In this document: piece by piece, positions 1 through 64,000 of the stretch
Layout: each line of letters begins with the position of its first letter
How positions within the stretch are numbered: position 1 is the stretch's first letter
From: a virus
IMG/VR virus record: IMGVR_UViG_3300042305_002284
Span: 60,361 to 124,360 of that record
Length of the DNA: 64,000 bases
Strand: one strand, 5' to 3'
The notes under the pieces: generated by a model
What the model saw: the letters and a program-made list of their open reading frames with translations, nothing else
Database searches by the model: none
Told to the model about the DNA's origin: nothing
Translations under genes and position numbers: made by a program

Positions 1-695
1 ATTTCTTTGCCCTTGAAAAAAGTATGTATCAAACAATATCAGAGGAAATGATAAAGTTCTTTGGAACAATAACTGACTTCAATAATATTATTGGCAAGCC
101 ACAATACAGATACGAGAGAGAATATCGCGACTTGGTAAAACTAAGAGAAATGTTTTTCCAAAATGTTTCAAACTCTCCGGATTTAGAAAAATATGTTGAT
201 TATTTCAAATGGATTGATACATCAATAACCAAAATGATATACCAACTTGTGCCAGCAAGTGCTGATTTTTCTCCAAATATTTCAGATGTAGTGGAAAGTC
301 ATGTTTTAGAAAGAAATAAATATGCTTGGAAACTTCCTTCCATTGAACTAGGCGCCGAGCCGCCAATAACTTCTGTAAAAACCATTGGACAACTAAAATA
401 TAACTGGAAATATGGCCACGCACCCATTCCGCTAAATCAAAATAGAAACTGTCTTTGGTGGAAAGAAAGAAGTGAAAGAACGCCAGAACTTGATGGTATA
501 TTCCAAGCGTTATCAAGTGCTTATAAAAGAAAGTTTACAGAAGTGGCACATCTCGGAACAGATATCCAAATAGAAGTAAATAAAAATCCAAGCAACTTGG
601 ATGTTATAAAACCTATAACAAAAATCGGTTCAGGTGGATATTTAGAAATCGATATACTCAAAGTTATCGAGAAAAAAGATTGTTTGGACGAATAA
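1..695 (+). CDS. C-terminal end of a large virion structural protein (5' end outside window)
   Basis: The frame is open from the first bases of the window (codons encoding FFALEKS precede the first ATG at 24), so this is most likely the tail of a longer gene, not a complete one. The visible 230 or so residues are rich in aromatic and charged residues and hold a probable helical stretch (MYQTISEEMIKFF...). No enzymatic motif is visible. A strong AGGAG site and a 14-base gap separate it from the giant structural gene that follows. I infer a virion or baseplate-associated protein from context and from a vague resemblance to large structural proteins of uncultured marine myophages. The exact role is unknown. 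Confidence 0.7.
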   Translation, partial: FFALEKSMYQTISEEMIKFFGTITDFNNIIGKPQYRYEREYRDLVKLREMFFQNVSNSPDLEKYVDYFKWIDTSITKMIYQLVPASADFSPNISDVVESHVLERNKYAWKLPSIELGAEPPITSVKTIGQLKYNWKYGHAPIPLNQNRNCLWWKERSERTPELDGIFQALSSAYKRKFTEVAHLGTDIQIEVNKNPSNLDVIKPITKIGSGGYLEIDILKVIEKKDCLDE

Positions 696-709
696 GGTAG
701 GAGAATATA

Positions 710-3700
710 ATGTCTGATTTCAACACAAGAGGTAAACTTCCGTTTACTATTGTTAGTTCTTCTGTGAATACCGGCTATGCTGCCGCTCTGACTGCAAGTG
801 TTGGTCGCAATATAGACATTGTAAACAAACACAAAGACGAATACGGACAGACAAAAGACTCTCCTGCACAAGGTCCATTTACAAATCAACATGTTGGTGG
901 TAATCAACACCGCCATCAACCAATAAATACTGGAAATGATAATCAGAATAACCGAGGAGAAGCATATATCGTATCTGCCTCTGCGGGAAGTATAAAAGTA
1001 TATGGACCAGATATAAATGGTTTAGATAAACCAAGAAGTCTTCTAACTCGCGATAATACGGCCAAGTCTCCGGTAAATATAAAAAATATACAAACAAGTG
1101 GAAATATTGCTGGTAACTTTGAATACAACTATCAAGTTGTTCAAAGTGTTGGCCGCAGAACTACAAACAATCTCATAAACGATGGTTTTGAAGCAAGTGG
1201 AAGTCTAACAACAAAGTTCGTTTCAGGTTCTCATGAAATATACACTCTTCCAAATATAACAAACAATAGTAAAAGTATATTTGTTGAGCGTTTCAATGCT
1301 CCCGGTGGAAAAGAAGAAAGTTCAAGAGGAGCACTTGATCGTGAAGGTGAAGAATTTTCGCCCAATAACTCTCTTACAACAAGAAACATAAAAGTCAGGC
1401 AGCCATATTATAATCAACTAACACAACATGCTGCACAGTTCAATAGTGGCAGCACAAATAAACTATTGCCAGACACAGGAATAACTGATGCCGTAACGGT
1501 TCATGGTGTAAACAGAAATACAATAGAAAAGGTTTTGACGTTTCCAGAAATAATGTCACAAAAATCAATATTGAGTGGCTCTTTGGCGACGGATTCTAAC
1601 GATAACTTTGGTTTTTCTATTGCAATGAACTCCACGGGTGATCGTGTGGTTGTTACTGCCTATACTGATGAGAAAATTAGTGGAAATTCTAACATTGGTT
1701 TGGCTTATGTGTTCATCAGTGGAACCGGTGGCTGGTCTGAACAACACATATTAAGCGGTTCTTTGGCAACAGGTTCTTCAGATCAGTTTGGCGATTCCGT
1801 AGCAATGAATGCTGATGGCGACAGAATAGTCGTTGGTGCTATTTTTGATGAAAAAAGTGGAAGTGCTAATAGTTCTGGTTTGGCTTATATATTCGTTAGT
1901 GGAACCGGTGGTTGGGCAGAACAACACATATTGAGCGGTTCATTGGCAACAGGTTCAAGCGATGGTTTTGGTAATTCTGTTGCTATCAATGCTACTGGTA
2001 ATTGTGTCGTGGTAGGAGCTAGAAATAATGAAAAAAGTGTCATCACCGCTAGTTCTGGTTTGGCTTATATATTCGTTAGTGGAACCGGTGGTTGGGGAGA
2101 ACAACACATATTGAGCGGTTCATTGGCAACAGGTTCTTTTGATTTTTTTGGCACTTCTGTTGCTATCAATGCTACTGGTAATTGTGTCGTGGTAGGAGCT
2201 AGAAGTGATGAAAAAATCAGTGGAAATAACAATACTGGTTTGGCTTATATCTTTGTCAGTGGAACCGGTGGTTGGGCAGAACAACACATACTGAGCGGCT
2301 CATTTGCTTTAGAGTCTGATGACTTTTTTGGCAATCACATTGCTATTAATGCCGCTGGTGACAGAATAGTGGTTGGTGCTTCTTTTGATGAAAAAAATAG
2401 TGGAAATATCAATACTGGCTTGGCTTATATATATGTCAGTGGGGCAAGTGGCTGGACAGAGCAACAGATATTGAGCGGCTCTCTGTCGACAGAAAGTAGC
2501 AATCAATTTGGCTATTCTGTTGCTATCAATAATAGCGGAGATCGCGTCGTTGTATCAGACACATATGATCTTGCGAGTGGTCAATCGGGTATTGTTTATC
2601 TGTTTGTTAGCGGAGCAAATGGTTGGACTCAAAGACATATATTTAGCGGTTCCTTATCAACAGAGCCAAATGACTTTTTTGGTTCTTCTGTTGTTATGAA
2701 TGCTGCCGGTAGTCGTGTTGTGATAGGCGCAACAAGTGATGAAAATATTATTGGAAATACCGAAACAGGTCTTGCTTATATATTTGATACAACGCAAGAA
2801 GAAGAAATAATCAATCTAACAACCCATGATAACTTCTGGGTTCAACACGCAATACCATCAACTGATCTAAGGTACAAATGGATTGCTGAATCTGTATCAA
2901 GCAGTCAACAACCAATACAATATCAAAGTTACAATCTGCCATATTCAACAGGTAGTTTATATAACTCCAATGGAGCATATACTGACATATCTTTTGAACA
3001 AACAGGACCATTTGGCGATCATTTAGGTATAAGTGGCGCTATTGATAAAGATGAAATGTTTACAAGCAATTATACAAATACAATGTATAGAGATAGAAAA
3101 TATTTATTCTTTACAGCAAGCAATGACTGTTTTATAAATGCTTCAAGTATAGCGCAAGAAATATCTGAAAAAGACTTTTCTGTTTCTTTTTGGGTAAGTT
3201 TTCCAACCAGCGCAAGCAATGGAGAAAAAACACTATTAGTCTATTCTGGTTCTTCAACTCAAAATGAACTTGTAATGAATGTTAGTTCTTCGCTTTGCGG
3301 TCTTACAATATCAGGATCTCAAACAACAACAGAATATCAACTTAGTTCAAGTTTATTAGATAGTTCTTGGCATTTAGTAACAGTAACAAGTGATGTTACA
3401 ACGAGAACGCGAAGAATAACAACTGTTGCTGGCAGCGTTATTGAAACAACATCATTCCCAACTGTTACAAATGTTTATTTAGATGGCGGCTTGGTTAGCA
3501 GAATTTCACAGCCAAATAAAATATTCAACCTTTCTCAAATAACACTTTCAGTTGGTAGAGGTTCTGAACTTCAAGGTGGAAGTTTAGATGAAGTATATTT
3601 CTGGAATAAAGCTCTAACAGAGCAAGAGATAGTAGAAATATATAGAACAACAAAATCTGATTATGACAAACAGCCAAAGAAATATGCCGAACATAAGTTG

Positions 3701-6700
3701 GATAATAGCGATATTCCAACTCCAACACACGGTTATTCGTCCGACATAGAAAAGAATACAACAACACTATTAGATCTTGTTGGAGGAAAAAATCTAACTC
3801 TTGTAAACTTTACTTCATCTGTAAATATTCGCCCACAAAACAGCGGAATAATAAGCTATTCTACATACTTCAATGGCCCATATGAAGGAGCAAGTTGGAA
3901 AAGTATAAGAAACAATGAACATCCAGTAACAAGAAAGCTAACAACAGAAAATACAAATATTGTTTCAGTAAGAATACCAGAAGGAACAAAGAAAGTAACA
4001 AAAGTTGTTAGAGGTATTCCAGTAACTTTCCAACTTCCTGGTTCAAGAAAACAAGGACAACTATTAAATGTAAAAGAAAGTCCTGTTTATATAAATAATA
4101 AACCACTAAAACACAGGTTTATACTAAAAGATTCACAAGATCAAAATGTTGCCATAGAAACAATACACACATATGGAAATAACCTGCAATATTTTGCTAA
4201 CCAACAACTAAATGATACACTTGGTCTTCTAAAAACAGATCGTCAAATATATAATGTTCTTTATGACTACTATTCTGGAGAAACAGAAGAAATAGAAAAT
4301 CCAATACAAAAGCTTGTTGGATATACCTATTCTGAAACTATTTTTCCAAAACCGGGAACAGGACTACTAAAAGAAACTCGTCAAAGAACTGACTATATTA
4401 CAGATCAGCCAGGTTATAGTATTGATGGTTATGACCGTCAACTTGGAACTCAGCGTGTATTTTGGAGAGACAGCCAAGAAGATCGCATGAGAACCCGTAG
4501 AGCATACATTACTTCACTTGGAGATCAAGTTGAGAGTTTGTATGACCTACCGTTTCAAACACCAAGTGTTGCCGCGCTTGAATATGTAAGTGAAAGTAAT
4601 ACGATAGAATATAGTAATACTACGGCTGACCCTTGTTACGAGTCGCTTGTTGATTTTTCGTATAAAAATTGTTCAGAATTGTTTCAAAACTATCAACATC
4701 AAGACACCAGTTATTGCAATGCCGGCGCCGTTCAAGAATATTATAGATTTGTTCGCCCTGTCGTTCAAGTGCCGGAACTTTATTTTTTTGAAGACATCAA
4801 CAATACTAGTCGGGATAATGAAAATGTAATTCTCAACATCAATGCTGTTAGTGCTATATATAGCGACGTGGTTGATAGTGACCCTTCTTCTTTGAGAATA
4901 ATTCCATCATATATCTATCAACACGCTGAATGGATAACTGACTCATCGCTAATGTTATCTGATTTTAGTCAAACTATATACGAAAGAACGACAAACGATC
5001 TTGGTCTAAATAGGGTAACAGAAAAAATATCCGGTAAAAATCCGTGGTATGATTCTTATGAAGATTATTATATTGATATAAAAAACCTATCAAATGATAA
5101 ACTTGTTTCATATTCTAAGATACCAGAATTTATTATATCAAACCATATTTCAAGTCTTGTTGGAGAATATGGTGGAGATGCAACAAAAATAACTATTGAC
5201 GAATATACAGATAATTTACAATTTACATATAAAAAATCTATTGATAGAGAAAATAAAGACATATGTGAAGAAGATACCATAAATATTGTTGTTGATAGCG
5301 TGAAAAAGCTTCTGCCATATAATGGTTTCTATCCACAAGATCGCAGTTTGCAACTTGTAAATTATTTGAAAGAGTCTTGGTTGGATACCAGTGCGATAAG
5401 AGGCGGCATATACCTAAGATACAACGCAAGCACCGGTTTTGCCATAGAAGATGTAACAGAAGGTAAATTAGCATCTTATTATAAAATTGCTTCTTTTTTG
5501 GAGCCTCTTTATTCTCCTGGAATATTTTACAATTTGATCAAGTCTGGCATAGCAGTCGATTGGTCGCTATACACAGGAAGTCTACCAGGAAACTTTTCAG
5601 GTGACGTTCTTACACCGCTACAAGATAAGCCACAATTTAGAGTATCTTTTGAGGATCTTGTGAATTTGAGATTTATAAATTCTTCAAGCATTTCTTCTCA
5701 AAACAGATTTATGAAATATAAAGAAGTTAATTTTCCACAAAATGCTGGTGACTATTCTTATCCTGCAAGTGCTTATTTTGATGGTTATTTCGGAGCGAAT
5801 AGTTCTTCTTTATCAAGTGCTGTTTATACTCTTTCTATAAATAACTTTTTGGCAGAAAGTATAAACTTTTTTCTAAAAGACTCCTCGCTAAATACATTTA
5901 TATCAAAGCCTGATTCTGATTTCGCCACTCTTGATAGCAGTAAGACATATTATATGGATATTGTTTTGAGAAAAAATGACATCGTCATGTGCGAAGCACA
6001 TTCATCTTCGCTTGCTGATAGCTTTGGTAAAATGAGTGGCAGATATTTTGGTCCATCATTTTGGACTGGCTCGGTAGCAGACGAGACAAGAATAGGAAAT
6101 GGCAGACTGCTAAATGAAACACTAAGAGATCCCGGATACTGTTCTTATACACCACCATATTACTATGGCGACTCAGTTGCAAGAATATCTTTCAAACCAG
6201 ATACAACAAGAAAATATAGTCTTGATGAAATATTTGCTGACATGCAAATTGAAAACTTCAACACTTCTTTTACAAACAACTCGGTTTATCCATCTGGCAG
6301 TCTTTATTCGTCATTTGTAATGCCTATTGAATCTTCTGTAACAATAAAAGGCGAAATAGAGCAAAGAGAACAAACAGTTGATATAGCATCAAGAAATGCT
6401 GTTTTGGCCAATGCGGTAAGAAAAAACCTACAAAATCTTGTTGGCACAGCAACAAGTCAAACAGGTATAAAACGATGGGTTATTTCTCCGAAAATGGAGA
6501 CGCCTGTTCTTGATTTCTCAAATCAAGAGTTTATAATATCAACAAATATTTTGACGCAATCATTTGCAGACCAACAAATAAAAGACTTTGAACCAACTCA
6601 CGCTCCTCCAACTGCCAGTGGTTTTGGAAGAGGAATGTGGAGCGGCTATGGTGAAATACCAACAGGTGAAAAAGGTATTTTCCTTGAACTTCGTGAAAGT

Positions 6701-7561
6701 TACCCACGACAACTTGTAAGAGTTCTCAATCCAATAACAAGACAGTTTGTTGAAACAAACACTGGTTCACTATTGCAAGCATGTGGTTTCCAGCAAACCA
6801 ATGACAAACTTTCAAAGAGAATCGGCGAACTTGCTGACACAAGAGAAATATCAGAAGCAATAGTTATAATACCATATCTTGATACAGCGTCAACAGGCAA
6901 AACAATAAGATTTGGTGGCGGGTTTTCAACCCTAACAGTAAATGATACTGTTGAGATAGAGGGGCACAACTTTATAAAAATAAATCAAAATATATTCAAC
7001 TACCAAAAAACAAATGTGTTGGCAAACAAACCAGCAGTTGATCTCACAGACTTCTCTGTTGGCAACACAAAGATACAAGAAACAAGTATCAGCAGAATGT
7101 TGGAGTTGATGAGCAAATATGTCCTACCGCCAAACTTTGACTTCCTACTAAACAACGATGTAACGCCATTTGTTATGTATATTGCTGAGTTTACAAGTAC
7201 GCTTGATAAACAAGATCTTGCCGATATTTGGCAGGGTGTAATGCCGAAAATAGCAACAAGAGCAGAGTGGGAAAAGCAAGTTATATCTCACAAGAATACA
7301 CAGTTTGATTTCTTTCATGGTCAAGGCTTGCCAGAAGATGTCAAGTTCATGATCTTCAAAGCGAAGAAGAGAGCAGAAATAAACTATTACAAGATGGCTG
7401 CTGATTCAAGTGATGACGGATTGTTCCCATCTATTCAAGCAGGCAAACCACCATCACCATATAGTTTCAACTGGCCTTATGACTATTGTTCTCTTGTTGA
7501 AACAGCAAGAGTTGATGTAGAAATAGAATATATAAATAAATCGGGAAGCAATAACACATGA
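710..7561 (+). CDS. Giant virion protein with FG-GAP beta-propeller and LamG-like domain
   Basis: This 2283-residue protein starts at an ATG preceded by TAGGAG. Residues 1-285 are low in hydrophobics and rich in N, S and T. Residues about 287-692 hold seven repeats of about 60 residues, each starting ILSGSLAT and containing an FG..VA.N..G...VVGA..DE core and GLAYIFVSG. These are FG-GAP repeats, which fold as seven-bladed propellers in integrin-type proteins. Residues about 820-985 look like a LamG/concanavalin A-like jelly roll, ending GSLDEVYFWNKALTEQE. The remaining 1300 residues are unassigned beta-rich virion-type sequence. The likely role is a tail or baseplate adhesin that binds host glycans or proteins. 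The stop overlaps the next start (ATGA). Propeller and LamG assignments are from sequence pattern; the adhesin role is inferred. Confidence 0.85.
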   Translation: MSDFNTRGKLPFTIVSSSVNTGYAAALTASVGRNIDIVNKHKDEYGQTKDSPAQGPFTNQHVGGNQHRHQPINTGNDNQNNRGEAYIVSASAGSIKVYGPDINGLDKPRSLLTRDNTAKSPVNIKNIQTSGNIAGNFEYNYQVVQSVGRRTTNNLINDGFEASGSLTTKFVSGSHEIYTLPNITNNSKSIFVERFNAPGGKEESSRGALDREGEEFSPNNSLTTRNIKVRQPYYNQLTQHAAQFNSGSTNKLLPDTGITDAVTVHGVNRNTIEKVLTFPEIMSQKSILSGSLATDSNDNFGFSIAMNSTGDRVVVTAYTDEKISGNSNIGLAYVFISGTGGWSEQHILSGSLATGSSDQFGDSVAMNADGDRIVVGAIFDEKSGSANSSGLAYIFVSGTGGWAEQHILSGSLATGSSDGFGNSVAINATGNCVVVGARNNEKSVITASSGLAYIFVSGTGGWGEQHILSGSLATGSFDFFGTSVAINATGNCVVVGARSDEKISGNNNTGLAYIFVSGTGGWAEQHILSGSFALESDDFFGNHIAINAAGDRIVVGASFDEKNSGNINTGLAYIYVSGASGWTEQQILSGSLSTESSNQFGYSVAINNSGDRVVVSDTYDLASGQSGIVYLFVSGANGWTQRHIFSGSLSTEPNDFFGSSVVMNAAGSRVVIGATSDENIIGNTETGLAYIFDTTQEEEIINLTTHDNFWVQHAIPSTDLRYKWIAESVSSSQQPIQYQSYNLPYSTGSLYNSNGAYTDISFEQTGPFGDHLGISGAIDKDEMFTSNYTNTMYRDRKYLFFTASNDCFINASSIAQEISEKDFSVSFWVSFPTSASNGEKTLLVYSGSSTQNELVMNVSSSLCGLTISGSQTTTEYQLSSSLLDSSWHLVTVTSDVTTRTRRITTVAGSVIETTSFPTVTNVYLDGGLVSRISQPNKIFNLSQITLSVGRGSELQGGSLDEVYFWNKALTEQEIVEIYRTTKSDYDKQPKKYAEHKLDNSDIPTPTHGYSSDIEKNTTTLLDLVGGKNLTLVNFTSSVNIRPQNSGIISYSTYFNGPYEGASWKSIRNNEHPVTRKLTTENTNIVSVRIPEGTKKVTKVVRGIPVTFQLPGSRKQGQLLNVKESPVYINNKPLKHRFILKDSQDQNVAIETIHTYGNNLQYFANQQLNDTLGLLKTDRQIYNVLYDYYSGETEEIENPIQKLVGYTYSETIFPKPGTGLLKETRQRTDYITDQPGYSIDGYDRQLGTQRVFWRDSQEDRMRTRRAYITSLGDQVESLYDLPFQTPSVAALEYVSESNTIEYSNTTADPCYESLVDFSYKNCSELFQNYQHQDTSYCNAGAVQEYYRFVRPVVQVPELYFFEDINNTSRDNENVILNINAVSAIYSDVVDSDPSSLRIIPSYIYQHAEWITDSSLMLSDFSQTIYERTTNDLGLNRVTEKISGKNPWYDSYEDYYIDIKNLSNDKLVSYSKIPEFIISNHISSLVGEYGGDATKITIDEYTDNLQFTYKKSIDRENKDICEEDTINIVVDSVKKLLPYNGFYPQDRSLQLVNYLKESWLDTSAIRGGIYLRYNASTGFAIEDVTEGKLASYYKIASFLEPLYSPGIFYNLIKSGIAVDWSLYTGSLPGNFSGDVLTPLQDKPQFRVSFEDLVNLRFINSSSISSQNRFMKYKEVNFPQNAGDYSYPASAYFDGYFGANSSSLSSAVYTLSINNFLAESINFFLKDSSLNTFISKPDSDFATLDSSKTYYMDIVLRKNDIVMCEAHSSSLADSFGKMSGRYFGPSFWTGSVADETRIGNGRLLNETLRDPGYCSYTPPYYYGDSVARISFKPDTTRKYSLDEIFADMQIENFNTSFTNNSVYPSGSLYSSFVMPIESSVTIKGEIEQREQTVDIASRNAVLANAVRKNLQNLVGTATSQTGIKRWVISPKMETPVLDFSNQEFIISTNILTQSFADQQIKDFEPTHAPPTASGFGRGMWSGYGEIPTGEKGIFLELRESYPRQLVRVLNPITRQFVETNTGSLLQACGFQQTNDKLSKRIGELADTREISEAIVIIPYLDTASTGKTIRFGGGFSTLTVNDTVEIEGHNFIKINQNIFNYQKTNVLANKPAVDLTDFSVGNTKIQETSISRMLELMSKYVLPPNFDFLLNNDVTPFVMYIAEFTSTLDKQDLADIWQGVMPKIATRAEWEKQVISHKNTQFDFFHGQGLPEDVKFMIFKAKKRAEINYYKMAADSSDDGLFPSIQAGKPPSPYSFNWPYDYCSLVETARVDVEIEYINKSGSNNT
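1568..2797 (+). repeat. Seven tandem ~180-bp FG-GAP coding repeats
   Basis: Units of about 180 bp, each opening with ATATTGAGCGGYTC (Ile-Leu-Ser-Gly-Ser), encode seven propeller blades. Blades 2-4 are the most alike at DNA level, sharing runs such as GGTTTGGCTTATATATTCG, which suggests recent duplication or gene conversion. The sixth unit is shorter by about two residues. Related but diverged units recur at 50.18-50.69 kb. Confidence 0.85.
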
Positions 7562-8589
7562 CCTATTTCAATCAAAAAGAAGAAGTTATACAAATAGAAC
7601 TAACCCAGTATGGAAAATATCTTCTTTCCCGTGGAAAACTAAAACCAGCATATTATGCTTTCTTTGATGATGATATTATATATGATGCAAGATATGCCGG
7701 CGTTGATGAAAATGGCGGCACAGCAGTTGAAAGAATAAAGTCTATTCCAAGAACAAAAACACAATATGTTTTTACTGGAATAGAAGAGCAAGTAAAAAAG
7801 AACCTTGAACTTATAAGAAACAACAGAGAGTCAATAAGTTCTATAAAGTTTTTGCCAACAGCAGACAAACATCATGTATTGAATAAAAGACTTGGAACTT
7901 CGTTTCTTGGAGATATAAGGGCACCTTCTCTAAACATCACAATGCTTAGTGGAGAAATAGAATCAACTGTTCTTTTACAAACAGGATCTCTTGACAATAT
8001 CCCTCTTGTAAAAATACCATTGCTAAACCTAAAAGACACAGAATATACAATATCTGCTAAAAAACAAAATGAAATAATACCTGGCGATAATGTAAAACAA
8101 CTAAAAGCATATGCAGACGGCACAGCACTGGTTCTCAGTGAAGAATATATTCTAATAGAAATAATAGAGGGTAATGTTGAAAATGAAATGAAAAACTTTG
8201 ATGTAGAAATGTTTCTATGCGAAGAAGATCCATCAACAGGAGAAGAAACATATACTACATTACATTTTGATAAAAAATATGAAGACTATAAAAATGGCAT
8301 TTTGCTTGATCCACAAGAAACAGACCCGGAAACAAAAAGTATATTAGAACAAGAAAAAAGCGCAGATCAACTACGAGTTCAAAACTATTTCAATATATTA
8401 GTTGATGAAGAGATAGAAAAAAATCTTATCTGCAAGTTACTTACTAATGTAAAACAACAAAATAATCTTTACGATCCGCAGTTTGATTGTAGTGAGTATA
8501 ATGAAGCAGAAGAACAAAAACGCAGACAGCAAGAAGTTCAAGATCTTTATTCTCCTTCCTACAATGAAAACGATGTAAAGAAGTGCTAA
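7558..8589 (+). CDS. Conserved-type phage structural protein, function unknown
   Basis: A 343-residue protein whose ATG overlaps the stop of the giant propeller gene (ATGA), so translation is probably coupled. The N-terminus reads IELTQYGKYLLSRGKLKPAY followed by AFFDDDIIYD, a compact conserved-looking block. The C-terminal third is acidic and Gln-rich with likely helices. There is no signal peptide, membrane segment or catalytic motif. Its place between two giant virion genes suggests a tail or baseplate component or an assembly partner of its neighbours. I do not recognise a named family. Confidence 0.75.
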   Translation: MTYFNQKEEVIQIELTQYGKYLLSRGKLKPAYYAFFDDDIIYDARYAGVDENGGTAVERIKSIPRTKTQYVFTGIEEQVKKNLELIRNNRESISSIKFLPTADKHHVLNKRLGTSFLGDIRAPSLNITMLSGEIESTVLLQTGSLDNIPLVKIPLLNLKDTEYTISAKKQNEIIPGDNVKQLKAYADGTALVLSEEYILIEIIEGNVENEMKNFDVEMFLCEEDPSTGEETYTTLHFDKKYEDYKNGILLDPQETDPETKSILEQEKSADQLRVQNYFNILVDEEIEKNLICKLLTNVKQQNNLYDPQFDCSEYNEAEEQKRRQQEVQDLYSPSYNENDVKKC

Positions 8590-8602
8590 TGAGGTATAAT
8601 AA

Positions 8603-11600
8603 GTGACTGCTACAACCCAAGAAGAAGTATTGTCAGGTATTCTTCCAAAAGTAAATATCAATAAAATAACGCTAACAAGTCCAGATGAAAGAATACTGAA
8701 TGTATCCTTGGACCTAACAATAAAAGAAACTCTGGATGATGGCTTTTTTGGCAGTTGGTTTGAGGATATAAATATAAACAAATATATTCTTGTTGAAATA
8801 GTCCAGTCCACTGATGCCGCAGTAACAGAAGCACTATCGTATTCAAACGATATGATACAACTTTGTAATCTACAAAGACAACTAAAAATAGACGATACAA
8901 GAACAAAAGCACTTGCTTATATAACACAAAACAATAAAGTAAGTGATCTACTTGCACTTCTTGAAGATAAAACAAAGCGCGAAACTATATCTATAAATAA
9001 ATCTGAAACAAAAATAACAGAAAACATCGCTTATACCAATAGTGATGGTGATAAAATATACGAAATACCTTATAAAGTTCAGTTTTCGCTTGACAAGCAG
9101 CCAGAACATTTAGCATATTTTGCTGTTTGTTCCATTGATTTAGATGCTTTGTGTGCTGATTTGAATATAGATTATGATGTTGCTGAATCATTTGAGGAAA
9201 ATGGAAGAGTTGTAAGCGAGATTGTAATAGATGAATTTAATGTTGTAAGTGAAACTTATGTTTATGTCGATAAAAATGGAGTTGTTTGGACCGGTCCGGT
9301 GCATGAAACAGAACAGGGTCTATGGCGTAGCGGAGACGATGAAACAAGCGAATCTATAAATCTTGACAGAATACTTGTAACCAACACAAAAGTTCAAGAT
9401 TTTCGCAGATTCAACCGTATAGAAAGATTGATGGTTGATTTCAATAATGTAAATAGTAGATATGTTGATGGTTCGTTGGTTCAAGATTTTTCCTTGTTGA
9501 CAGAAACAACAGCAAACAATATAACAAAAATACAATCTGTTGATTATAAGCCAGACAGATATACGGCGCAGTTTACCGAAGCGTTTTCTTCAACAGATGC
9601 TAATGGAAACTATAAGTTTTTATTTGGAGTAAACTTTTTAGAAGTTTTGAAAAGTCATTCAAGATTTGCAAAACTTTTTGAGACAAATAGTGATACATTC
9701 AAAGAAGAAAGCATTCAAAATACAAGAATATTAGATTTAAAACTTTATAGAACAAGAATAAAAAATGCTGATAGCAAGCCTTATGAAAAACTAAATCCAG
9801 AAGAGCCAGACGAGTTGATATTACAGACAAAAGATATATCTTGGAAGAACTTTATAAACATAAACAATGATCTGTCAGCAATAAAAGAAGCAGATATTCT
9901 TACAAATAATACAAACAACTTTATAAGATATTTTACTGGTATAGATAAAACTTTCAAAAACTTGTCTGACGGTGTTTATCAATATAAGATTGATTTTGAA
10001 ATAGAAGATGGAGTTGTTGAGTTTATACAAGATAAACTATCGCAACTTGAAATCGCAAAAAAACAACTGGTTGAATATTCAAATAAAATCAGCAAGCCAA
10101 CTATGAGAAAATTCATTGTAGACAATACCAATCCACATATTGAATCGCCAAGTGAATATTCGCAAAACTCTCTTGTAATGGATTATGGTTATGATATTGT
10201 TACCAATAAACTATCTCCACAACTTATTTCAAAAACTATAAGAGAATACGGTGGAATAACTTCTATTACAGCGCCATGGAACACATGTTCTGCCACTCTT
10301 GCTTATATTTTAGATATTTTTAGTTCTGAAATATCAACAGAGCAAGATAGAGAAGAAATAGTGCGCTCTATTTTTGACATGTTGAGTCCCAACTCTACCA
10401 ATCCACAAATAGTTGCCAGAGCAATAGAGATGATAGATTATTTTATAACCAATATATCAAAAACATTTGATATAACTGTTGGCGATAATAGTTTTGCTTC
10501 TAATACAACTTCAACTATTAGTTCAAAAACTAATAAAACTTTCAAAACCACAAAAGTTCTTGAAGGCGTTGGCGATACATCTATATCAAAATCATTCGGT
10601 ATTGACTATCTGTCTAACACAACCTCTCAGCCAACCGGAGAAGAAGGATTGCTTGTTTTATCTTCCCAGCACATGTTGACAAGAACTCAAAATGAAATGT
10701 CAAAGTTTTTTACAACACAAGATCCAAATATATCTTTTTCCAATACCGGTGATAACTTTCAAGACTTGAAATATTCCTATTTTACTCCAACAAGAATAGA
10801 CTTCCCAAACAAAACAACTGTTTTATCAAGACTTGATAATGATAACTCGCAGGGAAATACAAGAAGCATAGATTATTTTTATGAAAATGCGAACAACTTT
10901 ACAAAAGCAGTTTCCTTACAAGCCGACATAATCAACTTCAAACTTGATGTTGGAGGAAAGAATAGATTTTTACCAGAAACAAAAAAACAATCTTCACAAG
11001 AACAACTAACTCCGGCACAAAGAAGAGGACAAGCATTAGAACAAAAAGACATTTCAATAAATAAAATGAAACAAGTTCTTGCAGAATATTCCAGCACAAC
11101 ATTTATGGGATATTCTGTATCGCAAGAAGTCAATGTGGAAGGTCAGCAAAACATAACTCAACTTGAAAGATTTATGAGTTCTTTGAGTTCTGATGCTCTT
11201 CGTCTGAAACAAACATTTGGCTATAAAAAATCAAAAAATAGCAGCACATTTGTTCCGAACTATGTTGAAGAAGATTACATAAGAAATCTATCCGAACTAA
11301 ATCCAAATAGCATAAGAATATCAAATGATCGCATAACAGGCTTTCGAAAGGTCTTTCCAGTCTCACTACTTGGAAATGTGCCAAATCAACTAAGGGCTAT
11401 CATATTCAAGCCACAAGAACTACAAGTAGATATAGCGAGTTCTATAACAAATACAAATAATACTTACAGTATAAATGTTGTAAATAAAGCAAAAAACTAT
11501 TTTCATTTTGAGATGATCGCACAGATTGAATATCTTGAAGGATTTGACACGACACAAAGTTCAAGCGATCAATCAACAATGAACCCGGTTTGGAAAACTC

Positions 11601-12145
11601 TTACAAAAAGTTATATTGACAATGTTCAAAGAGAAAAAGAAATACTTTGTCGCATTAGATCTTTTGGCAATGCAAATATAGGAATAAAAACAAACGCAGA
11701 GGTTGAAAATAGAAGTTATGATAAATATTTCATAATAAGAACAACAACGCTGAGAGCACAAAGACCTGTAAATCCATTTGACGATAATCCACTTGTCAAT
11801 CGCTTTATAGATACCATAAAAATAAATATACCAGGTATACAAATAAAAGAATCAAGTGATATAACAAGGCGACTTGTCACATCTGCTCCATCAATACAAA
11901 TAATAAAAACAGACACAACTGGAAGAAGACAGGTTGTTGAAGTAAAAGATATAAGAGATGCTGTGGCAAGAGACATTTCTGTTGTTCAAAATACAAAAGT
12001 TGGAGATACAAGAACTCCTGCATCTGTAACGGCAGCAGTAAATGTTATTTCTCTTGCTTTTCAAGGCGCCAACATAAGTAATAATGTAAGAAGCAGCAAC
12101 TTTGTTCCTAATACCAATATAAAAACAGCGGGCAGGAGAGTGTAA
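8603..12145 (+). CDS. Large virion structural protein, function unknown
   Basis: An 1180-residue protein starting with GTG. The start is supported by GAGGT seven bases upstream and by the lack of an ATG nearby. It is a mosaic of beta-rich segments and helices (for example the Gln/Lys-rich stretch near residues 790-840) without hydrophobic membrane segments. No recognisable domain is visible. It sits in a run of structural genes sharing the same spacing and ribosome binding sites and is followed after one base by the next gene. A baseplate or tail-tip component is the most natural reading, inferred only from size and context. Confidence 0.75.
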   Translation: MTATTQEEVLSGILPKVNINKITLTSPDERILNVSLDLTIKETLDDGFFGSWFEDININKYILVEIVQSTDAAVTEALSYSNDMIQLCNLQRQLKIDDTRTKALAYITQNNKVSDLLALLEDKTKRETISINKSETKITENIAYTNSDGDKIYEIPYKVQFSLDKQPEHLAYFAVCSIDLDALCADLNIDYDVAESFEENGRVVSEIVIDEFNVVSETYVYVDKNGVVWTGPVHETEQGLWRSGDDETSESINLDRILVTNTKVQDFRRFNRIERLMVDFNNVNSRYVDGSLVQDFSLLTETTANNITKIQSVDYKPDRYTAQFTEAFSSTDANGNYKFLFGVNFLEVLKSHSRFAKLFETNSDTFKEESIQNTRILDLKLYRTRIKNADSKPYEKLNPEEPDELILQTKDISWKNFININNDLSAIKEADILTNNTNNFIRYFTGIDKTFKNLSDGVYQYKIDFEIEDGVVEFIQDKLSQLEIAKKQLVEYSNKISKPTMRKFIVDNTNPHIESPSEYSQNSLVMDYGYDIVTNKLSPQLISKTIREYGGITSITAPWNTCSATLAYILDIFSSEISTEQDREEIVRSIFDMLSPNSTNPQIVARAIEMIDYFITNISKTFDITVGDNSFASNTTSTISSKTNKTFKTTKVLEGVGDTSISKSFGIDYLSNTTSQPTGEEGLLVLSSQHMLTRTQNEMSKFFTTQDPNISFSNTGDNFQDLKYSYFTPTRIDFPNKTTVLSRLDNDNSQGNTRSIDYFYENANNFTKAVSLQADIINFKLDVGGKNRFLPETKKQSSQEQLTPAQRRGQALEQKDISINKMKQVLAEYSSTTFMGYSVSQEVNVEGQQNITQLERFMSSLSSDALRLKQTFGYKKSKNSSTFVPNYVEEDYIRNLSELNPNSIRISNDRITGFRKVFPVSLLGNVPNQLRAIIFKPQELQVDIASSITNTNNTYSINVVNKAKNYFHFEMIAQIEYLEGFDTTQSSSDQSTMNPVWKTLTKSYIDNVQREKEILCRIRSFGNANIGIKTNAEVENRSYDKYFIIRTTTLRAQRPVNPFDDNPLVNRFIDTIKINIPGIQIKESSDITRRLVTSAPSIQIIKTDTTGRRQVVEVKDIRDAVARDISVVQNTKVGDTRTPASVTAAVNVISLAFQGANISNNVRSSNFVPNTNIKTAGRRV

Positions 12146-12146
12146 T

Positions 12147-14891
12147 ATGGCAACCAGAAGAATATCTTGTAGAGACTTGGACTCTCTTAGTCAAATAGAA
12201 CAAACAGAAATACAAGATGATACTGCTTCTGCTGGGGGGGCAACGCAAACAATAAGAGATCAACTTGTTATTGGTGAGGTTGCCGCTGGCAGAAGACCAA
12301 GAGGCACTCCTATAATACCAAGAGATGTTCTGGAAGAAATAACCGACAGAGCAACCGAGGCAATGGCACCGACAATAACTGTAACCGAATCTCAACCTCC
12401 GTCAAGAGATGACTCTCTAAACTCACTTGAATCAGGCGAAGATGATGATCCACAAGATATCCCAGGACAGTTTTTGTCTTCTCCGTTTCTTGGACTCGGC
12501 AAAGCGACAACGATAATAGATATAGAAAACTACGCAGATTCTTATCAAAGAATATTACAACAATATGGTATTGAAAGAAGCAATATAAACGATCGCGTAA
12601 AATATTATAATGGTTCTTTTTATGTATTGAGAAACGATTCTCTGGTTTTTTATCGCAACACTTCAAATAGAAAAAGATATATCACTCTTAGAAAATCGTC
12701 TATTCCCAAAAGAGCAACTTTGACTTCCGCTTCAAACGAAACTTACAGATTTTCTTTTGATAGAGATCTAAATGTATCAAATGGCCGACTTGCTGGTCCG
12801 TTAAAACAAAGATTTACCACTGGCGGTTCTTTCACTGGCTCTATTCAGGGACAAAACAAAGATAGTTTCAACTTTCAAGGAATAATAGGACAACAAAGCA
12901 ACATTATAGACAACTCTTTTGTAATGCAGTTTCCTTTTGAAAACTCTGAACTATTAGATACATTGAATCTTGTTGGGACATCTATTATAGACATAAAAGA
13001 AGAATATCGCTTTTATATTGAAGAATATGAAAAAATAGCCAACTCTGTGAATGAAACTTCGCAAGAAAATATATTTCCAAACCTTTATATTTTGAATGCA
13101 ATAATAGAAGATAAAACAAATGAAAAACAGTTTTTATCCTCTATTGCAAACATGAATGATAGAATAAGTTCTGGTGAAAGATTTTTGTTGAATAAATCAG
13201 AAAAAACCGTTTTTGGAATAAAAGATGGAATAGGTGAATATTTTGATTTGTTTGGAACAAACTATGAAAGTCTAAAACAACAAAACGGCGGTGCTGTCCA
13301 CGATTCGTTCGCAAAGAAAATGCAAAACATTGTTTTTCTTTCCGACACATCAGCAAAGATGTCGGAAATAGGTAAAAAGAAATATCTTTTTCCTATGTCT
13401 GTTGATTTTTCTATACCAACAGATAAAACAACAAATGTAACAAGAATGCTTCTTGATGCTGAACTCATGGATAGTTTTATGATGCAACTTTTGAGCTTGC
13501 ACAAAAACAACCAGTTTGATTCAAAAGAAACAGCAACATCAGAGAGACTTTATTCACAAAAAATAGAACCAAGCACACAGCAAAATGTTGTCAACTCGTC
13601 TTATTCTTCTAAGAGAAAAACAATAAGATATGAAGACATTTCTAAGATGTTGGAAGACATAAAACAACAGCCATTACAACCAAGTGGTCCTGATTATATT
13701 GTCATAGGTGACACAACAAAATATCTTAGAACCAACAAAGAAAGTATGAGTTTTGTAAATGGACTAAGAAATATAATATTCAATTCAAAACTAAACACAT
13801 TTGTTAGAAACAACCACAGAACTTATAAAGATATTCTAAATGGCAGAATGTGCTACAATGAAACAGTTGCATTCAGAGTGGCAAAGTATGACATAAACGG
13901 AACAACACCAATACAAAACTACTGGATACCAAACAATCCAGATCTTGATTATATTGATTTGATTGACACCCAAGTAAAATATGAAAAAGAATACACATAT
14001 AAAATATTTGCATATCAGTTTGTATTAGGAAACAAAATAGCGCAATCTCTTTCAGATTCTACAACTGCAAATACAGAGTTTGCAGTGAATATAACAAATC
14101 TACCACAAGCAAGTTTGATGGAAGTAGAAATATTATCATCAAATAAAATGGTTGCTGATACTCCACCTTTATCGCCAGAGATATTATTTGTTCCCTATTT
14201 TGATGTTGATAATAAAATCGGTTTATTTTTGAATAGTAGAACCGGCGAACTCAAACTTGAACCAATAAACATACTTGCAACCGATGAAGAAAAAACATCA
14301 AAATATAAAAAAATGCTTGATAATAGCGTGCTGTATAAATCAGATGATGTGGCAAGCAGGTTTGAAATAATGAAACTTGATAGAAAGCCAAACTCATATG
14401 CAGACTTTGCAAGCGGCTTTGTAAAAGCAGTATCAACAGATATAGATCCACAAACACCACAAAAAGCAACTGCTGCTTCGTATATTGATACAATAGAACC
14501 AAATAAAAAATACTATTATTGTTTTAGAGCAGTTGATGTGCATGAAAAAATATCAAATCCAACACAAGTATTTGAACTTGAAATGCTGAATGAAAAAGGC
14601 ATGATATATCCAATAATAAAAAACTATGAGTTTGAAAAACCAGCATATCAAAACAATATTGAAATAAGAAGATTTATAAAAATAAAACCAAGTTCACAAC
14701 ACACATTTATAAACAGCAGCACTTCTGATATACAAGAAGATACAACTGCCGAACAATCACTGCCAAAAATAAAACTTGGCGTATCTGATGTAGCAGTTCC
14801 TTGGGGTAAAAAGTTCAAAATGGTTATTACTTCAAAACAAACTGGAAAAAAATGTGAGTTCAAGTTTATAATGAAATACAAAACAGAATAA
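12147..14891 (+). CDS. Large virion structural protein with possible fibronectin III-like segment
   Basis: A 914-residue protein with a good AGGAG site just upstream of ATG. Residues 1-110 are polar and low-complexity. Two segments, around residues 610-650 (YEKEYTYKIFAYQF) and 780-815 (IEPNKKYYYCFRAVDVHEKI), have the Tyr-rich strand pattern typical of fibronectin type III-like modules. That is a weak pattern call. The C-terminus (KKFKMVITSKQTGKK) looks like a closing beta strand. It is the last member of the three-gene giant-protein block and is followed by a promoter-like motif. Likely virion, baseplate or tail-tip; the exact role is unknown. Confidence 0.72.
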   Translation: MATRRISCRDLDSLSQIEQTEIQDDTASAGGATQTIRDQLVIGEVAAGRRPRGTPIIPRDVLEEITDRATEAMAPTITVTESQPPSRDDSLNSLESGEDDDPQDIPGQFLSSPFLGLGKATTIIDIENYADSYQRILQQYGIERSNINDRVKYYNGSFYVLRNDSLVFYRNTSNRKRYITLRKSSIPKRATLTSASNETYRFSFDRDLNVSNGRLAGPLKQRFTTGGSFTGSIQGQNKDSFNFQGIIGQQSNIIDNSFVMQFPFENSELLDTLNLVGTSIIDIKEEYRFYIEEYEKIANSVNETSQENIFPNLYILNAIIEDKTNEKQFLSSIANMNDRISSGERFLLNKSEKTVFGIKDGIGEYFDLFGTNYESLKQQNGGAVHDSFAKKMQNIVFLSDTSAKMSEIGKKKYLFPMSVDFSIPTDKTTNVTRMLLDAELMDSFMMQLLSLHKNNQFDSKETATSERLYSQKIEPSTQQNVVNSSYSSKRKTIRYEDISKMLEDIKQQPLQPSGPDYIVIGDTTKYLRTNKESMSFVNGLRNIIFNSKLNTFVRNNHRTYKDILNGRMCYNETVAFRVAKYDINGTTPIQNYWIPNNPDLDYIDLIDTQVKYEKEYTYKIFAYQFVLGNKIAQSLSDSTTANTEFAVNITNLPQASLMEVEILSSNKMVADTPPLSPEILFVPYFDVDNKIGLFLNSRTGELKLEPINILATDEEKTSKYKKMLDNSVLYKSDDVASRFEIMKLDRKPNSYADFASGFVKAVSTDIDPQTPQKATAASYIDTIEPNKKYYYCFRAVDVHEKISNPTQVFELEMLNEKGMIYPIIKNYEFEKPAYQNNIEIRRFIKIKPSSQHTFINSSTSDIQEDTTAEQSLPKIKLGVSDVAVPWGKKFKMVITSKQTGKKCEFKFIMKYKTE

Positions 14892-14903
14892 TGTTTATAA
14901 AAC

Positions 14904-14913
14904 ACTATTTATA
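14904..14913 (+). promoter_or_regulatory. ACTATTTATA motif, candidate phage promoter
   Basis: ACTATTTATA lies 18 bases upstream of the start of the 310-residue structural gene. The same motif, with at most one or two changes, recurs in five other intergenic gaps of this window. A phage-specific (late-type) promoter is inferred; the T4 late -10 box is TATAAATA, which is related but not identical. Confidence 0.4.
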
Positions 14914-14931
14914 GCGTAGGAGAATAAATAA

Positions 14932-15864
14932 ATGGCTTTTCTTGATAATAGCGGTGACATAATATTAGACGCTGTATTGACTGATACAGGAAGATACAGA
15001 ATGGCAAAGGGCGATGGAAGTTTCCGTGTTGCCAAATTTGCTCTTGGTGACGACGAAATAAACTACCGTTTATACGACAAAAACAACGCAAGTGGTTCTG
15101 CTTACTATGATCTAAGCATACTACAAACACCCGTTCTTGAAGCATTCACTGATAATGCTGCAAGTCTAAAGTCAAAACTAATGACTATATCAAGAAACAA
15201 CCTGCTTTATCTCCCAGTATTGAAACTAAACGAAACTCAATCCGCAACAAAAAGATATGTTGATGGTTCTTTTCTTGTTGCTGTTGATGAAGATACAGAA
15301 GCAGCAATGGTAAATGGTCAAACTATCGTTGAGGGTGTTCTAAAAGGTCTAAATATAAATCAAAGTGATAACTTTGCGCGAGTAGATCAGGGTCTTGATA
15401 CAAACTACGAAATATCAGCGGTAAACCCACTTGATCCAGACCTTGTAGAAACTCAATATATTGTTGAAATGGACAATCGCCTTGGAAGCATAATAGCACC
15501 AAAACTAAATGGTGGCGTGGCAGCCAGAGCGTCATATATAGACGATGATAATATTGCAAGTTATTTCTTTTCTCTTGGTAGCGATACACAGTTTGTTCGT
15601 GAAATAACAACAGATTCGCGCACTCCAAACGACACACAACAAGTTATAACTGGTCCACGCGGAACAAGATTTGAGTTTTCCCTAAGAGCATCAATTGAAC
15701 TACAAAGTTCAACATTCCTGTTTGACCAACTTGGTGGGATAACCAACATAGCCGGCGCTACTGGAAGTCCACAAGTTCAATATATTGATACAACAGTGAG
15801 AATAATGGGCGCTACAACTGGATATCGCATGGACATACCAGTTAGATTTATCAAAGCAACCTGA
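14932..15864 (+). CDS. Virion structural protein, function unknown
   Basis: A 310-residue protein with a strong TAGGAG site and ATG. The N-terminus (MAFLDNSGDIILDAVLTDTG, then RYRMAKGDGSFRVAKFALGD) is a distinctive conserved-looking block. The rest is beta-rich with no membrane segment or catalytic motif. The C-terminus (RIMGATTGYRMDIPVRFIK) looks like strands of a structural domain. It starts a new transcription block after the ACTATTTATA motif and is followed by two further structural genes. The likely role is a tail or fibre-attachment component, inferred from context. Confidence 0.75.
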   Translation: MAFLDNSGDIILDAVLTDTGRYRMAKGDGSFRVAKFALGDDEINYRLYDKNNASGSAYYDLSILQTPVLEAFTDNAASLKSKLMTISRNNLLYLPVLKLNETQSATKRYVDGSFLVAVDEDTEAAMVNGQTIVEGVLKGLNINQSDNFARVDQGLDTNYEISAVNPLDPDLVETQYIVEMDNRLGSIIAPKLNGGVAARASYIDDDNIASYFFSLGSDTQFVREITTDSRTPNDTQQVITGPRGTRFEFSLRASIELQSSTFLFDQLGGITNIAGATGSPQVQYIDTTVRIMGATTGYRMDIPVRFIKAT

Positions 15865-15879
15865 TATTAGGAGAATACA

Positions 15880-16899
15880 ATGGCCACAATATATAAGACA
15901 TTTCAAAATAACGATGTTGTATCAACAAGAACACTTCTGCACGAAGCCATTCCGATTACAGGTTCAATCATATCGGGAACATATAGTGATAACAACATAA
16001 AAAACTATGCACACGGTATGTTCCAGTCGGTATATGACTATCCATATCTAAGTTCATCTGCAAATCACATATTTGATATAACAGTTGGTCTGAGTCCAAA
16101 CTCGCCACTTTCAAGTTCGGCAAACCAACAAAATGCTAAAAAAATAAATGTTTACAATCAAATGGCACAAGTTCTTGCGGGAAACGATGTAAACGGTAAT
16201 ATACTCGAGTTTGATAGAGATGGCAACATTCTTGCGGGTGGAGATAAACTACGAGAAGTTTTCTTTGTAAACTTTTCAAGATTGCTTGTAAAAGACGAAA
16301 TAAAGAAAGACAGTTTTAGACTTGTTCTTGGAACCGGTTCTTTCTCTACGCCATTCGCCGGAACTCTAAGGACCGTTGGTGATTATGGTGCTCAAAACGA
16401 ATATCGTGTAAACTCCCCAGCAGGAGAATATGGTATACTTTATACTGGTTCAGCGGCTGTTGAAGGAACTGGCGTAGGCTTGCTGTTTTATCAAGCGGGC
16501 ATTGCTGTTCTAACTGCTTCTTTGTTTGCCGGTGCTACAATGACTGGTTCAACTGGAAATGTAAGCAATCTTTTTCAAACAAGTTCAATGCAAACCGCAG
16601 CAGATGCATTACGAAGAAGAATAAACGATGTTGATTTCAACAACACAACAGAACTAAACTCAACAATATATTTCTGTCGTCTAAACCACAATGAGTTCAA
16701 CTATAGTTCAAACCCAACTTATTTGAGTTCAAGTAAAATAGTTGTAAAGAATACCGCCCTTGATAATCCAGTGTCTTATATAACATCAGTTGGTCTTTAT
16801 TCAGCAGACAACGAACTGCTTGCTGTTGCTAAATTGAGCGAACCATTGAAAAAAGATCCAACCAATGAGATGATACTAAGAGTGCGTTTGGACTGGTAA
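15880..16899 (+). CDS. Virion structural protein, paralogue of the gene at 17005
   Basis: A 339-residue protein with TAGGAG upstream of ATG. The C-terminal third carries NHNEFNYSSNPTYLSSSKI, then SYITSVGLYSADNELLAVAK, and ends RVRLDW. The next gene has the matching blocks HSNNPTYIEYGQ, YISKIAIYDEEKNLIGVAK and FKIKMDL, so the two are paralogues. Small Ser/Gly/Thr-rich loops and beta strands dominate. It ends before a strong intrinsic terminator. Likely a tail-fibre or baseplate structural subunit; no closer identity is visible. Confidence 0.75.
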   Translation: MATIYKTFQNNDVVSTRTLLHEAIPITGSIISGTYSDNNIKNYAHGMFQSVYDYPYLSSSANHIFDITVGLSPNSPLSSSANQQNAKKINVYNQMAQVLAGNDVNGNILEFDRDGNILAGGDKLREVFFVNFSRLLVKDEIKKDSFRLVLGTGSFSTPFAGTLRTVGDYGAQNEYRVNSPAGEYGILYTGSAAVEGTGVGLLFYQAGIAVLTASLFAGATMTGSTGNVSNLFQTSSMQTAADALRRRINDVDFNNTTELNSTIYFCRLNHNEFNYSSNPTYLSSSKIVVKNTALDNPVSYITSVGLYSADNELLAVAKLSEPLKKDPTNEMILRVRLDW

Positions 16900-16972
16900 C
16901 CACTTGACTAAATACGTTACGCTCAACAAGTTTTCTGCTATCGTGCTGAAACAAAAAATATAACAAATAAAG

Positions 16973-17004
16973 AAACTGCCTATTTATTTTAGGCAGTTTT
17001 TATT
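16973..17004 (+). terminator. Intrinsic terminator (10-bp stem)
   Basis: AAACTGCCTA and its exact complement TAGGCAGTTT flank a 7-base loop (TTTATTT), and a T tract follows. It closes the 14.9-16.9 kb transcription block. The ATG of the next gene lies only five bases beyond the stem. Confidence 0.85.
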
Positions 17005-17964
17005 ATGACAAGACCAAAACAGTTTATAACAAAAGACGGAAATCTAAACAACTTCAAAACAGTTTCCAAAAATGATTTCAGTCAGTTTCAATATGGTGAC
17101 ATAATAACAGGATCGGAATATCCATATATTTCAAATATATTGAGATATCATGTATACCAAGATCAAAATAGAAACTATATAAAAGCATTAGAAAACACAC
17201 TAAACCACTATACTTTTATAAGCCCACACTATTCTTATAGTTCTTCGTTGGGAAACAAAGACACACAAGAGTTCAGTTTTATAAGTATACCATCTATTTT
17301 TTATGGCTCCTCAATAAAAAAAGGTTCAATAAACTGTAAATGGTATCTCACTGGAAGTGTTATAGCAGAACTACAAGATATAAATCAAAATGGCGAACTT
17401 GTTCAGGTTGGTCCAAGCGGAAGTGTTGGTTCTGGTAGTGTTGCCGGTGTTGTGCTTTACAAAGAAGGATTCATAATATTGACTGGTTCTTGGAGTTTGC
17501 ATCCAACATATACTGATTTATTTGGTATAGGAACAACAACTGGTTCATCGCCCTCCTGGAAATATTTTATGCATACTGGCTCCGATGATACAAATCGTGC
17601 TGTATCTTCAAGTTTTCTTCTTGATTTTGAAGGAATGAACTATATTCCAACAATAACAATGCTTGCTCACGCAGAACAGGGAGAACTAAATCATTCAAAC
17701 AATCCAACATATATTGAATACGGACAAAATACACAGCCAATAACTGGCGCATTTGGTTATATAGAAAACATAAACAATACTATAAAAAACATAGTGAGTT
17801 CCTCTTATGTTGATGAGAAGCCAGATTTCAAAAAAACAACATATATTTCAAAAATCGCTATTTATGACGAAGAAAAGAACCTTATCGGTGTGGCTAAGTT
17901 GGCAAATCCAGTAAGAAAAAGAGAAACAGACTCCTATACATTCAAAATCAAAATGGATCTATAA
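17005..17964 (+). CDS. Virion structural protein, paralogue of the gene at 15880
   Basis: A 319-residue protein. Its C-terminal third matches the preceding structural gene (NNPTY motif, YISKIAIYDEEKNLIGVAK, final FKIKMDL), indicating an old duplication with divergent N-terminal two thirds. The ATG is placed directly after a terminator hairpin, and the only SD-like bases (AGG at 16991) sit inside that hairpin. Terminator folding and translation start could therefore interfere. A later in-frame start is not favoured because the N-terminus (TRPKQFITKDGNLNNFKTVS) looks complete. Likely a tail-associated structural subunit. Confidence 0.72.
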   Translation: MTRPKQFITKDGNLNNFKTVSKNDFSQFQYGDIITGSEYPYISNILRYHVYQDQNRNYIKALENTLNHYTFISPHYSYSSSLGNKDTQEFSFISIPSIFYGSSIKKGSINCKWYLTGSVIAELQDINQNGELVQVGPSGSVGSGSVAGVVLYKEGFIILTGSWSLHPTYTDLFGIGTTTGSSPSWKYFMHTGSDDTNRAVSSSFLLDFEGMNYIPTITMLAHAEQGELNHSNNPTYIEYGQNTQPITGAFGYIENINNTIKNIVSSSYVDEKPDFKKTTYISKIAIYDEEKNLIGVAKLANPVRKRETDSYTFKIKMDL

Positions 17965-17965
17965 A

Positions 17966-18274
17966 ATGCTAAAAAAGTTTGAAAGTAGTGACATATTTGT
18001 AAACAGAATAAAGACCTATCCAAAGGTAAGAGTTTTCACTTATTCTGGCAGTATGTATTATAATAACAATACAGTTTCTGGCAGCGGTGTGTCCATATAT
18101 AACTTTCTACCAGAACCAGTAGTTGATACATTCAATCCGCTAATATTCACTGAAACATTTGAATTTCCAAGTTGGTTTGGCACATACGACACTGGCTCAA
18201 TAATTTTTCCAACCTTTACTGGTTCTGTGTTGTTTCTTGAAGAATTTGAATCTGGTTCATGGCCAAATCCATGA
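17966..18274 (+). CDS. Small structural-operon protein, unknown
   Basis: A 102-residue protein starting one base after the previous stop. It is rich in Phe, Tyr, Ser, Gly and Thr, with repeated short GS turns (TYSGSMYY, FEFPSWFGTYDTGS, FTGSVLFLEEFESGS). This pattern suggests exposed beta strands or a short fibre-attachment peptide. There is no signal peptide or catalytic motif. Same strand, codon use and spacing as its structural neighbours support it as a real gene. Function unknown. Confidence 0.65.
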   Translation: MLKKFESSDIFVNRIKTYPKVRVFTYSGSMYYNNNTVSGSGVSIYNFLPEPVVDTFNPLIFTETFEFPSWFGTYDTGSIIFPTFTGSVLFLEEFESGSWPNP

Positions 18275-18298
18275 TAAATATTTTAGGAGCTATAAACA

Positions 18299-19102
18299 AT
18301 GGCACAAAATGATTGGACTTTTATACTTAGACCTAGCGACGTCACAGCCGGAAGAACTTTTCTTGGAGGAACAACTGGAAGTGCATTTCAACACAGCACA
18401 CTAACAAATCCAATAACAGGCTCAGGAACTTGGTGTCGTGGGTTTTTTGCATCTGGTTCGGTGAATAACTATAGATTTGTTGCTTTGTTGCCAAGAAACA
18501 ATTCAGAACTAACAAGTTCAACCGGCTATCCATATGGTTTTGGATATTCTATTCGCTGTTGGGCGCGAGCAGGAAATACAAGTGCCTCTGAATTTGATTC
18601 AGTGCAAATATCATTCAAAAATCAGTCAAACCTAGCCATAGACATTGCAGGAAACCTTCCCACCCCAAGATTGACCGGCTATACACTTTATCTATCAGAA
18701 ACAAAACTTCAATTGGTTTGTGCCAATACTGGCACAATAAACACTTTCTCAGAAAGTGTTTTACCTGCCGACAATGCTTTTGGTTACTCAAAGACAATAA
18801 CAACTTCAAATTTGTTCAACCGATGGATTCGTTTGCGAATGGATGTTTCTCCCATCACTGGCGCATACGATAGAATAACTGTTTTCACAGCAAGTCAAGC
18901 ACAGGAAAATAATTGGCAGCAAGTTCACACAATAGATATACCAAGAGAAAAAGTTGGCGCTTATGTTCCATGGGCAAACAATCCAAATGGTGATGGAGCG
19001 CAAGCAGCCGGAAAGGGATACCTTGGTGCAGTTATAACATCCTATGCCACCACCGCCGCAGCCTATATAGATCAATTTGAAGTATTTAAAGAGCCAGTAT
19101 AG
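18299..19102 (+). CDS. Probable jelly-roll (ConA-like) virion protein
   Basis: A 267-residue protein with TTTTAGGAG upstream of ATG. The sequence alternates short strands with GS/NN turns and contains YSIRCWARAGNTSASEFDSV followed by ISFKN, then RWIRLRMDVSP and AAAYIDQFEVFKEPV. This strand order resembles concanavalin A-like or carbohydrate-binding jelly rolls at the tips of phage fibres. That is a pattern-level suggestion, not a firm family match. It sits with small structural genes and is followed by a promoter-like motif. Confidence 0.65.
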   Translation: MAQNDWTFILRPSDVTAGRTFLGGTTGSAFQHSTLTNPITGSGTWCRGFFASGSVNNYRFVALLPRNNSELTSSTGYPYGFGYSIRCWARAGNTSASEFDSVQISFKNQSNLAIDIAGNLPTPRLTGYTLYLSETKLQLVCANTGTINTFSESVLPADNAFGYSKTITTSNLFNRWIRLRMDVSPITGAYDRITVFTASQAQENNWQQVHTIDIPREKVGAYVPWANNPNGDGAQAAGKGYLGAVITSYATTAAAYIDQFEVFKEPV

Positions 19103-19120
19103 TCAATTTTATTGAAAAGA

Positions 19121-19130
19121 ACTATTTACA
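19121..19130 (+). promoter_or_regulatory. ACTATTTACA motif, candidate phage promoter
   Basis: A copy of the recurring ACTATTTAT motif with one change (ACTATTTACA), 15 bases upstream of the next start codon. The short distance would give a very short leader if it acts as a -10 type element. Confidence 0.35.
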
Positions 19131-19145
19131 TAAGAGGATAAATAA

Positions 19146-19541
19146 ATGACAGATTTCATGAAACTACACAGACCAGGTATAGGAAATGCAGCAAGTTATC
19201 AAGTCTCTGCCATACCTTTTGTCAGTTCTTCTCTTGCAATACCAGTAAGTGGTGCAAATACTTTTTCAATTTCATTTCCACTTATTACAAAGTTTATAAC
19301 CATAACAAATCTAACACCTGCTTCACAAATGCGTTTAGGATTTAGCGACCGTGGTGTAAAAGGAACAAACTATTTTCTTATTACTGGCTCTTCTACTTTT
19401 ACAACAGAAGTAAAAACAAATCAAATATTTTTGATGAGCAACAATGCAACTCCTATTTCTGCCAGTTTGTTTGCTGGACTTACAAATATCGAAGCAACAG
19501 AACTACAAAATAACTGGTCTGGTTCGCTTGGAGTTGGTTGA
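19146..19541 (+). CDS. Small virion-type protein, unknown
   Basis: A 131-residue protein with AAGAGGA upstream of ATG. It is beta-rich (SANTFSISFPLITKFITITN, then LTPASQMRLGFSDRGVKGTN) with Ser/Thr/Gly turns and a final Ser-Gly-Ser-Leu-Gly-Val-Gly. No signal peptide or membrane span is visible. It is the last structural gene before the DNA-metabolism island, and the promoter-like motif upstream may drive it. Probably a minor tail or fibre component. Confidence 0.65.
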   Translation: MTDFMKLHRPGIGNAASYQVSAIPFVSSSLAIPVSGANTFSISFPLITKFITITNLTPASQMRLGFSDRGVKGTNYFLITGSSTFTTEVKTNQIFLMSNNATPISASLFAGLTNIEATELQNNWSGSLGVG

Positions 19542-19584
19542 AAATAAATATTAACGAAAATATATTTTTTGTTATTATCTGCAA

Positions 19585-20112
19585 ATGATCCTTGGTTTGG
19601 ATATATCAACATCTTGCACCGGCGTAACCATTTTGGACTACGCCGGTCGTGTTGTTCTCAATACCTGTTGGAAGTTCAAAAAAGAAGAAATACTTGACAA
19701 ACTCCAAGCAGCAAAAGAACATATATTAGAACTACGAAAAAAATATCCAATAACAGAAGTCTTTATAGAAGAAAGTCTTCAAGCATTTCGTCCCGGTTTT
19801 TCATCAGCAAAAACGATTTTATCTCTTGCCAAGTTCAACGGAACTTTATCTTGGATGATATTGGAACATTTAGGTATAAAACCCCAGTATATTGGTTCTG
19901 GAACAGCAAGAAAACTTTGTGGAATAAAAGTAATAAAAGGTGTTCCAGCCAAACAGCAAGTTATGGACTGGATGTTGCTAAATCAAAGTTGGTTCCGGGT
20001 AGAAAAGAAAAAAAATAGCGAAAATATAAAAGATCACTATTATGATATGGCTGATAGTTGGGTCATAGCACAAGCAGGTTTGTTGCAAATAAAAAACAAA
20101 CCATCAACTTGA
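19585..20112 (+). CDS. RuvC-like Holliday-junction resolvase
   Basis: A 175-residue protein with an RNase H-like RuvC layout. The first strand MILGLDISTSCTGVTILDYA carries the first acidic residue (Asp6). EVFIEESLQAF carries the central Glu pair. YDMADSWVIAQAGLL carries the last acidic residues. Family members cleave Holliday junctions or branched DNA with these carboxylates and Mg2+. In phages they debranch replicating DNA before packaging. There is no SD before the ATG; TATTAT lies about ten bases upstream, suggesting a short-leader transcript. It heads the recombination/replication island. The family call is firm; substrate is inferred. Confidence 0.85.
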   Translation: MILGLDISTSCTGVTILDYAGRVVLNTCWKFKKEEILDKLQAAKEHILELRKKYPITEVFIEESLQAFRPGFSSAKTILSLAKFNGTLSWMILEHLGIKPQYIGSGTARKLCGIKVIKGVPAKQQVMDWMLLNQSWFRVEKKKNSENIKDHYYDMADSWVIAQAGLLQIKNKPST

Positions 20113-20143
20113 CCTCTTGCGGGTGCTATGCTAACGTGCGGCT

Positions 20144-21085
20144 ATGTCATCGGTGCAAAAAGAACAGATATTAGCAGATATATTTGGCGCTCCTCAACGA
20201 TCCGGTGAGGAGTTGCTTTTTTATTGTCCCAAGTGCAAACATCAAAAAAAGAAACTCTCCTGTAATGTCCGTAAAAACGCTTTCAAATGTTGGGTATGCA
20301 ACTTTACGGGGAACAGCATAGCAAGGCTGGTAAAGCGTTATGGCTCGTATAAACAGAAACAAGAATGGGGTAGGTATGATGACAAAGTTGATTTGTCTTC
20401 CATTTCTTTTGCAGATTCTTTATTTGGAGATAAAGAACAAGAAGAAACAAACATTTCATTACCCAAAGAGTTTGTTACGCTGACTGGAAAATACAATCCA
20501 GTAAATTCTATTCCGTTGAGATATTTGCATGAACGAGGAATAAACAAAGAAGATATACTAAAATGGAAAATAGGATATTGTCCTGATGGCGAATATGCTG
20601 GTCGGATTATCGTTCCAAGTTTTAGTCTTGAAGGAAAAATAAATTATTTTATTGCTCGTTCTTATCGCGACGATTGGATGAAATATAAAAATCCACCTTT
20701 ACATAAAAATCAAATATTATTCAACGAACTTTATGTTGATTGGTCCTCTGACCTTGTATTGACAGAGGGAGTTTTTGATGCTATAATAGCAGGAAACGCA
20801 GTGCCGCTGCTTGGTTCTACATTGCCGGAAACAAGTAGATTATTCCAAGAAATAGCAAAACACGATACACCAATATATGTTGCCCTTGATCCAGACGCAG
20901 AAAAGAAAGCAAAACATCTCATAAAAGATATGATCCAATATGGTATAGAAACATACAAGGTTGATGTAAGTGGTTTTCAAGATGTTGGTAGTATGACAAA
21001 AGCAGAGTTTCTTGAAAGAAAAGCCGCAGCACTTCCTATGACACAAGAAACACTATTTAGATATCAAATACAAGGATTTATATGA
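20144..21085 (+). CDS. DNA primase (zinc finger + TOPRIM)
   Basis: A 313-residue protein. A zinc ribbon at residues 28-52 has Cys28, Cys31, Cys49 and Cys52 (FYCPKCKHQKKK ... FKCWVCNF). It is followed by a DnaG/T7-type primase core with a TOPRIM fold: the acidic Glu in LVLTEGVFDAI near residue 200 and Asp-x-Asp in YVALDPDAEKK near residue 240. It lacks a helicase domain, so a separate replicative helicase must lie outside this window. It makes RNA primers for lagging-strand synthesis. The ATG has no SD. It is coupled to the next ORF by an ATGA overlap. Confidence 0.85.
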   Translation: MSSVQKEQILADIFGAPQRSGEELLFYCPKCKHQKKKLSCNVRKNAFKCWVCNFTGNSIARLVKRYGSYKQKQEWGRYDDKVDLSSISFADSLFGDKEQEETNISLPKEFVTLTGKYNPVNSIPLRYLHERGINKEDILKWKIGYCPDGEYAGRIIVPSFSLEGKINYFIARSYRDDWMKYKNPPLHKNQILFNELYVDWSSDLVLTEGVFDAIIAGNAVPLLGSTLPETSRLFQEIAKHDTPIYVALDPDAEKKAKHLIKDMIQYGIETYKVDVSGFQDVGSMTKAEFLERKAAALPMTQETLFRYQIQGFI

Positions 21086-21219
21086 AAGTCGTCTATATTG
21101 TAATAGAAGTTTGGTACAGCAGAACCGATTTAGTTGCTTGTTTTTCCAAAAGACAAGATGCCGAAAAGTTTATTGAAAATAAACGAAATTTTTCTATCAC
21201 AGAAATGGAAGTAAAATGA
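21082..21219 (+). CDS. 45-residue small protein between primase and SbcDC
   Basis: A short ORF (MKVVYIVIEVWYSRTDLVAC, then FSKRQDAEKFIEN and ending TEMEVK) linked by ATGA overlaps to the primase upstream and to the SbcD-SbcC gene downstream. Double overlap is strong evidence that it is translated. The pattern of a hydrophobic strand, a strand with V-A-x-F-S, and a K..AEKFIE helix resembles tiny phage proteins of unknown function. No catalytic motif is visible. A role as accessory to its neighbours is only inferred. Confidence 0.7.
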   Translation: MKVVYIVIEVWYSRTDLVACFSKRQDAEKFIENKRNFSITEMEVK

Positions 21220-24200
21220 TAAAGATCTGTCACCTATCGGACACCCATATCAGAAACCTCAAATATCACGACGAATATCGTATAGTATTCAATAAAATAT
21301 TTGAAACTCTAAAACAAGAAAAACCAGACTATATTATTCATTGTGGGGATATAGCACATACAAAAAACCAGATATCTCCTGAGTTTGTTGAAATGTGTTC
21401 TTGGTTTCTAAAAGAACTTGCCGATATTGCTCCAACATATATTATTCTTGGAAACCACGACTGTAACCTCAAAAACGACACTCGCCAAGATAGCATTTCT
21501 CCTATTGTTACAGCACTAAACAATCCAAACCTAACACTTTGGAAATATTCAGGCGAGCGAGTTATAGATGAAAAACTTGCCTTCAATGTTCTTTCGCTTA
21601 TTGATGAAGATAAGTGGGTAAAACCAAGCGATCCCAACAGGATCAATATTGCTCTTTATCACGGCGCTATTGCTGGTGTATCCACAGATGTTGGGTACAC
21701 TATGGAACACAGCGATCATGATGTTTCAATTTTTGAAGGTCACGATTACGCAATGGCCGGCGATATTCACAAGACAAATCAAATTGTTGATACAGAAGGT
21801 CGTGTTCGCTATCCAGGTTCAACCATTCAACAGAACCATGGAGAAACAGACGATAAGGGTTTTCTCATTTGGGAAATAGAAGATAAAAACCAGTTTGATG
21901 TTCGGCATATTGCTATCCCGCACCCAAAACCATTTGTAACTATCAAACTTGATGAAAATGGCAAGTTTGATGAAACAGCCAACATAAAGACAAACGCTCG
22001 TATTCGTGTTATGGCTGATAGCAACATTTCAGCAAATGAAATAAGAAAAACACTTGATATTATCAAAGTAAAGTTTCAGCCAGAAAGTGTTGCCTTTCTA
22101 AACAAGGCAACAAGCAGAATAGATATAACAGAAACCATCAACAAGATGGAAGATCAAGATTTGCGCTCAATATCAACACAAGAAAAACTGCTTGCTGAAT
22201 ATCTAAAAGACTATAATCCAACAGCAGAAATATTGCAAAAAGTGTACGAACTAAATAAAAAATACAACTCTATTGCCGAAGAAAACGAAGAAGTGTCCAG
22301 AAACATTCGTTGGACAATCAAGTCATTGATGTGGGATAATATGTTCAACTATGGAAAAGATAACTCAATAGATTTCCAAAAATTAAACGGTGTTGTTTCT
22401 CTAAATGGTCCCAACGGTCAAGGAAAGTCTGCCATTTTGGACTCAATGCTTTGGGGTATGCAGAATTCAACAAGTAAAAATGTTCGTAAAAATGTAAATA
22501 TTATCAACCAAAACCAAGACAACTGTCGTGTTGTTGTTGATCTGCTTGTTGATGACAAGCAATATACTATTGAAAGAACTGCTGAAAAATATACCAAGAA
22601 ACTAAATGGCGAAGAAACACTTGAAGCAAAAACCGATGTTTCTTTTAGTGTCTGTGATATAGGAGAAAGCGAAGACTGTGAAAGGTTTGAAAAAGGTAAT
22701 CTAAATGGTCTTGATCGCAACGAAACAGATAAAAATATTCGTAAAGTATTTGGAACACTGGAAGACTTTCTTTTTACTTCTATGTCTTCCCAGCTTGGTT
22801 CTCTTGACTTTATCAACGAAGGTTCAACTCGTCGTAAAGAAATACTTGGAAAGTTCCTTGATCTTGATATATTTGCTAAAAAATACAAACTTTCAAACAG
22901 TGAAGCAACAGAGCTAAAAGCAGCACTAAAACGACTTGAAACAAAAAATCACGATCAAGAGATATTAGAAACATCTATAAAATTGATTGAACTAAAAGGC
23001 AAAGCACAACAACAACTTGATGAGTGTGAAGAAATAAAAAGTGAAATAAAAGTTCTAACAGAGCAAATAAACAATATAAACATAGAGACTGCTTCTATGC
23101 CAAAAATAGATGTTATTGATATTGATAATGCCAAGTTATCTTTAGAAAAGATATTCAGCGATATAGAAAAGTTCGGCAAAACAATGAAAGAAAATAGTGA
23201 ATTTTATATAGAAAAAGAACGAGCACTTGATGTTGCTAAAAAAGTTGTTACTGGCATAAAAATAGAAGAAATAAACAAAAATAAAAATACCATAACAGAA
23301 AAAAACAAAGAACTTGACAAGGTGTTGAGGCAAATAAATGAACTTGAAAAAGATATTCTCCGTGACAAAAAAGATATACAGATTTTGGATGAGGTCCCAT
23401 GTGGAAATACTTTTCCTACCTGTAAGTTTCTTACTGGTGCCTTTCAAAAGAAAGGCGAGATAGATGGTAAAAAAGACCTTGTTGTTATAGCGAGCAAGAG
23501 AAAACAAGAAATAGAAAAAACTATAAATCAACTAAATCCAACAGAAATAGAAAAGTCTATTTCTGCTCGTAATGTTATTTTGGAAAAAATAAGAAATATG
23601 GAAACTATTGTTGCTAACAAAAAACTTGAAAACGAACAACTAAATGGAAAAATAATAGTTTCACAGAGCCTTGTAGAAAAACTAGAACAAAAAATAGAAA
23701 ACTATTATAAAAACGAACAAGCAGCAAAAAAACTAAATGAAATAACAAAAGTGAAACAAGGTTTTATTGAACAAAATGAAAATCTAACAAAACAACTAAA
23801 TGCTTGTGAAACAAGTATCATAAAACTACATCGCGAACAAGGTTCATTAGAACAAAAGAAAACTGACTTGGAAGAAGCAAAACAAGAACTTGCCAAACTA
23901 CGAGACGAATATGCTGCTATTTCTATGTTTGAAAAGGCGATGCACAGCAACGGAATAAGTTATGACATTATTCGCAAAAAACTGCCAGTTATAAATGAAG
24001 AAATAGCAAAAGTTCTTGCCAATATTGTGAGTTTTGAAATATTTTTTGAAGATGATGGTAAAAAACTTGACATTCTTATCAAGCATCCAAAATATGAAAA
24101 GCGACCAATTGAACTAGCCAGTGGAGCAGAAAAAAGTTTGGCTGCTATGGCTATAAGACTTGCCTTGACAAAAATAACTTCATTGCCAACTGGCGATATT

Positions 24201-24392
24201 ATTATACTTGATGAACCAGCAACTTCACTTGACGAAGAAAATATGGAAGGTTTTACCAGAATGCTTGATATGCTAAAAACTCATTATAAAACAATATTAT
24301 TGATATCTCACCTACCAGAATTGAAAGATATTGCTGACACGCAGATACTTATAAATAATATTGATGGATATGCTTCTGTGGAGGTAAAATGA
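21216..24392 (+). CDS. Single-chain SbcD-SbcC (gp47-gp46) nuclease/ATPase
   Basis: A 1058-residue fusion. Residues 1-300 are an Mre11/SbcD metallophosphoesterase (HLSDTHIRN, HCGDIAHT, LGNHD, YHGAIAG, AGDIHKT). From residue 375 there is a Rad50/SbcC ATPase: Walker A GPNGQGKS at about 398-405, then a long coiled coil with a Cys729-x6-Cys736 hook, signature LASGAEKS near 967 and Walker B IIILDEPATSLDEE near 998. The complex resects DNA ends for recombination-dependent replication. In T4 and E. coli the two subunits are separate genes, so the fusion is notable. The start overlaps the upstream small ORF, and the stop overlaps the next start. Confidence 0.9.
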   Translation: MIKICHLSDTHIRNLKYHDEYRIVFNKIFETLKQEKPDYIIHCGDIAHTKNQISPEFVEMCSWFLKELADIAPTYIILGNHDCNLKNDTRQDSISPIVTALNNPNLTLWKYSGERVIDEKLAFNVLSLIDEDKWVKPSDPNRINIALYHGAIAGVSTDVGYTMEHSDHDVSIFEGHDYAMAGDIHKTNQIVDTEGRVRYPGSTIQQNHGETDDKGFLIWEIEDKNQFDVRHIAIPHPKPFVTIKLDENGKFDETANIKTNARIRVMADSNISANEIRKTLDIIKVKFQPESVAFLNKATSRIDITETINKMEDQDLRSISTQEKLLAEYLKDYNPTAEILQKVYELNKKYNSIAEENEEVSRNIRWTIKSLMWDNMFNYGKDNSIDFQKLNGVVSLNGPNGQGKSAILDSMLWGMQNSTSKNVRKNVNIINQNQDNCRVVVDLLVDDKQYTIERTAEKYTKKLNGEETLEAKTDVSFSVCDIGESEDCERFEKGNLNGLDRNETDKNIRKVFGTLEDFLFTSMSSQLGSLDFINEGSTRRKEILGKFLDLDIFAKKYKLSNSEATELKAALKRLETKNHDQEILETSIKLIELKGKAQQQLDECEEIKSEIKVLTEQINNINIETASMPKIDVIDIDNAKLSLEKIFSDIEKFGKTMKENSEFYIEKERALDVAKKVVTGIKIEEINKNKNTITEKNKELDKVLRQINELEKDILRDKKDIQILDEVPCGNTFPTCKFLTGAFQKKGEIDGKKDLVVIASKRKQEIEKTINQLNPTEIEKSISARNVILEKIRNMETIVANKKLENEQLNGKIIVSQSLVEKLEQKIENYYKNEQAAKKLNEITKVKQGFIEQNENLTKQLNACETSIIKLHREQGSLEQKKTDLEEAKQELAKLRDEYAAISMFEKAMHSNGISYDIIRKKLPVINEEIAKVLANIVSFEIFFEDDGKKLDILIKHPKYEKRPIELASGAEKSLAAMAIRLALTKITSLPTGDIIILDEPATSLDEENMEGFTRMLDMLKTHYKTILLISHLPELKDIADTQILINNIDGYASVEVK

Positions 24393-24619
24393 TAATGGCG
24401 CGACTAAAAAAAGAAATACTTGATAAAGGTATATCAAAACTTGTTAGTAGAAAACTACTTGTTTGGCTTGTGGCAACTATTGGTGTGCCTTTACAAATGA
24501 TTGATGGTGAGCAATGGTTACAAATAAGTATGGTTTATATCGGCTCTCAGGCGGCAAAAGACTTTATCATAGAGTATGTCAAGGCAAAAACTGGAAGCCA
24601 AAATACACCAACTGTGTGA
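24389..24619 (+). CDS. Small holin-like membrane protein candidate
   Basis: A 76-residue protein whose ATG overlaps the SbcD-SbcC stop (ATGA). After a basic N-terminus (ARLKKEILDKG) come two moderately hydrophobic stretches, LLVWLVATIGVPLQMI and WLQISMVYIGSQAAKDFII, with a polar turn between them. Size and layout fit small phage holins, but the hydrophobicity is modest and no family signature is certain. The next genes encode other small membrane or secreted proteins, which supports a membrane-acting cassette. An alternative is an unrelated membrane-associated accessory protein. Confidence 0.6.
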   Translation: MIMARLKKEILDKGISKLVSRKLLVWLVATIGVPLQMIDGEQWLQISMVYIGSQAAKDFIIEYVKAKTGSQNTPTV

Positions 24620-24716
24620 AATACTAAAAAATTTTTTGTTTTATGCTATTGTGATAATAGTAGTGATATCTTTTATTGTAGAAATACTAAATCAAGGAAA
24701 TAGAAATGGTAAATAA
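24576..24716 (+). CDS. 46-residue single-pass membrane protein (hidden small ORF)
   Basis: An ORF overlapping the end of the holin-like gene by 44 bases and the start of the next gene by 11 bases, filling an otherwise empty 86-base gap. It encodes MSRQKLEAKIHQLCEILK, then a near-continuous hydrophobic helix (FLFYAIVIIVVISFIVEIL) and a polar tail. The clean transmembrane segment in an AT-rich spacer and its place among membrane genes suggest it is real. The SD is weak (AGAG close to ATG). It could be a holin or antiholin partner. Chance cannot be excluded. Confidence 0.45.
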   Translation: MSRQKLEAKIHQLCEILKNFLFYAIVIIVVISFIVEILNQGNRNGK

Positions 24717-25074
24717 AATATTAGAAACTTGTAAAAAATATTGGTATATGTTTGTTATATTCGCCCTAACCGGTGTTGTTTTGTTGGTGAGTTTTGTAGA
24801 GAACTCCAAAGTGGCAGGCTTGTCAAATGTTATAAAAAAGATTGCTGATGGTTATATAAAGCAGTTTGACAAGTTAGAAACACTAAACGATGCCAAAACA
24901 AGAAAAGATAAAAAAGTTATCAACAAAGCGGAAAAGAAAATAGAAGCAATAGAAAAAGACAAAGAAGAAAAAGTACAAAAAGTATTAGAAGAAAAAGAAA
25001 AAGTTGTAGAAAAACTCAAAGATAACTCAACAGAAGAACTTGCTAAAAAAATAAAGGAAGAGTATAATCTATGA
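24706..25074 (+). CDS. N-anchored coiled-coil protein (possible inner-membrane spanin-type)
   Basis: A 122-residue protein with CAAGGAA upstream of ATG. Residues about 13-32 form one transmembrane helix (YMFVIFALTGVVLLVSFV). The remaining 90 residues are a Lys/Glu-rich coiled coil running to the C-terminus. This N-in/C-out topology with a periplasmic coiled coil is the layout of Rz-type i-spanins. The stop overlaps the start of a signal-peptide-bearing coiled-coil protein, as Rz/Rz1 genes often overlap. The partner lacks a lipobox, so the spanin assignment is inferred from architecture only. Confidence 0.6.
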   Translation: MVNKILETCKKYWYMFVIFALTGVVLLVSFVENSKVAGLSNVIKKIADGYIKQFDKLETLNDAKTRKDKKVINKAEKKIEAIEKDKEEKVQKVLEEKEKVVEKLKDNSTEELAKKIKEEYNL

Positions 25075-25499
25075 GAACATTATGCTTAGCATTATTATTT
25101 ATATTTTCAGGGACTTCATTCGCTCAAACGGCAGTCGTAAAAGGACAACAATGTCCAGCAGACGGTATCTTTCTAACAAAAGAAGAAGCAGCAAAAATAT
25201 TAGCAGAAAAACAAGCAGCAGCAGAAATATGCCGGATAAATAATGAGGCGTCTGTTGAAAAAGAAAAAACAAAATGTGGTTTTGAAAAAGGCTTATTACA
25301 AAATGAACTTGATTTTGAAAAGAAAAAGTTTGATGAAATAATAGGGCTAAGAAATGCGCAAGACAAAGTTTTCTTGGATCGTATTGATGATGGGGGTGAC
25401 AATACATATTATTTTTTTGGCGGATTGGCTTTGGGTGCTGTTGTATCCGGAGCGGCCATAGTTGGCACAATAGTTCTAATAAACCAGGTCGTACAATGA
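25071..25499 (+). CDS. Exported coiled-coil protein with C-terminal membrane anchor
   Basis: A 142-residue protein starting in an ATGA overlap. Residues 1-18 are a Sec signal peptide (MRTLCLALLFIFSGTSFA, cleavage before Gln) with no lipobox. The middle is a Lys/Glu/Ala-rich coiled coil with three cysteines. Residues about 115-138 form a Gly/Ala-rich transmembrane helix (GLALGAVVSGAAIVGTIVLI). The mature protein would thus span the periplasm from a C-terminal anchor. Together with the preceding N-anchored coiled coil it could form a two-component envelope-disrupting or envelope-sensing complex. Not a classical Rz1 or u-spanin. Confidence 0.6.
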   Translation: MRTLCLALLFIFSGTSFAQTAVVKGQQCPADGIFLTKEEAAKILAEKQAAAEICRINNEASVEKEKTKCGFEKGLLQNELDFEKKKFDEIIGLRNAQDKVFLDRIDDGGDNTYYFFGGLALGAVVSGAAIVGTIVLINQVVQ

Positions 25500-25888
25500 G
25501 CCAAGACTGGGACAAGATAGCAGCAGTAGAAAAAGCCGTAAAAGAAAAATACGGAGATAATGCTATTGCTAATCCAAAAGCAAATTGGAACGCAGAAAAA
25601 GAAGCAGACTTTATAGAGCAAATAAAACAGCAAGCGATAAAAACTCAGGAAAAGCAGGACAAACAAGAAATAATAGAAGAAAATGGGTTTTTAGTAAAGA
25701 AAAAACTATTTATTAGCAAAACCAACAGGGTTTGTCCGGTCTTGGAATGTGGGCGTTATTCTTTTAGTGTAAAGGATGATGTATATATGAACAAGTTTGG
25801 ATGTTGTTATGGATGTTATATAAAATATGTTGAAGGTCGTGAAGGCCTTTGGGAAGAAAGAAAGAAGGTGATTACAAATGGTAGTTGA
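25496..25888 (+). CDS. Cys-rich small protein, putative zinc binding
   Basis: A 130-residue protein coupled to the previous gene by an ATGA overlap. The first 70 residues are charged and helical. Residues about 82-110 hold RVCPVLECGRYSFSVKDDVY and FGCCYGCYIKYVEGREGLWE, giving Cys-x4-Cys and Cys-Cys-x2-Cys spacing that could bind one zinc. A similar pattern is seen in phage proteins that contact nucleic acid or ribosomes, but no family is recognised. It ends 11 bases into the next gene. Confidence 0.6.
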   Translation: MSQDWDKIAAVEKAVKEKYGDNAIANPKANWNAEKEADFIEQIKQQAIKTQEKQDKQEIIEENGFLVKKKLFISKTNRVCPVLECGRYSFSVKDDVYMNKFGCCYGCYIKYVEGREGLWEERKKVITNGS

Positions 25889-26072
25889 TAAACTTGAAGA
25901 AGTAGCGAAAGCGCTTGAAGCGTGTAAGGCAGACGCCGTAAAAGTCGACAAAGGTAATCGTTCGGCTGCAACCCGTATTCGTAAAGATCTTGGTGCAGTT
26001 GCAAAGATGCTAAAAGAACTTCGTAATGCAGCGCTTGAAAAAGTTCGTGAAGTAAAAACAAAAGAAGACTGA
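25878..26072 (+). CDS. Histone H1-like (Hc1-family) DNA-binding protein
   Basis: A 64-residue Lys/Arg/Ala-rich protein with AAGGTGAT ahead of ATG. The block VDKGNRSAATRIRKDLGAVA lines up with the KGNKAAAQRVR segment of chlamydial Hc1, and the flanking helices share the Hc1 heptad-like pattern (VAKALEACKADAVK and MLKELRNAALEK). Hc1 proteins bind and compact DNA. Here the long basic C-terminal tail of Hc1 is missing, leaving only the conserved helical domain. It may organise phage DNA, alter the host nucleoid or be packaged. Family call is from remembered sequence pattern; role is inferred. Confidence 0.7.
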   Translation: MVVDKLEEVAKALEACKADAVKVDKGNRSAATRIRKDLGAVAKMLKELRNAALEKVREVKTKED

Positions 26073-26096
26073 AACCCAACAAGGAGAAGATAATAA

Positions 26097-26627
26097 ATGG
26101 CTGAACTTTTAGATGTAATAAAAGGTATTTCACAAGTAATGGCTCAAACTTATGATGGTGCAACCGATAAAGATGGTAAGCCAATCAAAGCAGGTTTGCG
26201 CCGCGAGGAAGTATCAGCATTTACCAGTTGTGAGTGTCGTCTCCTTGATGGTTTTCGTGCGCGTGTAACTCATCACGCAGGAAAAGATGGTTCTTTTCCT
26301 TGTTTGATAATCTCTTATCATAGCGAACTCAAACTTGAAGAAGCGCACAGTCCAAAACTCGGCGAACAAGTTGAGGAGCATATAGCAGAAGCACTAAAAT
26401 ATCTAAAAAAAGAGTTCAAAAAGGTTGCTGGCAAAGAACTAAATGTTGAAAAATATGGCGAAGTAAAAATGCTTGTTGAAGAAACATCAAGAATCCGAGT
26501 TTTTGTAACAGCACAATGTCATTACAAAATAAAAGATATTGATATGCCAAAACTTGAAGATCAAAAAGATGTTGAACGCAGCGAACAACTTCAAAAATGG
26601 TTAGCATTAGGTGGATTGAAGAAATGA
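26097..26627 (+). CDS. Conserved-type phage protein, unknown
   Basis: A 176-residue alpha/beta protein with AAGGAGAAG upstream of ATG. It contains SAFTSCECRLLDGFRARVTH, CLIISYHSELKLEEA, a long helix (LGEQVEEHIAEALKYLKKEF) and SRIRVFVTAQCHYKI. There are no membrane segments and no clear catalytic set. It lies directly before a leader-bearing gene and the large terminase with ATGA coupling downstream, so a role in head assembly or packaging is possible. I do not recognise a family. Confidence 0.7.
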   Translation: MAELLDVIKGISQVMAQTYDGATDKDGKPIKAGLRREEVSAFTSCECRLLDGFRARVTHHAGKDGSFPCLIISYHSELKLEEAHSPKLGEQVEEHIAEALKYLKKEFKKVAGKELNVEKYGEVKMLVEETSRIRVFVTAQCHYKIKDIDMPKLEDQKDVERSEQLQKWLALGGLKK

Positions 26628-27091
26628 AAATAACAAAAGCAAGACTTTTACAGATCATTCGTGAAGAGGTTGAACTCCACGAAAAGTATGTTGAAGAAAA
26701 TGTTATTGAACTTGACGAAGAGGCGATTGAAGAACTTTCGAAACAAGCCGGTAAAAAGGCCATTGAAGATGAAATAGATACTGACAAAGAGACTGGCAGT
26801 CTTAAAGAAGTTGAAAAAGTAAAACACAAAGGCAAAGAATATAAAGCATCGGCATCTACCATGAAGGCTATTCGCGGTGGTGCTGGCGGTCCCGGTAAAG
26901 TAACGACGTCAGAGTTTGAAAAAGCAGTAAAACAAGCAAGTTGGGCTGACGATCCAGAGGCGGTTGCTGCTGCCGGTAGAATAGTTGCTAAAAAGAAAGC
27001 CGGAACCATGGAAGAAGATAGTGATGTTGATGAAGATAAACTTCTTGATCCCGAAACAAAAGAACCGGTCAATGGCACGAAACCAAGATGA
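26624..27091 (+). CDS. Acidic protein with putative capsid-targeting leader, upstream of terminase
   Basis: A 155-residue protein. The start at 26624 overlaps the previous stop (ATGA); an in-frame ATG nine codons upstream is less likely. Residues 1-18 (MKITKARLLQIIREEVEL) match the leader of the proteins at 33777 and 34368, with an I-x-Glu14-Glu15 site like those cut by gp21-type proteases. The body is Lys/Glu/Ala-rich, with a Gly-rich centre (AIRGGAGGPGKV) and an acidic end. It sits where T4 places the small terminase, but no DNA-binding motif is evident. I favour an internal head or core protein. Confidence 0.65.
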   Translation: MKITKARLLQIIREEVELHEKYVEENVIELDEEAIEELSKQAGKKAIEDEIDTDKETGSLKEVEKVKHKGKEYKASASTMKAIRGGAGGPGKVTTSEFEKAVKQASWADDPEAVAAAGRIVAKKKAGTMEEDSDVDEDKLLDPETKEPVNGTKPR

Positions 27092-27094
27092 TAT

Positions 27095-28693
27095 ATGAGT
27101 TATGTTCTTACAAAAGATCAGGTAAAAGAAGAGATAAAGAAGTGCGGGCGTGATCCTGTATACTTCATTACAAACTACTGTAAAATATCACATCCAGAAA
27201 AAGGATTGATACCATTTAGTTTATACGGCTATCAGCAACGAACAATAAAAGACTTTGAAGACTATCGCTTCAATATAGTTCTAAAAGCCCGCCAGTTAGG
27301 TTTATCAACCGCTGTTGCGGGTTATATTGCTTGGATGCTTCTTTATCGCAGACAAAAAAGTGTTCTTGTTGTCGCAACAAAACTTGATGTAGCAGCCAAT
27401 CTTGTAAAAAAAGTAAAAAAAATGATAAAAAGTCTGCCAAGTTGGATGAACATAGCAGACATATCAATAGACAATAGAAATAGTTTTGAACTAAATAATG
27501 GCTCATGGATCAAAGCATCATCAACAAGTGAAAGTGCTGGTCGTTCGGAAGCGTTGAGTCTTCTTGTTATTGACGAAGCAGCATTCGTTGAAGGCATGGA
27601 AGACCTGTGGAAAAGTATATTCCCAACACTTTCAACCGGTGGTCGTTGTATTGCCCTCTCGACGCCAAATGGGGTTGGAAACTGGTTCCATGAAACATAT
27701 ATAAATGCTGAAAATAACACAAACGATTTCCACGCCATAAAACTAAACTGGGACGCCCATCCAGAGCGAGATCGCGACTGGTTTGAAGCAGCCACTCGTA
27801 ATATGAATAGGCGAGATATAGCACAAGAATTCGAATGCTCTTTCAATGCATCTGGTGAAGGCGTTATAAACTCGCAAGATTTACAAGAAATAAGAGAAGG
27901 CGTTTTAGAACCTAAATATCGCACAGGTTTTGATAGAAACTATTGGATATGGGAAGAAGCAAGAGTTGACTTTACATATCTTCTTGTAGCAGACGTCGCC
28001 CGTGGAGATGGAAAAGACTTTTCTGCTTTCCATGTTGTAAAACTTGAAACAATGGAACAAGTAGCAGAGTATCAAGGAAAAATAGCGCCTGATATTTATG
28101 CTGATATGTTGTTTCAAACAGGAAAAGAATATAATAATGCTCTTCTTGTTGTTGAAAATAACAATATTGGATATAATGTTCTTGATAAACTTATAGAAAG
28201 AAAATATCCAAATATTTATTTTTCAATAAAATCAACACATGAATATATAGAGCAAGTTCAAGCGGAAAGCATGACAAATAGTGTTCCAGGATTTACAACA
28301 ACTCAAAAAACACGACCTCTCATTGTTTCAAAACTTGAAGAGTTTATTAGAAACAGATTGATAAAAATATATTCTAATAGAACAGTAGAAGAACTATCTA
28401 CATTTGTATGGAACAACGGACGACCAGAAGCAATGAAAAATAGAAACGACGATCTAACAATGTCTCTTGCTATTGCTTGCTGGGTGAGAGACACGGCACT
28501 AACAGTTTCTCAACGAGATATTGAGTATACAAAGGCAATGTTCAATGCTATAACTGTGGCAAATACCAAAGTCCAAACTAAAATACCCGGACAGATAGGT
28601 TATAATGGAAACTACTCAATGGATGAAAAAAGAGTAAATCAAAAAGAACTAAAAGAGTTCTATAAAATGTATGACTGGCTTTATAAAGGATAA
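27095..28693 (+). CDS. Large terminase subunit (T4 gp17-like)
   Basis: A 532-residue packaging motor. The N-terminal ATPase has a Walker A variant ARQLGLST (residues 65-72), Walker B LLVIDEAAF (156-164, with the catalytic Glu) and coupling motif ALSTP (187-191). The C-terminal RNase H-fold nuclease has acidic residues at Asp300 (LLVADVARGDGKDFS), Glu354 (LVVENNN) and Asp452/453 (RNDDLTMS). It cuts concatemeric DNA and pumps it through the portal. It is shorter than T4 gp17 (610 residues). The portal gene follows after four bases. Unlike T4, no recognisable small subunit precedes it. Confidence 0.95.
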   Translation: MSYVLTKDQVKEEIKKCGRDPVYFITNYCKISHPEKGLIPFSLYGYQQRTIKDFEDYRFNIVLKARQLGLSTAVAGYIAWMLLYRRQKSVLVVATKLDVAANLVKKVKKMIKSLPSWMNIADISIDNRNSFELNNGSWIKASSTSESAGRSEALSLLVIDEAAFVEGMEDLWKSIFPTLSTGGRCIALSTPNGVGNWFHETYINAENNTNDFHAIKLNWDAHPERDRDWFEAATRNMNRRDIAQEFECSFNASGEGVINSQDLQEIREGVLEPKYRTGFDRNYWIWEEARVDFTYLLVADVARGDGKDFSAFHVVKLETMEQVAEYQGKIAPDIYADMLFQTGKEYNNALLVVENNNIGYNVLDKLIERKYPNIYFSIKSTHEYIEQVQAESMTNSVPGFTTTQKTRPLIVSKLEEFIRNRLIKIYSNRTVEELSTFVWNNGRPEAMKNRNDDLTMSLAIACWVRDTALTVSQRDIEYTKAMFNAITVANTKVQTKIPGQIGYNGNYSMDEKRVNQKELKEFYKMYDWLYKG

Positions 28694-28697
28694 ATAA

Positions 28698-31600
28698 ATG
28701 GCTAACAATAGTAGACCAATAAACAGAAGCGATCTTCGCAATATGCCTACCTCAAAAAGAGGCAGAGTAAATCAGGAAAGAAGTCCATATAACCCAGACA
28801 ACAGTCTTTTCAAAAGACTTACAAAACTATTTTCTGGTCCTATTGTCAACCGTCGTCAACAAAACTACAAAGGCGAGCGCCGCCGCCGTTTAGATAAATA
28901 TCGCTTTCAATCAGCACAAGGTCAACAGTTCAAAAAAAGTTCTTACAATCCGTTTGATTATGTTCATTCGCAAAGCATGGCAAATCAAAACCGTGCCGAA
29001 AGATATGTCGACTTTGAGCAAATGGAATATTGTTTGCACGGAGATACAAAGATAGCAGTTCCAGGTGGTTATAAGACGATAAAAGCACTTGCCGAAGAAT
29101 ATGGAACAACACAAGAGTTTATTGTTTATGCTTACGATCACACAAGAAAACAAATAGTTCCAGCATTTGGTAAGCAAGCAAGAAAAACCAGAACAGATCA
29201 TGCCTGGAAAGTAGTTTTCGAAAATGGACAAGAAATAATAGGGACCGCTAATCATCGTCTTATGATGAGAGATGCTACCTATAAAAGAATTGATCAACTC
29301 ATTGTTGGCGACAGCCTAATGCCTTTTTACAGAAAAGATCTAACTCACGGACAAAAAGATGAAGGCGAAGGTTATAGGTGGATCTACACAATGCACCAGG
29401 ATTCAGATCGTAAAAAAGGCTGGATACCAGAACATACACTTATTGCTGAATGGGTTGCTGGTCGTAAAGTATTGCCAGAAGAAGTAGTGCATCATATAAA
29501 CTTTATAAAATATGATAATAAACCAGAAAATTTGATAATAATGAGTTCAAAAGAACATTTACGATATCATCAAAACACTGTCAACGAGCAAAGAAAAAAT
29601 ACTGAATGGTGGGATTCTTTTAGAGCCAAACATAGCGAATGGATGAAGAAAAACAATCCAGCAGAAAGAAAAGATATAACTTTCGAAATAATATTAAGTC
29701 TTTGCGACCAATATGGATTCAATCAAAAAAACATTTGTTCTATGCTGGACACAGATTCAAATACCATAAAAAGAAGACTAAAAACAAAAGGTTTTGAAAG
29801 TTTTGAAATGTTTGCCAGAACTTATCAACCTAACTGGAAAAACGCTGGACAAGACAACAGGAAGAACAAAAATCCTCGTTATGATTCAAACATAACTTTC
29901 AAAAAAGTTTGTGATGCATATGAGCAAGGCATTTCATCAACAGCACTTGCGAGAAAACTAAATACAACACCAGCAAAAATAGTAAATAGAATAAAAGAAA
30001 ATGGCTTTTCTTCTTATAGTAATTTTACAAAAACATATCACAATCACAAAGTATCAAAAATAGAATATTATGGCTTTATTGATCTATACGATCTTACAGT
30101 TGATGGATATAAAAATTTTGCTACTGATAGTGTTTTATCTCACAACACACCAGAACTTGCTTCTGCTTTGGACATATATGCTGATGAAATGACAACAAGT
30201 AACTCGCTTGAAAAAGTTCTCACAATTGATTGTCCTAATGAAGAAATAAAAACTATTTTACATACCCTTTATTATGATGTTTTGAATATTGAGTTCAACC
30301 TTTTTGGTTGGTCAAGAAATATGTGTAAGTTTGGTGATTTCTTTTTATACCTTGATATTGATGAGCGCGATGGTGTTAGAAATGCAATAGGTCTGCCACC
30401 ATATGAAGTTGAGCGTATCGAAGGCGAAGATGAAAAAAATCCAAACTATGTCCAGTTTCAATGGAATAGCGGTGGAATGACTTTTGAAAACTGGCAGTTA
30501 GGACATTTCCGTATTCTTGGCAATGATAAATATGCTCCATATGGAACAAGTGTATTGGAACCAGCCCGTAGAATATATCGCCAATTGACGCTTTTGGAAG
30601 ATGCCATGATGGCTTATCGTATTGTTCGTTCTGCTGAACGTCGTGTATTCTATGTTGATGTAGGAAATGTTGCTCCTAATGATGTAGAGCAGTTCATGCA
30701 AAAAGCAATGACAGCGCTAAAAAGAAACCAAGTTGTTGATGAGAAAACCGGTCGTGTAGATCTTCGTTATAACCCACTTTCAATTGAAGAAGACTACTTT
30801 ATTCCAGTTCGTGGCCAACAATCAACAAAAATAGAAAGTCTTTCTGGCGGTCAATACACTGGCGATATAGAAGATGTAAAATATCTACGAGACAAACTAT
30901 TTTCTGCTATAAAAATACCACAAAGTTATCTTGCTCGTGGCGAAGGCGGCGATGAAGATAAAACAACATTAGCTCAAAAAGATATTCGTTTTGCTAGAAC
31001 CATTCAAAGACTACAAAGATCGATTATAAGTGAACTTGAAAAAATAGGAGTTATACATCTTTTCGTTCTGGGATACAGAAGCGAAGATCTTATCAAGTTC
31101 AAACTAAAACTAAACAACCCAAGTAAAATAGCAGAACTCCAAGAACTTGAATCATGGAAAACTAAGTTTGAAGTAGCAAGTGCTGCAACCGAAGGATATT
31201 TCTCCAAGCGTTGGGTTGCTAAAAAAATATTTGGTCTTTCCGACGAAGAGTTCCTGCGAAATCAGCGTGAAATGTTCTTTGACTTCAAGTTCAAGGCTGC
31301 GGTTGAGAAAGCAGGAACAGAACAAGAAGCTGCTGCTGGTGATGCAGATGCATTTGGTGGAGGTGCTAATATTGGTGCAACAGGTGCTGGTGGTGAAGAC
31401 ATGGGAGCCGGTATAGACCTGAGCACTCTTGGAGCAGAACCAGAAGGAACCGCAACATCAACACCAGAATCACCAACGCCAGAAACACCCGCTGGTGGAG
31501 AAGAAGAAGCGGGTCCATTATTGGCAGCGCCAGGTAAAAGAGACGACAAACTAACAACCACTCCTGCTTCAAGGGGTAAAATGTATATGCCTGTAAAATA

Positions 31601-31910
31601 TCGTGGTGGCGATAGCAGGCCAACAGGAGCAAGAACAAGAAGTTATCAGTCAAAGTTTAGCAAAGAGTTGAGCGGCGGTTCCAGTAGAAACGTATGGGGA
31701 AGTGGAACACAAGATCTGTTTGGTCTTGGCAATGGTATTTACGAACAATATGAAAATAGTTATAGTGAAGAGATGTTGAGTGAAACAAACAAAAAACAAG
31801 ACAACGATATTGTAGAACAAAAAATATTATCTAATAACGAAAACTTGAAACAACTAATAAGTTCTTTGGAGAAGAAAAATGCAACAAACAAAGAAAATGG
31901 CGAAGACTAA
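28698..31910 (+). CDS. Portal protein (T4 gp20-like) interrupted by an intein
   Basis: A 1070-residue precursor. After splicing of residues 112-483 the mature portal would be 698 residues. The exteins join as FEQMEY + TPELASALDIYADEM, the helical segment with a Pro-Glu that is conserved near the start of gp20-type portals. Later portal features include GLPPYEVERI, the wing/clip region YGTSVLEPARR and the stem helix before RGEGGDEDK. The C-terminal 200 residues are Gly/Ala/Pro-rich and disordered-looking. The dodecameric portal is the DNA entry pore of the head and the docking site for terminase and neck. The stop lies inside the next gene. Confidence 0.93.
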   Translation: MANNSRPINRSDLRNMPTSKRGRVNQERSPYNPDNSLFKRLTKLFSGPIVNRRQQNYKGERRRRLDKYRFQSAQGQQFKKSSYNPFDYVHSQSMANQNRAERYVDFEQMEYCLHGDTKIAVPGGYKTIKALAEEYGTTQEFIVYAYDHTRKQIVPAFGKQARKTRTDHAWKVVFENGQEIIGTANHRLMMRDATYKRIDQLIVGDSLMPFYRKDLTHGQKDEGEGYRWIYTMHQDSDRKKGWIPEHTLIAEWVAGRKVLPEEVVHHINFIKYDNKPENLIIMSSKEHLRYHQNTVNEQRKNTEWWDSFRAKHSEWMKKNNPAERKDITFEIILSLCDQYGFNQKNICSMLDTDSNTIKRRLKTKGFESFEMFARTYQPNWKNAGQDNRKNKNPRYDSNITFKKVCDAYEQGISSTALARKLNTTPAKIVNRIKENGFSSYSNFTKTYHNHKVSKIEYYGFIDLYDLTVDGYKNFATDSVLSHNTPELASALDIYADEMTTSNSLEKVLTIDCPNEEIKTILHTLYYDVLNIEFNLFGWSRNMCKFGDFFLYLDIDERDGVRNAIGLPPYEVERIEGEDEKNPNYVQFQWNSGGMTFENWQLGHFRILGNDKYAPYGTSVLEPARRIYRQLTLLEDAMMAYRIVRSAERRVFYVDVGNVAPNDVEQFMQKAMTALKRNQVVDEKTGRVDLRYNPLSIEEDYFIPVRGQQSTKIESLSGGQYTGDIEDVKYLRDKLFSAIKIPQSYLARGEGGDEDKTTLAQKDIRFARTIQRLQRSIISELEKIGVIHLFVLGYRSEDLIKFKLKLNNPSKIAELQELESWKTKFEVASAATEGYFSKRWVAKKIFGLSDEEFLRNQREMFFDFKFKAAVEKAGTEQEAAAGDADAFGGGANIGATGAGGEDMGAGIDLSTLGAEPEGTATSTPESPTPETPAGGEEEAGPLLAAPGKRDDKLTTTPASRGKMYMPVKYRGGDSRPTGARTRSYQSKFSKELSGGSSRNVWGSGTQDLFGLGNGIYEQYENSYSEEMLSETNKKQDNDIVEQKILSNNENLKQLISSLEKKNATNKENGED
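29031..30146 (+). other. Intein with HNH homing endonuclease inside the portal gene
   Basis: The 372-residue insert begins with Cys (CLHGDTKIAVPGG), has block B GTANHRLM and ends LSHN before Thr, the expected nucleophile, His-Asn and +1 Thr of a splicing-competent class 1 intein. The middle carries an HNH endonuclease segment (VVHHINFIKYDNKPENLIIM then SKEHLRYH) and repeated helix-turn-helix-like segments (SNTIKRRLKTKGF and TPAKIVNRIKENGF) that could bind the target DNA. All splicing residues are present, so it should be active. It is probably mobile between portal genes. Confidence 0.92.
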
Positions 31911-32745
31911 ACACAATAAAAAGAGAAATACAGCATTTTTATACGAAGTTATTATCCGTGAAATAACAAATGCTGTATTACAAAAAAATGAAGAACAAAA
32001 AAAGTTTCTTGTAAAAGTTTGTAAGTCTTTTTTCTCAAATGGTAAGGTGTTAAAAAAAGAACTTGACCTATATCGTGCTGTCTATGAGTCGCACGAAGTT
32101 TCAAGCGATATTTCTCAAAAGATACTAAACGAAGCAAAGTTTCAATATGAAGGTTTGGATAAAAAAGAGATATTCAACGAACAAACAAAACTTATAAATA
32201 TTCTAAACAAAATATCAAACGGAACAATGTTCAACACTTTTGTATCGGACTATAAAAATCTTGCCACGATATCTCAAATATTCAATAATAGTGTTCCAGT
32301 AAAAGAAAAAGTTTTATTAGAAACAGCAATAATAAGTAAAATGACTTCATCCTCAGAAGATGCTGAAAAAGATAAACTGGCTACACTTGATTCTCTAACT
32401 TATAAGTTGTTTGTAAAGAAGTTCAACGAACAATATAGCAATGCTCTCTTCTCAGAACAAAAAGAACTTCTAACAAAATATGTAATGAGTTTTGCTGATG
32501 GCGGCACAGAGTTCAAGTTATATCTAAACGAAGAAATAGAAAGAATAAAAACTTCTCTAAAAACAAGTCTTCAAGAAAAACAGTTTGCAGAAGATCGCTT
32601 TCTAAAAGATAAAACAAATATCGTATTAGAGAGAGTGGAAAACTATAAACAAAAGAGTATTGACAACTCTCTAATAGAAGAAGTTATGAAAATACAAAGT
32701 TTGATAAAAGAAATAGAATCAAAGGAAGAAACAAACAATGGCTGA
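31879..32745 (+). CDS. Head-operon protein, unknown (portal-proximal helical protein)
   Basis: A 288-residue, almost wholly helical protein rich in Lys, Glu and Asn. The ATG at 31879 has GGAGAAG at a good distance and overlaps the portal by 32 bases; a second ATG at 31897 is possible but lacks an SD. The N-terminus KHNKKRNTAFLYEVIIREIT is a conserved-looking block that I associate with genes beside the portal in T4-type cyanophages. Coiled-coil segments follow. Candidate prohead core or assembly factor; function unknown. Confidence 0.72.
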   Translation: MQQTKKMAKTKHNKKRNTAFLYEVIIREITNAVLQKNEEQKKFLVKVCKSFFSNGKVLKKELDLYRAVYESHEVSSDISQKILNEAKFQYEGLDKKEIFNEQTKLINILNKISNGTMFNTFVSDYKNLATISQIFNNSVPVKEKVLLETAIISKMTSSSEDAEKDKLATLDSLTYKLFVKKFNEQYSNALFSEQKELLTKYVMSFADGGTEFKLYLNEEIERIKTSLKTSLQEKQFAEDRFLKDKTNIVLERVENYKQKSIDNSLIEEVMKIQSLIKEIESKEETNNG

Positions 32746-33316
32746 CCTAAAAGTAAAGATCACGAGCACAGATCCGCAGCCAGATCAAGCCTTTGATGAT
32801 ATTCCGGCAGAAGAAACACCTGAAAAGAAAAAACAACTTTTTACAATAAAAGTAAAAGCAAGAAGAACTCTTGATGGAAATATTATTGTTTCAGATCATC
32901 CAGAGATTGATATTGTTATCATGCCTGACAAAATGCGAGTTATAACTTTTTCAAAAGAAAACTTTGACGATCACATTTACCAAACTCAAGATCGTTTTAT
33001 GAAATATCTAACAAAAAAAGGCACAATAGTTTTTGACAGCATAGCCAGCGGAAATGTATATGGTTCATTAGAAGCAAAAATAATAAAACCAATACAAGAG
33101 TTGCCAATAGACAATCTAATGCTGATGCTTGTATCCAAATGGATAGAAAGTGAAAAACCGTCTGTTGCTTATCAAGAAGCGATAGAAGATGTTTATGTCG
33201 ACAGCATTACTGAACCAAACGATAAAGAAAGCACAGAACTTGGCAAAGTTCCAGCAGCACAAGAAAAAGGTTCAGTTCCAATACACCAGGTTCGTCGCTA
33301 TGCCTATGGTTTATGA
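32738..33316 (+). CDS. Head-operon protein, unknown
   Basis: A 192-residue protein overlapping the previous gene by eight bases. The first 35 residues are acidic and disordered-looking (DQAFDDIPAEETPEKKKQ). The middle is an alpha/beta domain (LFTIKVKARRTLDGNIIVSD, VIMPDKMRVITFS) and the C-terminus is acidic then basic. There is no membrane segment or catalytic motif. It lies between the portal and protease genes, so a capsid-related role is plausible. No family is recognised. Confidence 0.7.
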   Translation: MADLKVKITSTDPQPDQAFDDIPAEETPEKKKQLFTIKVKARRTLDGNIIVSDHPEIDIVIMPDKMRVITFSKENFDDHIYQTQDRFMKYLTKKGTIVFDSIASGNVYGSLEAKIIKPIQELPIDNLMLMLVSKWIESEKPSVAYQEAIEDVYVDSITEPNDKESTELGKVPAAQEKGSVPIHQVRRYAYGL

Positions 33317-33614
33317 TATCATAGTTTTTATTTTATCATGTGCCGGGGCCACACAAATATTGTGTTATGGAAGTATATTGGATAAAATAAGACCAAAAAA
33401 CGGAATACTGGGAGAGTTATTCCGTTGTAGTATGTGTGTTGGTTTTCATGTTGGATATATTCTGTTTGTGTTATTCTGGATTGCTGGTGTGTCTATGTTT
33501 TCTAACTTTTACATTGGAGCACTTGTATTTGCGTTTATTTCTTCATATACCAGCTATGTGTGCGACAAAGTGTTGAGTGATGAAGGAATAATGATAAAAA
33601 TAGCGAATAAATAA
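33300..33614 (+). CDS. Small membrane protein with FRC-x-x-C motif (DUF1360-like)
   Basis: A 104-residue protein. I place the start at the ATG at 33300 (CAGG about ten bases upstream), overlapping the previous gene by 17 bases; longer readings upstream are out of frame inside that gene, and a second ATG lies at 33306. Three hydrophobic helices are visible (VYDIIVFILSCAGATQIL, VGYILFVLFWIAGVSMF, YIGALVFAFISSY). Between the first two is GELFRCSMCVGFHVGY, resembling the Cys-x-x-Cys loop of DUF1360-type membrane proteins. Function is unknown. Unusual within a head gene cluster. Confidence 0.6.
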   Translation: MPMVYDIIVFILSCAGATQILCYGSILDKIRPKNGILGELFRCSMCVGFHVGYILFVLFWIAGVSMFSNFYIGALVFAFISSYTSYVCDKVLSDEGIMIKIANK

Positions 33615-33648
33615 AAGTTACGAGATATTTATAAGTTGTGAGGTTTAT

Positions 33649-33765
33649 ATGAACCTAGTAGATCAAAATATTCGTAAATGGTTTCTTCCGCAGACCAATA
33701 GCCGTAGATGCTGTAAAGGAAGTTGTATCGTGCGGGTTGCGCCCGCATTCTACTTTAGTATATAA
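33649..33765 (+). CDS. 38-residue Cys/Arg-rich small ORF
   Basis: In the 160-base gap before the next gene, an ATG with GTGAGG upstream opens a 38-codon frame (MNLVDQNIRKWFLPQTNSRR, then CCKGSCIVRV). The basic, Cys-rich centre suggests a tiny nucleic-acid or metal-binding peptide. Its end overlaps a hairpin that could be a terminator, and a one-step variant of the ACTATTTATA motif (GATATTTATA) precedes it. It may be a short gene or just leader sequence. Confidence 0.4.
   Translation: MNLVDQNIRKWFLPQTNSRRCCKGSCIVRVAPAFYFSI
33731..33756 (+). terminator. GC-rich hairpin, possible intrinsic terminator
   Basis: TGCGGG and CCCGCA form a 6-bp GC stem around a 5-base loop, followed by TTCTACTTT. 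The T tract is interrupted, so termination strength is uncertain. It stands out in this AT-rich genome and separates the membrane protein region from the protease cluster. Confidence 0.5.
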
Positions 33766-33776
33766 GGATTTATCGC

Positions 33777-34352
33777 ATGAAAGTAACAAAACAAGAACTA
33801 CAAAAAATTATAAAAGAAGAACTTGGTGCTATGGCAGCAACGGGAGAACTTGAAGAAGGCTTTCTTGACAAACTGCTTGGCAAACAGCCAAGGTTTGGAG
33901 ATTTTGTTACCGATGACGATGTAAAAAAGAAACTTGATGTAGTTCAAAAGAATCTCGGAGATCTACGAGGACTTGCTTCTAATCAAGGAAACAAAGAACT
34001 TGGCTTACAAGTAACAAAAATATCAAACGATGTGGCAGATCTCTATAGTAAAACAACACCTAAAGGCCCAGAACTAAAAACAATAACCGATAAGCCAGAA
34101 GACATAACACTTCGCAATGCGAAAGAAGCACTCGCTGATCCAAAAAGAAGAAGTAAGTTATCAACACAAGGCTTGGTAAAAATACTATCTAAAATAGCTC
34201 CAACAGAAAAAGTCCCAACAGGTCCAGAAGGTGGAGTTGATAGAGCAAAACTAATGAGTTTAGTTCAACAAAAATTACAAAATATACCAGACGCTAAAAC
34301 ATTTAAAGGTGGAAGACCGGCGAGGCTTCGTTCTCGTCCTGTTGGTGAATGA
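33777..34352 (+). CDS. Putative prohead core/internal protein with leader peptide
   Basis: A 191-residue protein preceded by AAGGAT. The leader MKVTKQELQKIIKEELGAM is near-identical in pattern to that of the protein at 26624, with I12-K13-Glu14-Glu15 as a possible gp21-type cleavage site. It is followed by ELEEGFLDKLLGKQ, a block shared with the next gene. The rest is Lys-rich and helical (DVVQKNLGDLRG-type coils, then DAKTFKGGRPARLRSRPVGE at the end). The basic mature protein could be packed with DNA inside the head, as T4 internal proteins are. Inferred from leader and location. Confidence 0.65.
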   Translation: MKVTKQELQKIIKEELGAMAATGELEEGFLDKLLGKQPRFGDFVTDDDVKKKLDVVQKNLGDLRGLASNQGNKELGLQVTKISNDVADLYSKTTPKGPELKTITDKPEDITLRNAKEALADPKRRSKLSTQGLVKILSKIAPTEKVPTGPEGGVDRAKLMSLVQQKLQNIPDAKTFKGGRPARLRSRPVGE

Positions 34353-34367
34353 AATAAAGGTTTATAA

Positions 34368-35396
34368 ATGTCTTTTTCAGGTAAAGAGTTTGATGAAATA
34401 TTACAAGAAGAAACCATAAAACTCCTTGAAGAAGAAGGGATGAGTGAAGGTTTTCTTGATAAAATAAAAGACCTTTATAAAAGTTTTACAAAACCAAAGC
34501 CAAACACCTCGCAAGGTGTTGGTAAAGCATTTGCTGGTTTTAGATATAAACCACCAGCCCAACAAGTAAAAAAACAAGAGCCAGAAAAGCAACAAACACA
34601 AACCGGACTTGCAACAAAGAAGGCAGGCTCATTAGAGACGAGTAATGTTGATGATGATGAGCCACAAGATAAACAAGCAAGTGCTCCGACTGGAACATAT
34701 GATTTAGGAACACAGCGTAAACTTCCACCTTCTCAACAAGCATCATCACCGGCAGGAGAAAATCCACCAGAAACATCTATTCCATCAGGCGAACTCCCAC
34801 CATCCGATATTATACAAAAACGGTTACCTGCTCCACAAAAAATAGGCATCATGCCAGAATATCAACCTCTAATGCTTGATATAGATAAAATAGATTTTCA
34901 AAATTTAAGAGATAGAATAGTTTCTTTATTGCAGGATAAGCAAATATTTATCAACAAAGATGAAGCAGAAAAAAAAGAAATTATAAGACAAACAGAAACT
35001 GTTTTGAAATATCTTGTAACAACAAAAAGAGTTATACAAAATCCAACTATTCGTCCACAAAATGAAAATACAACAAGACCAACTCCATCAATGCAGCAAG
35101 TTGGAGCAGTTGATTTTAATTCTTGGTATGTAAAAAGTCTTGTTCTAACTACTGAAAAATATTTCCAAGGTTCTATCAACAGCGATATTATAAAGTTTGT
35201 AATCGGCAGTTTATTTAGTGATGGACGTTTGGCAATAAGTCAAAGACTTTACAACAAACTAATACATACAAACGATCCAAGAATTACAGACAATTTAGAC
35301 ACAGAAGATGACGGCAAGAATATAAACGAATCAAAGTCTTATAGCAACTTTTACAATAGTTGGAAAAAATACACCAAAACAGGAGTTACATTATGA
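34368..35396 (+). CDS. Putative prohead core/internal protein, paralogous leader
   Basis: A 342-residue protein. The leader MSFSGKEFDEILQEETIKLL has L12-Q13-Glu14-Glu15, matching the register of the two other leader-bearing proteins, and MSEGFLDKIKDLYKSF repeats the EGFLDK block of the gene just upstream. Residues 45-165 are Pro/Gln/Ser-rich and disordered (QKPLPPSQQASSP-like composition). A folded helical domain follows from about 165 to 320. The stop overlaps the protease start (ATGA), so production is coupled with the enzyme that would process it. Confidence 0.65.
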   Translation: MSFSGKEFDEILQEETIKLLEEEGMSEGFLDKIKDLYKSFTKPKPNTSQGVGKAFAGFRYKPPAQQVKKQEPEKQQTQTGLATKKAGSLETSNVDDDEPQDKQASAPTGTYDLGTQRKLPPSQQASSPAGENPPETSIPSGELPPSDIIQKRLPAPQKIGIMPEYQPLMLDIDKIDFQNLRDRIVSLLQDKQIFINKDEAEKKEIIRQTETVLKYLVTTKRVIQNPTIRPQNENTTRPTPSMQQVGAVDFNSWYVKSLVLTTEKYFQGSINSDIIKFVIGSLFSDGRLAISQRLYNKLIHTNDPRITDNLDTEDDGKNINESKSYSNFYNSWKKYTKTGVTL

Positions 35397-35998
35397 GCCA
35401 GTTTTTATTGAGAGAATATTTTGAACTCTGTGAAGGCGGTGTATGCCAAGATCTACTAACAGAAGCAGAAAAAAGTTTTGTAAAAAGCGGAGGCATGATG
35501 CTTTCCGGTGTTATACAGAGAGCAGATGCTAAAAATGGCAATGGTCGTGTGTATCCAGAAAGTGTTCTGCGAAGAGAAGTAGAAAACTATAAAAAACTTA
35601 TTGCCGAAAATCGTGCCCTTGGAGAACTGGATCATCCAGATGAAAGTGTTATAAACCTAAAAAACGCTTCACACATTGTTACAGATATTTGGTGGAATGG
35701 CAAAGATGTAATGGGTAAAGTAAAAGTTTTATCAACACCATCAGGTCAAATATTGAAGTCTCTTGTTGAGAGTGGCGTAAAACTTGGTATATCAAGTCGT
35801 GGTCTTGGCAGTGTAAGGGAGCGCGGTGGCCTAACTTATGTTGAAGATGACTTTCAACTTATTTGTTTTGACTTTGTAAGTGAACCATCAACAGGTGGAG
35901 CATTTATGAGCCTTTCAGAAAGTAAAAAAGCACCTAACATTTTTACAAAATCAGATAGAATAAACCGCCTGCTAAACGACATTATAGGTGTAAAATGA
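35393..35998 (+). CDS. Prohead maturation protease (T4 gp21-like)
   Basis: A 201-residue protein. I take the ATG at 35393, in an ATGA overlap, over an in-frame start 11 codons upstream. Catalytic His81 lies in GELDHPDES, and the nucleophile Ser (134 or 135) in LGISSRGLGSV. These are the hallmarks of the herpesvirus/T4 gp21 serine protease fold. T4 gp21 is 212 residues. It cleaves core, capsid and internal proteins after L/I-x-Glu during head maturation and then digests itself. N-terminal LLREYFELCEGG could itself be a processed core-binding segment. Next gene overlaps by four bases. Confidence 0.92.
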   Translation: MSQFLLREYFELCEGGVCQDLLTEAEKSFVKSGGMMLSGVIQRADAKNGNGRVYPESVLRREVENYKKLIAENRALGELDHPDESVINLKNASHIVTDIWWNGKDVMGKVKVLSTPSGQILKSLVESGVKLGISSRGLGSVRERGGLTYVEDDFQLICFDFVSEPSTGGAFMSLSESKKAPNIFTKSDRINRLLNDIIGVK

Positions 35999-36444
35999 AA
36001 AAAAGCGAACTAAAAGAAATAATAAAGCCAATAGTTCAAGAATGTGTGCGTGAAAGCGTTCAAGAAATATTGCTTGAAGGCGGACTATTATCCAGTGTTA
36101 TAAAAGAAGTTATGAAAGGCGCTTTTCCTGTTCTCACAGAAGCAACCAGGACACAAACAGTAAGTGCTTCGCAGCCAACAAAAAATCCACAAATGAATAA
36201 TGAGTTGATGGAGCAAATAAAGCGTGAACGTCAAGAAATGGCTAATGAGTTTCGCAAACAAAACGAACAAGTAAGCAAAAATTTATCAATGAAAGTTGGT
36301 GGAGTTGATGTGTTCCGTGGAACAAGTCCTGCACCGGCTACCATACAAGAAACAGTAGCAAATCCGCTTGGAGGAGTGTCACCAAACGATCCCGGCGTTG
36401 ATATAAGCAGACTATTTGGTGGGAAAAAGTTCAACATAGGTTGA
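35995..36444 (+). CDS. Putative core-associated protein downstream of protease
   Basis: A 149-residue protein starting in an ATGA overlap with the protease. The N-terminus MKKSELKEIIKPIVQECVRE then SVQEILLEGG resembles the amphipathic leaders of the neighbouring putative core proteins, with several L/I-x-Glu sites. The middle is Gln/Glu/Asn-rich coiled coil, and the end (DISRLFGGKKFNIG) is short and basic. It is probably a prohead core or scaffold component that the protease processes. No homologue is recognised by name. Confidence 0.65.
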   Translation: MKKSELKEIIKPIVQECVRESVQEILLEGGLLSSVIKEVMKGAFPVLTEATRTQTVSASQPTKNPQMNNELMEQIKRERQEMANEFRKQNEQVSKNLSMKVGGVDVFRGTSPAPATIQETVANPLGGVSPNDPGVDISRLFGGKKFNIG

Positions 36445-36459
36445 TATTATGAGGAAAAA

Positions 36460-36660
36460 ATGAAAGTAAGTTTAGACGAAGTAGATGGTAATGTAGAAAA
36501 AATGATAAAAAAGTTTGTCAAAAAAACAAAAAAAATGAGAATAGTAGAACAAGTATATGATCGTAAACATTATATAAAACCATCAATGGCTGCTCATATA
36601 AAGCGTAGACAAAAAGCAAGAGCAATAGAGAAAGAAAAAGCCCAACAAAAAGATGACTAA
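36460..36660 (+). CDS. rpsU-like: Ribosomal protein bS21 homologue
   Basis: A 66-residue, strongly basic protein with GAGGAA upstream of ATG. It follows the bS21 plan: an N-terminal strand MKVSLDEVDGN, helix VEKMIKKFVKKTKKMRIVEQ, then the signature YDRKHYIKPSMAAHIKRRQ that matches R-x-x-x-Y-x-KPS/T-x-x-R-K of bacterial bS21, and a Lys-rich tail (E. coli bS21 is 71 residues). bS21 sits beside the anti-SD end of 16S rRNA and aids initiation. Phage-encoded bS21 is known in some large phages. Its place between head genes suggests late expression to steer ribosomes to phage messages. Role is inferred; family call is strong. Confidence 0.85.
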   Translation: MKVSLDEVDGNVEKMIKKFVKKTKKMRIVEQVYDRKHYIKPSMAAHIKRRQKARAIEKEKAQQKDD

Positions 36661-36699
36661 TAAATGTTAGCACTATAATAGCCTATTATTTTTATCAAA

Positions 36700-36709
36700 A
36701 CTACTTATT
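36700..36709 (+). promoter_or_regulatory. ACTACTTATT motif, candidate phage promoter
   Basis: A one-mismatch copy of the recurring ACTATTTATT motif, 26 bases before the first fibre gene. A perfect sigma70-like TATAAT also lies at 36674, but without a good -35 box at 17 bp. Either could start the fibre transcript. Confidence 0.35.
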
Positions 36710-36735
36710 AAGTAAAATCTGGAGTTTTATAAAAA

Positions 36736-39564
36736 ATGACCAATAGAGGTATTGCTGTAATTTCTGGTAGCAGTGCGGTTGTTGCCAAGATAATGGAAAA
36801 TAACACAGCAGTATTCGGACAAGATGTTCCAATTGATCTAAAAATAAGCGGAAACCTTGTTATCCAGTTATCCGGCGAAACACCACCAGGTTATCTTTAT
36901 ATTGATAGTCAAGGTTCTGCTTCAATAGCAAATGCTCTAATAGGAAATATTAGCGCAAGCAATGTATATCTTCAACCAAGTGGTAATTTATCATCAAGTA
37001 ATGTCCAAGATGGACTGTATGAATTACAATCAGATATAGATACTATTCTTTCATCATCAATATCTGCCGGTGGAATTGATACATCAGTACAGTTCAATAG
37101 TGGTTCTGCTTTATCTGGTTCTTCACAACTTGTATACAACTATACAAATAACATACTGAGCGGAACATTTGCCAGATTTACAACAGTAACTGCCTCACTT
37201 GCTGGTACTGCTTCATTTGCCACACTTGCTGGTAATGCCAATACTGTAACAAATGGTGTATACACAAATACAAACAATACTTTTACAGCAGCAAATACAT
37301 TTAGTAATTTTTATATAACTGGCTCTATAACTGGTAGTGATGCCAAGTTTACAAACATAACTGGTTCTCACGCTGGCTCTGGTGCTGGTCTAACAAATAT
37401 TCCAAATGAGGCACTTGTAAATAGTTCAGTTACAGTTGGTTCAACAAATATCACACTTGGTGGTAATGCCACAATTATACAAGGCATTACAGTTCTGACT
37501 GGTTCCACAGTAACTGGTTCTATTGCCCTATTCTCCCAAATAACTGGTGCTTTTAATGGAAATGGAATAAATGTAACAAACATAACTGCTTCTAATATTT
37601 CTAACTTTACAAGCGATGTAAGAACTCAGTTTTCCGCAGGAACAAATATAACAATCGTCGGCGGTGTTATTTCTTCAACTGCAAGCGGCAGCGGTGTTGA
37701 TACATCAATACAATTCAATAGCGGTTCTTCTCTGTCTGGTTCAGCAAATCTTATTTATGATTATAACACAAATACGCTTAGCGGAACAACGGCTCAGTTC
37801 TCAACAATAACTGCTTCTAATATAACGATTGGACAAGCAGAAGACGGAACATATACAGATGGATTATTTACAACATTTACTCCTCTAACACCTATCGGCT
37901 TGGTAGTTGATCGTTTCAATGAAGTTCTAAAAGGTCTTGCTCCAAGTCAAGCTCCATCATTATCAAACTTAGAAAGAAACACTGGCGGTGGCAATAGCGC
38001 AATACTGTCATTTGGTGCCACAAGTCCAACTGCTTCTTATTTCAATGTTACGGCAAGTTTAGCTGGCTTACCAAATGTTGATATAGGTGGAACTTATTCT
38101 GTTACAAACGGACCAGGCGGTAATCCAATAAGACTTGGTATTTTCACTGCTCTAACAGCACTAACAGCAACTCTCAATAATAATGTAGCCGCTAATGCCG
38201 GTTCATTTACAAACTATCCTGCAAGAGCATTCAATGTATCGCCAGATGGTGTTGGTTCATATATCATAGAAATGAACGATGTTATAATAACTCCAACAGG
38301 TTCTACACTAACGACTGCTTCTTATAGCGCTAATAACTTTGCGCTATCTCTTGCTAATACTGCTTCATTTATAAGTACAGGTTTGGGTTTTGATTTATTT
38401 AGACACAGAACAGGTTCAGTATCAATACCAACTTCTTCTTGGAGGCTTGGAGAAAACTATTTCAAAGTAACACAAGTTTCTTCTCTTGGAACAAATGTAA
38501 CAAACTATGTTGATTGGGTTTATGATCCACAAGCAGCATCAGGAAACTCGGTTTATGGTTTTACAACTACAAGCTCGTCATTTTCTGTTAGCGGCCTAAA
38601 AGAACTTTCAGGTATAAGATATTATCAAACTTGTAGTTTCAACTATACATCTTCTATTTCAAACTACTACAAGAATGTTTATTCAACTGCGGCTAACGGT
38701 GGTATTACATTTGGAAGCTTGACATCTGGCCTAACAGCTACTGCCTTTGCTTCTACTCCTGCCCCAGCAAATAGTGATAATGTATTACAAAGAAGCAGCC
38801 TACACACATTAGCTGGCGTAAGAGTGTTATCAGGTACTCTAACTTCTACTATGACTGTTGCTAATGGTTTTGGAAAAACAGGTACTTCTGTACTAACCAC
38901 TCCAAATATCCTATTTGATAATATCAATACGGCAAATACAAATACAGTAGAAAATTTTTGTTTTGAAGACTTCCGTGTTGCTTCGGCAAGTTATGATACT
39001 CAAATTTCACTAACTGGTGCTCCTGCCTATTCAAGTGGTTCAAGTCTTGCCACAACAGAACTTGCCGTATATAACGGTGGTATTATATATCCAACACAAA
39101 CTTTCAATGCTGGAAATATTGCCGGTTCTGGTATAGTTTATATGTTACCTAGCCAGCCAAACTATGCTGGTGTAACACAAGATAGATTTTATCTTCGTAG
39201 GTTCGTAAATGGAGTAAGTGCTCTTGCTACATTCAATCTTATATTGACTGGCTCAAACATCAACTTTACAGCATTTGGTGGGGCACTAACTGGTAACGCT
39301 GTAAAAATAACAGTAAAGGTTCCAGGTAAAACAGGATGGAGAGATGTAATGACTGCTGCTCCACCAAATACAACCGGTATTGCTCTAAATGACAATGTAG
39401 GTTGTCTCGCTGGTTCTCCCCCAGCCAATATAACAACTTCTGCCGGAAGGAGCATAAGTATCAACTTACTAACCGAAGCGGTAGGAGCCAATGAAAGCTA
39501 TATAGTAAGAGTGCTAACAAGTAATGCTTGGACCGGAACTATAACAAGGTTGCAGATAGGATAA
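36736..39564 (+). CDS. Tail fibre-type protein with repeats
   Basis: A 942-residue beta-rich protein, very rich in Thr, Ser, Gly and Asn. Residues 1-110 form an N-terminal block (AVISGSSAVVAKIMENNTAV) that probably attaches to the particle. Residues 110-375 carry fibre repeats: FNSGSALSGSSQLVYNYT, NTVTNGVYTNTNNTFTAANT, SGAGLTNIP, LTGSTVTGSI and FSAGTNITIVGGVIS. These recur several times in the next gene. The C-terminal 550 residues are distinct from the paralogue and may be the receptor-binding head, with a Gly-rich end. Predicted to be a side or tail fibre; receptor unknown. Confidence 0.8.
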   Translation: MTNRGIAVISGSSAVVAKIMENNTAVFGQDVPIDLKISGNLVIQLSGETPPGYLYIDSQGSASIANALIGNISASNVYLQPSGNLSSSNVQDGLYELQSDIDTILSSSISAGGIDTSVQFNSGSALSGSSQLVYNYTNNILSGTFARFTTVTASLAGTASFATLAGNANTVTNGVYTNTNNTFTAANTFSNFYITGSITGSDAKFTNITGSHAGSGAGLTNIPNEALVNSSVTVGSTNITLGGNATIIQGITVLTGSTVTGSIALFSQITGAFNGNGINVTNITASNISNFTSDVRTQFSAGTNITIVGGVISSTASGSGVDTSIQFNSGSSLSGSANLIYDYNTNTLSGTTAQFSTITASNITIGQAEDGTYTDGLFTTFTPLTPIGLVVDRFNEVLKGLAPSQAPSLSNLERNTGGGNSAILSFGATSPTASYFNVTASLAGLPNVDIGGTYSVTNGPGGNPIRLGIFTALTALTATLNNNVAANAGSFTNYPARAFNVSPDGVGSYIIEMNDVIITPTGSTLTTASYSANNFALSLANTASFISTGLGFDLFRHRTGSVSIPTSSWRLGENYFKVTQVSSLGTNVTNYVDWVYDPQAASGNSVYGFTTTSSSFSVSGLKELSGIRYYQTCSFNYTSSISNYYKNVYSTAANGGITFGSLTSGLTATAFASTPAPANSDNVLQRSSLHTLAGVRVLSGTLTSTMTVANGFGKTGTSVLTTPNILFDNINTANTNTVENFCFEDFRVASASYDTQISLTGAPAYSSGSSLATTELAVYNGGIIYPTQTFNAGNIAGSGIVYMLPSQPNYAGVTQDRFYLRRFVNGVSALATFNLILTGSNINFTAFGGALTGNAVKITVKVPGKTGWRDVMTAAPPNTTGIALNDNVGCLAGSPPANITTSAGRSISINLLTEAVGANESYIVRVLTSNAWTGTITRLQIG

Positions 39565-39584
39565 TAAATAGAGAACTATAAAAA

Positions 39585-42500
39585 ATGTCACTAACTACCA
39601 AAAACCAACTATTGATAGCGTTCAAAAAACTTGTAGGCAAGGCACACACAAACTCACAGTTTGGTAGTGCTAACGAATCCGTTGGTTCCAATGTACAGTT
39701 GGACAATAGTACAATATTCTCTCAGCCTATACCTAGTTCTCCAAACACTGCTCTGTATAGTACAACAAATGATATAGTAGAAAGAGTACAATTCAACCTT
39801 GTAAGTATTTCACTATCTCAATATACCGCAGTTGGTGCTGCTGGTGGTGGTATAACAGCAGATGGAGATGGTGCGCCAACCCAAGGTACATTTACAAACG
39901 GCATACATGCATATGCTCTTGCTTTGCCAGCAAACTATACAACTCTCAGTTCTAATCCAAAAAAAGGAACTGGTGTTTTTATAAACGGACAAAGTCTAAC
40001 AGGCTCTAATGGTTTATTACAAATAGTTCCAGAAAGATATGGTTCTTTATATCCTGCTTCTGTTTCTTCTTCAATTGGTATTGTTGCTGCACTTGACGAA
40101 GAAGACTATTTGCTTGATCCATATTCAGGTATACTTTTCGTACAAGATATAAACCGAGTTCCAACATCTGTAACTGCTTATATTTATATTGGCGACTATC
40201 TAAACCAAACTGTCTCTGGTACAACTGCGCAATTTACAACAATAAGTGGCTCAACAGTAACTGGTTCAACTGCTCTTTTTACAACTATAAGTGGTGCCCA
40301 TTTTGGATCGGGTGCTGGCCTAACAAATATAACTGCTTCTGGTATATCAAATTTTACAAATGATGTAAGAGCGCAGTTTAGTGCTGGAACGAATATAACA
40401 ATAGTTGGTGGCGTAATATCATCAACAGGCGGCGGTGGAGGTGGAACACCTGGCGGAACAGACACAACAGTTCAGTTCAATAGTGGCAGTACATTTAGCG
40501 GCTCAACAAACCTAGTTTATGACTACACAACAAATATTCTAAGCGGAACAATAGCAAGATTTACTGTTGTAACCGCATCATTTACAGGTTCAGGTGCTGG
40601 CCTAACTGGCATACCAAATAGTGGACTTGTAAACAGCAATATAACTGTTGGCACTACATCAATACCTCTTGGTAGTTCAGCCACAACAATACAAGGCGTA
40701 TCAGTTCTAACTGGCTCCACAGTAACTGGTTCAACAGCATTATTTACAACTGTAAGTGGTGCTTTATTTGGATCAGGTGCTGGCATAACCGGAATACCAA
40801 ATAGTGGTCTAACAAACAGTTCTATTACAGTTGGAACAACCGTTATTTCATTAGGCTCTTCTGCTACTACAATACAGGGCATTTCTGTACTAACCGGCTC
40901 ATTAATAACTGGTTCAACTGCTCTTTTTACTTCAATAACTGGTAATCTATTAGGCACTGCTAGTTTTGCTACAAATGCAGGCAATGCCAACACTGTAACA
41001 AACGGTGTTTATACTAATACTAATAATACATTTACGGGCATAAATACTTTCAACACAAACTACATTACAGGTTCAATAACTGGAAGTGATGCCAAGTTTA
41101 CAAGTATTTCCGGTTCTCATACAGGATCTGGTGCTGGTTTATTTGGAATACCAACAACAGCACTAACTTCAAACACTATTACTGTTGGTTCAACAAGTAT
41201 TGCTCTTGGCGGTACAGCAACAACAATACAAGGTATATCAGTTCTAACTGGTTCAACAGTAACTGGTTCAACTGCGTTATTTACTTCAATAACTGGAAAT
41301 TTATTTGGTACTGCTAGTTTTGCTACAAATGCAGGTAATGCTAATACGGTAACAAACGGTGTTTATACAAACACTAACAACACTTTTACCGGTATAAACA
41401 CTTTCAACACAAACTACATTACAGGTTCAATAACTGGAAGTGATGCCAAGTTTACAAGTATTTCCGGTTCTCATACTGGTTCTGGTGCTGGACTTTTCAA
41501 CATAACTGCTTCTGGTATTTCTAACTTTACTAGTGATGTGCGTTCTCAATTTAGTGCTGGAACAAATATAACAATAGTTGGTGGCGTTATATCCTCAACC
41601 GGTGGTGGAGGTGGAGGAACTCCCGGTGGAATAAATACCACGGTTCAATTCAACAGTGGCAGCACATTTAGCGGTTCAACAAACCTTGTGTATGATTACA
41701 TTACCAATACACTAAGTGGAACAACAGCACAATTTTCACAAATAACAGCAAGTTCTATAAGAACCGCTTTTATTACAAGTTCTAATATAGATACAGATTA
41801 TATTGATTTCAACGGAACAAATGGAGACGCCGCTTGGCAAACTGGCCGTTTATATTATAATACAGCAAGCAATCTTCTAAGTGTTTATACAGAAGTACCA
41901 GATCTAAAAATACATTTAGGAGAACAACTTGCAGTAAGAGTACAAAATGATCTACCAACAATTCTAGCAAAAGGCAAAGTTATACAAATAACTGGCAGTT
42001 CTAGCTCCGATGTTCCAAGAGTTATAACAGCAAGTTGGGATAATGATGTTACATCTGCTCGCACTCTTGCTGTTGTTATGGAAGATATAGCGGTTGGTGG
42101 TCGTGGATATGCTCTGTTATCTGGTCTTTTTGAAGGTCTAAATACAAATGCTTATCTGCCAGGACAAATGCTTTATTTGTCATCAAGTGGCGATATAACA
42201 AATGTCCATCCGCCAGCACCTTACCACGAAGTTCGTATAGGGCAAGTTGTAAGAAAACAAACAAACAATGGTTCTATATTCGTAAGAATACAAAATGGAT
42301 ACGAATTAGAAGAACTACACGATGTAGAACTAACTCTTCCACAAAACGGAGACTTACTAACATATCAAACTTCACCATACAATCAATGGGTAAATAGTAA
42401 AACATTAAGTGGTTCCTATAATATAACAAATGCTCTTACTGCTTCAACTATTGCCGCAACAACTATTACTGCTTCTTTCACAGGTTCTGGCGCAGGTTTA

Positions 42501-43166
42501 TTCAACTTAACTGCTTCTGGTATTTCTAATTTCACTAATGATGTAAGATCTCAATTTAGTGCTGGAACAAATATAACAATAGTTGGTGGAGTTATATCGT
42601 CGACAGGCGGCGGTGGCGGTGGAAGTCCTGGTGGTTCTGATACAGCAGTTCAATTCAACAGTGGTAGCACATTCAGTGGTTCTACAAATCTTGTTTACAA
42701 CTATAACACAAATATTCTAAGTGGAACAACAGCCCAATTTACTATTATAACATCTTCATTTACTGGTAGTGGTGCTGGTTTGTATGATATTACTTCTTCT
42801 GGTATTAATAACTTTACAAACGATGTACGAGCCCAGTTCTCTGCTGGTGCTAACATAACAATAAATGCGGGTGTTATATCTGCTACAACCGGAAGTGTTA
42901 TAGGATCAGTAATAACAGTTACAGGAAACTATATAGTACTGACAACAGATGATCGCATATTTACTGATGGGACACTAACACTAACACTACCAAGTGCTGT
43001 GGGAAGTTCAGGAAAGTCATATTATATAAAAAATATAGGCACAGGAAGCGTAACAGTAACAGGAACATTAGGACAAAAAATAGATGGTTATGACAATATG
43101 ATAATAACAGAACAAAACTCTGCCTTTGGCTTACTATCTAATAATATTGGTTGGTATATATTCTAA
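39585..43166 (+). CDS. Tail fibre-type protein with long internal repeats
   Basis: An 1193-residue paralogue of the preceding gene. Fibre repeats fill residues about 205-720 and 960-1105, including nearly identical 118-residue units and the Gly stretch SSTGGGGGGTPGG. Between them is a domain (VMEDIAVGGRGYALLSGLFE, then LNTNAYLPGQMLYLSSSGD and LHDVELTLPQNGDLLTYQ) that I know from many marine phage fibres. The C-terminus (YIVLTTDDRIFTDGTLTLTL then PSAVGSSGKSYYIKNIG) is a typical fibre-tip beta domain. Predicted trimeric host-recognition fibre. The ends look complete, with a stop five bases before an AGGAG site. Confidence 0.83.
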   Translation: MSLTTKNQLLIAFKKLVGKAHTNSQFGSANESVGSNVQLDNSTIFSQPIPSSPNTALYSTTNDIVERVQFNLVSISLSQYTAVGAAGGGITADGDGAPTQGTFTNGIHAYALALPANYTTLSSNPKKGTGVFINGQSLTGSNGLLQIVPERYGSLYPASVSSSIGIVAALDEEDYLLDPYSGILFVQDINRVPTSVTAYIYIGDYLNQTVSGTTAQFTTISGSTVTGSTALFTTISGAHFGSGAGLTNITASGISNFTNDVRAQFSAGTNITIVGGVISSTGGGGGGTPGGTDTTVQFNSGSTFSGSTNLVYDYTTNILSGTIARFTVVTASFTGSGAGLTGIPNSGLVNSNITVGTTSIPLGSSATTIQGVSVLTGSTVTGSTALFTTVSGALFGSGAGITGIPNSGLTNSSITVGTTVISLGSSATTIQGISVLTGSLITGSTALFTSITGNLLGTASFATNAGNANTVTNGVYTNTNNTFTGINTFNTNYITGSITGSDAKFTSISGSHTGSGAGLFGIPTTALTSNTITVGSTSIALGGTATTIQGISVLTGSTVTGSTALFTSITGNLFGTASFATNAGNANTVTNGVYTNTNNTFTGINTFNTNYITGSITGSDAKFTSISGSHTGSGAGLFNITASGISNFTSDVRSQFSAGTNITIVGGVISSTGGGGGGTPGGINTTVQFNSGSTFSGSTNLVYDYITNTLSGTTAQFSQITASSIRTAFITSSNIDTDYIDFNGTNGDAAWQTGRLYYNTASNLLSVYTEVPDLKIHLGEQLAVRVQNDLPTILAKGKVIQITGSSSSDVPRVITASWDNDVTSARTLAVVMEDIAVGGRGYALLSGLFEGLNTNAYLPGQMLYLSSSGDITNVHPPAPYHEVRIGQVVRKQTNNGSIFVRIQNGYELEELHDVELTLPQNGDLLTYQTSPYNQWVNSKTLSGSYNITNALTASTIAATTITASFTGSGAGLFNLTASGISNFTNDVRSQFSAGTNITIVGGVISSTGGGGGGSPGGSDTAVQFNSGSTFSGSTNLVYNYNTNILSGTTAQFTIITSSFTGSGAGLYDITSSGINNFTNDVRAQFSAGANITINAGVISATTGSVIGSVITVTGNYIVLTTDDRIFTDGTLTLTLPSAVGSSGKSYYIKNIGTGSVTVTGTLGQKIDGYDNMIITEQNSAFGLLSNNIGWYIF
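41046..41476 (+). repeat. Exact 77-bp direct repeats 354 bp apart within the fibre gene
   Basis: Bases 41046-41122 and 41400-41476 are identical, spaced by 354 bp (118 codons). They lie within longer near-identical units running from about 40.9 to 41.5 kb. Diverged copies exist near 37.2-37.4 kb in the upstream fibre gene. Recombination between the exact copies would remove or add a whole in-frame unit. Confidence 0.85.
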
Positions 43167-43175
43167 GGAGATATT

Positions 43176-43571
43176 ATGGCATTTTTTGAGACTACTAAAC
43201 TAAAAGATACTGACGGACAACAAATAAATCCGGCAACAGAAGATAGTCTTACGCTTCTAAGAAGAATATTGCTATTACTAAAACCACTTCAGCAAATAAC
43301 AGGTGGCGGTTCTAATCGTCTAAATGTTGACGTAAATAACATTACTGGTGGCACTATCGGTACCGTATCAACCGTATCAAGCGTATCAAACGTATCAACC
43401 GTATCAACCGTATCAACCGTATCAACCGTATCAACTGTCACCGGCGTTACAACTGTATCAACCCTAACAAACCAAGCACAAATAGCTGGTGTAAATGCTT
43501 TTGAACAATTGCGAGCAATAAACCGAGTTGGTTATGCCACCGGAATAAGAGCAAACATAACTTTCACCTGA
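43176..43571 (+). CDS. Small structural protein with Thr-Val-Ser tripeptide repeats
   Basis: A 131-residue protein with AAGGAG upstream of ATG. Residues 1-50 are helical and polar (ATEDSLTLLRRILLLLKPLQ). Residues about 58-92 are a run of (S/T)-V-S tripeptides encoded by a 9-bp tandem repeat. The end (QIAGVNAFEQLRAINRVGYA) returns to a helical pattern. The gene lies between two fibre-class genes with tight spacing, so it is probably a fibre attachment or whisker-like part. No named family. Confidence 0.7.
   Translation: MAFFETTKLKDTDGQQINPATEDSLTLLRRILLLLKPLQQITGGGSNRLNVDVNNITGGTIGTVSTVSSVSNVSTVSTVSTVSTVSTVTGVTTVSTLTNQAQIAGVNAFEQLRAINRVGYATGIRANITFT
43365..43436 (+). repeat. 9-bp minisatellite, eight GTATCA units in phase
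   Basis: GTATCA recurs exactly every nine bases at 43365, 43374, 43383, 43392, 43401, 43410, 43419 and 43428, mostly as GTATCAACC. Since 9 is a multiple of 3, slippage changes the length of the Thr-Val-Ser run without breaking the frame. Confidence 0.9.
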
Positions 43572-43589
43572 TATAGAGGATATATATAA

Positions 43590-46466
43590 ATGGCAGTCAC
43601 AAACAATAACAAAGCAGTAGTTGATTTACCTTATTTTGAGTTACTAAATCAAGCACCAGCCGCTACTACTGTTCTGGCAGGTATGACTTCTGCCGAAGAC
43701 AACTCAGATCCTTATATATATTATTTATCAACTTCCGCATTTTATCGCTATGATGCGGGTGCTGATACTTGGCAACAACTGGCAACCCCAAATACTGCTC
43801 CTGTCTCTGTTCTAAAAATGAGATACACCTCTCGTCGTGGCTATCACGGTCGCGTACTTTCTTCTACATCAACAACAGTTGAGATCCCATCTACAAGGTT
43901 TGGTATTTTGGATGGCAAAAAAATAAGTATAGAGTTTGGTAGAGGAGCAGGACAAGAAAGAACGCTTACTTATGTAAGTGAAAGAGTTCACGACAATGGA
44001 GTTATAACCGGAACAACAACTTCTACTTTGGTTGATAGCACTAAAAGGTGGGCTATAAATCAGTGGGCTGGGTATACAGTTGCTATTACATTTGGTACTG
44101 ACGCAACTCATTATAGAAAAATACTTTATAACGACGCAACAACACTTACAATAGCAGATGTTAACTTACTACCACACGATCCCTGGAATAACCAAATATT
44201 TGTGGCAGCTACACCATATGCTGTTCCTGTAACTACTGCTGGTTCTCAGGCTCACTATGAGATAAGAAGTGCTACTTTTAATATTGATACTGCCTGGGAT
44301 ACAAACCCAGATCATACTTCATATTTTACCGTAAGAAGTGGTGGTATTTATCTTGTTTCTTCTGCCGCTGCGACACCGTTTTTTACATTACAATATTACG
44401 ATCTTGCTAACGATGTATGGCAAACAAAAACTTGTCCTCAAGGTCTTTTAGGTGCTGCTCTTGCTACTGATGTAGCGGTAGAAAGAACAGGAAAAATAGG
44501 AACAGTATTGTTGAGTGGTTCTGGTTCTATTACTGCCACAACAAGAACTATTACTCATTCAACCTTGAATCTGACAAATGATAGATATGCTAACTATAGA
44601 ATATTTATAACAAGTGGTTCTGGTACTGGACAAAACAAAAGAATAGTTGCTCACAATACCTCTTCGTTAACAATACCCAATAGCTGGGACGTTTTACCGA
44701 ATAGTACAAGCAGATATGAGATCTGGCCAGATCCAGATCGTCTTTATATGAATACTCCTTCTGCTGGTGCAAGCATACTTGCTTATAGTCCACAAAACGA
44801 CTTTTGGATGCAAGGACAAAGTTTTGATGACGGTATAACATCAAATATCACTTGTCAAATGAGTGGCTGGTTGCCCGTTGGTGTAACAACAGGTGCTCGT
44901 ATTGCCGCTGGTATTACAGCAATAAATCCAGTACCAACTGCGGGTGGAACTGGATATTTTATAGGTGATGTTCTAACTTGTGCTGTTGGTGGAACAGGCG
45001 CACAAGTTAGAGTAACAAACATTTCTGCTGGTGGTATTGTTACGCAAATACAGTTAGCACATGCCGGTACTGGAACTGGTTATACAGTTGGAACCGGAAG
45101 AGCAACAACCGGTGGTTCTGGTACTGGATGTACAATAGAAATAACAAGTGTTGGCCCAACAGCACTTATAACTACTGCTACTGCCCATTGGTTTGACGAA
45201 GATGAATCTGTTACTTTTGCTGGCTGTTCGGAAGCAGCCTATAATACTTTACATGCTATTATAGGCGTGAACTCTACAACTTCATTTTCTGTTGCCGTAA
45301 CAGCAACTGCCAACATGGCAGCAAGTAACTCACAAACAACAACTCTAATAGTTGATCCTTCTAAAAACTGGATAACTAATGAGCACGTTGGGCGTCTTGT
45401 TCATCTAATGGTTGCCGGTCAAGCACCAACTTCGCAAATACGCTGGATTACTGCTAACACTGCTACAACTCTAACAGTAAATACAATAACTGCTGGCGTA
45501 AACGGTACAAGCAAATATGCCATATATGACTCAAAACCATTTGGCGTCGACGAAGTAAGTCGTGTAACCGGAAGAGGAAATACAGGCTGGGCAACAGGTG
45601 GAACCACAACATCACTTGTTGATTCAACTAAAACCTGGATACCAAATCAATGGTCAGGCTCTTTCTTCCGTGTAGAAGCAGGAACTGGATATGGAAGTGG
45701 AAGAATCCAAATAACTTCTAATACCTCAAGTTCTCTAAACTATGCTACACAAACATTTACACCAGATAGTTCAACTAAGTTTGAGATCGCAGATACTTGG
45801 GGTATTATTGGTACTGCTGGTTCTACAACAACTATATCTATGCCTACTGGTTCAGTATCAACGCTAAACTATTGGGCCGGTAAGCGCGTGCGTCTTCTTG
45901 CTGGTACTACCGGTACCGGTCAAGAAGCAGCAGTTACATCAAATACTGCTGGTTCTGGTTCTATTCCAGGTGTTCTAACCACGAGTACAATAACCGCTCC
46001 AAGTGCTGATGCTGTTGTTGCAGTTTTGTCTATTCCTGCTCGTGGTGCTGGAACTGAACTTATTTGGGCACATAGTAATACAAACTCTACTACAAAAGGT
46101 AGATATATTTATTTCCCAAGAGGTGGTGGTAGCAATATACTAGACATATACGATATAACAACTGGCAAGTTCTTCTTTGGTATAATGATATCTCCACAGA
46201 ACGAAGCATTTGGTGCCGGTTCTTCATATACTTATGATGGTGCTGATAGCATTTATTTATCTCGTTCTGCTGCTGCTAACCCTATACGTGTTCTAAAATA
46301 CAATATAAACAACAATACTATAGTTGGTGGTATGACAACTACCATACTACAAGGCACAGTACACGCTGGTAACTTTTTAGAAATAGTACAAACAACTGAC
46401 GGTCTAAAATATATATATACCTTACAAAATACAGGAACTATATTTACCCGTGCTATGATATTGTAA
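43590..46466 (+). CDS. Large repeat virion protein, probable fibre or receptor-binding component
   Basis: A 958-residue beta-rich protein with AGAGGA upstream. Imperfect repeats of about 45-60 residues recur with the pattern T-S-T-L-V-D-S-T-K-x-W-x-x-N-Q-W, then a strand pair, R-x-I-x-x-N-T and T-S-x-Y-E-I (clear near residues 145-210, 590-640 and 665-720). Kelch-like segments such as FYRYDAGADTWQQLATPN occur near the N-terminus and near residue 385. The pattern suggests stacked beta domains of an adhesin or fibre. Function beyond host contact is not visible. Confidence 0.75.
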   Translation: MAVTNNNKAVVDLPYFELLNQAPAATTVLAGMTSAEDNSDPYIYYLSTSAFYRYDAGADTWQQLATPNTAPVSVLKMRYTSRRGYHGRVLSSTSTTVEIPSTRFGILDGKKISIEFGRGAGQERTLTYVSERVHDNGVITGTTTSTLVDSTKRWAINQWAGYTVAITFGTDATHYRKILYNDATTLTIADVNLLPHDPWNNQIFVAATPYAVPVTTAGSQAHYEIRSATFNIDTAWDTNPDHTSYFTVRSGGIYLVSSAAATPFFTLQYYDLANDVWQTKTCPQGLLGAALATDVAVERTGKIGTVLLSGSGSITATTRTITHSTLNLTNDRYANYRIFITSGSGTGQNKRIVAHNTSSLTIPNSWDVLPNSTSRYEIWPDPDRLYMNTPSAGASILAYSPQNDFWMQGQSFDDGITSNITCQMSGWLPVGVTTGARIAAGITAINPVPTAGGTGYFIGDVLTCAVGGTGAQVRVTNISAGGIVTQIQLAHAGTGTGYTVGTGRATTGGSGTGCTIEITSVGPTALITTATAHWFDEDESVTFAGCSEAAYNTLHAIIGVNSTTSFSVAVTATANMAASNSQTTTLIVDPSKNWITNEHVGRLVHLMVAGQAPTSQIRWITANTATTLTVNTITAGVNGTSKYAIYDSKPFGVDEVSRVTGRGNTGWATGGTTTSLVDSTKTWIPNQWSGSFFRVEAGTGYGSGRIQITSNTSSSLNYATQTFTPDSSTKFEIADTWGIIGTAGSTTTISMPTGSVSTLNYWAGKRVRLLAGTTGTGQEAAVTSNTAGSGSIPGVLTTSTITAPSADAVVAVLSIPARGAGTELIWAHSNTNSTTKGRYIYFPRGGGSNILDIYDITTGKFFFGIMISPQNEAFGAGSSYTYDGADSIYLSRSAAANPIRVLKYNINNNTIVGGMTTTILQGTVHAGNFLEIVQTTDGLKYIYTLQNTGTIFTRAMIL

Positions 46467-46492
46467 ACTATTTTATAGGTGGGAAAAGAGGT

Positions 46493-46669
46493 ATGACTAT
46501 ACAAGAGTTGATAAGTTTGAGCAAAGCAAGAATAAACTATCTAAATGTTTTGAGAACTTCAGCAGTAGCATCTGGTGATGTTACACAGATAACAAACATA
46601 GACAATGAACTAGCTGAAACACAAAAAACTCTAAACTATCTTCTACAAGTGCAAACAAATCCAGTATAA
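46493..46669 (+). CDS. 58-residue helical protein upstream of the core protein
   Basis: A short ORF with GGTGGG and AGAGG ahead of ATG. It encodes two amphipathic helices (QELISLSKARINYLNVLRTS and NELAETQKTLNYLLQVQ) joined by a polar turn, the pattern of a small helical-hairpin structural or assembly protein. It fills the gap between the repeat protein and the promoter-like motif and ends before it. No family is recognised. Likely translated, because the codon pattern and ribosome binding site match neighbours. Confidence 0.65.
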   Translation: MTIQELISLSKARINYLNVLRTSAVASGDVTQITNIDNELAETQKTLNYLLQVQTNPV

Positions 46670-46691
46670 ATGGTTTTTTGCATATAGACAT

Positions 46692-46701
46692 ACTATTTAT
46701 T
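46692..46701 (+). promoter_or_regulatory. ACTATTTATT motif, candidate promoter for core/capsid genes
   Basis: An exact core ACTATTTAT 30 bases upstream of the scaffold gene start and ahead of the major capsid gene. The two most strongly expressed late genes of the window would follow it. A phage late promoter is inferred. Confidence 0.45.
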
Positions 46702-46731
46702 TGAGAAAAGCATACTTTTAGGAGTATTATA

Positions 46732-48273
46732 ATGAGTGGATCTAAACTACTGGAACAAGCAATCGTAGACGCGCAGGCCCTACGAGATTCAGCATACAAA
46801 AGTGCGCAAGCAGCACTGTTGGAAAAGTTTGCTCCACAAGTAAAAGAAGCAGTAGAAAAGCTCTTGGAACAAGACGACAAAGAAGAACCCGGTGCCGACA
46901 CTCCATCACCAAGCGATGCTCTTGCTGGTGGACAAAGTGATATGCCAACCGTTGATTTTGGTGGCGCGCCGCCAGATGAATCAAATAAGGGTTATGTTGC
47001 TGGAACTGCAGCAGATATTCCACTTGCGGCAACAGATGGAGAAAAACTTTGTCCTTGCCCTGATGACGATGAAGAGGTTTCATTAGAAATAAATCTTGCC
47101 GATCTTGCTGATCAACTACAAATAGGCGACAAAGAAGAACCAGGTTCTATGGGTATAGAACAAACTCCCCCAGCAATAGGCGGAACTGGCCTAACAGAAA
47201 ATCTTGAACTTGAAAGCATTGAACTTGAAGAAGATGTGGTTGAAGAAGTAGAAGTAGACTTAGATGAAGCACTCAATGAAGTTGATGAACTTCCAAACTA
47301 TGAAGCGGGTAGCGAAGAACAATCATTCCACAAGTCTTCACTACAACAACAGCCAACTCACGCCGTTCGTCTAGAACTATCTCCAGAAAATCAAGAGAAA
47401 TACGATCTATTGTATAGTTCTTTCAACGATCAAGAAATATCTTCTATACTACAACTGTCAAAAGATCGTTTAGGGAAGTTTTTAGATCGCTATGAAATGT
47501 CAGCAGATAAACAAACTCTGGTAAAAAAGATGCCAGTTCAAACAGAGCCAGTACCGGGGGCAGAAGAACCGGCAGGTCCATCTGCGATGGCAGAAGAAGA
47601 AAAGAAACTTTCTGCAAAACAACAAAAAATAGCCAGTGCTGCTCCACCAGCAAACAAAATAACCGGCGCTGACTTTGCTGCGCTCAAAGCAGATAAAAAA
47701 GATTTAGAAGAAAATGCCCATGAAGACTGGTTGGCAGATCAGGCAGCCCCATATGGTAAAATAACGCCAGCAGATTGTATGACAATAGTGAAAAAAGCAA
47801 ACCAAAAACAAATAGGCATAAAAGAATCAAAGCAATTACTGACAGCATCACAAGTTCTCCTAAAAGAAGTTGAGAGCAAAGATGCAAGAATAAACAAACT
47901 CTTGGAAGAGAATAAATCCTTCTCTTCCACCGTAGAACAAATGTCTCAGGCATTCAAGAAACTTGAAGAAGTAAATCTACTGAATGCCAGACTGTTTTAT
48001 GAAAATCAGATCTTGAAAAGCGCCTCCTTGAATGAGCGACAAAAAACACAAATTGTCGAAGCTGTTTCTAGGGCTGATTCTGTTAGTGAAGCAAAAACGA
48101 TATATGAAGCACTGATCAGTTCAGTGGGTGGTCTTGCAAAAGAAGAACGTTCACCAAAATCACTGAACGAAGCGATTAGTAAAAAGAGTTCATTCCGTTT
48201 GCCACACAAACAAGTAGAACAACCAGGTGATCCAAATAAAGATCGTTGGTTGAAATTAGCCGGTATCAAATGA
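46732..48273 (+). CDS. Prohead core/scaffold protein (T4 gp22-like)
   Basis: A 513-residue acidic, helical protein directly before the major capsid gene, the position of gp22 in T4. Residues 1-45 are an amphipathic helix (LLEQAIVDAQALRDSAYKSA), 50-210 are acidic and disordered-looking, and the end holds a coiled coil followed by LNARLFYENQILKSASLNER, then QKTQIVEAVSRADSVSEAKT, a block typical of gp22-type proteins. It is almost twice the T4 length (269), mainly through the acidic region. It should form the transient core of the prohead and be degraded by the protease. Function is inferred from block and location. Confidence 0.8.
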   Translation: MSGSKLLEQAIVDAQALRDSAYKSAQAALLEKFAPQVKEAVEKLLEQDDKEEPGADTPSPSDALAGGQSDMPTVDFGGAPPDESNKGYVAGTAADIPLAATDGEKLCPCPDDDEEVSLEINLADLADQLQIGDKEEPGSMGIEQTPPAIGGTGLTENLELESIELEEDVVEEVEVDLDEALNEVDELPNYEAGSEEQSFHKSSLQQQPTHAVRLELSPENQEKYDLLYSSFNDQEISSILQLSKDRLGKFLDRYEMSADKQTLVKKMPVQTEPVPGAEEPAGPSAMAEEEKKLSAKQQKIASAAPPANKITGADFAALKADKKDLEENAHEDWLADQAAPYGKITPADCMTIVKKANQKQIGIKESKQLLTASQVLLKEVESKDARINKLLEENKSFSSTVEQMSQAFKKLEEVNLLNARLFYENQILKSASLNERQKTQIVEAVSRADSVSEAKTIYEALISSVGGLAKEERSPKSLNEAISKKSSFRLPHKQVEQPGDPNKDRWLKLAGIK

Positions 48274-48301
48274 TACCAAATATATTCACAGGAGTTATAA
48301 A

Positions 48302-49987
48302 ATGTCAGTTATCAAAAAATTAACAGAAGGCGTCGTAAAGCGTGACCTTGAAAAAGAAGGTGGTGCTCTACTAAGCAAATGGTCAGAAACAGGTCTACTC
48401 GAAGGTATAGGCGATGATCGTGCTAAATCTTCAATGGCTCGTCTATTAGAAAATCAGGCTCAGGAACTACTCCGCGAAGCCAACACAATGTCAGGAGGTG
48501 ATGTAGAAGGTTTTGCCGCTGTTGCGTTCCCAATAGTGCGCCGTGTATTCGGTTCACTTATTGCGAATGAACTTGTTAGCGTTCAACCAATGAGTCTACC
48601 AAGTGGTCTAATCTTCTTCCTTGACTTCCAGTTTGAGCGTACACGCGGCGCCAATCTACAAGATACCTCAATATTTGGTGGTGGTGTTGTTGGTTCACAA
48701 CTCACTGGCGGTGTCAGTCTTTCAGGTGTAAATGCTGAAAACTCACTCCGTGCTCTAAACCAAGGTTATTCACTACCAACTGGCAGTGGTAACGTTACAC
48801 TAACACTTGTCACCTCGGGAACCTTTGGTGCTGGTGGTACTCTTGACAAACTTTGTAGGTTTGATGCTGACTTTGTCAGTGGTTCAACCAAAGTCGCAAT
48901 ATTTACTGTTTCAGGGAGCAGTCTAACTGCACTTGATAAGAGCAGTCTTATTGCGATCAATGCTACACTACCAAGCGGCTCACTTGTTCGTCGCCTAACC
49001 GACAAAACAGATTCAACCGGTCTTGTCGACACTAGCGGTGAAACCTATACCCACATTCGTCTTGTAGTTGCCAGCGAAACACTTGCTCCAACTCTACTTG
49101 ACGACAATGCTGGTTCTCGTGCGCTAACTTGGCCAATTGCTGATGTTATTGGTAACGTTGGTCTTGACGCACAAGGTGCTGTTGTTGCTTCGCAGGTAAC
49201 CTTTGAAGGCGAAGCAAACATTCCAGAAATTGATATCAAAGTTGACAGTGTTGCTGTAACTGCCAAGACCCGCAAGCTCAAGGCAAAATGGACACCAGAA
49301 CTTGGTCAAGACCTCAATGCATACCACAATCTTGATGCAGAAGTTGAACTCACTTCAATTCTGTCAGAACAGATTGGTCTTGAAATTGATCAAGAAATGC
49401 TTGGTGAACTTGTCAAAGGTGCAACCGCTGCAACACTATATTGGTCACGCCGCCCAGGTAAATTCGTAGATCGTACAACCGGTCTTGCGATTGCCAGTGG
49501 TGTAAGTGATCCAAATGGTGCTGACTTCACCGGTAATGTCAGTATGTGGTACGAAACCCTTGTTGAAACAATCAACGATGTAAGTGCTGCAATTCACCGT
49601 AAAACACTTCGCGGCGGCGCAAACTTTGTTGTTTGTGGTCCAGAAGTTGCCAACATCCTTGAATTCACCAGTGGCTTCCGTGCCAATGTTGTTCATGATG
49701 ATGCCAAGGGCACAATCGGTGCTGTCAAAGCAGGTTCACTCAGCAAGAAATGGGATGTCTTTGTTGACCCATACTTCCCACGCAACCTGATCCTTGTTGG
49801 TCGTAAAGGCAATAGTTTCCTCGAAAGTGGATTCGTATATGCCCCATATGTACCACTACAAGTTACACCAACCATCTTTGGAACCGAAGATTTCGTTCCA
49901 AGAAAAGGTGTGATGACACGCTACGCCAAGAAGATGGTTAGACCAGACATGTATGGCCTCGTAGTCGTACAAGACCTACTTGGTTGA
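48302..49987 (+). CDS. Major capsid protein (T4 gp23-like)
   Basis: A 561-residue protein (T4 gp23 is 521) with CAGGAG upstream. The N-terminal 60 residues are a helical delta domain with LLE sites and LLREANTM. A likely protease cut after Glu59 (L-R-E|A) is close to the T4 position (after Glu65). The HK97-type fold continues with VAFPIVRRVFGSLIANELVS and VQPMSLPSGLIFFLDF, and near the C-terminus FVPRKGVMTRYAKKMVRPDM. It forms the capsid hexamers. Arg is mostly CGT/CGC and Gly/Val GGT/GTT or GTC, unlike AGA-rich neighbours, consistent with high expression. Two terminators follow. Confidence 0.95.
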   Translation: MSVIKKLTEGVVKRDLEKEGGALLSKWSETGLLEGIGDDRAKSSMARLLENQAQELLREANTMSGGDVEGFAAVAFPIVRRVFGSLIANELVSVQPMSLPSGLIFFLDFQFERTRGANLQDTSIFGGGVVGSQLTGGVSLSGVNAENSLRALNQGYSLPTGSGNVTLTLVTSGTFGAGGTLDKLCRFDADFVSGSTKVAIFTVSGSSLTALDKSSLIAINATLPSGSLVRRLTDKTDSTGLVDTSGETYTHIRLVVASETLAPTLLDDNAGSRALTWPIADVIGNVGLDAQGAVVASQVTFEGEANIPEIDIKVDSVAVTAKTRKLKAKWTPELGQDLNAYHNLDAEVELTSILSEQIGLEIDQEMLGELVKGATAATLYWSRRPGKFVDRTTGLAIASGVSDPNGADFTGNVSMWYETLVETINDVSAAIHRKTLRGGANFVVCGPEVANILEFTSGFRANVVHDDAKGTIGAVKAGSLSKKWDVFVDPYFPRNLILVGRKGNSFLESGFVYAPYVPLQVTPTIFGTEDFVPRKGVMTRYAKKMVRPDMYGLVVVQDLLG

Positions 49988-49996
49988 TAAATAAAC

Positions 49997-50016
49997 TGGC
50001 TTCACAAAGCCATTTT
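49997..50016 (+). terminator. Intrinsic terminator 1 after the capsid gene
   Basis: TGGCTT and AAGCCA form a 6-bp stem around a CACA loop, followed by TTTT. It begins ten bases after the capsid stop codon. Confidence 0.75.
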
Positions 50017-50023
50017 AGAGATG

Positions 50024-50052
50024 ATGCCTGCGCAAGCGGGCATTTTCTTTTT
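50024..50052 (+). terminator. Intrinsic terminator 2 after the capsid gene
   Basis: ATGCCTGC and GCGGGCAT pair over 8 bp (one G-U) around a GCAA tetraloop, followed by TTTCTTTTT. Strong hairpin eight bases after the first. The tandem pair would sharply end the capsid transcript. Confidence 0.88.
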
Positions 50053-50119
50053 GTTGCGTTATAACGCCATTACTAACTACTTACACTGTGCTAGACTGAT
50101 CTCAACAGGGAGACATAGT

Positions 50120-50693
50120 GTGCCAAAACTAAAAACAATAAATGATTTTATAACCGATGCAATAAGAAAACACGGGAACAAATACTTTCTGGAAGTTTGG
50201 CATCGGCAACAAGTGATAGATTTGCAACATCTGTTGCAAGCAATGCAAACGGAAATAAAATAGTTGTTGGAGCAATCAATGATGAAAAGACCGGTACGAA
50301 CGGAGAAGGATTGGCATATGTATTTTCTAGTGGTAGTAGTGGGTGGAGCGAGGAACACATATTGAGCGGCTCGCTTGCCACAACTCTCCTTGATAACTTT
50401 GGATATTCTGTGAATATAAACAGTACGGGTGAATATATCGTAGTGGGTGCTCCTGATGACGAATCTCCTGCAAATGCGGCCAGTTCTGGTCTTGCATATG
50501 TGTTTGTCAGTGATTCTGGTGGTTGGTCAGAAAACAGATTTTATCTGGAACGTTCGCTACTGGTTCTAACGAGCGTTTTGGTATGTCTGTTATCATAAAT
50601 TCAAGCGGCAATCTTATAGCAGTTTCTGCGCCTGGTGATGAGTCGGGGTCACTTTCTGATTCTGGCTATACTTACATATTTGAAGCGCGATAA
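50120..50693 (+). pseudogene. Homing-endonuclease start fused to frameshifted FG-GAP fragment
   Basis: A GTG at 50120 (AGGGAG upstream) opens KLKTINDFITDAIRKHGNKY, which resembles the first residues of phage HNH-type endonucleases with a DUF723-like N-terminus (motif HG-N/D-KYDYS). The similarity stops at 50185. From about 50176 another frame encodes three FG-GAP blades like those of the giant protein at 710: EQILSGSLASATSDRF, ILSGSLATTLLDNFGYS, and after a one-base loss near 50530 (GAAAACAG where EQ is expected) ILSGTFATGSNERFGMS, ending TYIFEAR at 50693. No single frame reads through, so this is likely decayed recombinant DNA. It fills most of the 807-base gap between capsid and neck genes. 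Confidence 0.7.
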
Positions 50694-50759
50694 AAGATAA
50701 TCACTTTTTTTGTTACCATATCGTTAATGGTTGCTTATTTTCTTTTATTATTAGTTACA

Positions 50760-50769
50760 ACTATTTATA
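50760..50769 (+). promoter_or_regulatory. ACTATTTATA motif, candidate promoter for neck genes
   Basis: ACTATTTATA, identical to the copy at 14904, 25 bases before the neck gene. A restart of transcription is needed here because two terminators close the capsid unit and the intervening DNA is a remnant. Confidence 0.45.
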
Positions 50770-50794
50770 TTAGTCCAATAGGAGACTAATATAA

Positions 50795-52111
50795 ATGTCT
50801 GTTCCCGTTCTAACGCCAAAACAACAAACAAGTGCTATAATACTACCAGCAACTGGAACTCTTATAAATGTTGTTCCTAATTTGCCAATTGGTGTTTATG
50901 CTGATAGTAACGATTTTAGACTTGGAGCAGTAGATCAAGTTGCCTATACGTATAAAATGATAGGTGGAGATGTTCTCGATATAGAAATAACAGAAGGACA
51001 AGTATATGCTGCCTACGAAGATGCAACGCTTACTTATTCTTATCTTGTTAATCTACATCAAGCAAAAAATGCCATTGGAACACTTCTTGGTTCTCCAACT
51101 GGTACCTTTGATAGTGATGGTGAAATAAAAAGCGGTAGCGCCCTTTTTGATCTTGTAAATCAGAACGGTTCTTTGAGTCTTGCTTATCCGATGTATGATA
51201 TTACATCAGTAAGAGATATTGCTGATGCATTTTCACACGAAGCTGGTATTGGCGGAAGAGTGGACATCTATTCTGCTTCTTTTGACGCTATCCCGGATAC
51301 ACAAGACTATGATTTACAAATGATAGTTTCAAGTTCGGCAAGCGATCCAAATTCTCCGCTGTTTGGAAAAGTAGCACCAGGAAGCAGAATAACAGTAAAA
51401 AAAGTATTTTATAAATCTGCACGTGCTATGTGGAGGTTTTATGGATATTATGGTGGTCTAAATGCAGTAGGAAACCTTTCTACATATGGTCAATATGCTG
51501 ACGACAGCACGTTTGAGATCATACCAGCATGGCATAATAAACTTCAAGCAATGGCATATGAGGATAATATCTATACTCGTATCTCTCACTATTCTTATGA
51601 ATTAAAAAATAATAAACTTCGTCTTTTTCCGATTCCCGATTCAACCGACATAAGAACATTTTGGTTTGAGTTCAGTGTTGGTAGTGGAAATGGTTCAAAT
51701 ATTGGTATAGGTAATCTATCTGGTTCTTCTTATGTCGCGGCAAACAACAAAGATCCCAGAATAGGTGGAGTAAATAATATAAATACTTTACCTTTTTCAA
51801 ACATACCGTTTGAAAACATAAATGCAATAGGCAAACACTGGATTCGTCGCTATGCTCTTGCTGTGGCAAAAGGTATGCTTGCAGAGATTCGTAGTAAGTT
51901 CCAGACGATACCAATACCTGGTGAAAGTGTAACTCTAAATGGCGCTGATCTGCGTGCGCAAAGTAAAGAAGAAAAAGACGCTCTCAAAGAAGAGTTACTA
52001 AAAATACTTGAGGATACAGACTACGCAATACTGGCTGAAAAGCGAACTGCTATGTCTGATAATGCAAATAAAACATTGGCAGCAATACCAAATATTATAT
52101 TTGTTGGATAG
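50795..52111 (+). CDS. Neck protein, T4 gp13-like
   Basis: A 438-residue protein with AGGAGAC upstream. The C-terminal quarter, HWIRRYALAVAKGMLAEIRS then KFQTIPIPGESVTLNGADLR and a terminal helical region (EEKDALKEELLKIL), matches the W-I-x-x-Y-x-x-A ... P-G-x-V-x-L-N-G pattern of gp13-type neck proteins. Earlier SRISHYSYELKNNKLRLFPI-like sequence (ISHYSYELKNNKLRLFPIPD) also fits. T4 gp13 is 309 residues, so the N-terminal part is extended. It would seal the DNA-filled head with the gp14-like protein and permit tail joining. Family call from remembered pattern. Confidence 0.75.
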   Translation: MSVPVLTPKQQTSAIILPATGTLINVVPNLPIGVYADSNDFRLGAVDQVAYTYKMIGGDVLDIEITEGQVYAAYEDATLTYSYLVNLHQAKNAIGTLLGSPTGTFDSDGEIKSGSALFDLVNQNGSLSLAYPMYDITSVRDIADAFSHEAGIGGRVDIYSASFDAIPDTQDYDLQMIVSSSASDPNSPLFGKVAPGSRITVKKVFYKSARAMWRFYGYYGGLNAVGNLSTYGQYADDSTFEIIPAWHNKLQAMAYEDNIYTRISHYSYELKNNKLRLFPIPDSTDIRTFWFEFSVGSGNGSNIGIGNLSGSSYVAANNKDPRIGGVNNINTLPFSNIPFENINAIGKHWIRRYALAVAKGMLAEIRSKFQTIPIPGESVTLNGADLRAQSKEEKDALKEELLKILEDTDYAILAEKRTAMSDNANKTLAAIPNIIFVG

Positions 52112-52131
52112 TTTATAGAGTGGTAATATAA

Positions 52132-52926
52132 ATGGCAAGAAAAAAGAAAATAGAACAAGAAAAATGGAGTCAGCCAGAACAACCTCCTCCCCCTATGTTT
52201 TTGGGGAAGAAGGAGCGAGATCTAACAAAGCAAGTAAATGACGAACTTATTGAAAGAGTTATAGGTCAAACTATTATTTATTTTCCTATTAACATAAAAA
52301 ATAGTGATTTTCATTCTCTTTATGGAGAATCAATAAATAAAACTTTTCTAAGACCAATTATAATAAAAGCCCTTGTAAAAATAGAACAAAACGAAACATC
52401 AACAGAAATATACGGTCTTGATAAAACTTCAAGAATAACAGTAAATTTACACAAAAGAAGACTTACAGAAGACCAAGATCTTTATGTAAGAGAAGGTGAT
52501 ATAGTTTTCTATGGTTTGACTTTTTATGAAGTTGTAAAACTTGCCGAACCTCGCCCATTATTTGGTCAAGTAGAGCACAAAATGGAAATACAAGCAACTT
52601 GTGTTCGTGTAAGAGAGGGTTTTTTCAACGAGCCAATAGATGCGATACAGGCAAGAGAACAAAAAAGACTAAGACCACAAACTCCAATAGAAGATATCAT
52701 ACAAGATGTTTGTGGAGGAAAAATATCTATTATTTCAGGGAGAAGAACATCATATCTAAGAGCACAATTTTTAGATTATGTAAACAATCCTGGAACTTAT
52801 GCTGGTTGCGTTATTTATCTGACAGAAATAGATAATGATGAAATATATGGAGTTTTCAATAAGGCAAATAAATTTTATTTCAATGAAAACGGCGTTTGGT
52901 TTGAAAGCACTTTTTTTGGAGAATAA
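52132..52926 (+). CDS. Neck protein, T4 gp14-like, with extra C-terminal module
   Basis: A 264-residue protein. VREGDIVFYGLTFYEVVKLA then EPRPLFGQVEHKMEIQ parallels the EGD-L/I ... F-E-I ... P-x-x-L-F-G-Q segment of gp14 neck proteins. The first 25 residues are basic/Pro-rich. Residues about 200-264 form an extra module (ISGRRTSYLRAQFLDYVNNP then VIYLTEIDNDEIYGVFNK) which is repeated as a stand-alone gene immediately downstream. Place between gp13- and gp15-like genes supports the neck role. Confidence 0.7.
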   Translation: MARKKKIEQEKWSQPEQPPPPMFLGKKERDLTKQVNDELIERVIGQTIIYFPINIKNSDFHSLYGESINKTFLRPIIIKALVKIEQNETSTEIYGLDKTSRITVNLHKRRLTEDQDLYVREGDIVFYGLTFYEVVKLAEPRPLFGQVEHKMEIQATCVRVREGFFNEPIDAIQAREQKRLRPQTPIEDIIQDVCGGKISIISGRRTSYLRAQFLDYVNNPGTYAGCVIYLTEIDNDEIYGVFNKANKFYFNENGVWFESTFFGE

Positions 52927-52928
52927 AT

Positions 52929-53144
52929 GTGAAACTAAATATACTAAAAGTTTCCGGTAAAAGAACAAGCACACAAAGAAGTTTGTTTTTAGATTTATAT
53001 AATAATCCAGAATTATACAAAGGTTATGTAATATATCTAACAGAAATAGATAATGATGAGATATATGGAGTTTTTAACAAGCCAAGAAAATTTTATTTCA
53101 ATGAGAATGCCGTATGGCATGAAAGTCCTTTTTATAATGGTTGA
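52929..53144 (+). CDS. Stand-alone duplicate of the neck protein's C-terminal module
   Basis: A 71-residue protein from a GTG start (GGAG upstream; no usable ATG). VSGKRTSTQRSLFLDLYNNP then ELYKGYVIYLTEIDNDEIYG and FNENAVWHESPFY correspond nearly residue for residue to the last 64 residues of the preceding gene. Only the module is copied, not the neck domain. It may be a free accessory to the neck or a recent partial duplication. Function of the module is unknown. Confidence 0.75.
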   Translation: MKLNILKVSGKRTSTQRSLFLDLYNNPELYKGYVIYLTEIDNDEIYGVFNKPRKFYFNENAVWHESPFYNG

Positions 53145-53168
53145 TACATATTATATGGAAATAAAAAA

Positions 53169-54020
53169 ATGAGCGATACCACCGAATACGAAAGAAGAGG
53201 TCTAGAAAAAAATCAAATTTCTATTGAGCCTTCAACAATAGAAACAATTGATCTCGCTGTTTATGAATGGCTTGATAAAACCATGAATATTCATACTCAC
53301 ACAAATCGTGGTTGGAAGAAAGTACCAGTTATTTGGGAATCCGGAGAGCGTAGTTATCAAATAAAGTTTGATAAAAACCTGCGAGACATAAATGGTAACT
53401 TTATATTACCAGTTATTATGTTACAAAGAGAAAATATAACAAAAAGTTTATCTAAAAAAGGAACATTTTATGCCAATGTTCCACCAGATGACTTCCGTGG
53501 CGGAGTTGTAACTGTTACAAAACAAATATCCCAAGAAAAGTCAAACAACTATGCTAAAAGCAATAACTACAAAAAAACAATACAATATAATGTAAAAGAA
53601 AAAAATGAAAAAATTGTTTATGAAGTAACCAAAATACCACTACCAACATATATTGATGTAAGGTATATTATAACAATAAATACAGAATATCAACAACAAA
53701 TAAACGAAATAATACAACCATTTATGACTTACACTGCTGGAATAAATCATTTTATGGTTTCCAGAGAAGAACATAGATACGAAGCATTTTTTGATAAAGA
53801 TTCAAGTTTCAAAAATGGCGGCAATATAACAAAGTTAGAACAAGAAAACAGATTGTTTATAACTGACTTTTCACTAAACGTTTTGGGTTATTTACTTGGT
53901 GCCGGCGCTAACAGCGAAAAACCAAAAGTTGTTACAAGTGAAACAATAGTAGAAGTAAAAATACCAAGAGAAAAAGAAATGTTTGGTGAAAGCACGGAAA
54001 ATGACAAGAAGAAGTATTAG
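53169..54020 (+). CDS. Tail completion/sheath stabiliser protein, T4 gp15-like
   Basis: A 283-residue protein after the neck genes. WKKVPVIWESGERSYQIK, FILPVIMLQRENI and TYIDVRYIITINTEYQQQIN followed by EIIQPFMTY match the strand-plus-helix order of gp15: V-P-I/V ... L-P-x-I-x-x-x ... the I/V-E-I-x-I-x-T-x-Y-x-x-x-M/I-x-x-I-I-x-x-x-x-P-F segment. Gp15 caps the sheath and connects tail to neck. The acidic C-terminal tail (RIPREKEMFG-type) is extra. The sheath gene follows. The call rests on pattern and gene order. Confidence 0.72.
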   Translation: MSDTTEYERRGLEKNQISIEPSTIETIDLAVYEWLDKTMNIHTHTNRGWKKVPVIWESGERSYQIKFDKNLRDINGNFILPVIMLQRENITKSLSKKGTFYANVPPDDFRGGVVTVTKQISQEKSNNYAKSNNYKKTIQYNVKEKNEKIVYEVTKIPLPTYIDVRYIITINTEYQQQINEIIQPFMTYTAGINHFMVSREEHRYEAFFDKDSSFKNGGNITKLEQENRLFITDFSLNVLGYLLGAGANSEKPKVVTSETIVEVKIPREKEMFGESTENDKKKY

Positions 54021-54044
54021 GCGTTTCTTTTGAAACTGGCACCT

Positions 54045-54054
54045 ACTATTTATT
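54045..54054 (+). promoter_or_regulatory. ACTATTTATT motif, candidate promoter for tail sheath
   Basis: Exact ACTATTTAT core, 33 bases upstream of the sheath start, in the 67-base gap after the gp15-like gene. Same motif as before the core/capsid genes. Confidence 0.45.
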
Positions 54055-54087
54055 TATGAAATACATGGTATATAGGAGTATTCTATA

Positions 54088-56922
54088 ATGAGTGGAGCAA
54101 ATAAGTATCGTTTCGTTTCCCCCGGAATTCAAATAAAAGAGATAGATCGTTCACAGGTAAACAACCTGAATGACGCAGTAGGACCGGTCCTGATCGGTCG
54201 TGCTCGTCGTGGTCCCGGTATGGTTCCAGTGAAAGTTCGTTCATACGAAGAGTTTGTTCAAATATTCGGTGAACCAGTTCGCGGTTCAACTGATGGTGAT
54301 ATCTGGCGTGAAGGAAACCTAACCGCTCCATCATATGCTACATGGGCTGCAAAAGCATATTTAGCAAATTCAAGTCCACTAACATTCGTTCGCCTAATGG
54401 GTTCAAAACACCCAGAAGCACTTTCTACTGGTGCCGGTGCGCCAGGCTGGAAAACAGCGCAAACTATATCAACAACTACCTCCACCAATGGTGGCGCTTA
54501 TGGTTTATTCGTAATACCATCAGGTTCCACAAGTGTTACTGGTACTCTTGCTGCTATATTTTATGTAGAATCGGGTGTTGCCCTCACACTTGCAGGCCAA
54601 AATCCTGCGGGCACTGTAACAACTGGTTCAGCTACTCTTGTAAGAACTCAAGGAAATAATTTTGAGTTTAGAATGAAAGTTCTAACTGGTTCAAGCGTAA
54701 ATGATACAGCACTGATTGATACTTCATTCAACTTTGATAAAAATTCAGATAAATATATCCGCAAAGTATTCAATACAAATCCAACACTTGTAAATTCTGC
54801 TATAACTTCAACCGAAAATCTTGAAAGATTTTGGCTTGGAGAAACATTTACTGACTTCCTAACCGATACAGTAACAACTTCTACATCATTTGGTTTTATT
54901 GCTGGTCTTAGCAGCGCAACCGCTGATTTATCAAATTTTCAAATAGCAGCGCAGCCAGCAAGAACTGGTTGGGTTTTAGCACAAGATTTGAGCACAGTTA
55001 CCGGTTCTTATAGCCCGCAAAACATGAATAGGTTGTTCCGATTTGTTGCTCTTGGTGGTGAGGGTTCTGGTGATTGGAATCAACGTTCTCTAAAAGTTGC
55101 TATCAAAGATATCAAATATTCACCAACGCCATTTGAAAAGTTTGGTTCGTTCACTGTTGAAATCAGATCAACTGCCGATTCAGATGCACAGCCTTCAGTA
55201 CTTGAAGTGTTTACAAATTGTAATCTAAATCCAAACTCAGAAAACTATATTGCAAGAAGAATAGGCAACAAATATCTTGAATGGACCGATGATCTTGCAA
55301 CGGGCGAGAAGAGACATAGAGTATTTGGAGATTATGACAATGTTTCAAAACTTGTTCGTGTTGAAATGAATTCACTTGTTGATGAAGGCGGAATAAGCGC
55401 CGAATCATTACCATTCGGTTTCCTTGGTCCAGTAAAATACAAAACTGCTAGTTTTACAAGCGGTTCTGCAATAACTGGAACAGATCTGATCAAAGCAGTA
55501 GGCAGAATACCTCTTGCGCCATCAGGAACAAACGACACAATAAACGTTGTTGGTATTACCGGTCTAACTGCTTCAATTGTTTTCCCAGAACTAAGAATGC
55601 GCGTATCTAGTTCTGATGCTGGTGTTCTAAATGATCGTGATACATATTTCGGTGTTGTAAGCAATATTGGAACTCGTGCTCAACTAAATGAAGAATATAT
55701 TGATCTTGTTAGAGTAAAACCATCAAATCTTGATACATTTGTTCCAACAAGCTCTCTAACTGAATTCTCAACTATCTTTACTCTTGATGATGTAAATGAA
55801 GTGTCTGGCTCAACAGGTAGATATTTCTGGAGAAGTGGTAGTCGTGTGGCAGGTTCCTCAATGACTGCAGCAGGTGCTTCATATAGAGCCATTCTTGACA
55901 AGGGCGTTGATAAATTTGTTATGCCAATGTTTGGTGGTTTTGATGGACTAAATGTAGAAGAAAAAGATTCTTTTGCTAATCGCGTCCTGGCTGTATCTTC
56001 AAATCCAGTAGCAAATTACGCACAATATAGTTTACAAAAATCACTTGATATGGTTAGCGATCCAGAAGTTGTAGAAATGAATCTTCTAACCGTTCCAGGT
56101 GTAACTAATACAACTGTAACAAATAAAGTTCTTGAAGTTGCTAAAACAAGAAACGATACTCTTGCAATAATAGATATTGAAGGTGGTTATATACCAACAA
56201 CTGAAAATGTCAATGCTGAAAGAAGCCGTCTTGGCAATGTAAATACTGCAGTAGCTAGTATCAAATCAAGATCGCTAAATAATAACTTTGGTTGTGCTTA
56301 TTATCCTTGGGTATCAATTGATGCAGGTGGTATACCATTGTGGGTTCCACCAAGTGTTGTAGCGCTTGGTACAATGGCATCATCGCAAGAAGCCACTGCA
56401 GTTTGGTTTGCTCCAGCCGGTTTCAATCGTGGTGGTCTAAGCAATGGCTCATCAGGTCTAAATGTTCTTGATGTTCGCGAAAGACTAAGTCTGAAACAGC
56501 GCGATGCTCTGTATGAAGTAAATGTAAATCCGATTGCTTCATTCCCAAGCGAAGGTATTGTAATATTCGGTCAAAAGACTCTACAAGCAACTCCTTCAGC
56601 ACTTGACCGCATCAATGTTCGTCGTCTTGCTATCTATCTCAAAGACAGAATCGGCAAGATCTCTCGCGGCATATTGTTTGATCCAAACCTACAAGTTACT
56701 TGGGATCGCTTCCTTGCGCAAGTTAATCCACTTCTTGCTGATACAAAAGCTCGTTTTGGTCTAAGTGATTACAAGGTTGTTCTTGATAACACAACCACTA
56801 CACCAGATCTCGTTGACCGCAATATAATGTATGCCAAAGTTTATATCAAACCAGCGCGTGCAATTGAATTTATCGCAATAGACTTCATCATCACAAACAC
56901 TGGTGCAAGTTTTGACGAGTGA
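54088..56922 (+). CDS. Tail sheath protein (T4 gp18-like)
   Basis: A 944-residue contractile sheath subunit with TAGGAG upstream. The N-terminal arm FVSPGIQIKEIDRSQVNN and VGPVLIGRARRGPGMVPVKV are typical sheath starts. The core C-terminal domain has RLSLKQRDALYEVNVNPIAS, LQATPSALDRINVRRLAIYL, the WDRFLAQVNPLLADTKARFG helix and the end AIEFIAIDFIITNTGASF. T4 gp18 is 659 residues; extra length lies in the surface domains at residues 115-600, which vary between phages. It polymerises around the gp19-type tube and contracts on infection. Confidence 0.95.
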   Translation: MSGANKYRFVSPGIQIKEIDRSQVNNLNDAVGPVLIGRARRGPGMVPVKVRSYEEFVQIFGEPVRGSTDGDIWREGNLTAPSYATWAAKAYLANSSPLTFVRLMGSKHPEALSTGAGAPGWKTAQTISTTTSTNGGAYGLFVIPSGSTSVTGTLAAIFYVESGVALTLAGQNPAGTVTTGSATLVRTQGNNFEFRMKVLTGSSVNDTALIDTSFNFDKNSDKYIRKVFNTNPTLVNSAITSTENLERFWLGETFTDFLTDTVTTSTSFGFIAGLSSATADLSNFQIAAQPARTGWVLAQDLSTVTGSYSPQNMNRLFRFVALGGEGSGDWNQRSLKVAIKDIKYSPTPFEKFGSFTVEIRSTADSDAQPSVLEVFTNCNLNPNSENYIARRIGNKYLEWTDDLATGEKRHRVFGDYDNVSKLVRVEMNSLVDEGGISAESLPFGFLGPVKYKTASFTSGSAITGTDLIKAVGRIPLAPSGTNDTINVVGITGLTASIVFPELRMRVSSSDAGVLNDRDTYFGVVSNIGTRAQLNEEYIDLVRVKPSNLDTFVPTSSLTEFSTIFTLDDVNEVSGSTGRYFWRSGSRVAGSSMTAAGASYRAILDKGVDKFVMPMFGGFDGLNVEEKDSFANRVLAVSSNPVANYAQYSLQKSLDMVSDPEVVEMNLLTVPGVTNTTVTNKVLEVAKTRNDTLAIIDIEGGYIPTTENVNAERSRLGNVNTAVASIKSRSLNNNFGCAYYPWVSIDAGGIPLWVPPSVVALGTMASSQEATAVWFAPAGFNRGGLSNGSSGLNVLDVRERLSLKQRDALYEVNVNPIASFPSEGIVIFGQKTLQATPSALDRINVRRLAIYLKDRIGKISRGILFDPNLQVTWDRFLAQVNPLLADTKARFGLSDYKVVLDNTTTTPDLVDRNIMYAKVYIKPARAIEFIAIDFIITNTGASFDE

Positions 56923-56960
56923 TATATATACTAATATAACTTATAAAAGAGGATTTATAA

Positions 56961-57560
56961 ATGGCTAACTTAATTTGGACAAATGCAGCACTTGAACCAA
57001 AACGAAAATTTAGATATTTAGTTACATTTACTGGTTTAGCAGATTTTCAGTTCTTGGCACAGACCTGTGATCGTCCTGGTGTAAAAGTTGCAAATACTGA
57101 ACACAAGTATTTTGATAAAACATATAATCATCCAGGCCGTGTAACTTGGGATCCAAACCCTCTTTCAATCAAACTTGTTGATATACAAAAAAAAGGTGGA
57201 AGTACCATAGATACAAATGAAAGTTTGCTAAAAGTATTAACCAAATCTGGTCTTCAATATTTTGCAGCAGATGGAGACTTTAAAACAATTGGAAAACAAG
57301 CTGCTGTTGGTGCTCTTGGAGATGTAAGCATTTTGGTTCTAAACTCATTGACATCAACTAATGAAGTTGTTGTTGAAAACGGTGGGATTGCGGAACAATG
57401 GCTTTTGAAAAATGGCTGGCTTGAAAGCGTAAAGCCAGATGGACTAGATTACGGTTCTGATGATATATTAACAGTTACTATGCAAGTTAGATACGACTGG
57501 GCGCAACTAACATCCGCAGATGGAACCGTAACGCTACCAATCAATCAAACTGAATCTTGA
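56961..57560 (+). CDS. Tail tube protein (T4 gp19-like)
   Basis: A 199-residue tube subunit with AAGAGGA upstream. EPKRKFRYLVTFTGLADFQF and FLAQTCDRPGVKVANTEHKY are the conserved start of gp19-type tubes, and the end DILTVTMQVRYDWAQL is the characteristic closing strand. T4 gp19 is 163 residues. It stacks into the inner tube through which DNA passes. Adjacent to the sheath, as in T4. Confidence 0.93.
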   Translation: MANLIWTNAALEPKRKFRYLVTFTGLADFQFLAQTCDRPGVKVANTEHKYFDKTYNHPGRVTWDPNPLSIKLVDIQKKGGSTIDTNESLLKVLTKSGLQYFAADGDFKTIGKQAAVGALGDVSILVLNSLTSTNEVVVENGGIAEQWLLKNGWLESVKPDGLDYGSDDILTVTMQVRYDWAQLTSADGTVTLPINQTES

Positions 57561-57574
57561 TATAGAGGTGATAG

Positions 57575-58444
57575 ATGAATGATAGAGACAATGAACTTAG
57601 ACTGCAAATAGCAGGCGAAGATCCAGTCTCTACAAATGTAGTTGCAGGCGGCGGGCTAAAGTCAAAATTAGACTTGGCCTTTGCCGCTCCAACTCTTTTT
57701 GTAGAACTGCCATCAAAAGGCAAGTATTACAAAACAGGTAATGCTTTGCAAGGAAGAGAAACTTTAGAAATAAAGTTTATGACAGCAAAAGAAGAAGACA
57801 TTCTTACTTCAAAAGCACTTATCAAAAAGGGCATTGTCCTTGATCGTCTGCTTGAAAGTGTTATGATAGATAAATCTATAAATGTTGGTGATTTATTGGT
57901 AGGCGATAGAAATGCTCTGCTAATAGATGCCAGAATAAGTGGTTTTGGAAGCAAATATGCGACAAGTGTTGCTTGTCCTGCTTGTAATACAGTTTCAAAA
58001 CACACATTTTTACTTGATGAAAACAAAAAACTAAGTGATGGAACAATACCACAGCATCTTTGCGATAGCGTAAGGCATATTGAAGATAAAATATTTGCCA
58101 TTACACTTCCACAAACAGGCGTAACAGTGAATATTCGTCTTATGACTGGTAATGATGAGCGAGCAATAATGCAAATAGGTGAAGCAAATAAAAATGCTGC
58201 TGTTGATAACAGCAATACACAGCAACTAAAACTGCTTATTGAAAGTGCCGAAGGTGAAAGGGATAAAAATCTCATATCTCGCTTTGTTGATGTGATGCCA
58301 GTTCGCGATTCACGCTTTCTAAAAGAAGCTTATAAAGCAATAACCCCAAATGTTGATCTAACTCAGCACTTTGAATGTAAAGCCTGTGACTACAGTGCAG
58401 ACATGGAGGTTCCATTCAATTTGGAATTTTTTTGGTCTAAGTGA
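57575..58444 (+). CDS. Baseplate hub assembly protein, T4 gp26-family
   Basis: A 289-residue protein with AGAGGTGA upstream. VELPSKGKYYKTG, LEIKFMTAKEEDIL and LVGDRNALLIDARISGFGSK are hallmark blocks of the T4 gp26 baseplate family. Cys134/Cys137 (VACPACNTV) and Cys268/Cys271 (FECKACDYS) suggest a zinc site. The last codons are GAA, then seven T, GGTCTAAGTGA. The next reading frame enters through this T run, suggesting a frameshift extension or an indel. It acts in hub or wedge assembly. Confidence 0.85.
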   Translation: MNDRDNELRLQIAGEDPVSTNVVAGGGLKSKLDLAFAAPTLFVELPSKGKYYKTGNALQGRETLEIKFMTAKEEDILTSKALIKKGIVLDRLLESVMIDKSINVGDLLVGDRNALLIDARISGFGSKYATSVACPACNTVSKHTFLLDENKKLSDGTIPQHLCDSVRHIEDKIFAITLPQTGVTVNIRLMTGNDERAIMQIGEANKNAAVDNSNTQQLKLLIESAEGERDKNLISRFVDVMPVRDSRFLKEAYKAITPNVDLTQHFECKACDYSADMEVPFNLEFFWSK

Positions 58445-58469
58445 TGAATACATAGAAAGTGTATATGAG

Positions 58470-58619
58470 ATGTTTTTTGCTCTCAAATATCATGGAGGAT
58501 GGAGTTTCACAGAAGCTTACAACCTACCAATACCAATACGAGACTGGTTTGTCAAGCGTTTGGTGAAGCAGAAAAAGGAAGAAGCAGAGCAAATAGAGAA
58601 AGCATCCAGGGGTAAATAA
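58470..58619 (+). CDS. Small baseplate/tail chaperone-type protein
   Basis: The first ATG of this frame (58470) gives 49 residues, MFFALKYHGGWSFTEAYNLP, IPIRDWFVKRLVKQKKEE and a basic tail. The pattern (K/Y-x-G-x-x-F-x-E-A-Y-N-L-P-I-x-I-R-x-W-F) is familiar from small ORFs beside gp26-type genes. The frame is open upstream through GLSDEYIESVYE back into the gp26 gene (to 58371), so it may be made as an extension of that protein by a +1 shift at the T7 run. The SD is weak, which favours coupling or frameshifting over independent start. Role is inferred from neighbours. Confidence 0.7.
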   Translation: MFFALKYHGGWSFTEAYNLPIPIRDWFVKRLVKQKKEEAEQIEKASRGK

Positions 58620-58628
58620 AAATAATTG

Positions 58629-58670
58629 TATCTCGCTACTAAATAATAATGTAGCGAGATATATTTTATT
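58629..58670 (+). terminator. Intrinsic terminator (11-bp stem)
   Basis: TATCTCGCTAC and its exact complement GTAGCGAGATA flank an 11-base A/T loop and are followed by TATTTTATTT. It separates the tail-tube block from the tape measure gene. No ACTATTTAT motif follows, so read-through or another promoter must serve the downstream genes. Confidence 0.85.
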
Positions 58671-58686
58671 TGGGAAACTCACATAA

Positions 58687-61164
58687 ATGGCAGAAAACGA
58701 AGATCTAACAAAACGCATAGAAGAGCTTGAAAAGCAACTATCTTCAAAAAATAATGCTGAACAAATAGATAAAATCGCTGAAGCAACTCGTCGTGCTGCC
58801 ATGAGTGCCAAAGAACTAAATGAAGCCACAAAAGCTGGTTCTAAACACTATGAAGAAATAGATAAAAATATTGAAACCATAGCAAAAAATAAAAAAACAA
58901 TAATTGACTATGAACAAATAGAAAACGAACTAAAAGAAGAAAGGCTGAATAGACTAAAAGAAGAGTTTAGAATAAACCAACAAACACTCCTTCAACTACT
59001 TGAAGAAAGAGAAGTTGTAGGTCAAAACAATGATGAATTGAATAAAAAGATAAAACACCTTGAAGAAGTAACCAGGCTTCAGGGCAAAACAATACAAGAT
59101 GCCAATAAAGAAAAAGAAATAAAAGAAAAAACTCTTTCTGTCGTAAAACAACTTGGACAAGAACTAAAAAATCAATTAGAAAATACTGAAAAACATATTA
59201 TAGAACTGAACAAACTAACCGGTGGTTATGAAGGTATGTTTGGCATGGTCAATGAGGCTTCTGCTCTTATTGCTGCAAATACCCTTGCTACAGGTATAAC
59301 AGTTGAACAAGGAAGAAAAGCATTTAGTGCGTTGGCTTCTGACTTTTTGAACTTGAAGTCATATGGTACCGATGCTGCAGCAAGCATGTCTGTTGTAGCA
59401 GCACAAATGGAAAAAGTGGGAATAAGTGGACAAATAGCATCAAAAACTTTTGATAGTCTTGTAAATGCCATGGGTAAAACACCAGTCCAAGCAGGAAAAA
59501 TACAAGAAAGTTTTGTTCAAATGGCAGTCAAAAACAAACTTGCTCTGAATTCAGTAACGCAAGCGTTTGCTGAAAATTCCAACAGATTTGTTGGCTATGG
59601 CGAACAAATGACAAAGGTTCTTGATGGTCTTGCAGAACAGTCTTTGCAAACTGGCATTGCTATTGGAAAACTTGTAGGTATAGCACAAGGCTTTGATACC
59701 TTTGAAGATGCCAGCAGAAAAGTTGGCAACCTAAATGCGCTTCTTGGTGGAGATTATTTCAATAGTATAGAGTTACTAACTGCCAGCGATGAAGAAAGAA
59801 TAAGGCTTCTAAAAGAAGGCGTTGCTGCAAGCGGTATGCAGTTTGAAAGTATGAACCGTTTTCAAAAAATGGCTATTGCGAATGCTGCTGGCATCAGTGA
59901 TCTAAATGAAGCATCAAAGTTGTTTGGACAAACTTCGTTACAGAACACCAAACAACAAGCAGAGGCAGCAGAAGTTCAAAAAACACTTGCAGAACAAGCA
60001 CAAAGTGCCAGTCTTGCCATGGATAAGCTGCGAAGTATGTTCAACGGTCTTGTTATTGCGATACAGCCTCTTACAACTGTTCTTATGATGCTGGTTGACG
60101 CTTTGTCATTTGTCGTTCAGGGATTGAATAAGATTTTTAGTTATGGAGGTGAATTTCCAAAATTTGGAGCACTTATAACTTCAACAATAGTTTTTTTGAT
60201 TTATAAATTTAGTGTTTTTGGTAAAATGATTGGCTTTGTTGGAAGCATGATAAAAGGAGGCTTGATTTCTGCTTTATCTTCTCTCGCCTCTACGGCTCCT
60301 CCTGCCGGAAAAGCAATCGGCGCCGGTTTAGAAGTGGCAGGAAGAGGAGCAAAAAGAGGAGCACTTGGTTTTCTTGCGATTGGTGCCGCAATAGCACTAA
60401 TAGGTATTGGTATAGGTGTTGCAGCACTTGGTTTTTCTAAACTTGTTCTTGCCTTCAAAGAATTGAGTGGGGAACAAGCATCAGCAGCTTTGAAATCTAT
60501 TATTGCTATAATGGTAGGTTTCACAGTGGCAGTTGTGGCATTAGCGTTTGTCGCTGCTAAGGCAAGTCTTCCTATAGGCTTGTTAGGCTTGGCACTTTTA
60601 TCTGTAGCAGCATCTGTTGCCGCAATAGGAGTTGGAATAGCACTCGCGACATCAAGTGTGGCAAAATTAGTTGAATCATTTTCTAATCTGAATAGTGAAA
60701 ACCTTGATAACTTTATTGAAATATTTTCAGATAAAAATATAAATCAAATAAACAAGTTTGCAGAAGCAATAAGCAAACTAAATAATCCTTTTTCAACTCT
60801 CAATGATAATTTGAAAAATATTGTATCTAATATGACTTCAATATTACCAAATGTGAATATGGAAGTGTCGACTGTTCCGGTATCATTATCAACTGCTGCA
60901 GCAGGTTTGCAGGCAGTCACAAATACTTCAAATTCAATAATAAATAACACAAAAAACACTTCTCAACAGGCTCTTATACCAGCTCAACAAACAACGGCAT
61001 TTGTTCCACTTGTTGTTCAAATAGATAAAAAAACCATAATGGAAGTATTGAAAGAAGATATACAAAATATTTCCAAAGGTCAAGCACTTGATGCAATAGA
61101 TGCTATTGGATTGCCGCAATCAGGTTTGTTCTCTATAAACAGAACATCAGCAGGAAATAAATGA
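58687..61164 (+). CDS. Tail tape measure protein
   Basis: An 825-residue protein. Residues 1-165 are a long coiled coil. 175-430 are Ala/Gly-rich helices (GGYEGMFGMVNEASALIAAN). Hydrophobic segments follow at about 455-475, 490-520, 555-590 and 610-660 (FLAIGAAIALIGIGIGVAAL, IMVGFTVAVVALAFVAA). The end is polar and helical. Coiled coil plus internal hydrophobic stretches is the tape measure layout. It sets tail length and may form the membrane channel during DNA entry. T4 gp29 is 590 residues, so this tail may be longer. Follows tube and gp26-type genes. Confidence 0.8.
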   Translation: MAENEDLTKRIEELEKQLSSKNNAEQIDKIAEATRRAAMSAKELNEATKAGSKHYEEIDKNIETIAKNKKTIIDYEQIENELKEERLNRLKEEFRINQQTLLQLLEEREVVGQNNDELNKKIKHLEEVTRLQGKTIQDANKEKEIKEKTLSVVKQLGQELKNQLENTEKHIIELNKLTGGYEGMFGMVNEASALIAANTLATGITVEQGRKAFSALASDFLNLKSYGTDAAASMSVVAAQMEKVGISGQIASKTFDSLVNAMGKTPVQAGKIQESFVQMAVKNKLALNSVTQAFAENSNRFVGYGEQMTKVLDGLAEQSLQTGIAIGKLVGIAQGFDTFEDASRKVGNLNALLGGDYFNSIELLTASDEERIRLLKEGVAASGMQFESMNRFQKMAIANAAGISDLNEASKLFGQTSLQNTKQQAEAAEVQKTLAEQAQSASLAMDKLRSMFNGLVIAIQPLTTVLMMLVDALSFVVQGLNKIFSYGGEFPKFGALITSTIVFLIYKFSVFGKMIGFVGSMIKGGLISALSSLASTAPPAGKAIGAGLEVAGRGAKRGALGFLAIGAAIALIGIGIGVAALGFSKLVLAFKELSGEQASAALKSIIAIMVGFTVAVVALAFVAAKASLPIGLLGLALLSVAASVAAIGVGIALATSSVAKLVESFSNLNSENLDNFIEIFSDKNINQINKFAEAISKLNNPFSTLNDNLKNIVSNMTSILPNVNMEVSTVPVSLSTAAAGLQAVTNTSNSIINNTKNTSQQALIPAQQTTAFVPLVVQIDKKTIMEVLKEDIQNISKGQALDAIDAIGLPQSGLFSINRTSAGNK

Positions 61165-61913
61165 TGACCATAAATAAACCTAATACAGAACCAAAAGCAC
61201 AAGTGACAATAACCTGTTTATCAACTGGCGCAGAAGTTCAGTTTTTTCCTTATGACTTTGAATTTGATGATATTTTTAGACCAGAATGGGGAACATACGA
61301 TGGTTTTGGCAGAATGGACCCTGTTATGACTTATAAAAGAACTTCAAGAACAGCAAATTTATCTTTCAATGTTGTTGCCGAGTCAAAAGAGGATGCTGAG
61401 AGTAATTTCAGCAATTTACAAACACTAATACAGGGATTATATCCAAAATATAAACCGCCATCATTTGGTAATGTTGGAGAATTAGAACAAAAACAAGCAC
61501 TCGCTGATGAAGCATCTTTCAGAGCAGATGCAGGTTCTGGTGCTGCTTTTAGTGCAATAACCGGGAGAGTAACCGGCGTCCAACAGTTATTTCAAGAGGC
61601 TCAAAAAATTGAAGAACAAATAATAAATGCTCGAGCACAAAATCAAGTAATAAGCGACTTTGGAATAGGAGTAATAGACCGTTCACCATTGTTCAAAATA
61701 AACTTTATGAATCTTCTAAACAATGACGAGTATGTTGTAGCAGTAACAAACTTCAAGCACAAAATGAAGTTTGATGCTGCCGATACTTCGCTTGATAGAA
61801 ACGGCAAGGCAATACCTGGTGAGTTCAATATAAACATGGCTTTTACAATACTTCATACATATATTCCAGGCAGTAACCTAAACTATGGCAAAGTATTTGT
61901 TCTAAGACGGTAA
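61161..61913 (+). CDS. Baseplate/tail-tube initiation protein, unassigned
   Basis: A 250-residue protein whose ATG overlaps the tape measure stop. AEVQFFPYDFEFDDIFRPEW then GTYDGFGRMDPVMTYKRTSR and NLSFNVVAESKEDAESN give a strand-rich domain split by a helical Ala-rich insert (residues 105-160), closing with INFMNLLNNDEYVVAVTNFK and FNINMAFTILHTYIPG. The fold pattern resembles tube-like hub proteins that sit between baseplate and tail tube (the place of T4 gp48/gp54), but I cannot name the family. Next comes a gp53-like gene. Confidence 0.7.
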   Translation: MMTINKPNTEPKAQVTITCLSTGAEVQFFPYDFEFDDIFRPEWGTYDGFGRMDPVMTYKRTSRTANLSFNVVAESKEDAESNFSNLQTLIQGLYPKYKPPSFGNVGELEQKQALADEASFRADAGSGAAFSAITGRVTGVQQLFQEAQKIEEQIINARAQNQVISDFGIGVIDRSPLFKINFMNLLNNDEYVVAVTNFKHKMKFDAADTSLDRNGKAIPGEFNINMAFTILHTYIPGSNLNYGKVFVLRR

Positions 61914-61918
61914 TAAAA

Positions 61919-62260
61919 ATGAGTATAAATAGATACAGCAACAGAAGAATAAAATATAACCAAAGCGAACTAATACAAAAAATATTAGATATAAAAAATA
62001 TTAACGGTATAAGACATTATGTTTCTCCTCAGTTCAAAATACCAACTTATTTAGACAGAGTAAACATAAAAACTGTTGGTGCAGTTTGGAAAAGAGGAGA
62101 TCGTCTTTCTAAATACGCAGAGAGTTATTATTTAGATCCTCAACTTTGGTGGGTTATAGCAATGTATAACAACAAACCAACAGATGCACACTTTACAATA
62201 GGTGATGTATTCTATATACCAACAGATCTAAACAATCTTTTTCAATATGCAGAAGTATAA
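61919..62260 (+). CDS. Baseplate wedge protein, T4 gp53-like (LysM-like)
   Basis: A 113-residue protein. The last half, VWKRGDRLSKYAESYYLDPQ then LWWVIAMYNNKPTD and FTIGDVFYIPTD, has the W-x-x-G-D-x-L ... A-x-x-Y-x-x-P-x-L-W-W-x-I-A-x-x-N ... G-x-x-x-x-I-P pattern of LysM-like gp53 wedge proteins. In T4, gp53 joins neighbouring wedges around the hub. Shorter than T4 gp53 (196 residues), as is common in other myophages. Followed after three bases by a large baseplate gene. Confidence 0.82.
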   Translation: MSINRYSNRRIKYNQSELIQKILDIKNINGIRHYVSPQFKIPTYLDRVNIKTVGAVWKRGDRLSKYAESYYLDPQLWWVIAMYNNKPTDAHFTIGDVFYIPTDLNNLFQYAEV

Positions 62261-62263
62261 TAT

Positions 62264-64000
62264 ATGGCAGATGAAGATCAAAAAATAAACTTTCGTAGAA
62301 TAACAGATCAAGCAGCGCTTATCCAAAATATTGATAAGTTGAAAGTATCTTTTGACGGAAGATACAACGATCCAAAACCCGGACAAAGTGTTTATGTATC
62401 TGGTTTAGAAATCAGCAATACTGAACAAAAAGAAGTAGATGGTATTTCTGTAAATAAACTTTATAACTTCAAAAAGTTTATAGAACAATATAACAAACTT
62501 ACTCCTGCTTCTCTTTCGCTTTTGAATCCATATATTGAAATATATAAGATTTATGAAGATAACTCACAAAGACTTATACCTTTCAATAACTTTTTTCCCA
62601 AAGCAGCACTTGACGCTATTACAAACAGCAGATCGGATCGTGGCTATCAAGCAAATATACAAAGTATAAAAATAGCATCACAAGGCAAAGATACTGCAAC
62701 TGCTTTTATTTATACAGTCCAAATGAAGTTTATATTTGATTCAGTTCAAACTTTATTCAATGATAACTCAAAATATATTGAACTTTTCAATCCTCCAAAA
62801 AAATACAAGTTCAAAAGAGGCTCTGGCGAACAAAAATATTATCAAATAAAATTGAAGTTTGGTTGGAAGATTGATAGAGAGCAAAACTTACAATCCAATC
62901 TAAATCCGACTTCTGTAAGAGACTTTGCTGATGCATCAAGTAGTGAAATATTTTTGAACTACATAAAGCACACTATTGGCATAAATGAAGATGGTTCAGT
63001 ATCTCTAAATGTTGAATATGTTGGCTCTCTTGAACTTGAAGCAAGAGATCCAAATAAGTTTTCTGTTCTAACTTCCGAAAATACAGAAAGACTAAAAGAA
63101 ATAACAGAACAAATAAGCAATATAGAAGATTCAATAAGAGAAAGTGGTCTAAAAGTAGAACAAACCACCGATGAAGATAAAATAAATATAAAAATACTTG
63201 ACGGCGATGGAAAAGAAGTTCAAAGATCAGACAGGCAGCAACTTGAACAACTTTATAACGAAAAGAAAAACCTTGAAGGTAATGATGAAAAAGAGTTTAG
63301 AGAAGGCATAATAAACAATATTTTAGAACAATATTTGACTTATTTAGGAGATGATAAAATACAAAGACTTCAATATGATAAAGGTAGGTTTCCTGTTTTA
63401 TTGATAAACGAACAAGTATATCAAACGAGAAAAGAACTTGTTGAAGATAACACATCGGGAAAACTCAATATTACTAATAAAAATCAACAAATACTAAAAC
63501 TTGAAAACAAAGATAATAATGTTATTTTTCAGAAAGGTATTCCATTTTCAGTAAACGAACTTCAAAATATTGATACAAAAAGTTATCTAAATAAACTCGA
63601 GTTCCCGGAAGAAACAATAAATATTGATTCGGCAAATAGAAAAGATAGGCAAAAATATTATAGAATACCGTTTTTTACATTTCGCAACTTATTGAAATCG
63701 CTACAAGCACTATATGGAAAAGAGAACAATGAAAGCGACTTCATAATGCTTGGAACAGAAATATTTATAGCCAAGTTCAAAACAGGAGAACTAATAGATC
63801 CAAAAACACTGGCAGAAAACCTAGAGTATAAAATCCTTATTGATAACGGCTTACCTCTTGGAAAAAACAACCAGGCTCTTATAGAAAATAAACTTGAAAA
63901 AATAAATATTTTAGATATTCCAATAGCGATTTCAACTTTTAGATATTGGTTCAATAAAAATATAAGTTCTCAAAATATAACAAATATGAGTTTGAAAACA
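62264..64000 (+). CDS. Large baseplate protein, 3' end beyond the window
   Basis: A frame that starts at ATG 62264, three bases after the gp53-like stop, and stays open for 579 codons to the end of the window. It opens MADEDQKINFRRITDQAALI. Later blocks include NKLTPASLSLLNPYIEIYKI and NNFFPKAALDAITNSRSDRG. It mixes beta-rich and helical segments and has no membrane span. The location right after a gp53-like gene makes a baseplate wedge or hub subunit likely. No family is recognised, and the total length is unknown. Confidence 0.75.
   Translation, partial: MADEDQKINFRRITDQAALIQNIDKLKVSFDGRYNDPKPGQSVYVSGLEISNTEQKEVDGISVNKLYNFKKFIEQYNKLTPASLSLLNPYIEIYKIYEDNSQRLIPFNNFFPKAALDAITNSRSDRGYQANIQSIKIASQGKDTATAFIYTVQMKFIFDSVQTLFNDNSKYIELFNPPKKYKFKRGSGEQKYYQIKLKFGWKIDREQNLQSNLNPTSVRDFADASSSEIFLNYIKHTIGINEDGSVSLNVEYVGSLELEARDPNKFSVLTSENTERLKEITEQISNIEDSIRESGLKVEQTTDEDKINIKILDGDGKEVQRSDRQQLEQLYNEKKNLEGNDEKEFREGIINNILEQYLTYLGDDKIQRLQYDKGRFPVLLINEQVYQTRKELVEDNTSGKLNITNKNQQILKLENKDNNVIFQKGIPFSVNELQNIDTKSYLNKLEFPEETINIDSANRKDRQKYYRIPFFTFRNLLKSLQALYGKENNESDFIMLGTEIFIAKFKTGELIDPKTLAENLEYKILIDNGLPLGKNNQALIENKLEKINILDIPIAISTFRYWFNKNISSQNITNMSLKT

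Follow-up and report, generated by a model that had tools for sequence, protein, structure and literature searches.

A gene for a diverged homologue of ribosomal protein bS21 was found among the head genes of an uncultivated T4-like myovirus, in a slot beside the prohead protease gene that is nearly fixed in the clade of this phage. Profile matches, the conserved slot and phylogeny support both the identity of the product and the place of its gene in the head cassette. The window, that is, the whole stretch of DNA analysed, has 64,000 nucleotides and comprises bases 60361–124360 of a virus record of 124,360 bases; its features are listed in Table 1. The best explanation, which we consider reasonably probable, is that the protein would be made late, enter the host 30S subunit and shift initiation to phage messages.

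Table 1. Features of the bS21 region in the window (coordinates of the window)
Feature	Position	Strand	Basis
Large terminase gene	27095–28693	+	tblastn to annotated terminases
Portal protein gene with in-frame HNH-containing intein-like insert	28698–31910	+	PHROG 213 and HNH families
Prohead (head maturation) protease gene	35393–35998	+	PHROG 207, E 2.6e-55; alignment
149-aa gene, function unassigned	35995–36444	+	tblastn synteny, 20 IMG/VR loci
Shine–Dalgarno sequence TGAGGA of the bS21 gene	36450–36455	+	Sequence; upstream sequences of relatives
Phage bS21 gene, 66 aa	36460–36660, stop included	+	PF01165, PHROG 21469, phage-only clade, dN/dS
Gene of fibre-like repetitive protein, downstream of bS21	36736–39564	+	ORF and repeat content, not a profile match
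Major capsid protein gene	48302–49987	+	PHROG 138, E 2.6e-68

The open reading frame (ORF) starts with ATG and encodes a product of 66 residues, MKVSLDEVDGNVEKMIKKFVKKTKKMRIVEQVYDRKHYIKPSMAAHIKRRQKARAIEKEKAQQKDD, containing the motif YDRKHYIKPS...KRRQK, in agreement with the preliminary description, which had reported a 66-residue product with the bS21 signature. The Pfam search proposed there gave a significant match to PF01165 (Ribosomal_S21; E 9.4e-7, 28.9 bits against a gathering score of 27), in which residues 9–55 of the ORF are aligned with positions 6–53 of the 55 in the profile; this was the sole Pfam family matching up to E 10. PHROG 21469 (ribosomal protein S21) also matches the ORF (E 5e-4). 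The score for TIGR00030, the NCBIfam equivalog S21p, a stricter model for the cellular equivalog, is 26.9 bits, slightly below the cut-off of 28.95; accordingly, the product is regarded as a diverged bS21 homologue, unproven as the cellular equivalog. In a PDB sequence search the top matches were bS21 chains, although weak ones (E 0.015 and 0.033 for the best two). Judged by homology, the ORF is bS21; the homology is modest, given its Pfam score and its place below the NCBIfam cut-off, and this counts to some extent against the best explanation.

The AlphaFold model of the protein (pLDDT 76.8, pTM only 0.35) is represented by two helices, residues 5–36 and 41–64, with a break at the KPS turn. 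No significant structural match for the predicted fold was found with Foldseek: three matches were returned at E up to 10, the best with E 3.0, two of them labelled human mitochondrial 28S and one a bacterial 30S complex. From the chain lengths we infer that the matched small-ribosomal-subunit chains are bS21, and these non-significant matches would then point the same way as the bS21 identity.

The bS21 gene directly follows the genes of the prohead protease and of the 149-aa protein; the fibre genes and the gene of the major capsid protein are located downstream of it. Genes of tail sheath and tube were also found in the window phage, and the terminase, portal, protease, capsid, sheath and tube genes are all on the strand of bS21. 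The gene is thus located near structural genes in a bona fide phage genome, as expected of phage bS21 (Mizuno 2019; Chen 2022), and its placement inside the head gene cluster, made from the sequence alone, is borne out by profile matches to the neighbours and by the conserved slot. The protease ORF opens at 35360 with TTG, but the ATG at 35393 is the likely start. The 149-aa gene has no PHROG match, always separates the protease gene from bS21 in close relatives, and could encode a partner of bS21 or a part of the scaffold. All 14 close relatives compared retain a GAGG core upstream of the bS21 gene.

Further features were noted in the same genome and its relatives. The insert in the portal protein (approximately residues 113–483, CLHGDTKIAVPGG...VLSHN) is in frame, contains HNH and is intein-like; most close relatives match portal residues 1–112 and 484–1070 contiguously, without the insert, while L032 matches the full portal (1–1070), and therefore the insert is present in some relatives and absent from others. 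Seven tRNA genes (Glu, Ser, Ala, Ile, Asn, Arg, Leu) are located in the early region (L020:1639–7634, contig 21639–27634), and a cluster of genes for glycosyltransferases, UDP-GlcNAc 2-epimerase and methyltransferases, which may act in surface modification, occupies L020:11726–19193 (contig 31726–39193).

The putative promoter for the fibre genes, which the preliminary description had placed after bS21, was not recovered: the stretch separating bS21 from the fibre gene contained no promoter-like sequence, and the promoter-like matches in the region (4 found, 3.8 expected by chance) are at chance level. A terminator in this stretch of the window was likewise unsupported (hairpin z 0.26). In L006 bS21 is directly followed by a strong hairpin that, with its T run, resembles an intrinsic terminator (6205–6310, z −4.4), and a near-identical sequence is present in L007, which suggests that bS21 ends a transcription unit in these two loci. 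In L004–L013 a hairpin just 3' of the bS21 stop pairs CUACCU with AGGU directly before the next start codon (for example, L009:6202–6250 and L005:6202–6252; z −3.7 to −5.2 in L005, L009 and L012); it could mask the ribosome binding site of the next gene, and is not predicted in the window phage.

The closest bS21 proteins in IMG/VR are 59–83% identical to that of the window, and their N-terminal half is almost invariant. The order of terminase, portal, protease, 149-aa homologue and bS21 holds in 20 loci as far as the contigs extend; these loci had been found via bS21, and the search was therefore repeated with the protease alone. Among the 53 protease-found loci with enough flank, bS21 is located by the protease in 48 (E < 1e-4), three more have weak or borderline matches, and two lack it; counting the weak matches, bS21 is next to the protease in 51 of 53. 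In all 91 bS21 loci the gene is on the strand of the protease, a median of 467 nt downstream; the bS21 distances correlate with those of the protease (Spearman 0.35; 0 of 999 permutations as high). In the Flavobacterium phage immuto group, a sister group, the terminase, portal, protease and capsid genes are related to those of the window and identically ordered, but bS21 is absent from the vicinity of the protease in all 40 usable loci and the group is essentially without Shine–Dalgarno (SD) motifs, which occur at 2% of genes in the immuto region.

A nearly fixed position between protease and capsid genes would also be expected if a basic two-helix protein descended from bS21 now served off the ribosome as a virion or head-assembly factor, either packaged or RNA/DNA-binding, and Chen 2022 (PMC9723584) mentioned packaging of phage bS21 as one possibility. 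We consider this very improbable: the bS21 profile positions are retained, and bS21 genes of other phages are encoded on the opposite strand or at a distance from head genes, so that a head role is not general to phage bS21 proteins.

Median pairwise dN/dS of bS21 is about 0.12, an approximate value with many dS near or above 1; it indicates purifying selection, and the ORF is therefore not a chance one. In a tree of 92 bS21 proteins, 22 phage sequences, including the window protein, form a phage-only clade (support 98/94) not nested in the sampled Bacteroidota or Pseudomonadota, although the alignment is short and deep placement unsure. Accordingly, the gene is not a recent capture from a host. 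A scan of bacterial genomes with the bS21 alignment revealed no close relative encoded in them and thus no evidence of a recent host donor; together with the phage-only clade, this argues for long residence of bS21 in these phages. The window protein gave no tblastn match to annotated phages even at E 1, because it is too short and too diverged. Host assignment from metagenome-assembled genomes carrying protease relatives was discarded, since the bins were contradictory (Flavobacteriaceae, Maricaulis, Woesebacteria, Methylococcaceae, Halobacteriovorax and others).

The core kept by purifying selection is compatible with a protein that merely replaces limiting host bS21, keeping the 30S subunit complete with its specificity unchanged, and bS21 is a small ribosomal protein described as exchangeable (PMC6375957). 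Such a function seems quite unlikely, however, as the phage lineage stands clearly apart from the bacterial bS21 proteins sampled and its N-terminal helix is distinctive, with MIK[KR]F in place of the bacterial ALKRF, which suggests more than simple copying.

SD motifs, scored as GGAG, GAGG or AGGA upstream of the start, were found before 56% of the window genes, compared with 3% at internal ATGs and 11% in shuffled sequences. The use of SD sites by genes of the window phage is clear, but the earlier statement that almost all of them carry strong AGGAG sites was exaggerated. The late half is richer in SD motifs than the early half (31/54 versus 14/43, Fisher p 0.024), with about 33% in contig positions 1–40000 versus about 57% in 40001–124360, a gap that may partly reflect wrongly called starts in small early genes. 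In the protease family, loci with bS21 have a median SD fraction of 0.58 versus 0.00 for those without it, for few independent clades.

Phage bS21, its entry into ribosomes, the idea of ribosome swapping, co-location with head genes (with a prohead protease gene no more than ten genes from bS21 in 310 of 900 published genomes) and late expression have been published (Mizuno 2019, PMC6375957; Al-Shayeb 2020, PMC7162821; Chen 2022, PMC9723584). In Microcystis phage Mel-JY01 (PP395634), the annotated RpsU (bS21) gene at 22183–22410 occupies the same slot as in the window: the prohead protease gene, one hypothetical gene and bS21 are on one strand, with the capsid gene downstream. The terminases of the two phages are 43% and the proteases 55% identical, but the Mel-JY01 bS21 is unlike that of the window, being 75 aa long with a longer N-terminus, diverged, and outside the phage-only clade. 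Similar to the window, the Bacteroidetes phages of Chen 2022 (PMC9723584) contain bS21 a few genes from the protease, portal, terminase and capsid genes; however, it is encoded opposite to the structural genes, whereas the window clade is co-directional, and residue 54 (F. johnsoniae numbering) is aromatic, whereas the window clade mostly has a basic residue there. The genomes of these published phages lack SD sites. A separate scan of similar IMG/VR loci, L301–L314, showed bS21 of the Bacteroidetes type with mostly Tyr or another aromatic residue near position 54, in line with Chen 2022, usually encoded opposite to its neighbours, and almost no SD motifs (fraction 0.00–0.14, with 0.00 in 9/12), unlike the SD-rich window clade. 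The feature in the window is thus real and ordinary for its kind, and the SD-rich clade with basic residue 54 is a modest extension.

The window bS21 has Arg 12 residues after KPS, the equivalent of position 54 by counting, and 84 of 91 related loci are non-aromatic there by crude indexing. The idea that absence of Tyr54 from the bS21 of a phage infecting Bacteroidota would unmask the anti-SD was weakened, since 22 of 30 sampled Bacteroidota bS21 proteins have Arg at the equivalent position by simple indexing and a Bacteroidota host is itself an assumption. A general link between bS21 presence and SD use was rejected as well, because the Bacteroidetes-type bS21 phages are almost without SD motifs; phage bS21 is thus present in phages that use SD sites and in phages that do not. 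The bS21 type appears to match the initiation mode of the phage, presumably that of the host, with host phylum a full confounder and few independent clades. In F. johnsoniae, loss of bS21 or the substitution Y54A raises translation of strong-SD messages (PMC9976891). Two functional types of phage bS21, an aromatic-54 type masking the anti-SD in phages with SD-less genes and a basic-54 type freeing it in phages with SD-rich genes, are a tentative and rather doubtful proposal; the pattern may simply reflect the host phylum of each phage.

Ribosomal protein bS21 is located on the platform of the 30S subunit, by the 3' end of 16S rRNA. According to the preferred reading, the phage protein, whose gene is a stably kept member of the late head cassette in a clade of T4-like myoviruses, would be made late alongside capsid proteins, would exchange with or replace host bS21 on the platform, and would thereby tune initiation toward abundant, mostly SD-bearing late phage messages. 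Late-stage takeover of ribosomes by phage bS21 is a hypothesis published by Chen 2022 (PMC9723584), and transcription of phage bS21 together with structural genes has been seen in metatranscriptomes from lakes (PMC9723584). Incorporation of a different phage-encoded bS21, that of pelagiphage HTVC008M, into E. coli 70S ribosomes was shown experimentally (Mizuno 2019, PMC6375957). The resulting ribosomes gave about 5% of normal GFP in vitro (PMC6375957), a result that fits inhibition no less than redirection, and inhibition therefore remains a serious rival: phage bS21 may enter host ribosomes and mainly lower host translation, as a shut-off or ribosome-poisoning subunit. This is nevertheless unlikely, as the HTVC008M test used a mismatched host and placement among late genes would be odd for a shut-off factor, as the phage needs heavy translation at that time. 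A ribosome swap late in infection is plausible; of the interpretation in the preliminary description, bS21 identity and the head-cassette position were retained, and near-universal AGGAG sites and the promoter were not.

Phage bS21 is among the clearest candidates for a viral component altering the specificity of bacterial ribosomes, and the clade described here adds a large set in which its gene is nearly fixed beside the prohead protease in SD-using phages. As Bacteroidota, the hosts of the best-studied bS21 phages, do not use SD sites, the clade is a useful counterpart for testing the action of bS21 via SD recognition. If the reading with two types is true, swapping in the basic-54 bS21 would make ribosomes favour late phage mRNAs with SD sites.

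Follow-up and report, generated by a model that had tools for sequence, protein, structure and literature searches.

A probable deletion scar joining a homing endonuclease start to an FG-GAP propeller fragment in the post-capsid cargo slot of an uncultured T4-like phage

In phage T4, the free-standing homing endonuclease gene segD lies between genes 23 and 24, and for T4 introns the illegitimate repair of double-strand breaks is documented to leave short-homology junctions (PMC2988022). Capsid genes occur in 31% of the gene neighbourhoods analysed for T5orf172 endonucleases, the majority of which carry DUF723-like fingers (PMC10448857). The locus described here resembles segD in that endonuclease sequence occupies the spacer directly behind a gp23 capsid gene, but segD lies on the opposite strand as a complete GIY-YIG gene whereas the present sequence consists of 22 DUF723-type codons on the capsid strand. 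These codons match in register the stretch T.(E/N)(D/E)FI..A...HG(D/N)KY of T5orf172 endonucleases whose zinc fingers are of the DUF723/CapR/DUF4379 kind (PMC10448857; JEP1, swi2 and Vibrio phage 1.087.A), although the module breaks off behind the Y and neither further modules nor a catalytic domain is left. The cut is followed out of frame by FG-GAP blades, and the whole is most likely a non-functional scar made by a deletion, at probable short homology, within one cargo slot.

The window is the whole 64,000-nucleotide stretch that was analysed, comprising bases 60361-124360 of a virus record that is 124,360 bases long and comes from an uncultured T4-like phage. The scar sits in the 807 bases that separate the capsid gene from a conserved 438-codon gene at 50795; the preliminary description had placed it in the spacer after the capsid gene, and the gp23 gene does adjoin it. 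The features of the locus, in window positions, are as follows.

48302..49987, + strand: major capsid protein gene of the T4 gp23 type (PF07068 Gp23, E 2.1e-70), left border of the slot
49988..50052, + strand: resident spacer just 3' of the capsid gene, with 94% identity to the equivalent site in L009 across 65 bases
50053..50119, + strand: probable leader that belonged to the lost endonuclease gene (AGGGAGA, 50107-50113)
50120..50187, + strand: first 22 codons (and the junction) of a DUF723/DUF4379-type homing endonuclease gene, profile score 35.2 bits
50176..50534, + strand: two FG-GAP propeller blades in the frame of 50197 (PF14312, E 4.7e-15, in two stretches)
50177..50187, + strand: junction zone, fitting both the endonuclease N-K-Y and a propeller blade boundary
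50529..50537, + strand: second frame change, where blade similarity moves from frame 1 to frame 0
50535..50693, + strand: last propeller blade with its natural stop (PF14312, E 1.3e-4)
50738..50794, + strand: resident spacer and right border of the slot, 81-88% identical to L009, L088, L015 and L016
50795..52111, + strand: conserved structural gene that comes next (438 aa); close relatives have it 3' of the capsid gene too, at 82-94% identity

Both ends of the slot are kept in the window, as the first 65 bases match L009 and the last 56 match several relatives at the identities listed. In the middle, the blades alone match any relative (blastn, about 160 loci); the leader at 50053-50119 had no match in the same search and contains no sigma-70 promoter above chance. 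A terminator-like hairpin (50023-50044) is found inside the left resident spacer, and the 438-aa gene belongs to no Pfam family. Elsewhere in the window, an intein that carries an HNH endonuclease domain interrupts the portal gene gp20 (28698-31910), another of its T4-type structural genes.

The GTG at 50120, with AGGGAGA 6 bases upstream, starts a 47-codon frame whose translation begins VPKLKTINDFITDAIRKHGNKYFLEV. Its first 22 codons had been likened to the N-terminus of a DUF723-type endonuclease, and the likeness is borne out by the residues KTINDFITDAIRKHGNKY, which reach 35.2 bits with a profile built from 55 aligned endonuclease modules, a value slightly inflated because the profile members were picked by anchor residues, but not by 17 bits. 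The 55 members scored leave-one-out have a median of 42 bits and a minimum of 20. The score was reached by none of 1,000,000 shuffles (maximum 28.4) and none of 20,000,000 random 18-mers (maximum 18.3); the best other 18-mer in the six frames of the window and the best of 1.45 million 18-mers from the six-frame translations of relatives scored 12.8 and 18.0 bits respectively. The pattern DFIxxAxxKHG[D/N/S/G]KY occurs in 17 stretches in viral and genome contigs, all seventeen being starts of DUF723/DUF4379-type modules, several of which open a protein in the form MPKIITTEDFI or MAKRLTTEDFI. These stretches run on into the conserved module whereas the window sequence does not, its similarity to the endonucleases stopping at Y22 (50187). 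A tblastn search with the first 26 residues against 50,697 phage records gave eight records, none significant alone, and every alignment ends at residue 22 or 23. Six of these are mobile-endonuclease-like genes (swi2, PJN025, Escherichia phages JEP1 and Mangalyan, the latter putative, and 1.087.A), two of them in the single phage vB_EcoS_swi2 and the one in Salmonella phage PJN025 adjoining a minor capsid gene, and the remaining two are the helicase of one Shewanella phage.

The N-terminal half of the module, F..xA...HG.KY, is present in the 22-codon piece, and the zinc-binding half (K.....C..H...........H......GC..C) is absent, the translation diverging after residue 22. No catalytic domain (T5orf172/GIY-YIG or HNH) was found in the scar, and neither a match to the phrog_681 endonuclease nor an intact DUF723 endonuclease was found in the whole record. 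The piece alone matches nothing in Pfam or PHROGs because it is too short for their filters. A strict motif retrieved no close endonuclease parent from the viral or genome contigs, and none of the 17 modules found with the looser motif lies in the capsid slot of the relatives compared. Given the profile score and the independent 17 of 17 motif matches, the 22 codons are, as judged by sequence, the genuine start of a DUF723/DUF4379-type mobile endonuclease; the piece is an endonuclease fragment and not a member of the family.

The switch of similarity to FG-GAP blades in another frame, also claimed in the preliminary description, was recovered at 50177-50187. The blade frame (P0002) begins E-Q-I-L-S-G from 50176 and contains blades 1-2, with an FG-GAP_2 score of 55.9 bits (E 4.7e-15) against a cut-off of 23. 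A later one-base loss had been said to split the blades, and a frame change is indeed found at 50529-50537, beyond which the last blade continues in a third frame (P0003) at 22.5 bits, just below the same cut-off; its length and end position are those of the terminal blades of L006 and L094. The scar shares with the slot propellers of L006, L094 and L007 (FG-GAP_2) its blade sequence, boundary bases, terminal blade, stop and genomic place. In contrast to these seven-blade propellers in one open frame, it has three blades over two frames, lacks the start beginning MFFY and about four blades, and is broken in frame twice. The blades are also, as had been noted, related to but distinct from those at 1.6-2.8 kb of the window, with 47-64% protein identity and about 65% DNA identity to these blades of a 2283-codon protein. 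They are similarly close to the blades of relatives, so that a single donor is not indicated. Single-protein searches with the scar blades and with the L007 propeller found no relatives beyond the queries themselves. The 2283-codon structural protein (window 710-7561) combines a seven-blade FG-GAP propeller with a lectin-like domain.

At the join, the 16 bases AACAAATACTTTCTGG (50177-50192) recur without a change at a blade boundary of L007's intact propeller, and on the endonuclease side the N-K-Y codons of the family can read AACAAATAT (L208), with 8 of 9 bases in common. The overlap of about ten bases that was originally proposed is present, although the 16-base identity to L007 makes it better written AACAAATAC than GAACAAATAC. 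From the two sequences, 8-9 shared bases are plausible, and the overlap is bounded at about 8-11 bases and no more closely because the endonuclease parent was not found, the propeller side being exact in L007. The junction pattern was absent from 2.9 million viral contigs and is known from this one record, and a search of the literature found nothing on endonuclease remnants with microhomology. Illegitimate recombination at microhomology, the origin first suggested, stands as regards the two families, the out-of-frame join, the later shift and the place; microhomology is consistent with the junction but unproven, as is its length.

The slot between the two border genes is variable among the 117 distinct relatives that span both genes: it measures at most 160 bp in 86 of them and more than 160 bp in the other 31, where it reaches 5,665 bases. 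Among the closest relatives (capsid protein at least 75% identical), ten out of seventeen carry cargo. Where an endonuclease is present it always comes first, followed on one strand by FG-GAP, lectin and Ig-like genes. The search for an intact endonuclease and an intact propeller at this site was successful in L005 and L006, where the order is a GIY-YIG endonuclease (PF01541, E 3.1e-15), a lectin gene and an intact seven-blade propeller (E 1.1e-57). In such relatives, with an intact propeller behind the endonuclease, the enzyme is GIY-YIG and not DUF723; this GIY-YIG enzyme with NUMOD3 comes first in L006 and, by sequence, also in L005 and L010. In L016, the first place is taken by a phrog_3339/559 protein of HNH type that includes a DUF723-like module.

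The other slot genes mostly start with MFFYSE, MFFYRE or similar, and the bodies behind these starts are lectin (Laminin_G_3), seven-blade FG-GAP, ASPM-SPD-2-Hydin Ig-like or glycine-rich. Starts of the form MFFY(S/R/G/N/K)E with exchangeable bodies were seen in L005, L006, L007, L009, L010, L013 and L014, and also in the slots of L016, L026, L029, L089 and L094, with up to five such genes in succession and terminator-like hairpins between them. Among 18 records searched, 20 of the 24 MFFY-type starts lie in the post-capsid slot; outside it, the propeller corresponding to that of the 2283-codon protein lies, in L233 (G004), within a 580-codon gene near a further MFFYSE start. The common start is perhaps a virion-binding tag. 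A 30-codon MFFYKE frame in L008 (9669-10729) runs to an early stop, is followed by an unrelated gene (about 210 codons) and is perhaps another broken slot gene. The slot of L028 (5437-5665) holds an apparent tRNA-Asn gene, judged by eye, and no protein gene. In the distant relatives L142, L040, L060, L138, L127, L128 and L102, the slot contains genes of 140-270 codons, most of which begin MGSKR, MGSKF or MSKSG-like; the three that were tested belong to no Pfam family, and these genes are possibly head decoration proteins.

A parallel scar occurs in L011 (9675-9920), where the slot measures 246 bases, the first 116 of which match the start of the GIY-YIG cassette of L006 and L010 (91%). The first 14 GIY-YIG codons are joined in frame to the last codons KSWK, with about 515 bases missing. 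An endonuclease start and a deletion are therefore found in the same slot as in the window, although the L011 deletion is in frame, lies inside one gene and involves no propeller. The stop is followed by a copy of the 3' end of the capsid gene (ACATGGTCGGCTGATATTAACCGG), as in L012 and L090, which are without cargo. This vestige suggests that an endonuclease cassette was inserted in the last codons of the capsid gene, rebuilt them and left the old end downstream. The L011 scar shows that the post-capsid slot both gains and loses endonucleases.

From the observed identity of both pieces, their frames, the variability of the slot, the gene order in relatives, the junction bases in L007 and the L011 scar, we infer a single deletion event, the use of microhomology and a loss of function. 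In the ancestral slot, a free-standing homing endonuclease whose zinc-finger modules were of the DUF723 type would have stood on the left and a seven-blade FG-GAP propeller further to the right, both on the + strand. The deletion would run from the first module of the endonuclease to a blade boundary, probably between copies of a shared AACAAATAC or similar sequence, and would have removed the body of the endonuclease, anything between the genes, and the MFFY start and about four blades of the propeller. The one-base loss ahead of the last blade could have occurred before or after it. A deletion between neighbours is the simplest account because relatives have both kinds of gene together in the slot, in this same order and orientation. 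Against a single deletion, no DUF723 parent was found in the record or in the viral and genome contigs, and two separate events, a truncation of the endonuclease followed by the joining, therefore remain conceivable. The earlier observation is thus confirmed in its pieces, frames and place, and its interpretation, a mobile endonuclease meeting a propeller gene, is right in essence and in both parents, being refined here to a deletion between neighbouring genes inside one cargo slot.

We consider it improbable that the join arose through exchange with another phage, by illegitimate repair after endonuclease cutting. Homing repair with little homology yields microhomology junctions in T4 (PMC2988022), phage endonuclease genes occur at exchange borders (PMC10448857), and in L011 the remnant followed by the vestige of the capsid 3' end is a trace of endonuclease insertion; one deletion, however, accounts for the shared strand, the shared order and the kept slot ends. 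An artefact of assembly or sequencing is much less probable still. The junction is present in one metagenomic record only, but window frames of 500-2283 codons are intact, which indicates that indel errors are not common, the 9-base overlap is too short to fool an assembler, and L011 has its parallel scar. Marginally less credible again is a single propeller gene with an unusual start of its own and two one-base losses, its endonuclease likeness being due to chance. The two frame changes are equal in size and both occur near AGAAAACA, and intact propellers too have a short helix-like stretch ahead of blade 1; this reading nevertheless meets a score of 35.2 bits against a chance maximum of 18.3 in 20 million and seventeen motif matches out of seventeen in endonuclease modules. 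The intact slot propellers begin MFFYSE or MFFYRE, unlike the 22 codons, and these starts together with the profile test are grounds to reject the 22 codons as the propeller's own start. A live gene read by programmed frameshifting can be practically dismissed despite its start codon with a ribosome-binding site upstream and its retained natural stop, as two shifts would be required, the second without the usual slippery heptamer, for a product of a partial zinc finger and three of seven blades that is found in no relative.

The deletion scar is most likely without function, since the blades have no start codon and binding site and the frame that has them ends at 47 codons; the blades are no longer translated because the join is out of frame. 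The scar is ordinary decay in a hotspot of a known kind. It would be more than mere decay if the slot were a locus of shuffling, its homing endonucleases moving and recombining display genes that share MFFY(S/R)E starts and have exchangeable lectin, propeller, Ig-like and glycine-rich bodies, with the scar as a by-product, a reading that we hold to be possible though rather unlikely. In the scar, the deletion junction of a selfish endonuclease with a putative surface-protein gene can still be read, which shows how such cargo is lost, and the contents of the slot can be compared over more than a hundred relatives. The slot itself, with an endonuclease first and tagged display genes behind it, is more interesting than the scar and is testable.
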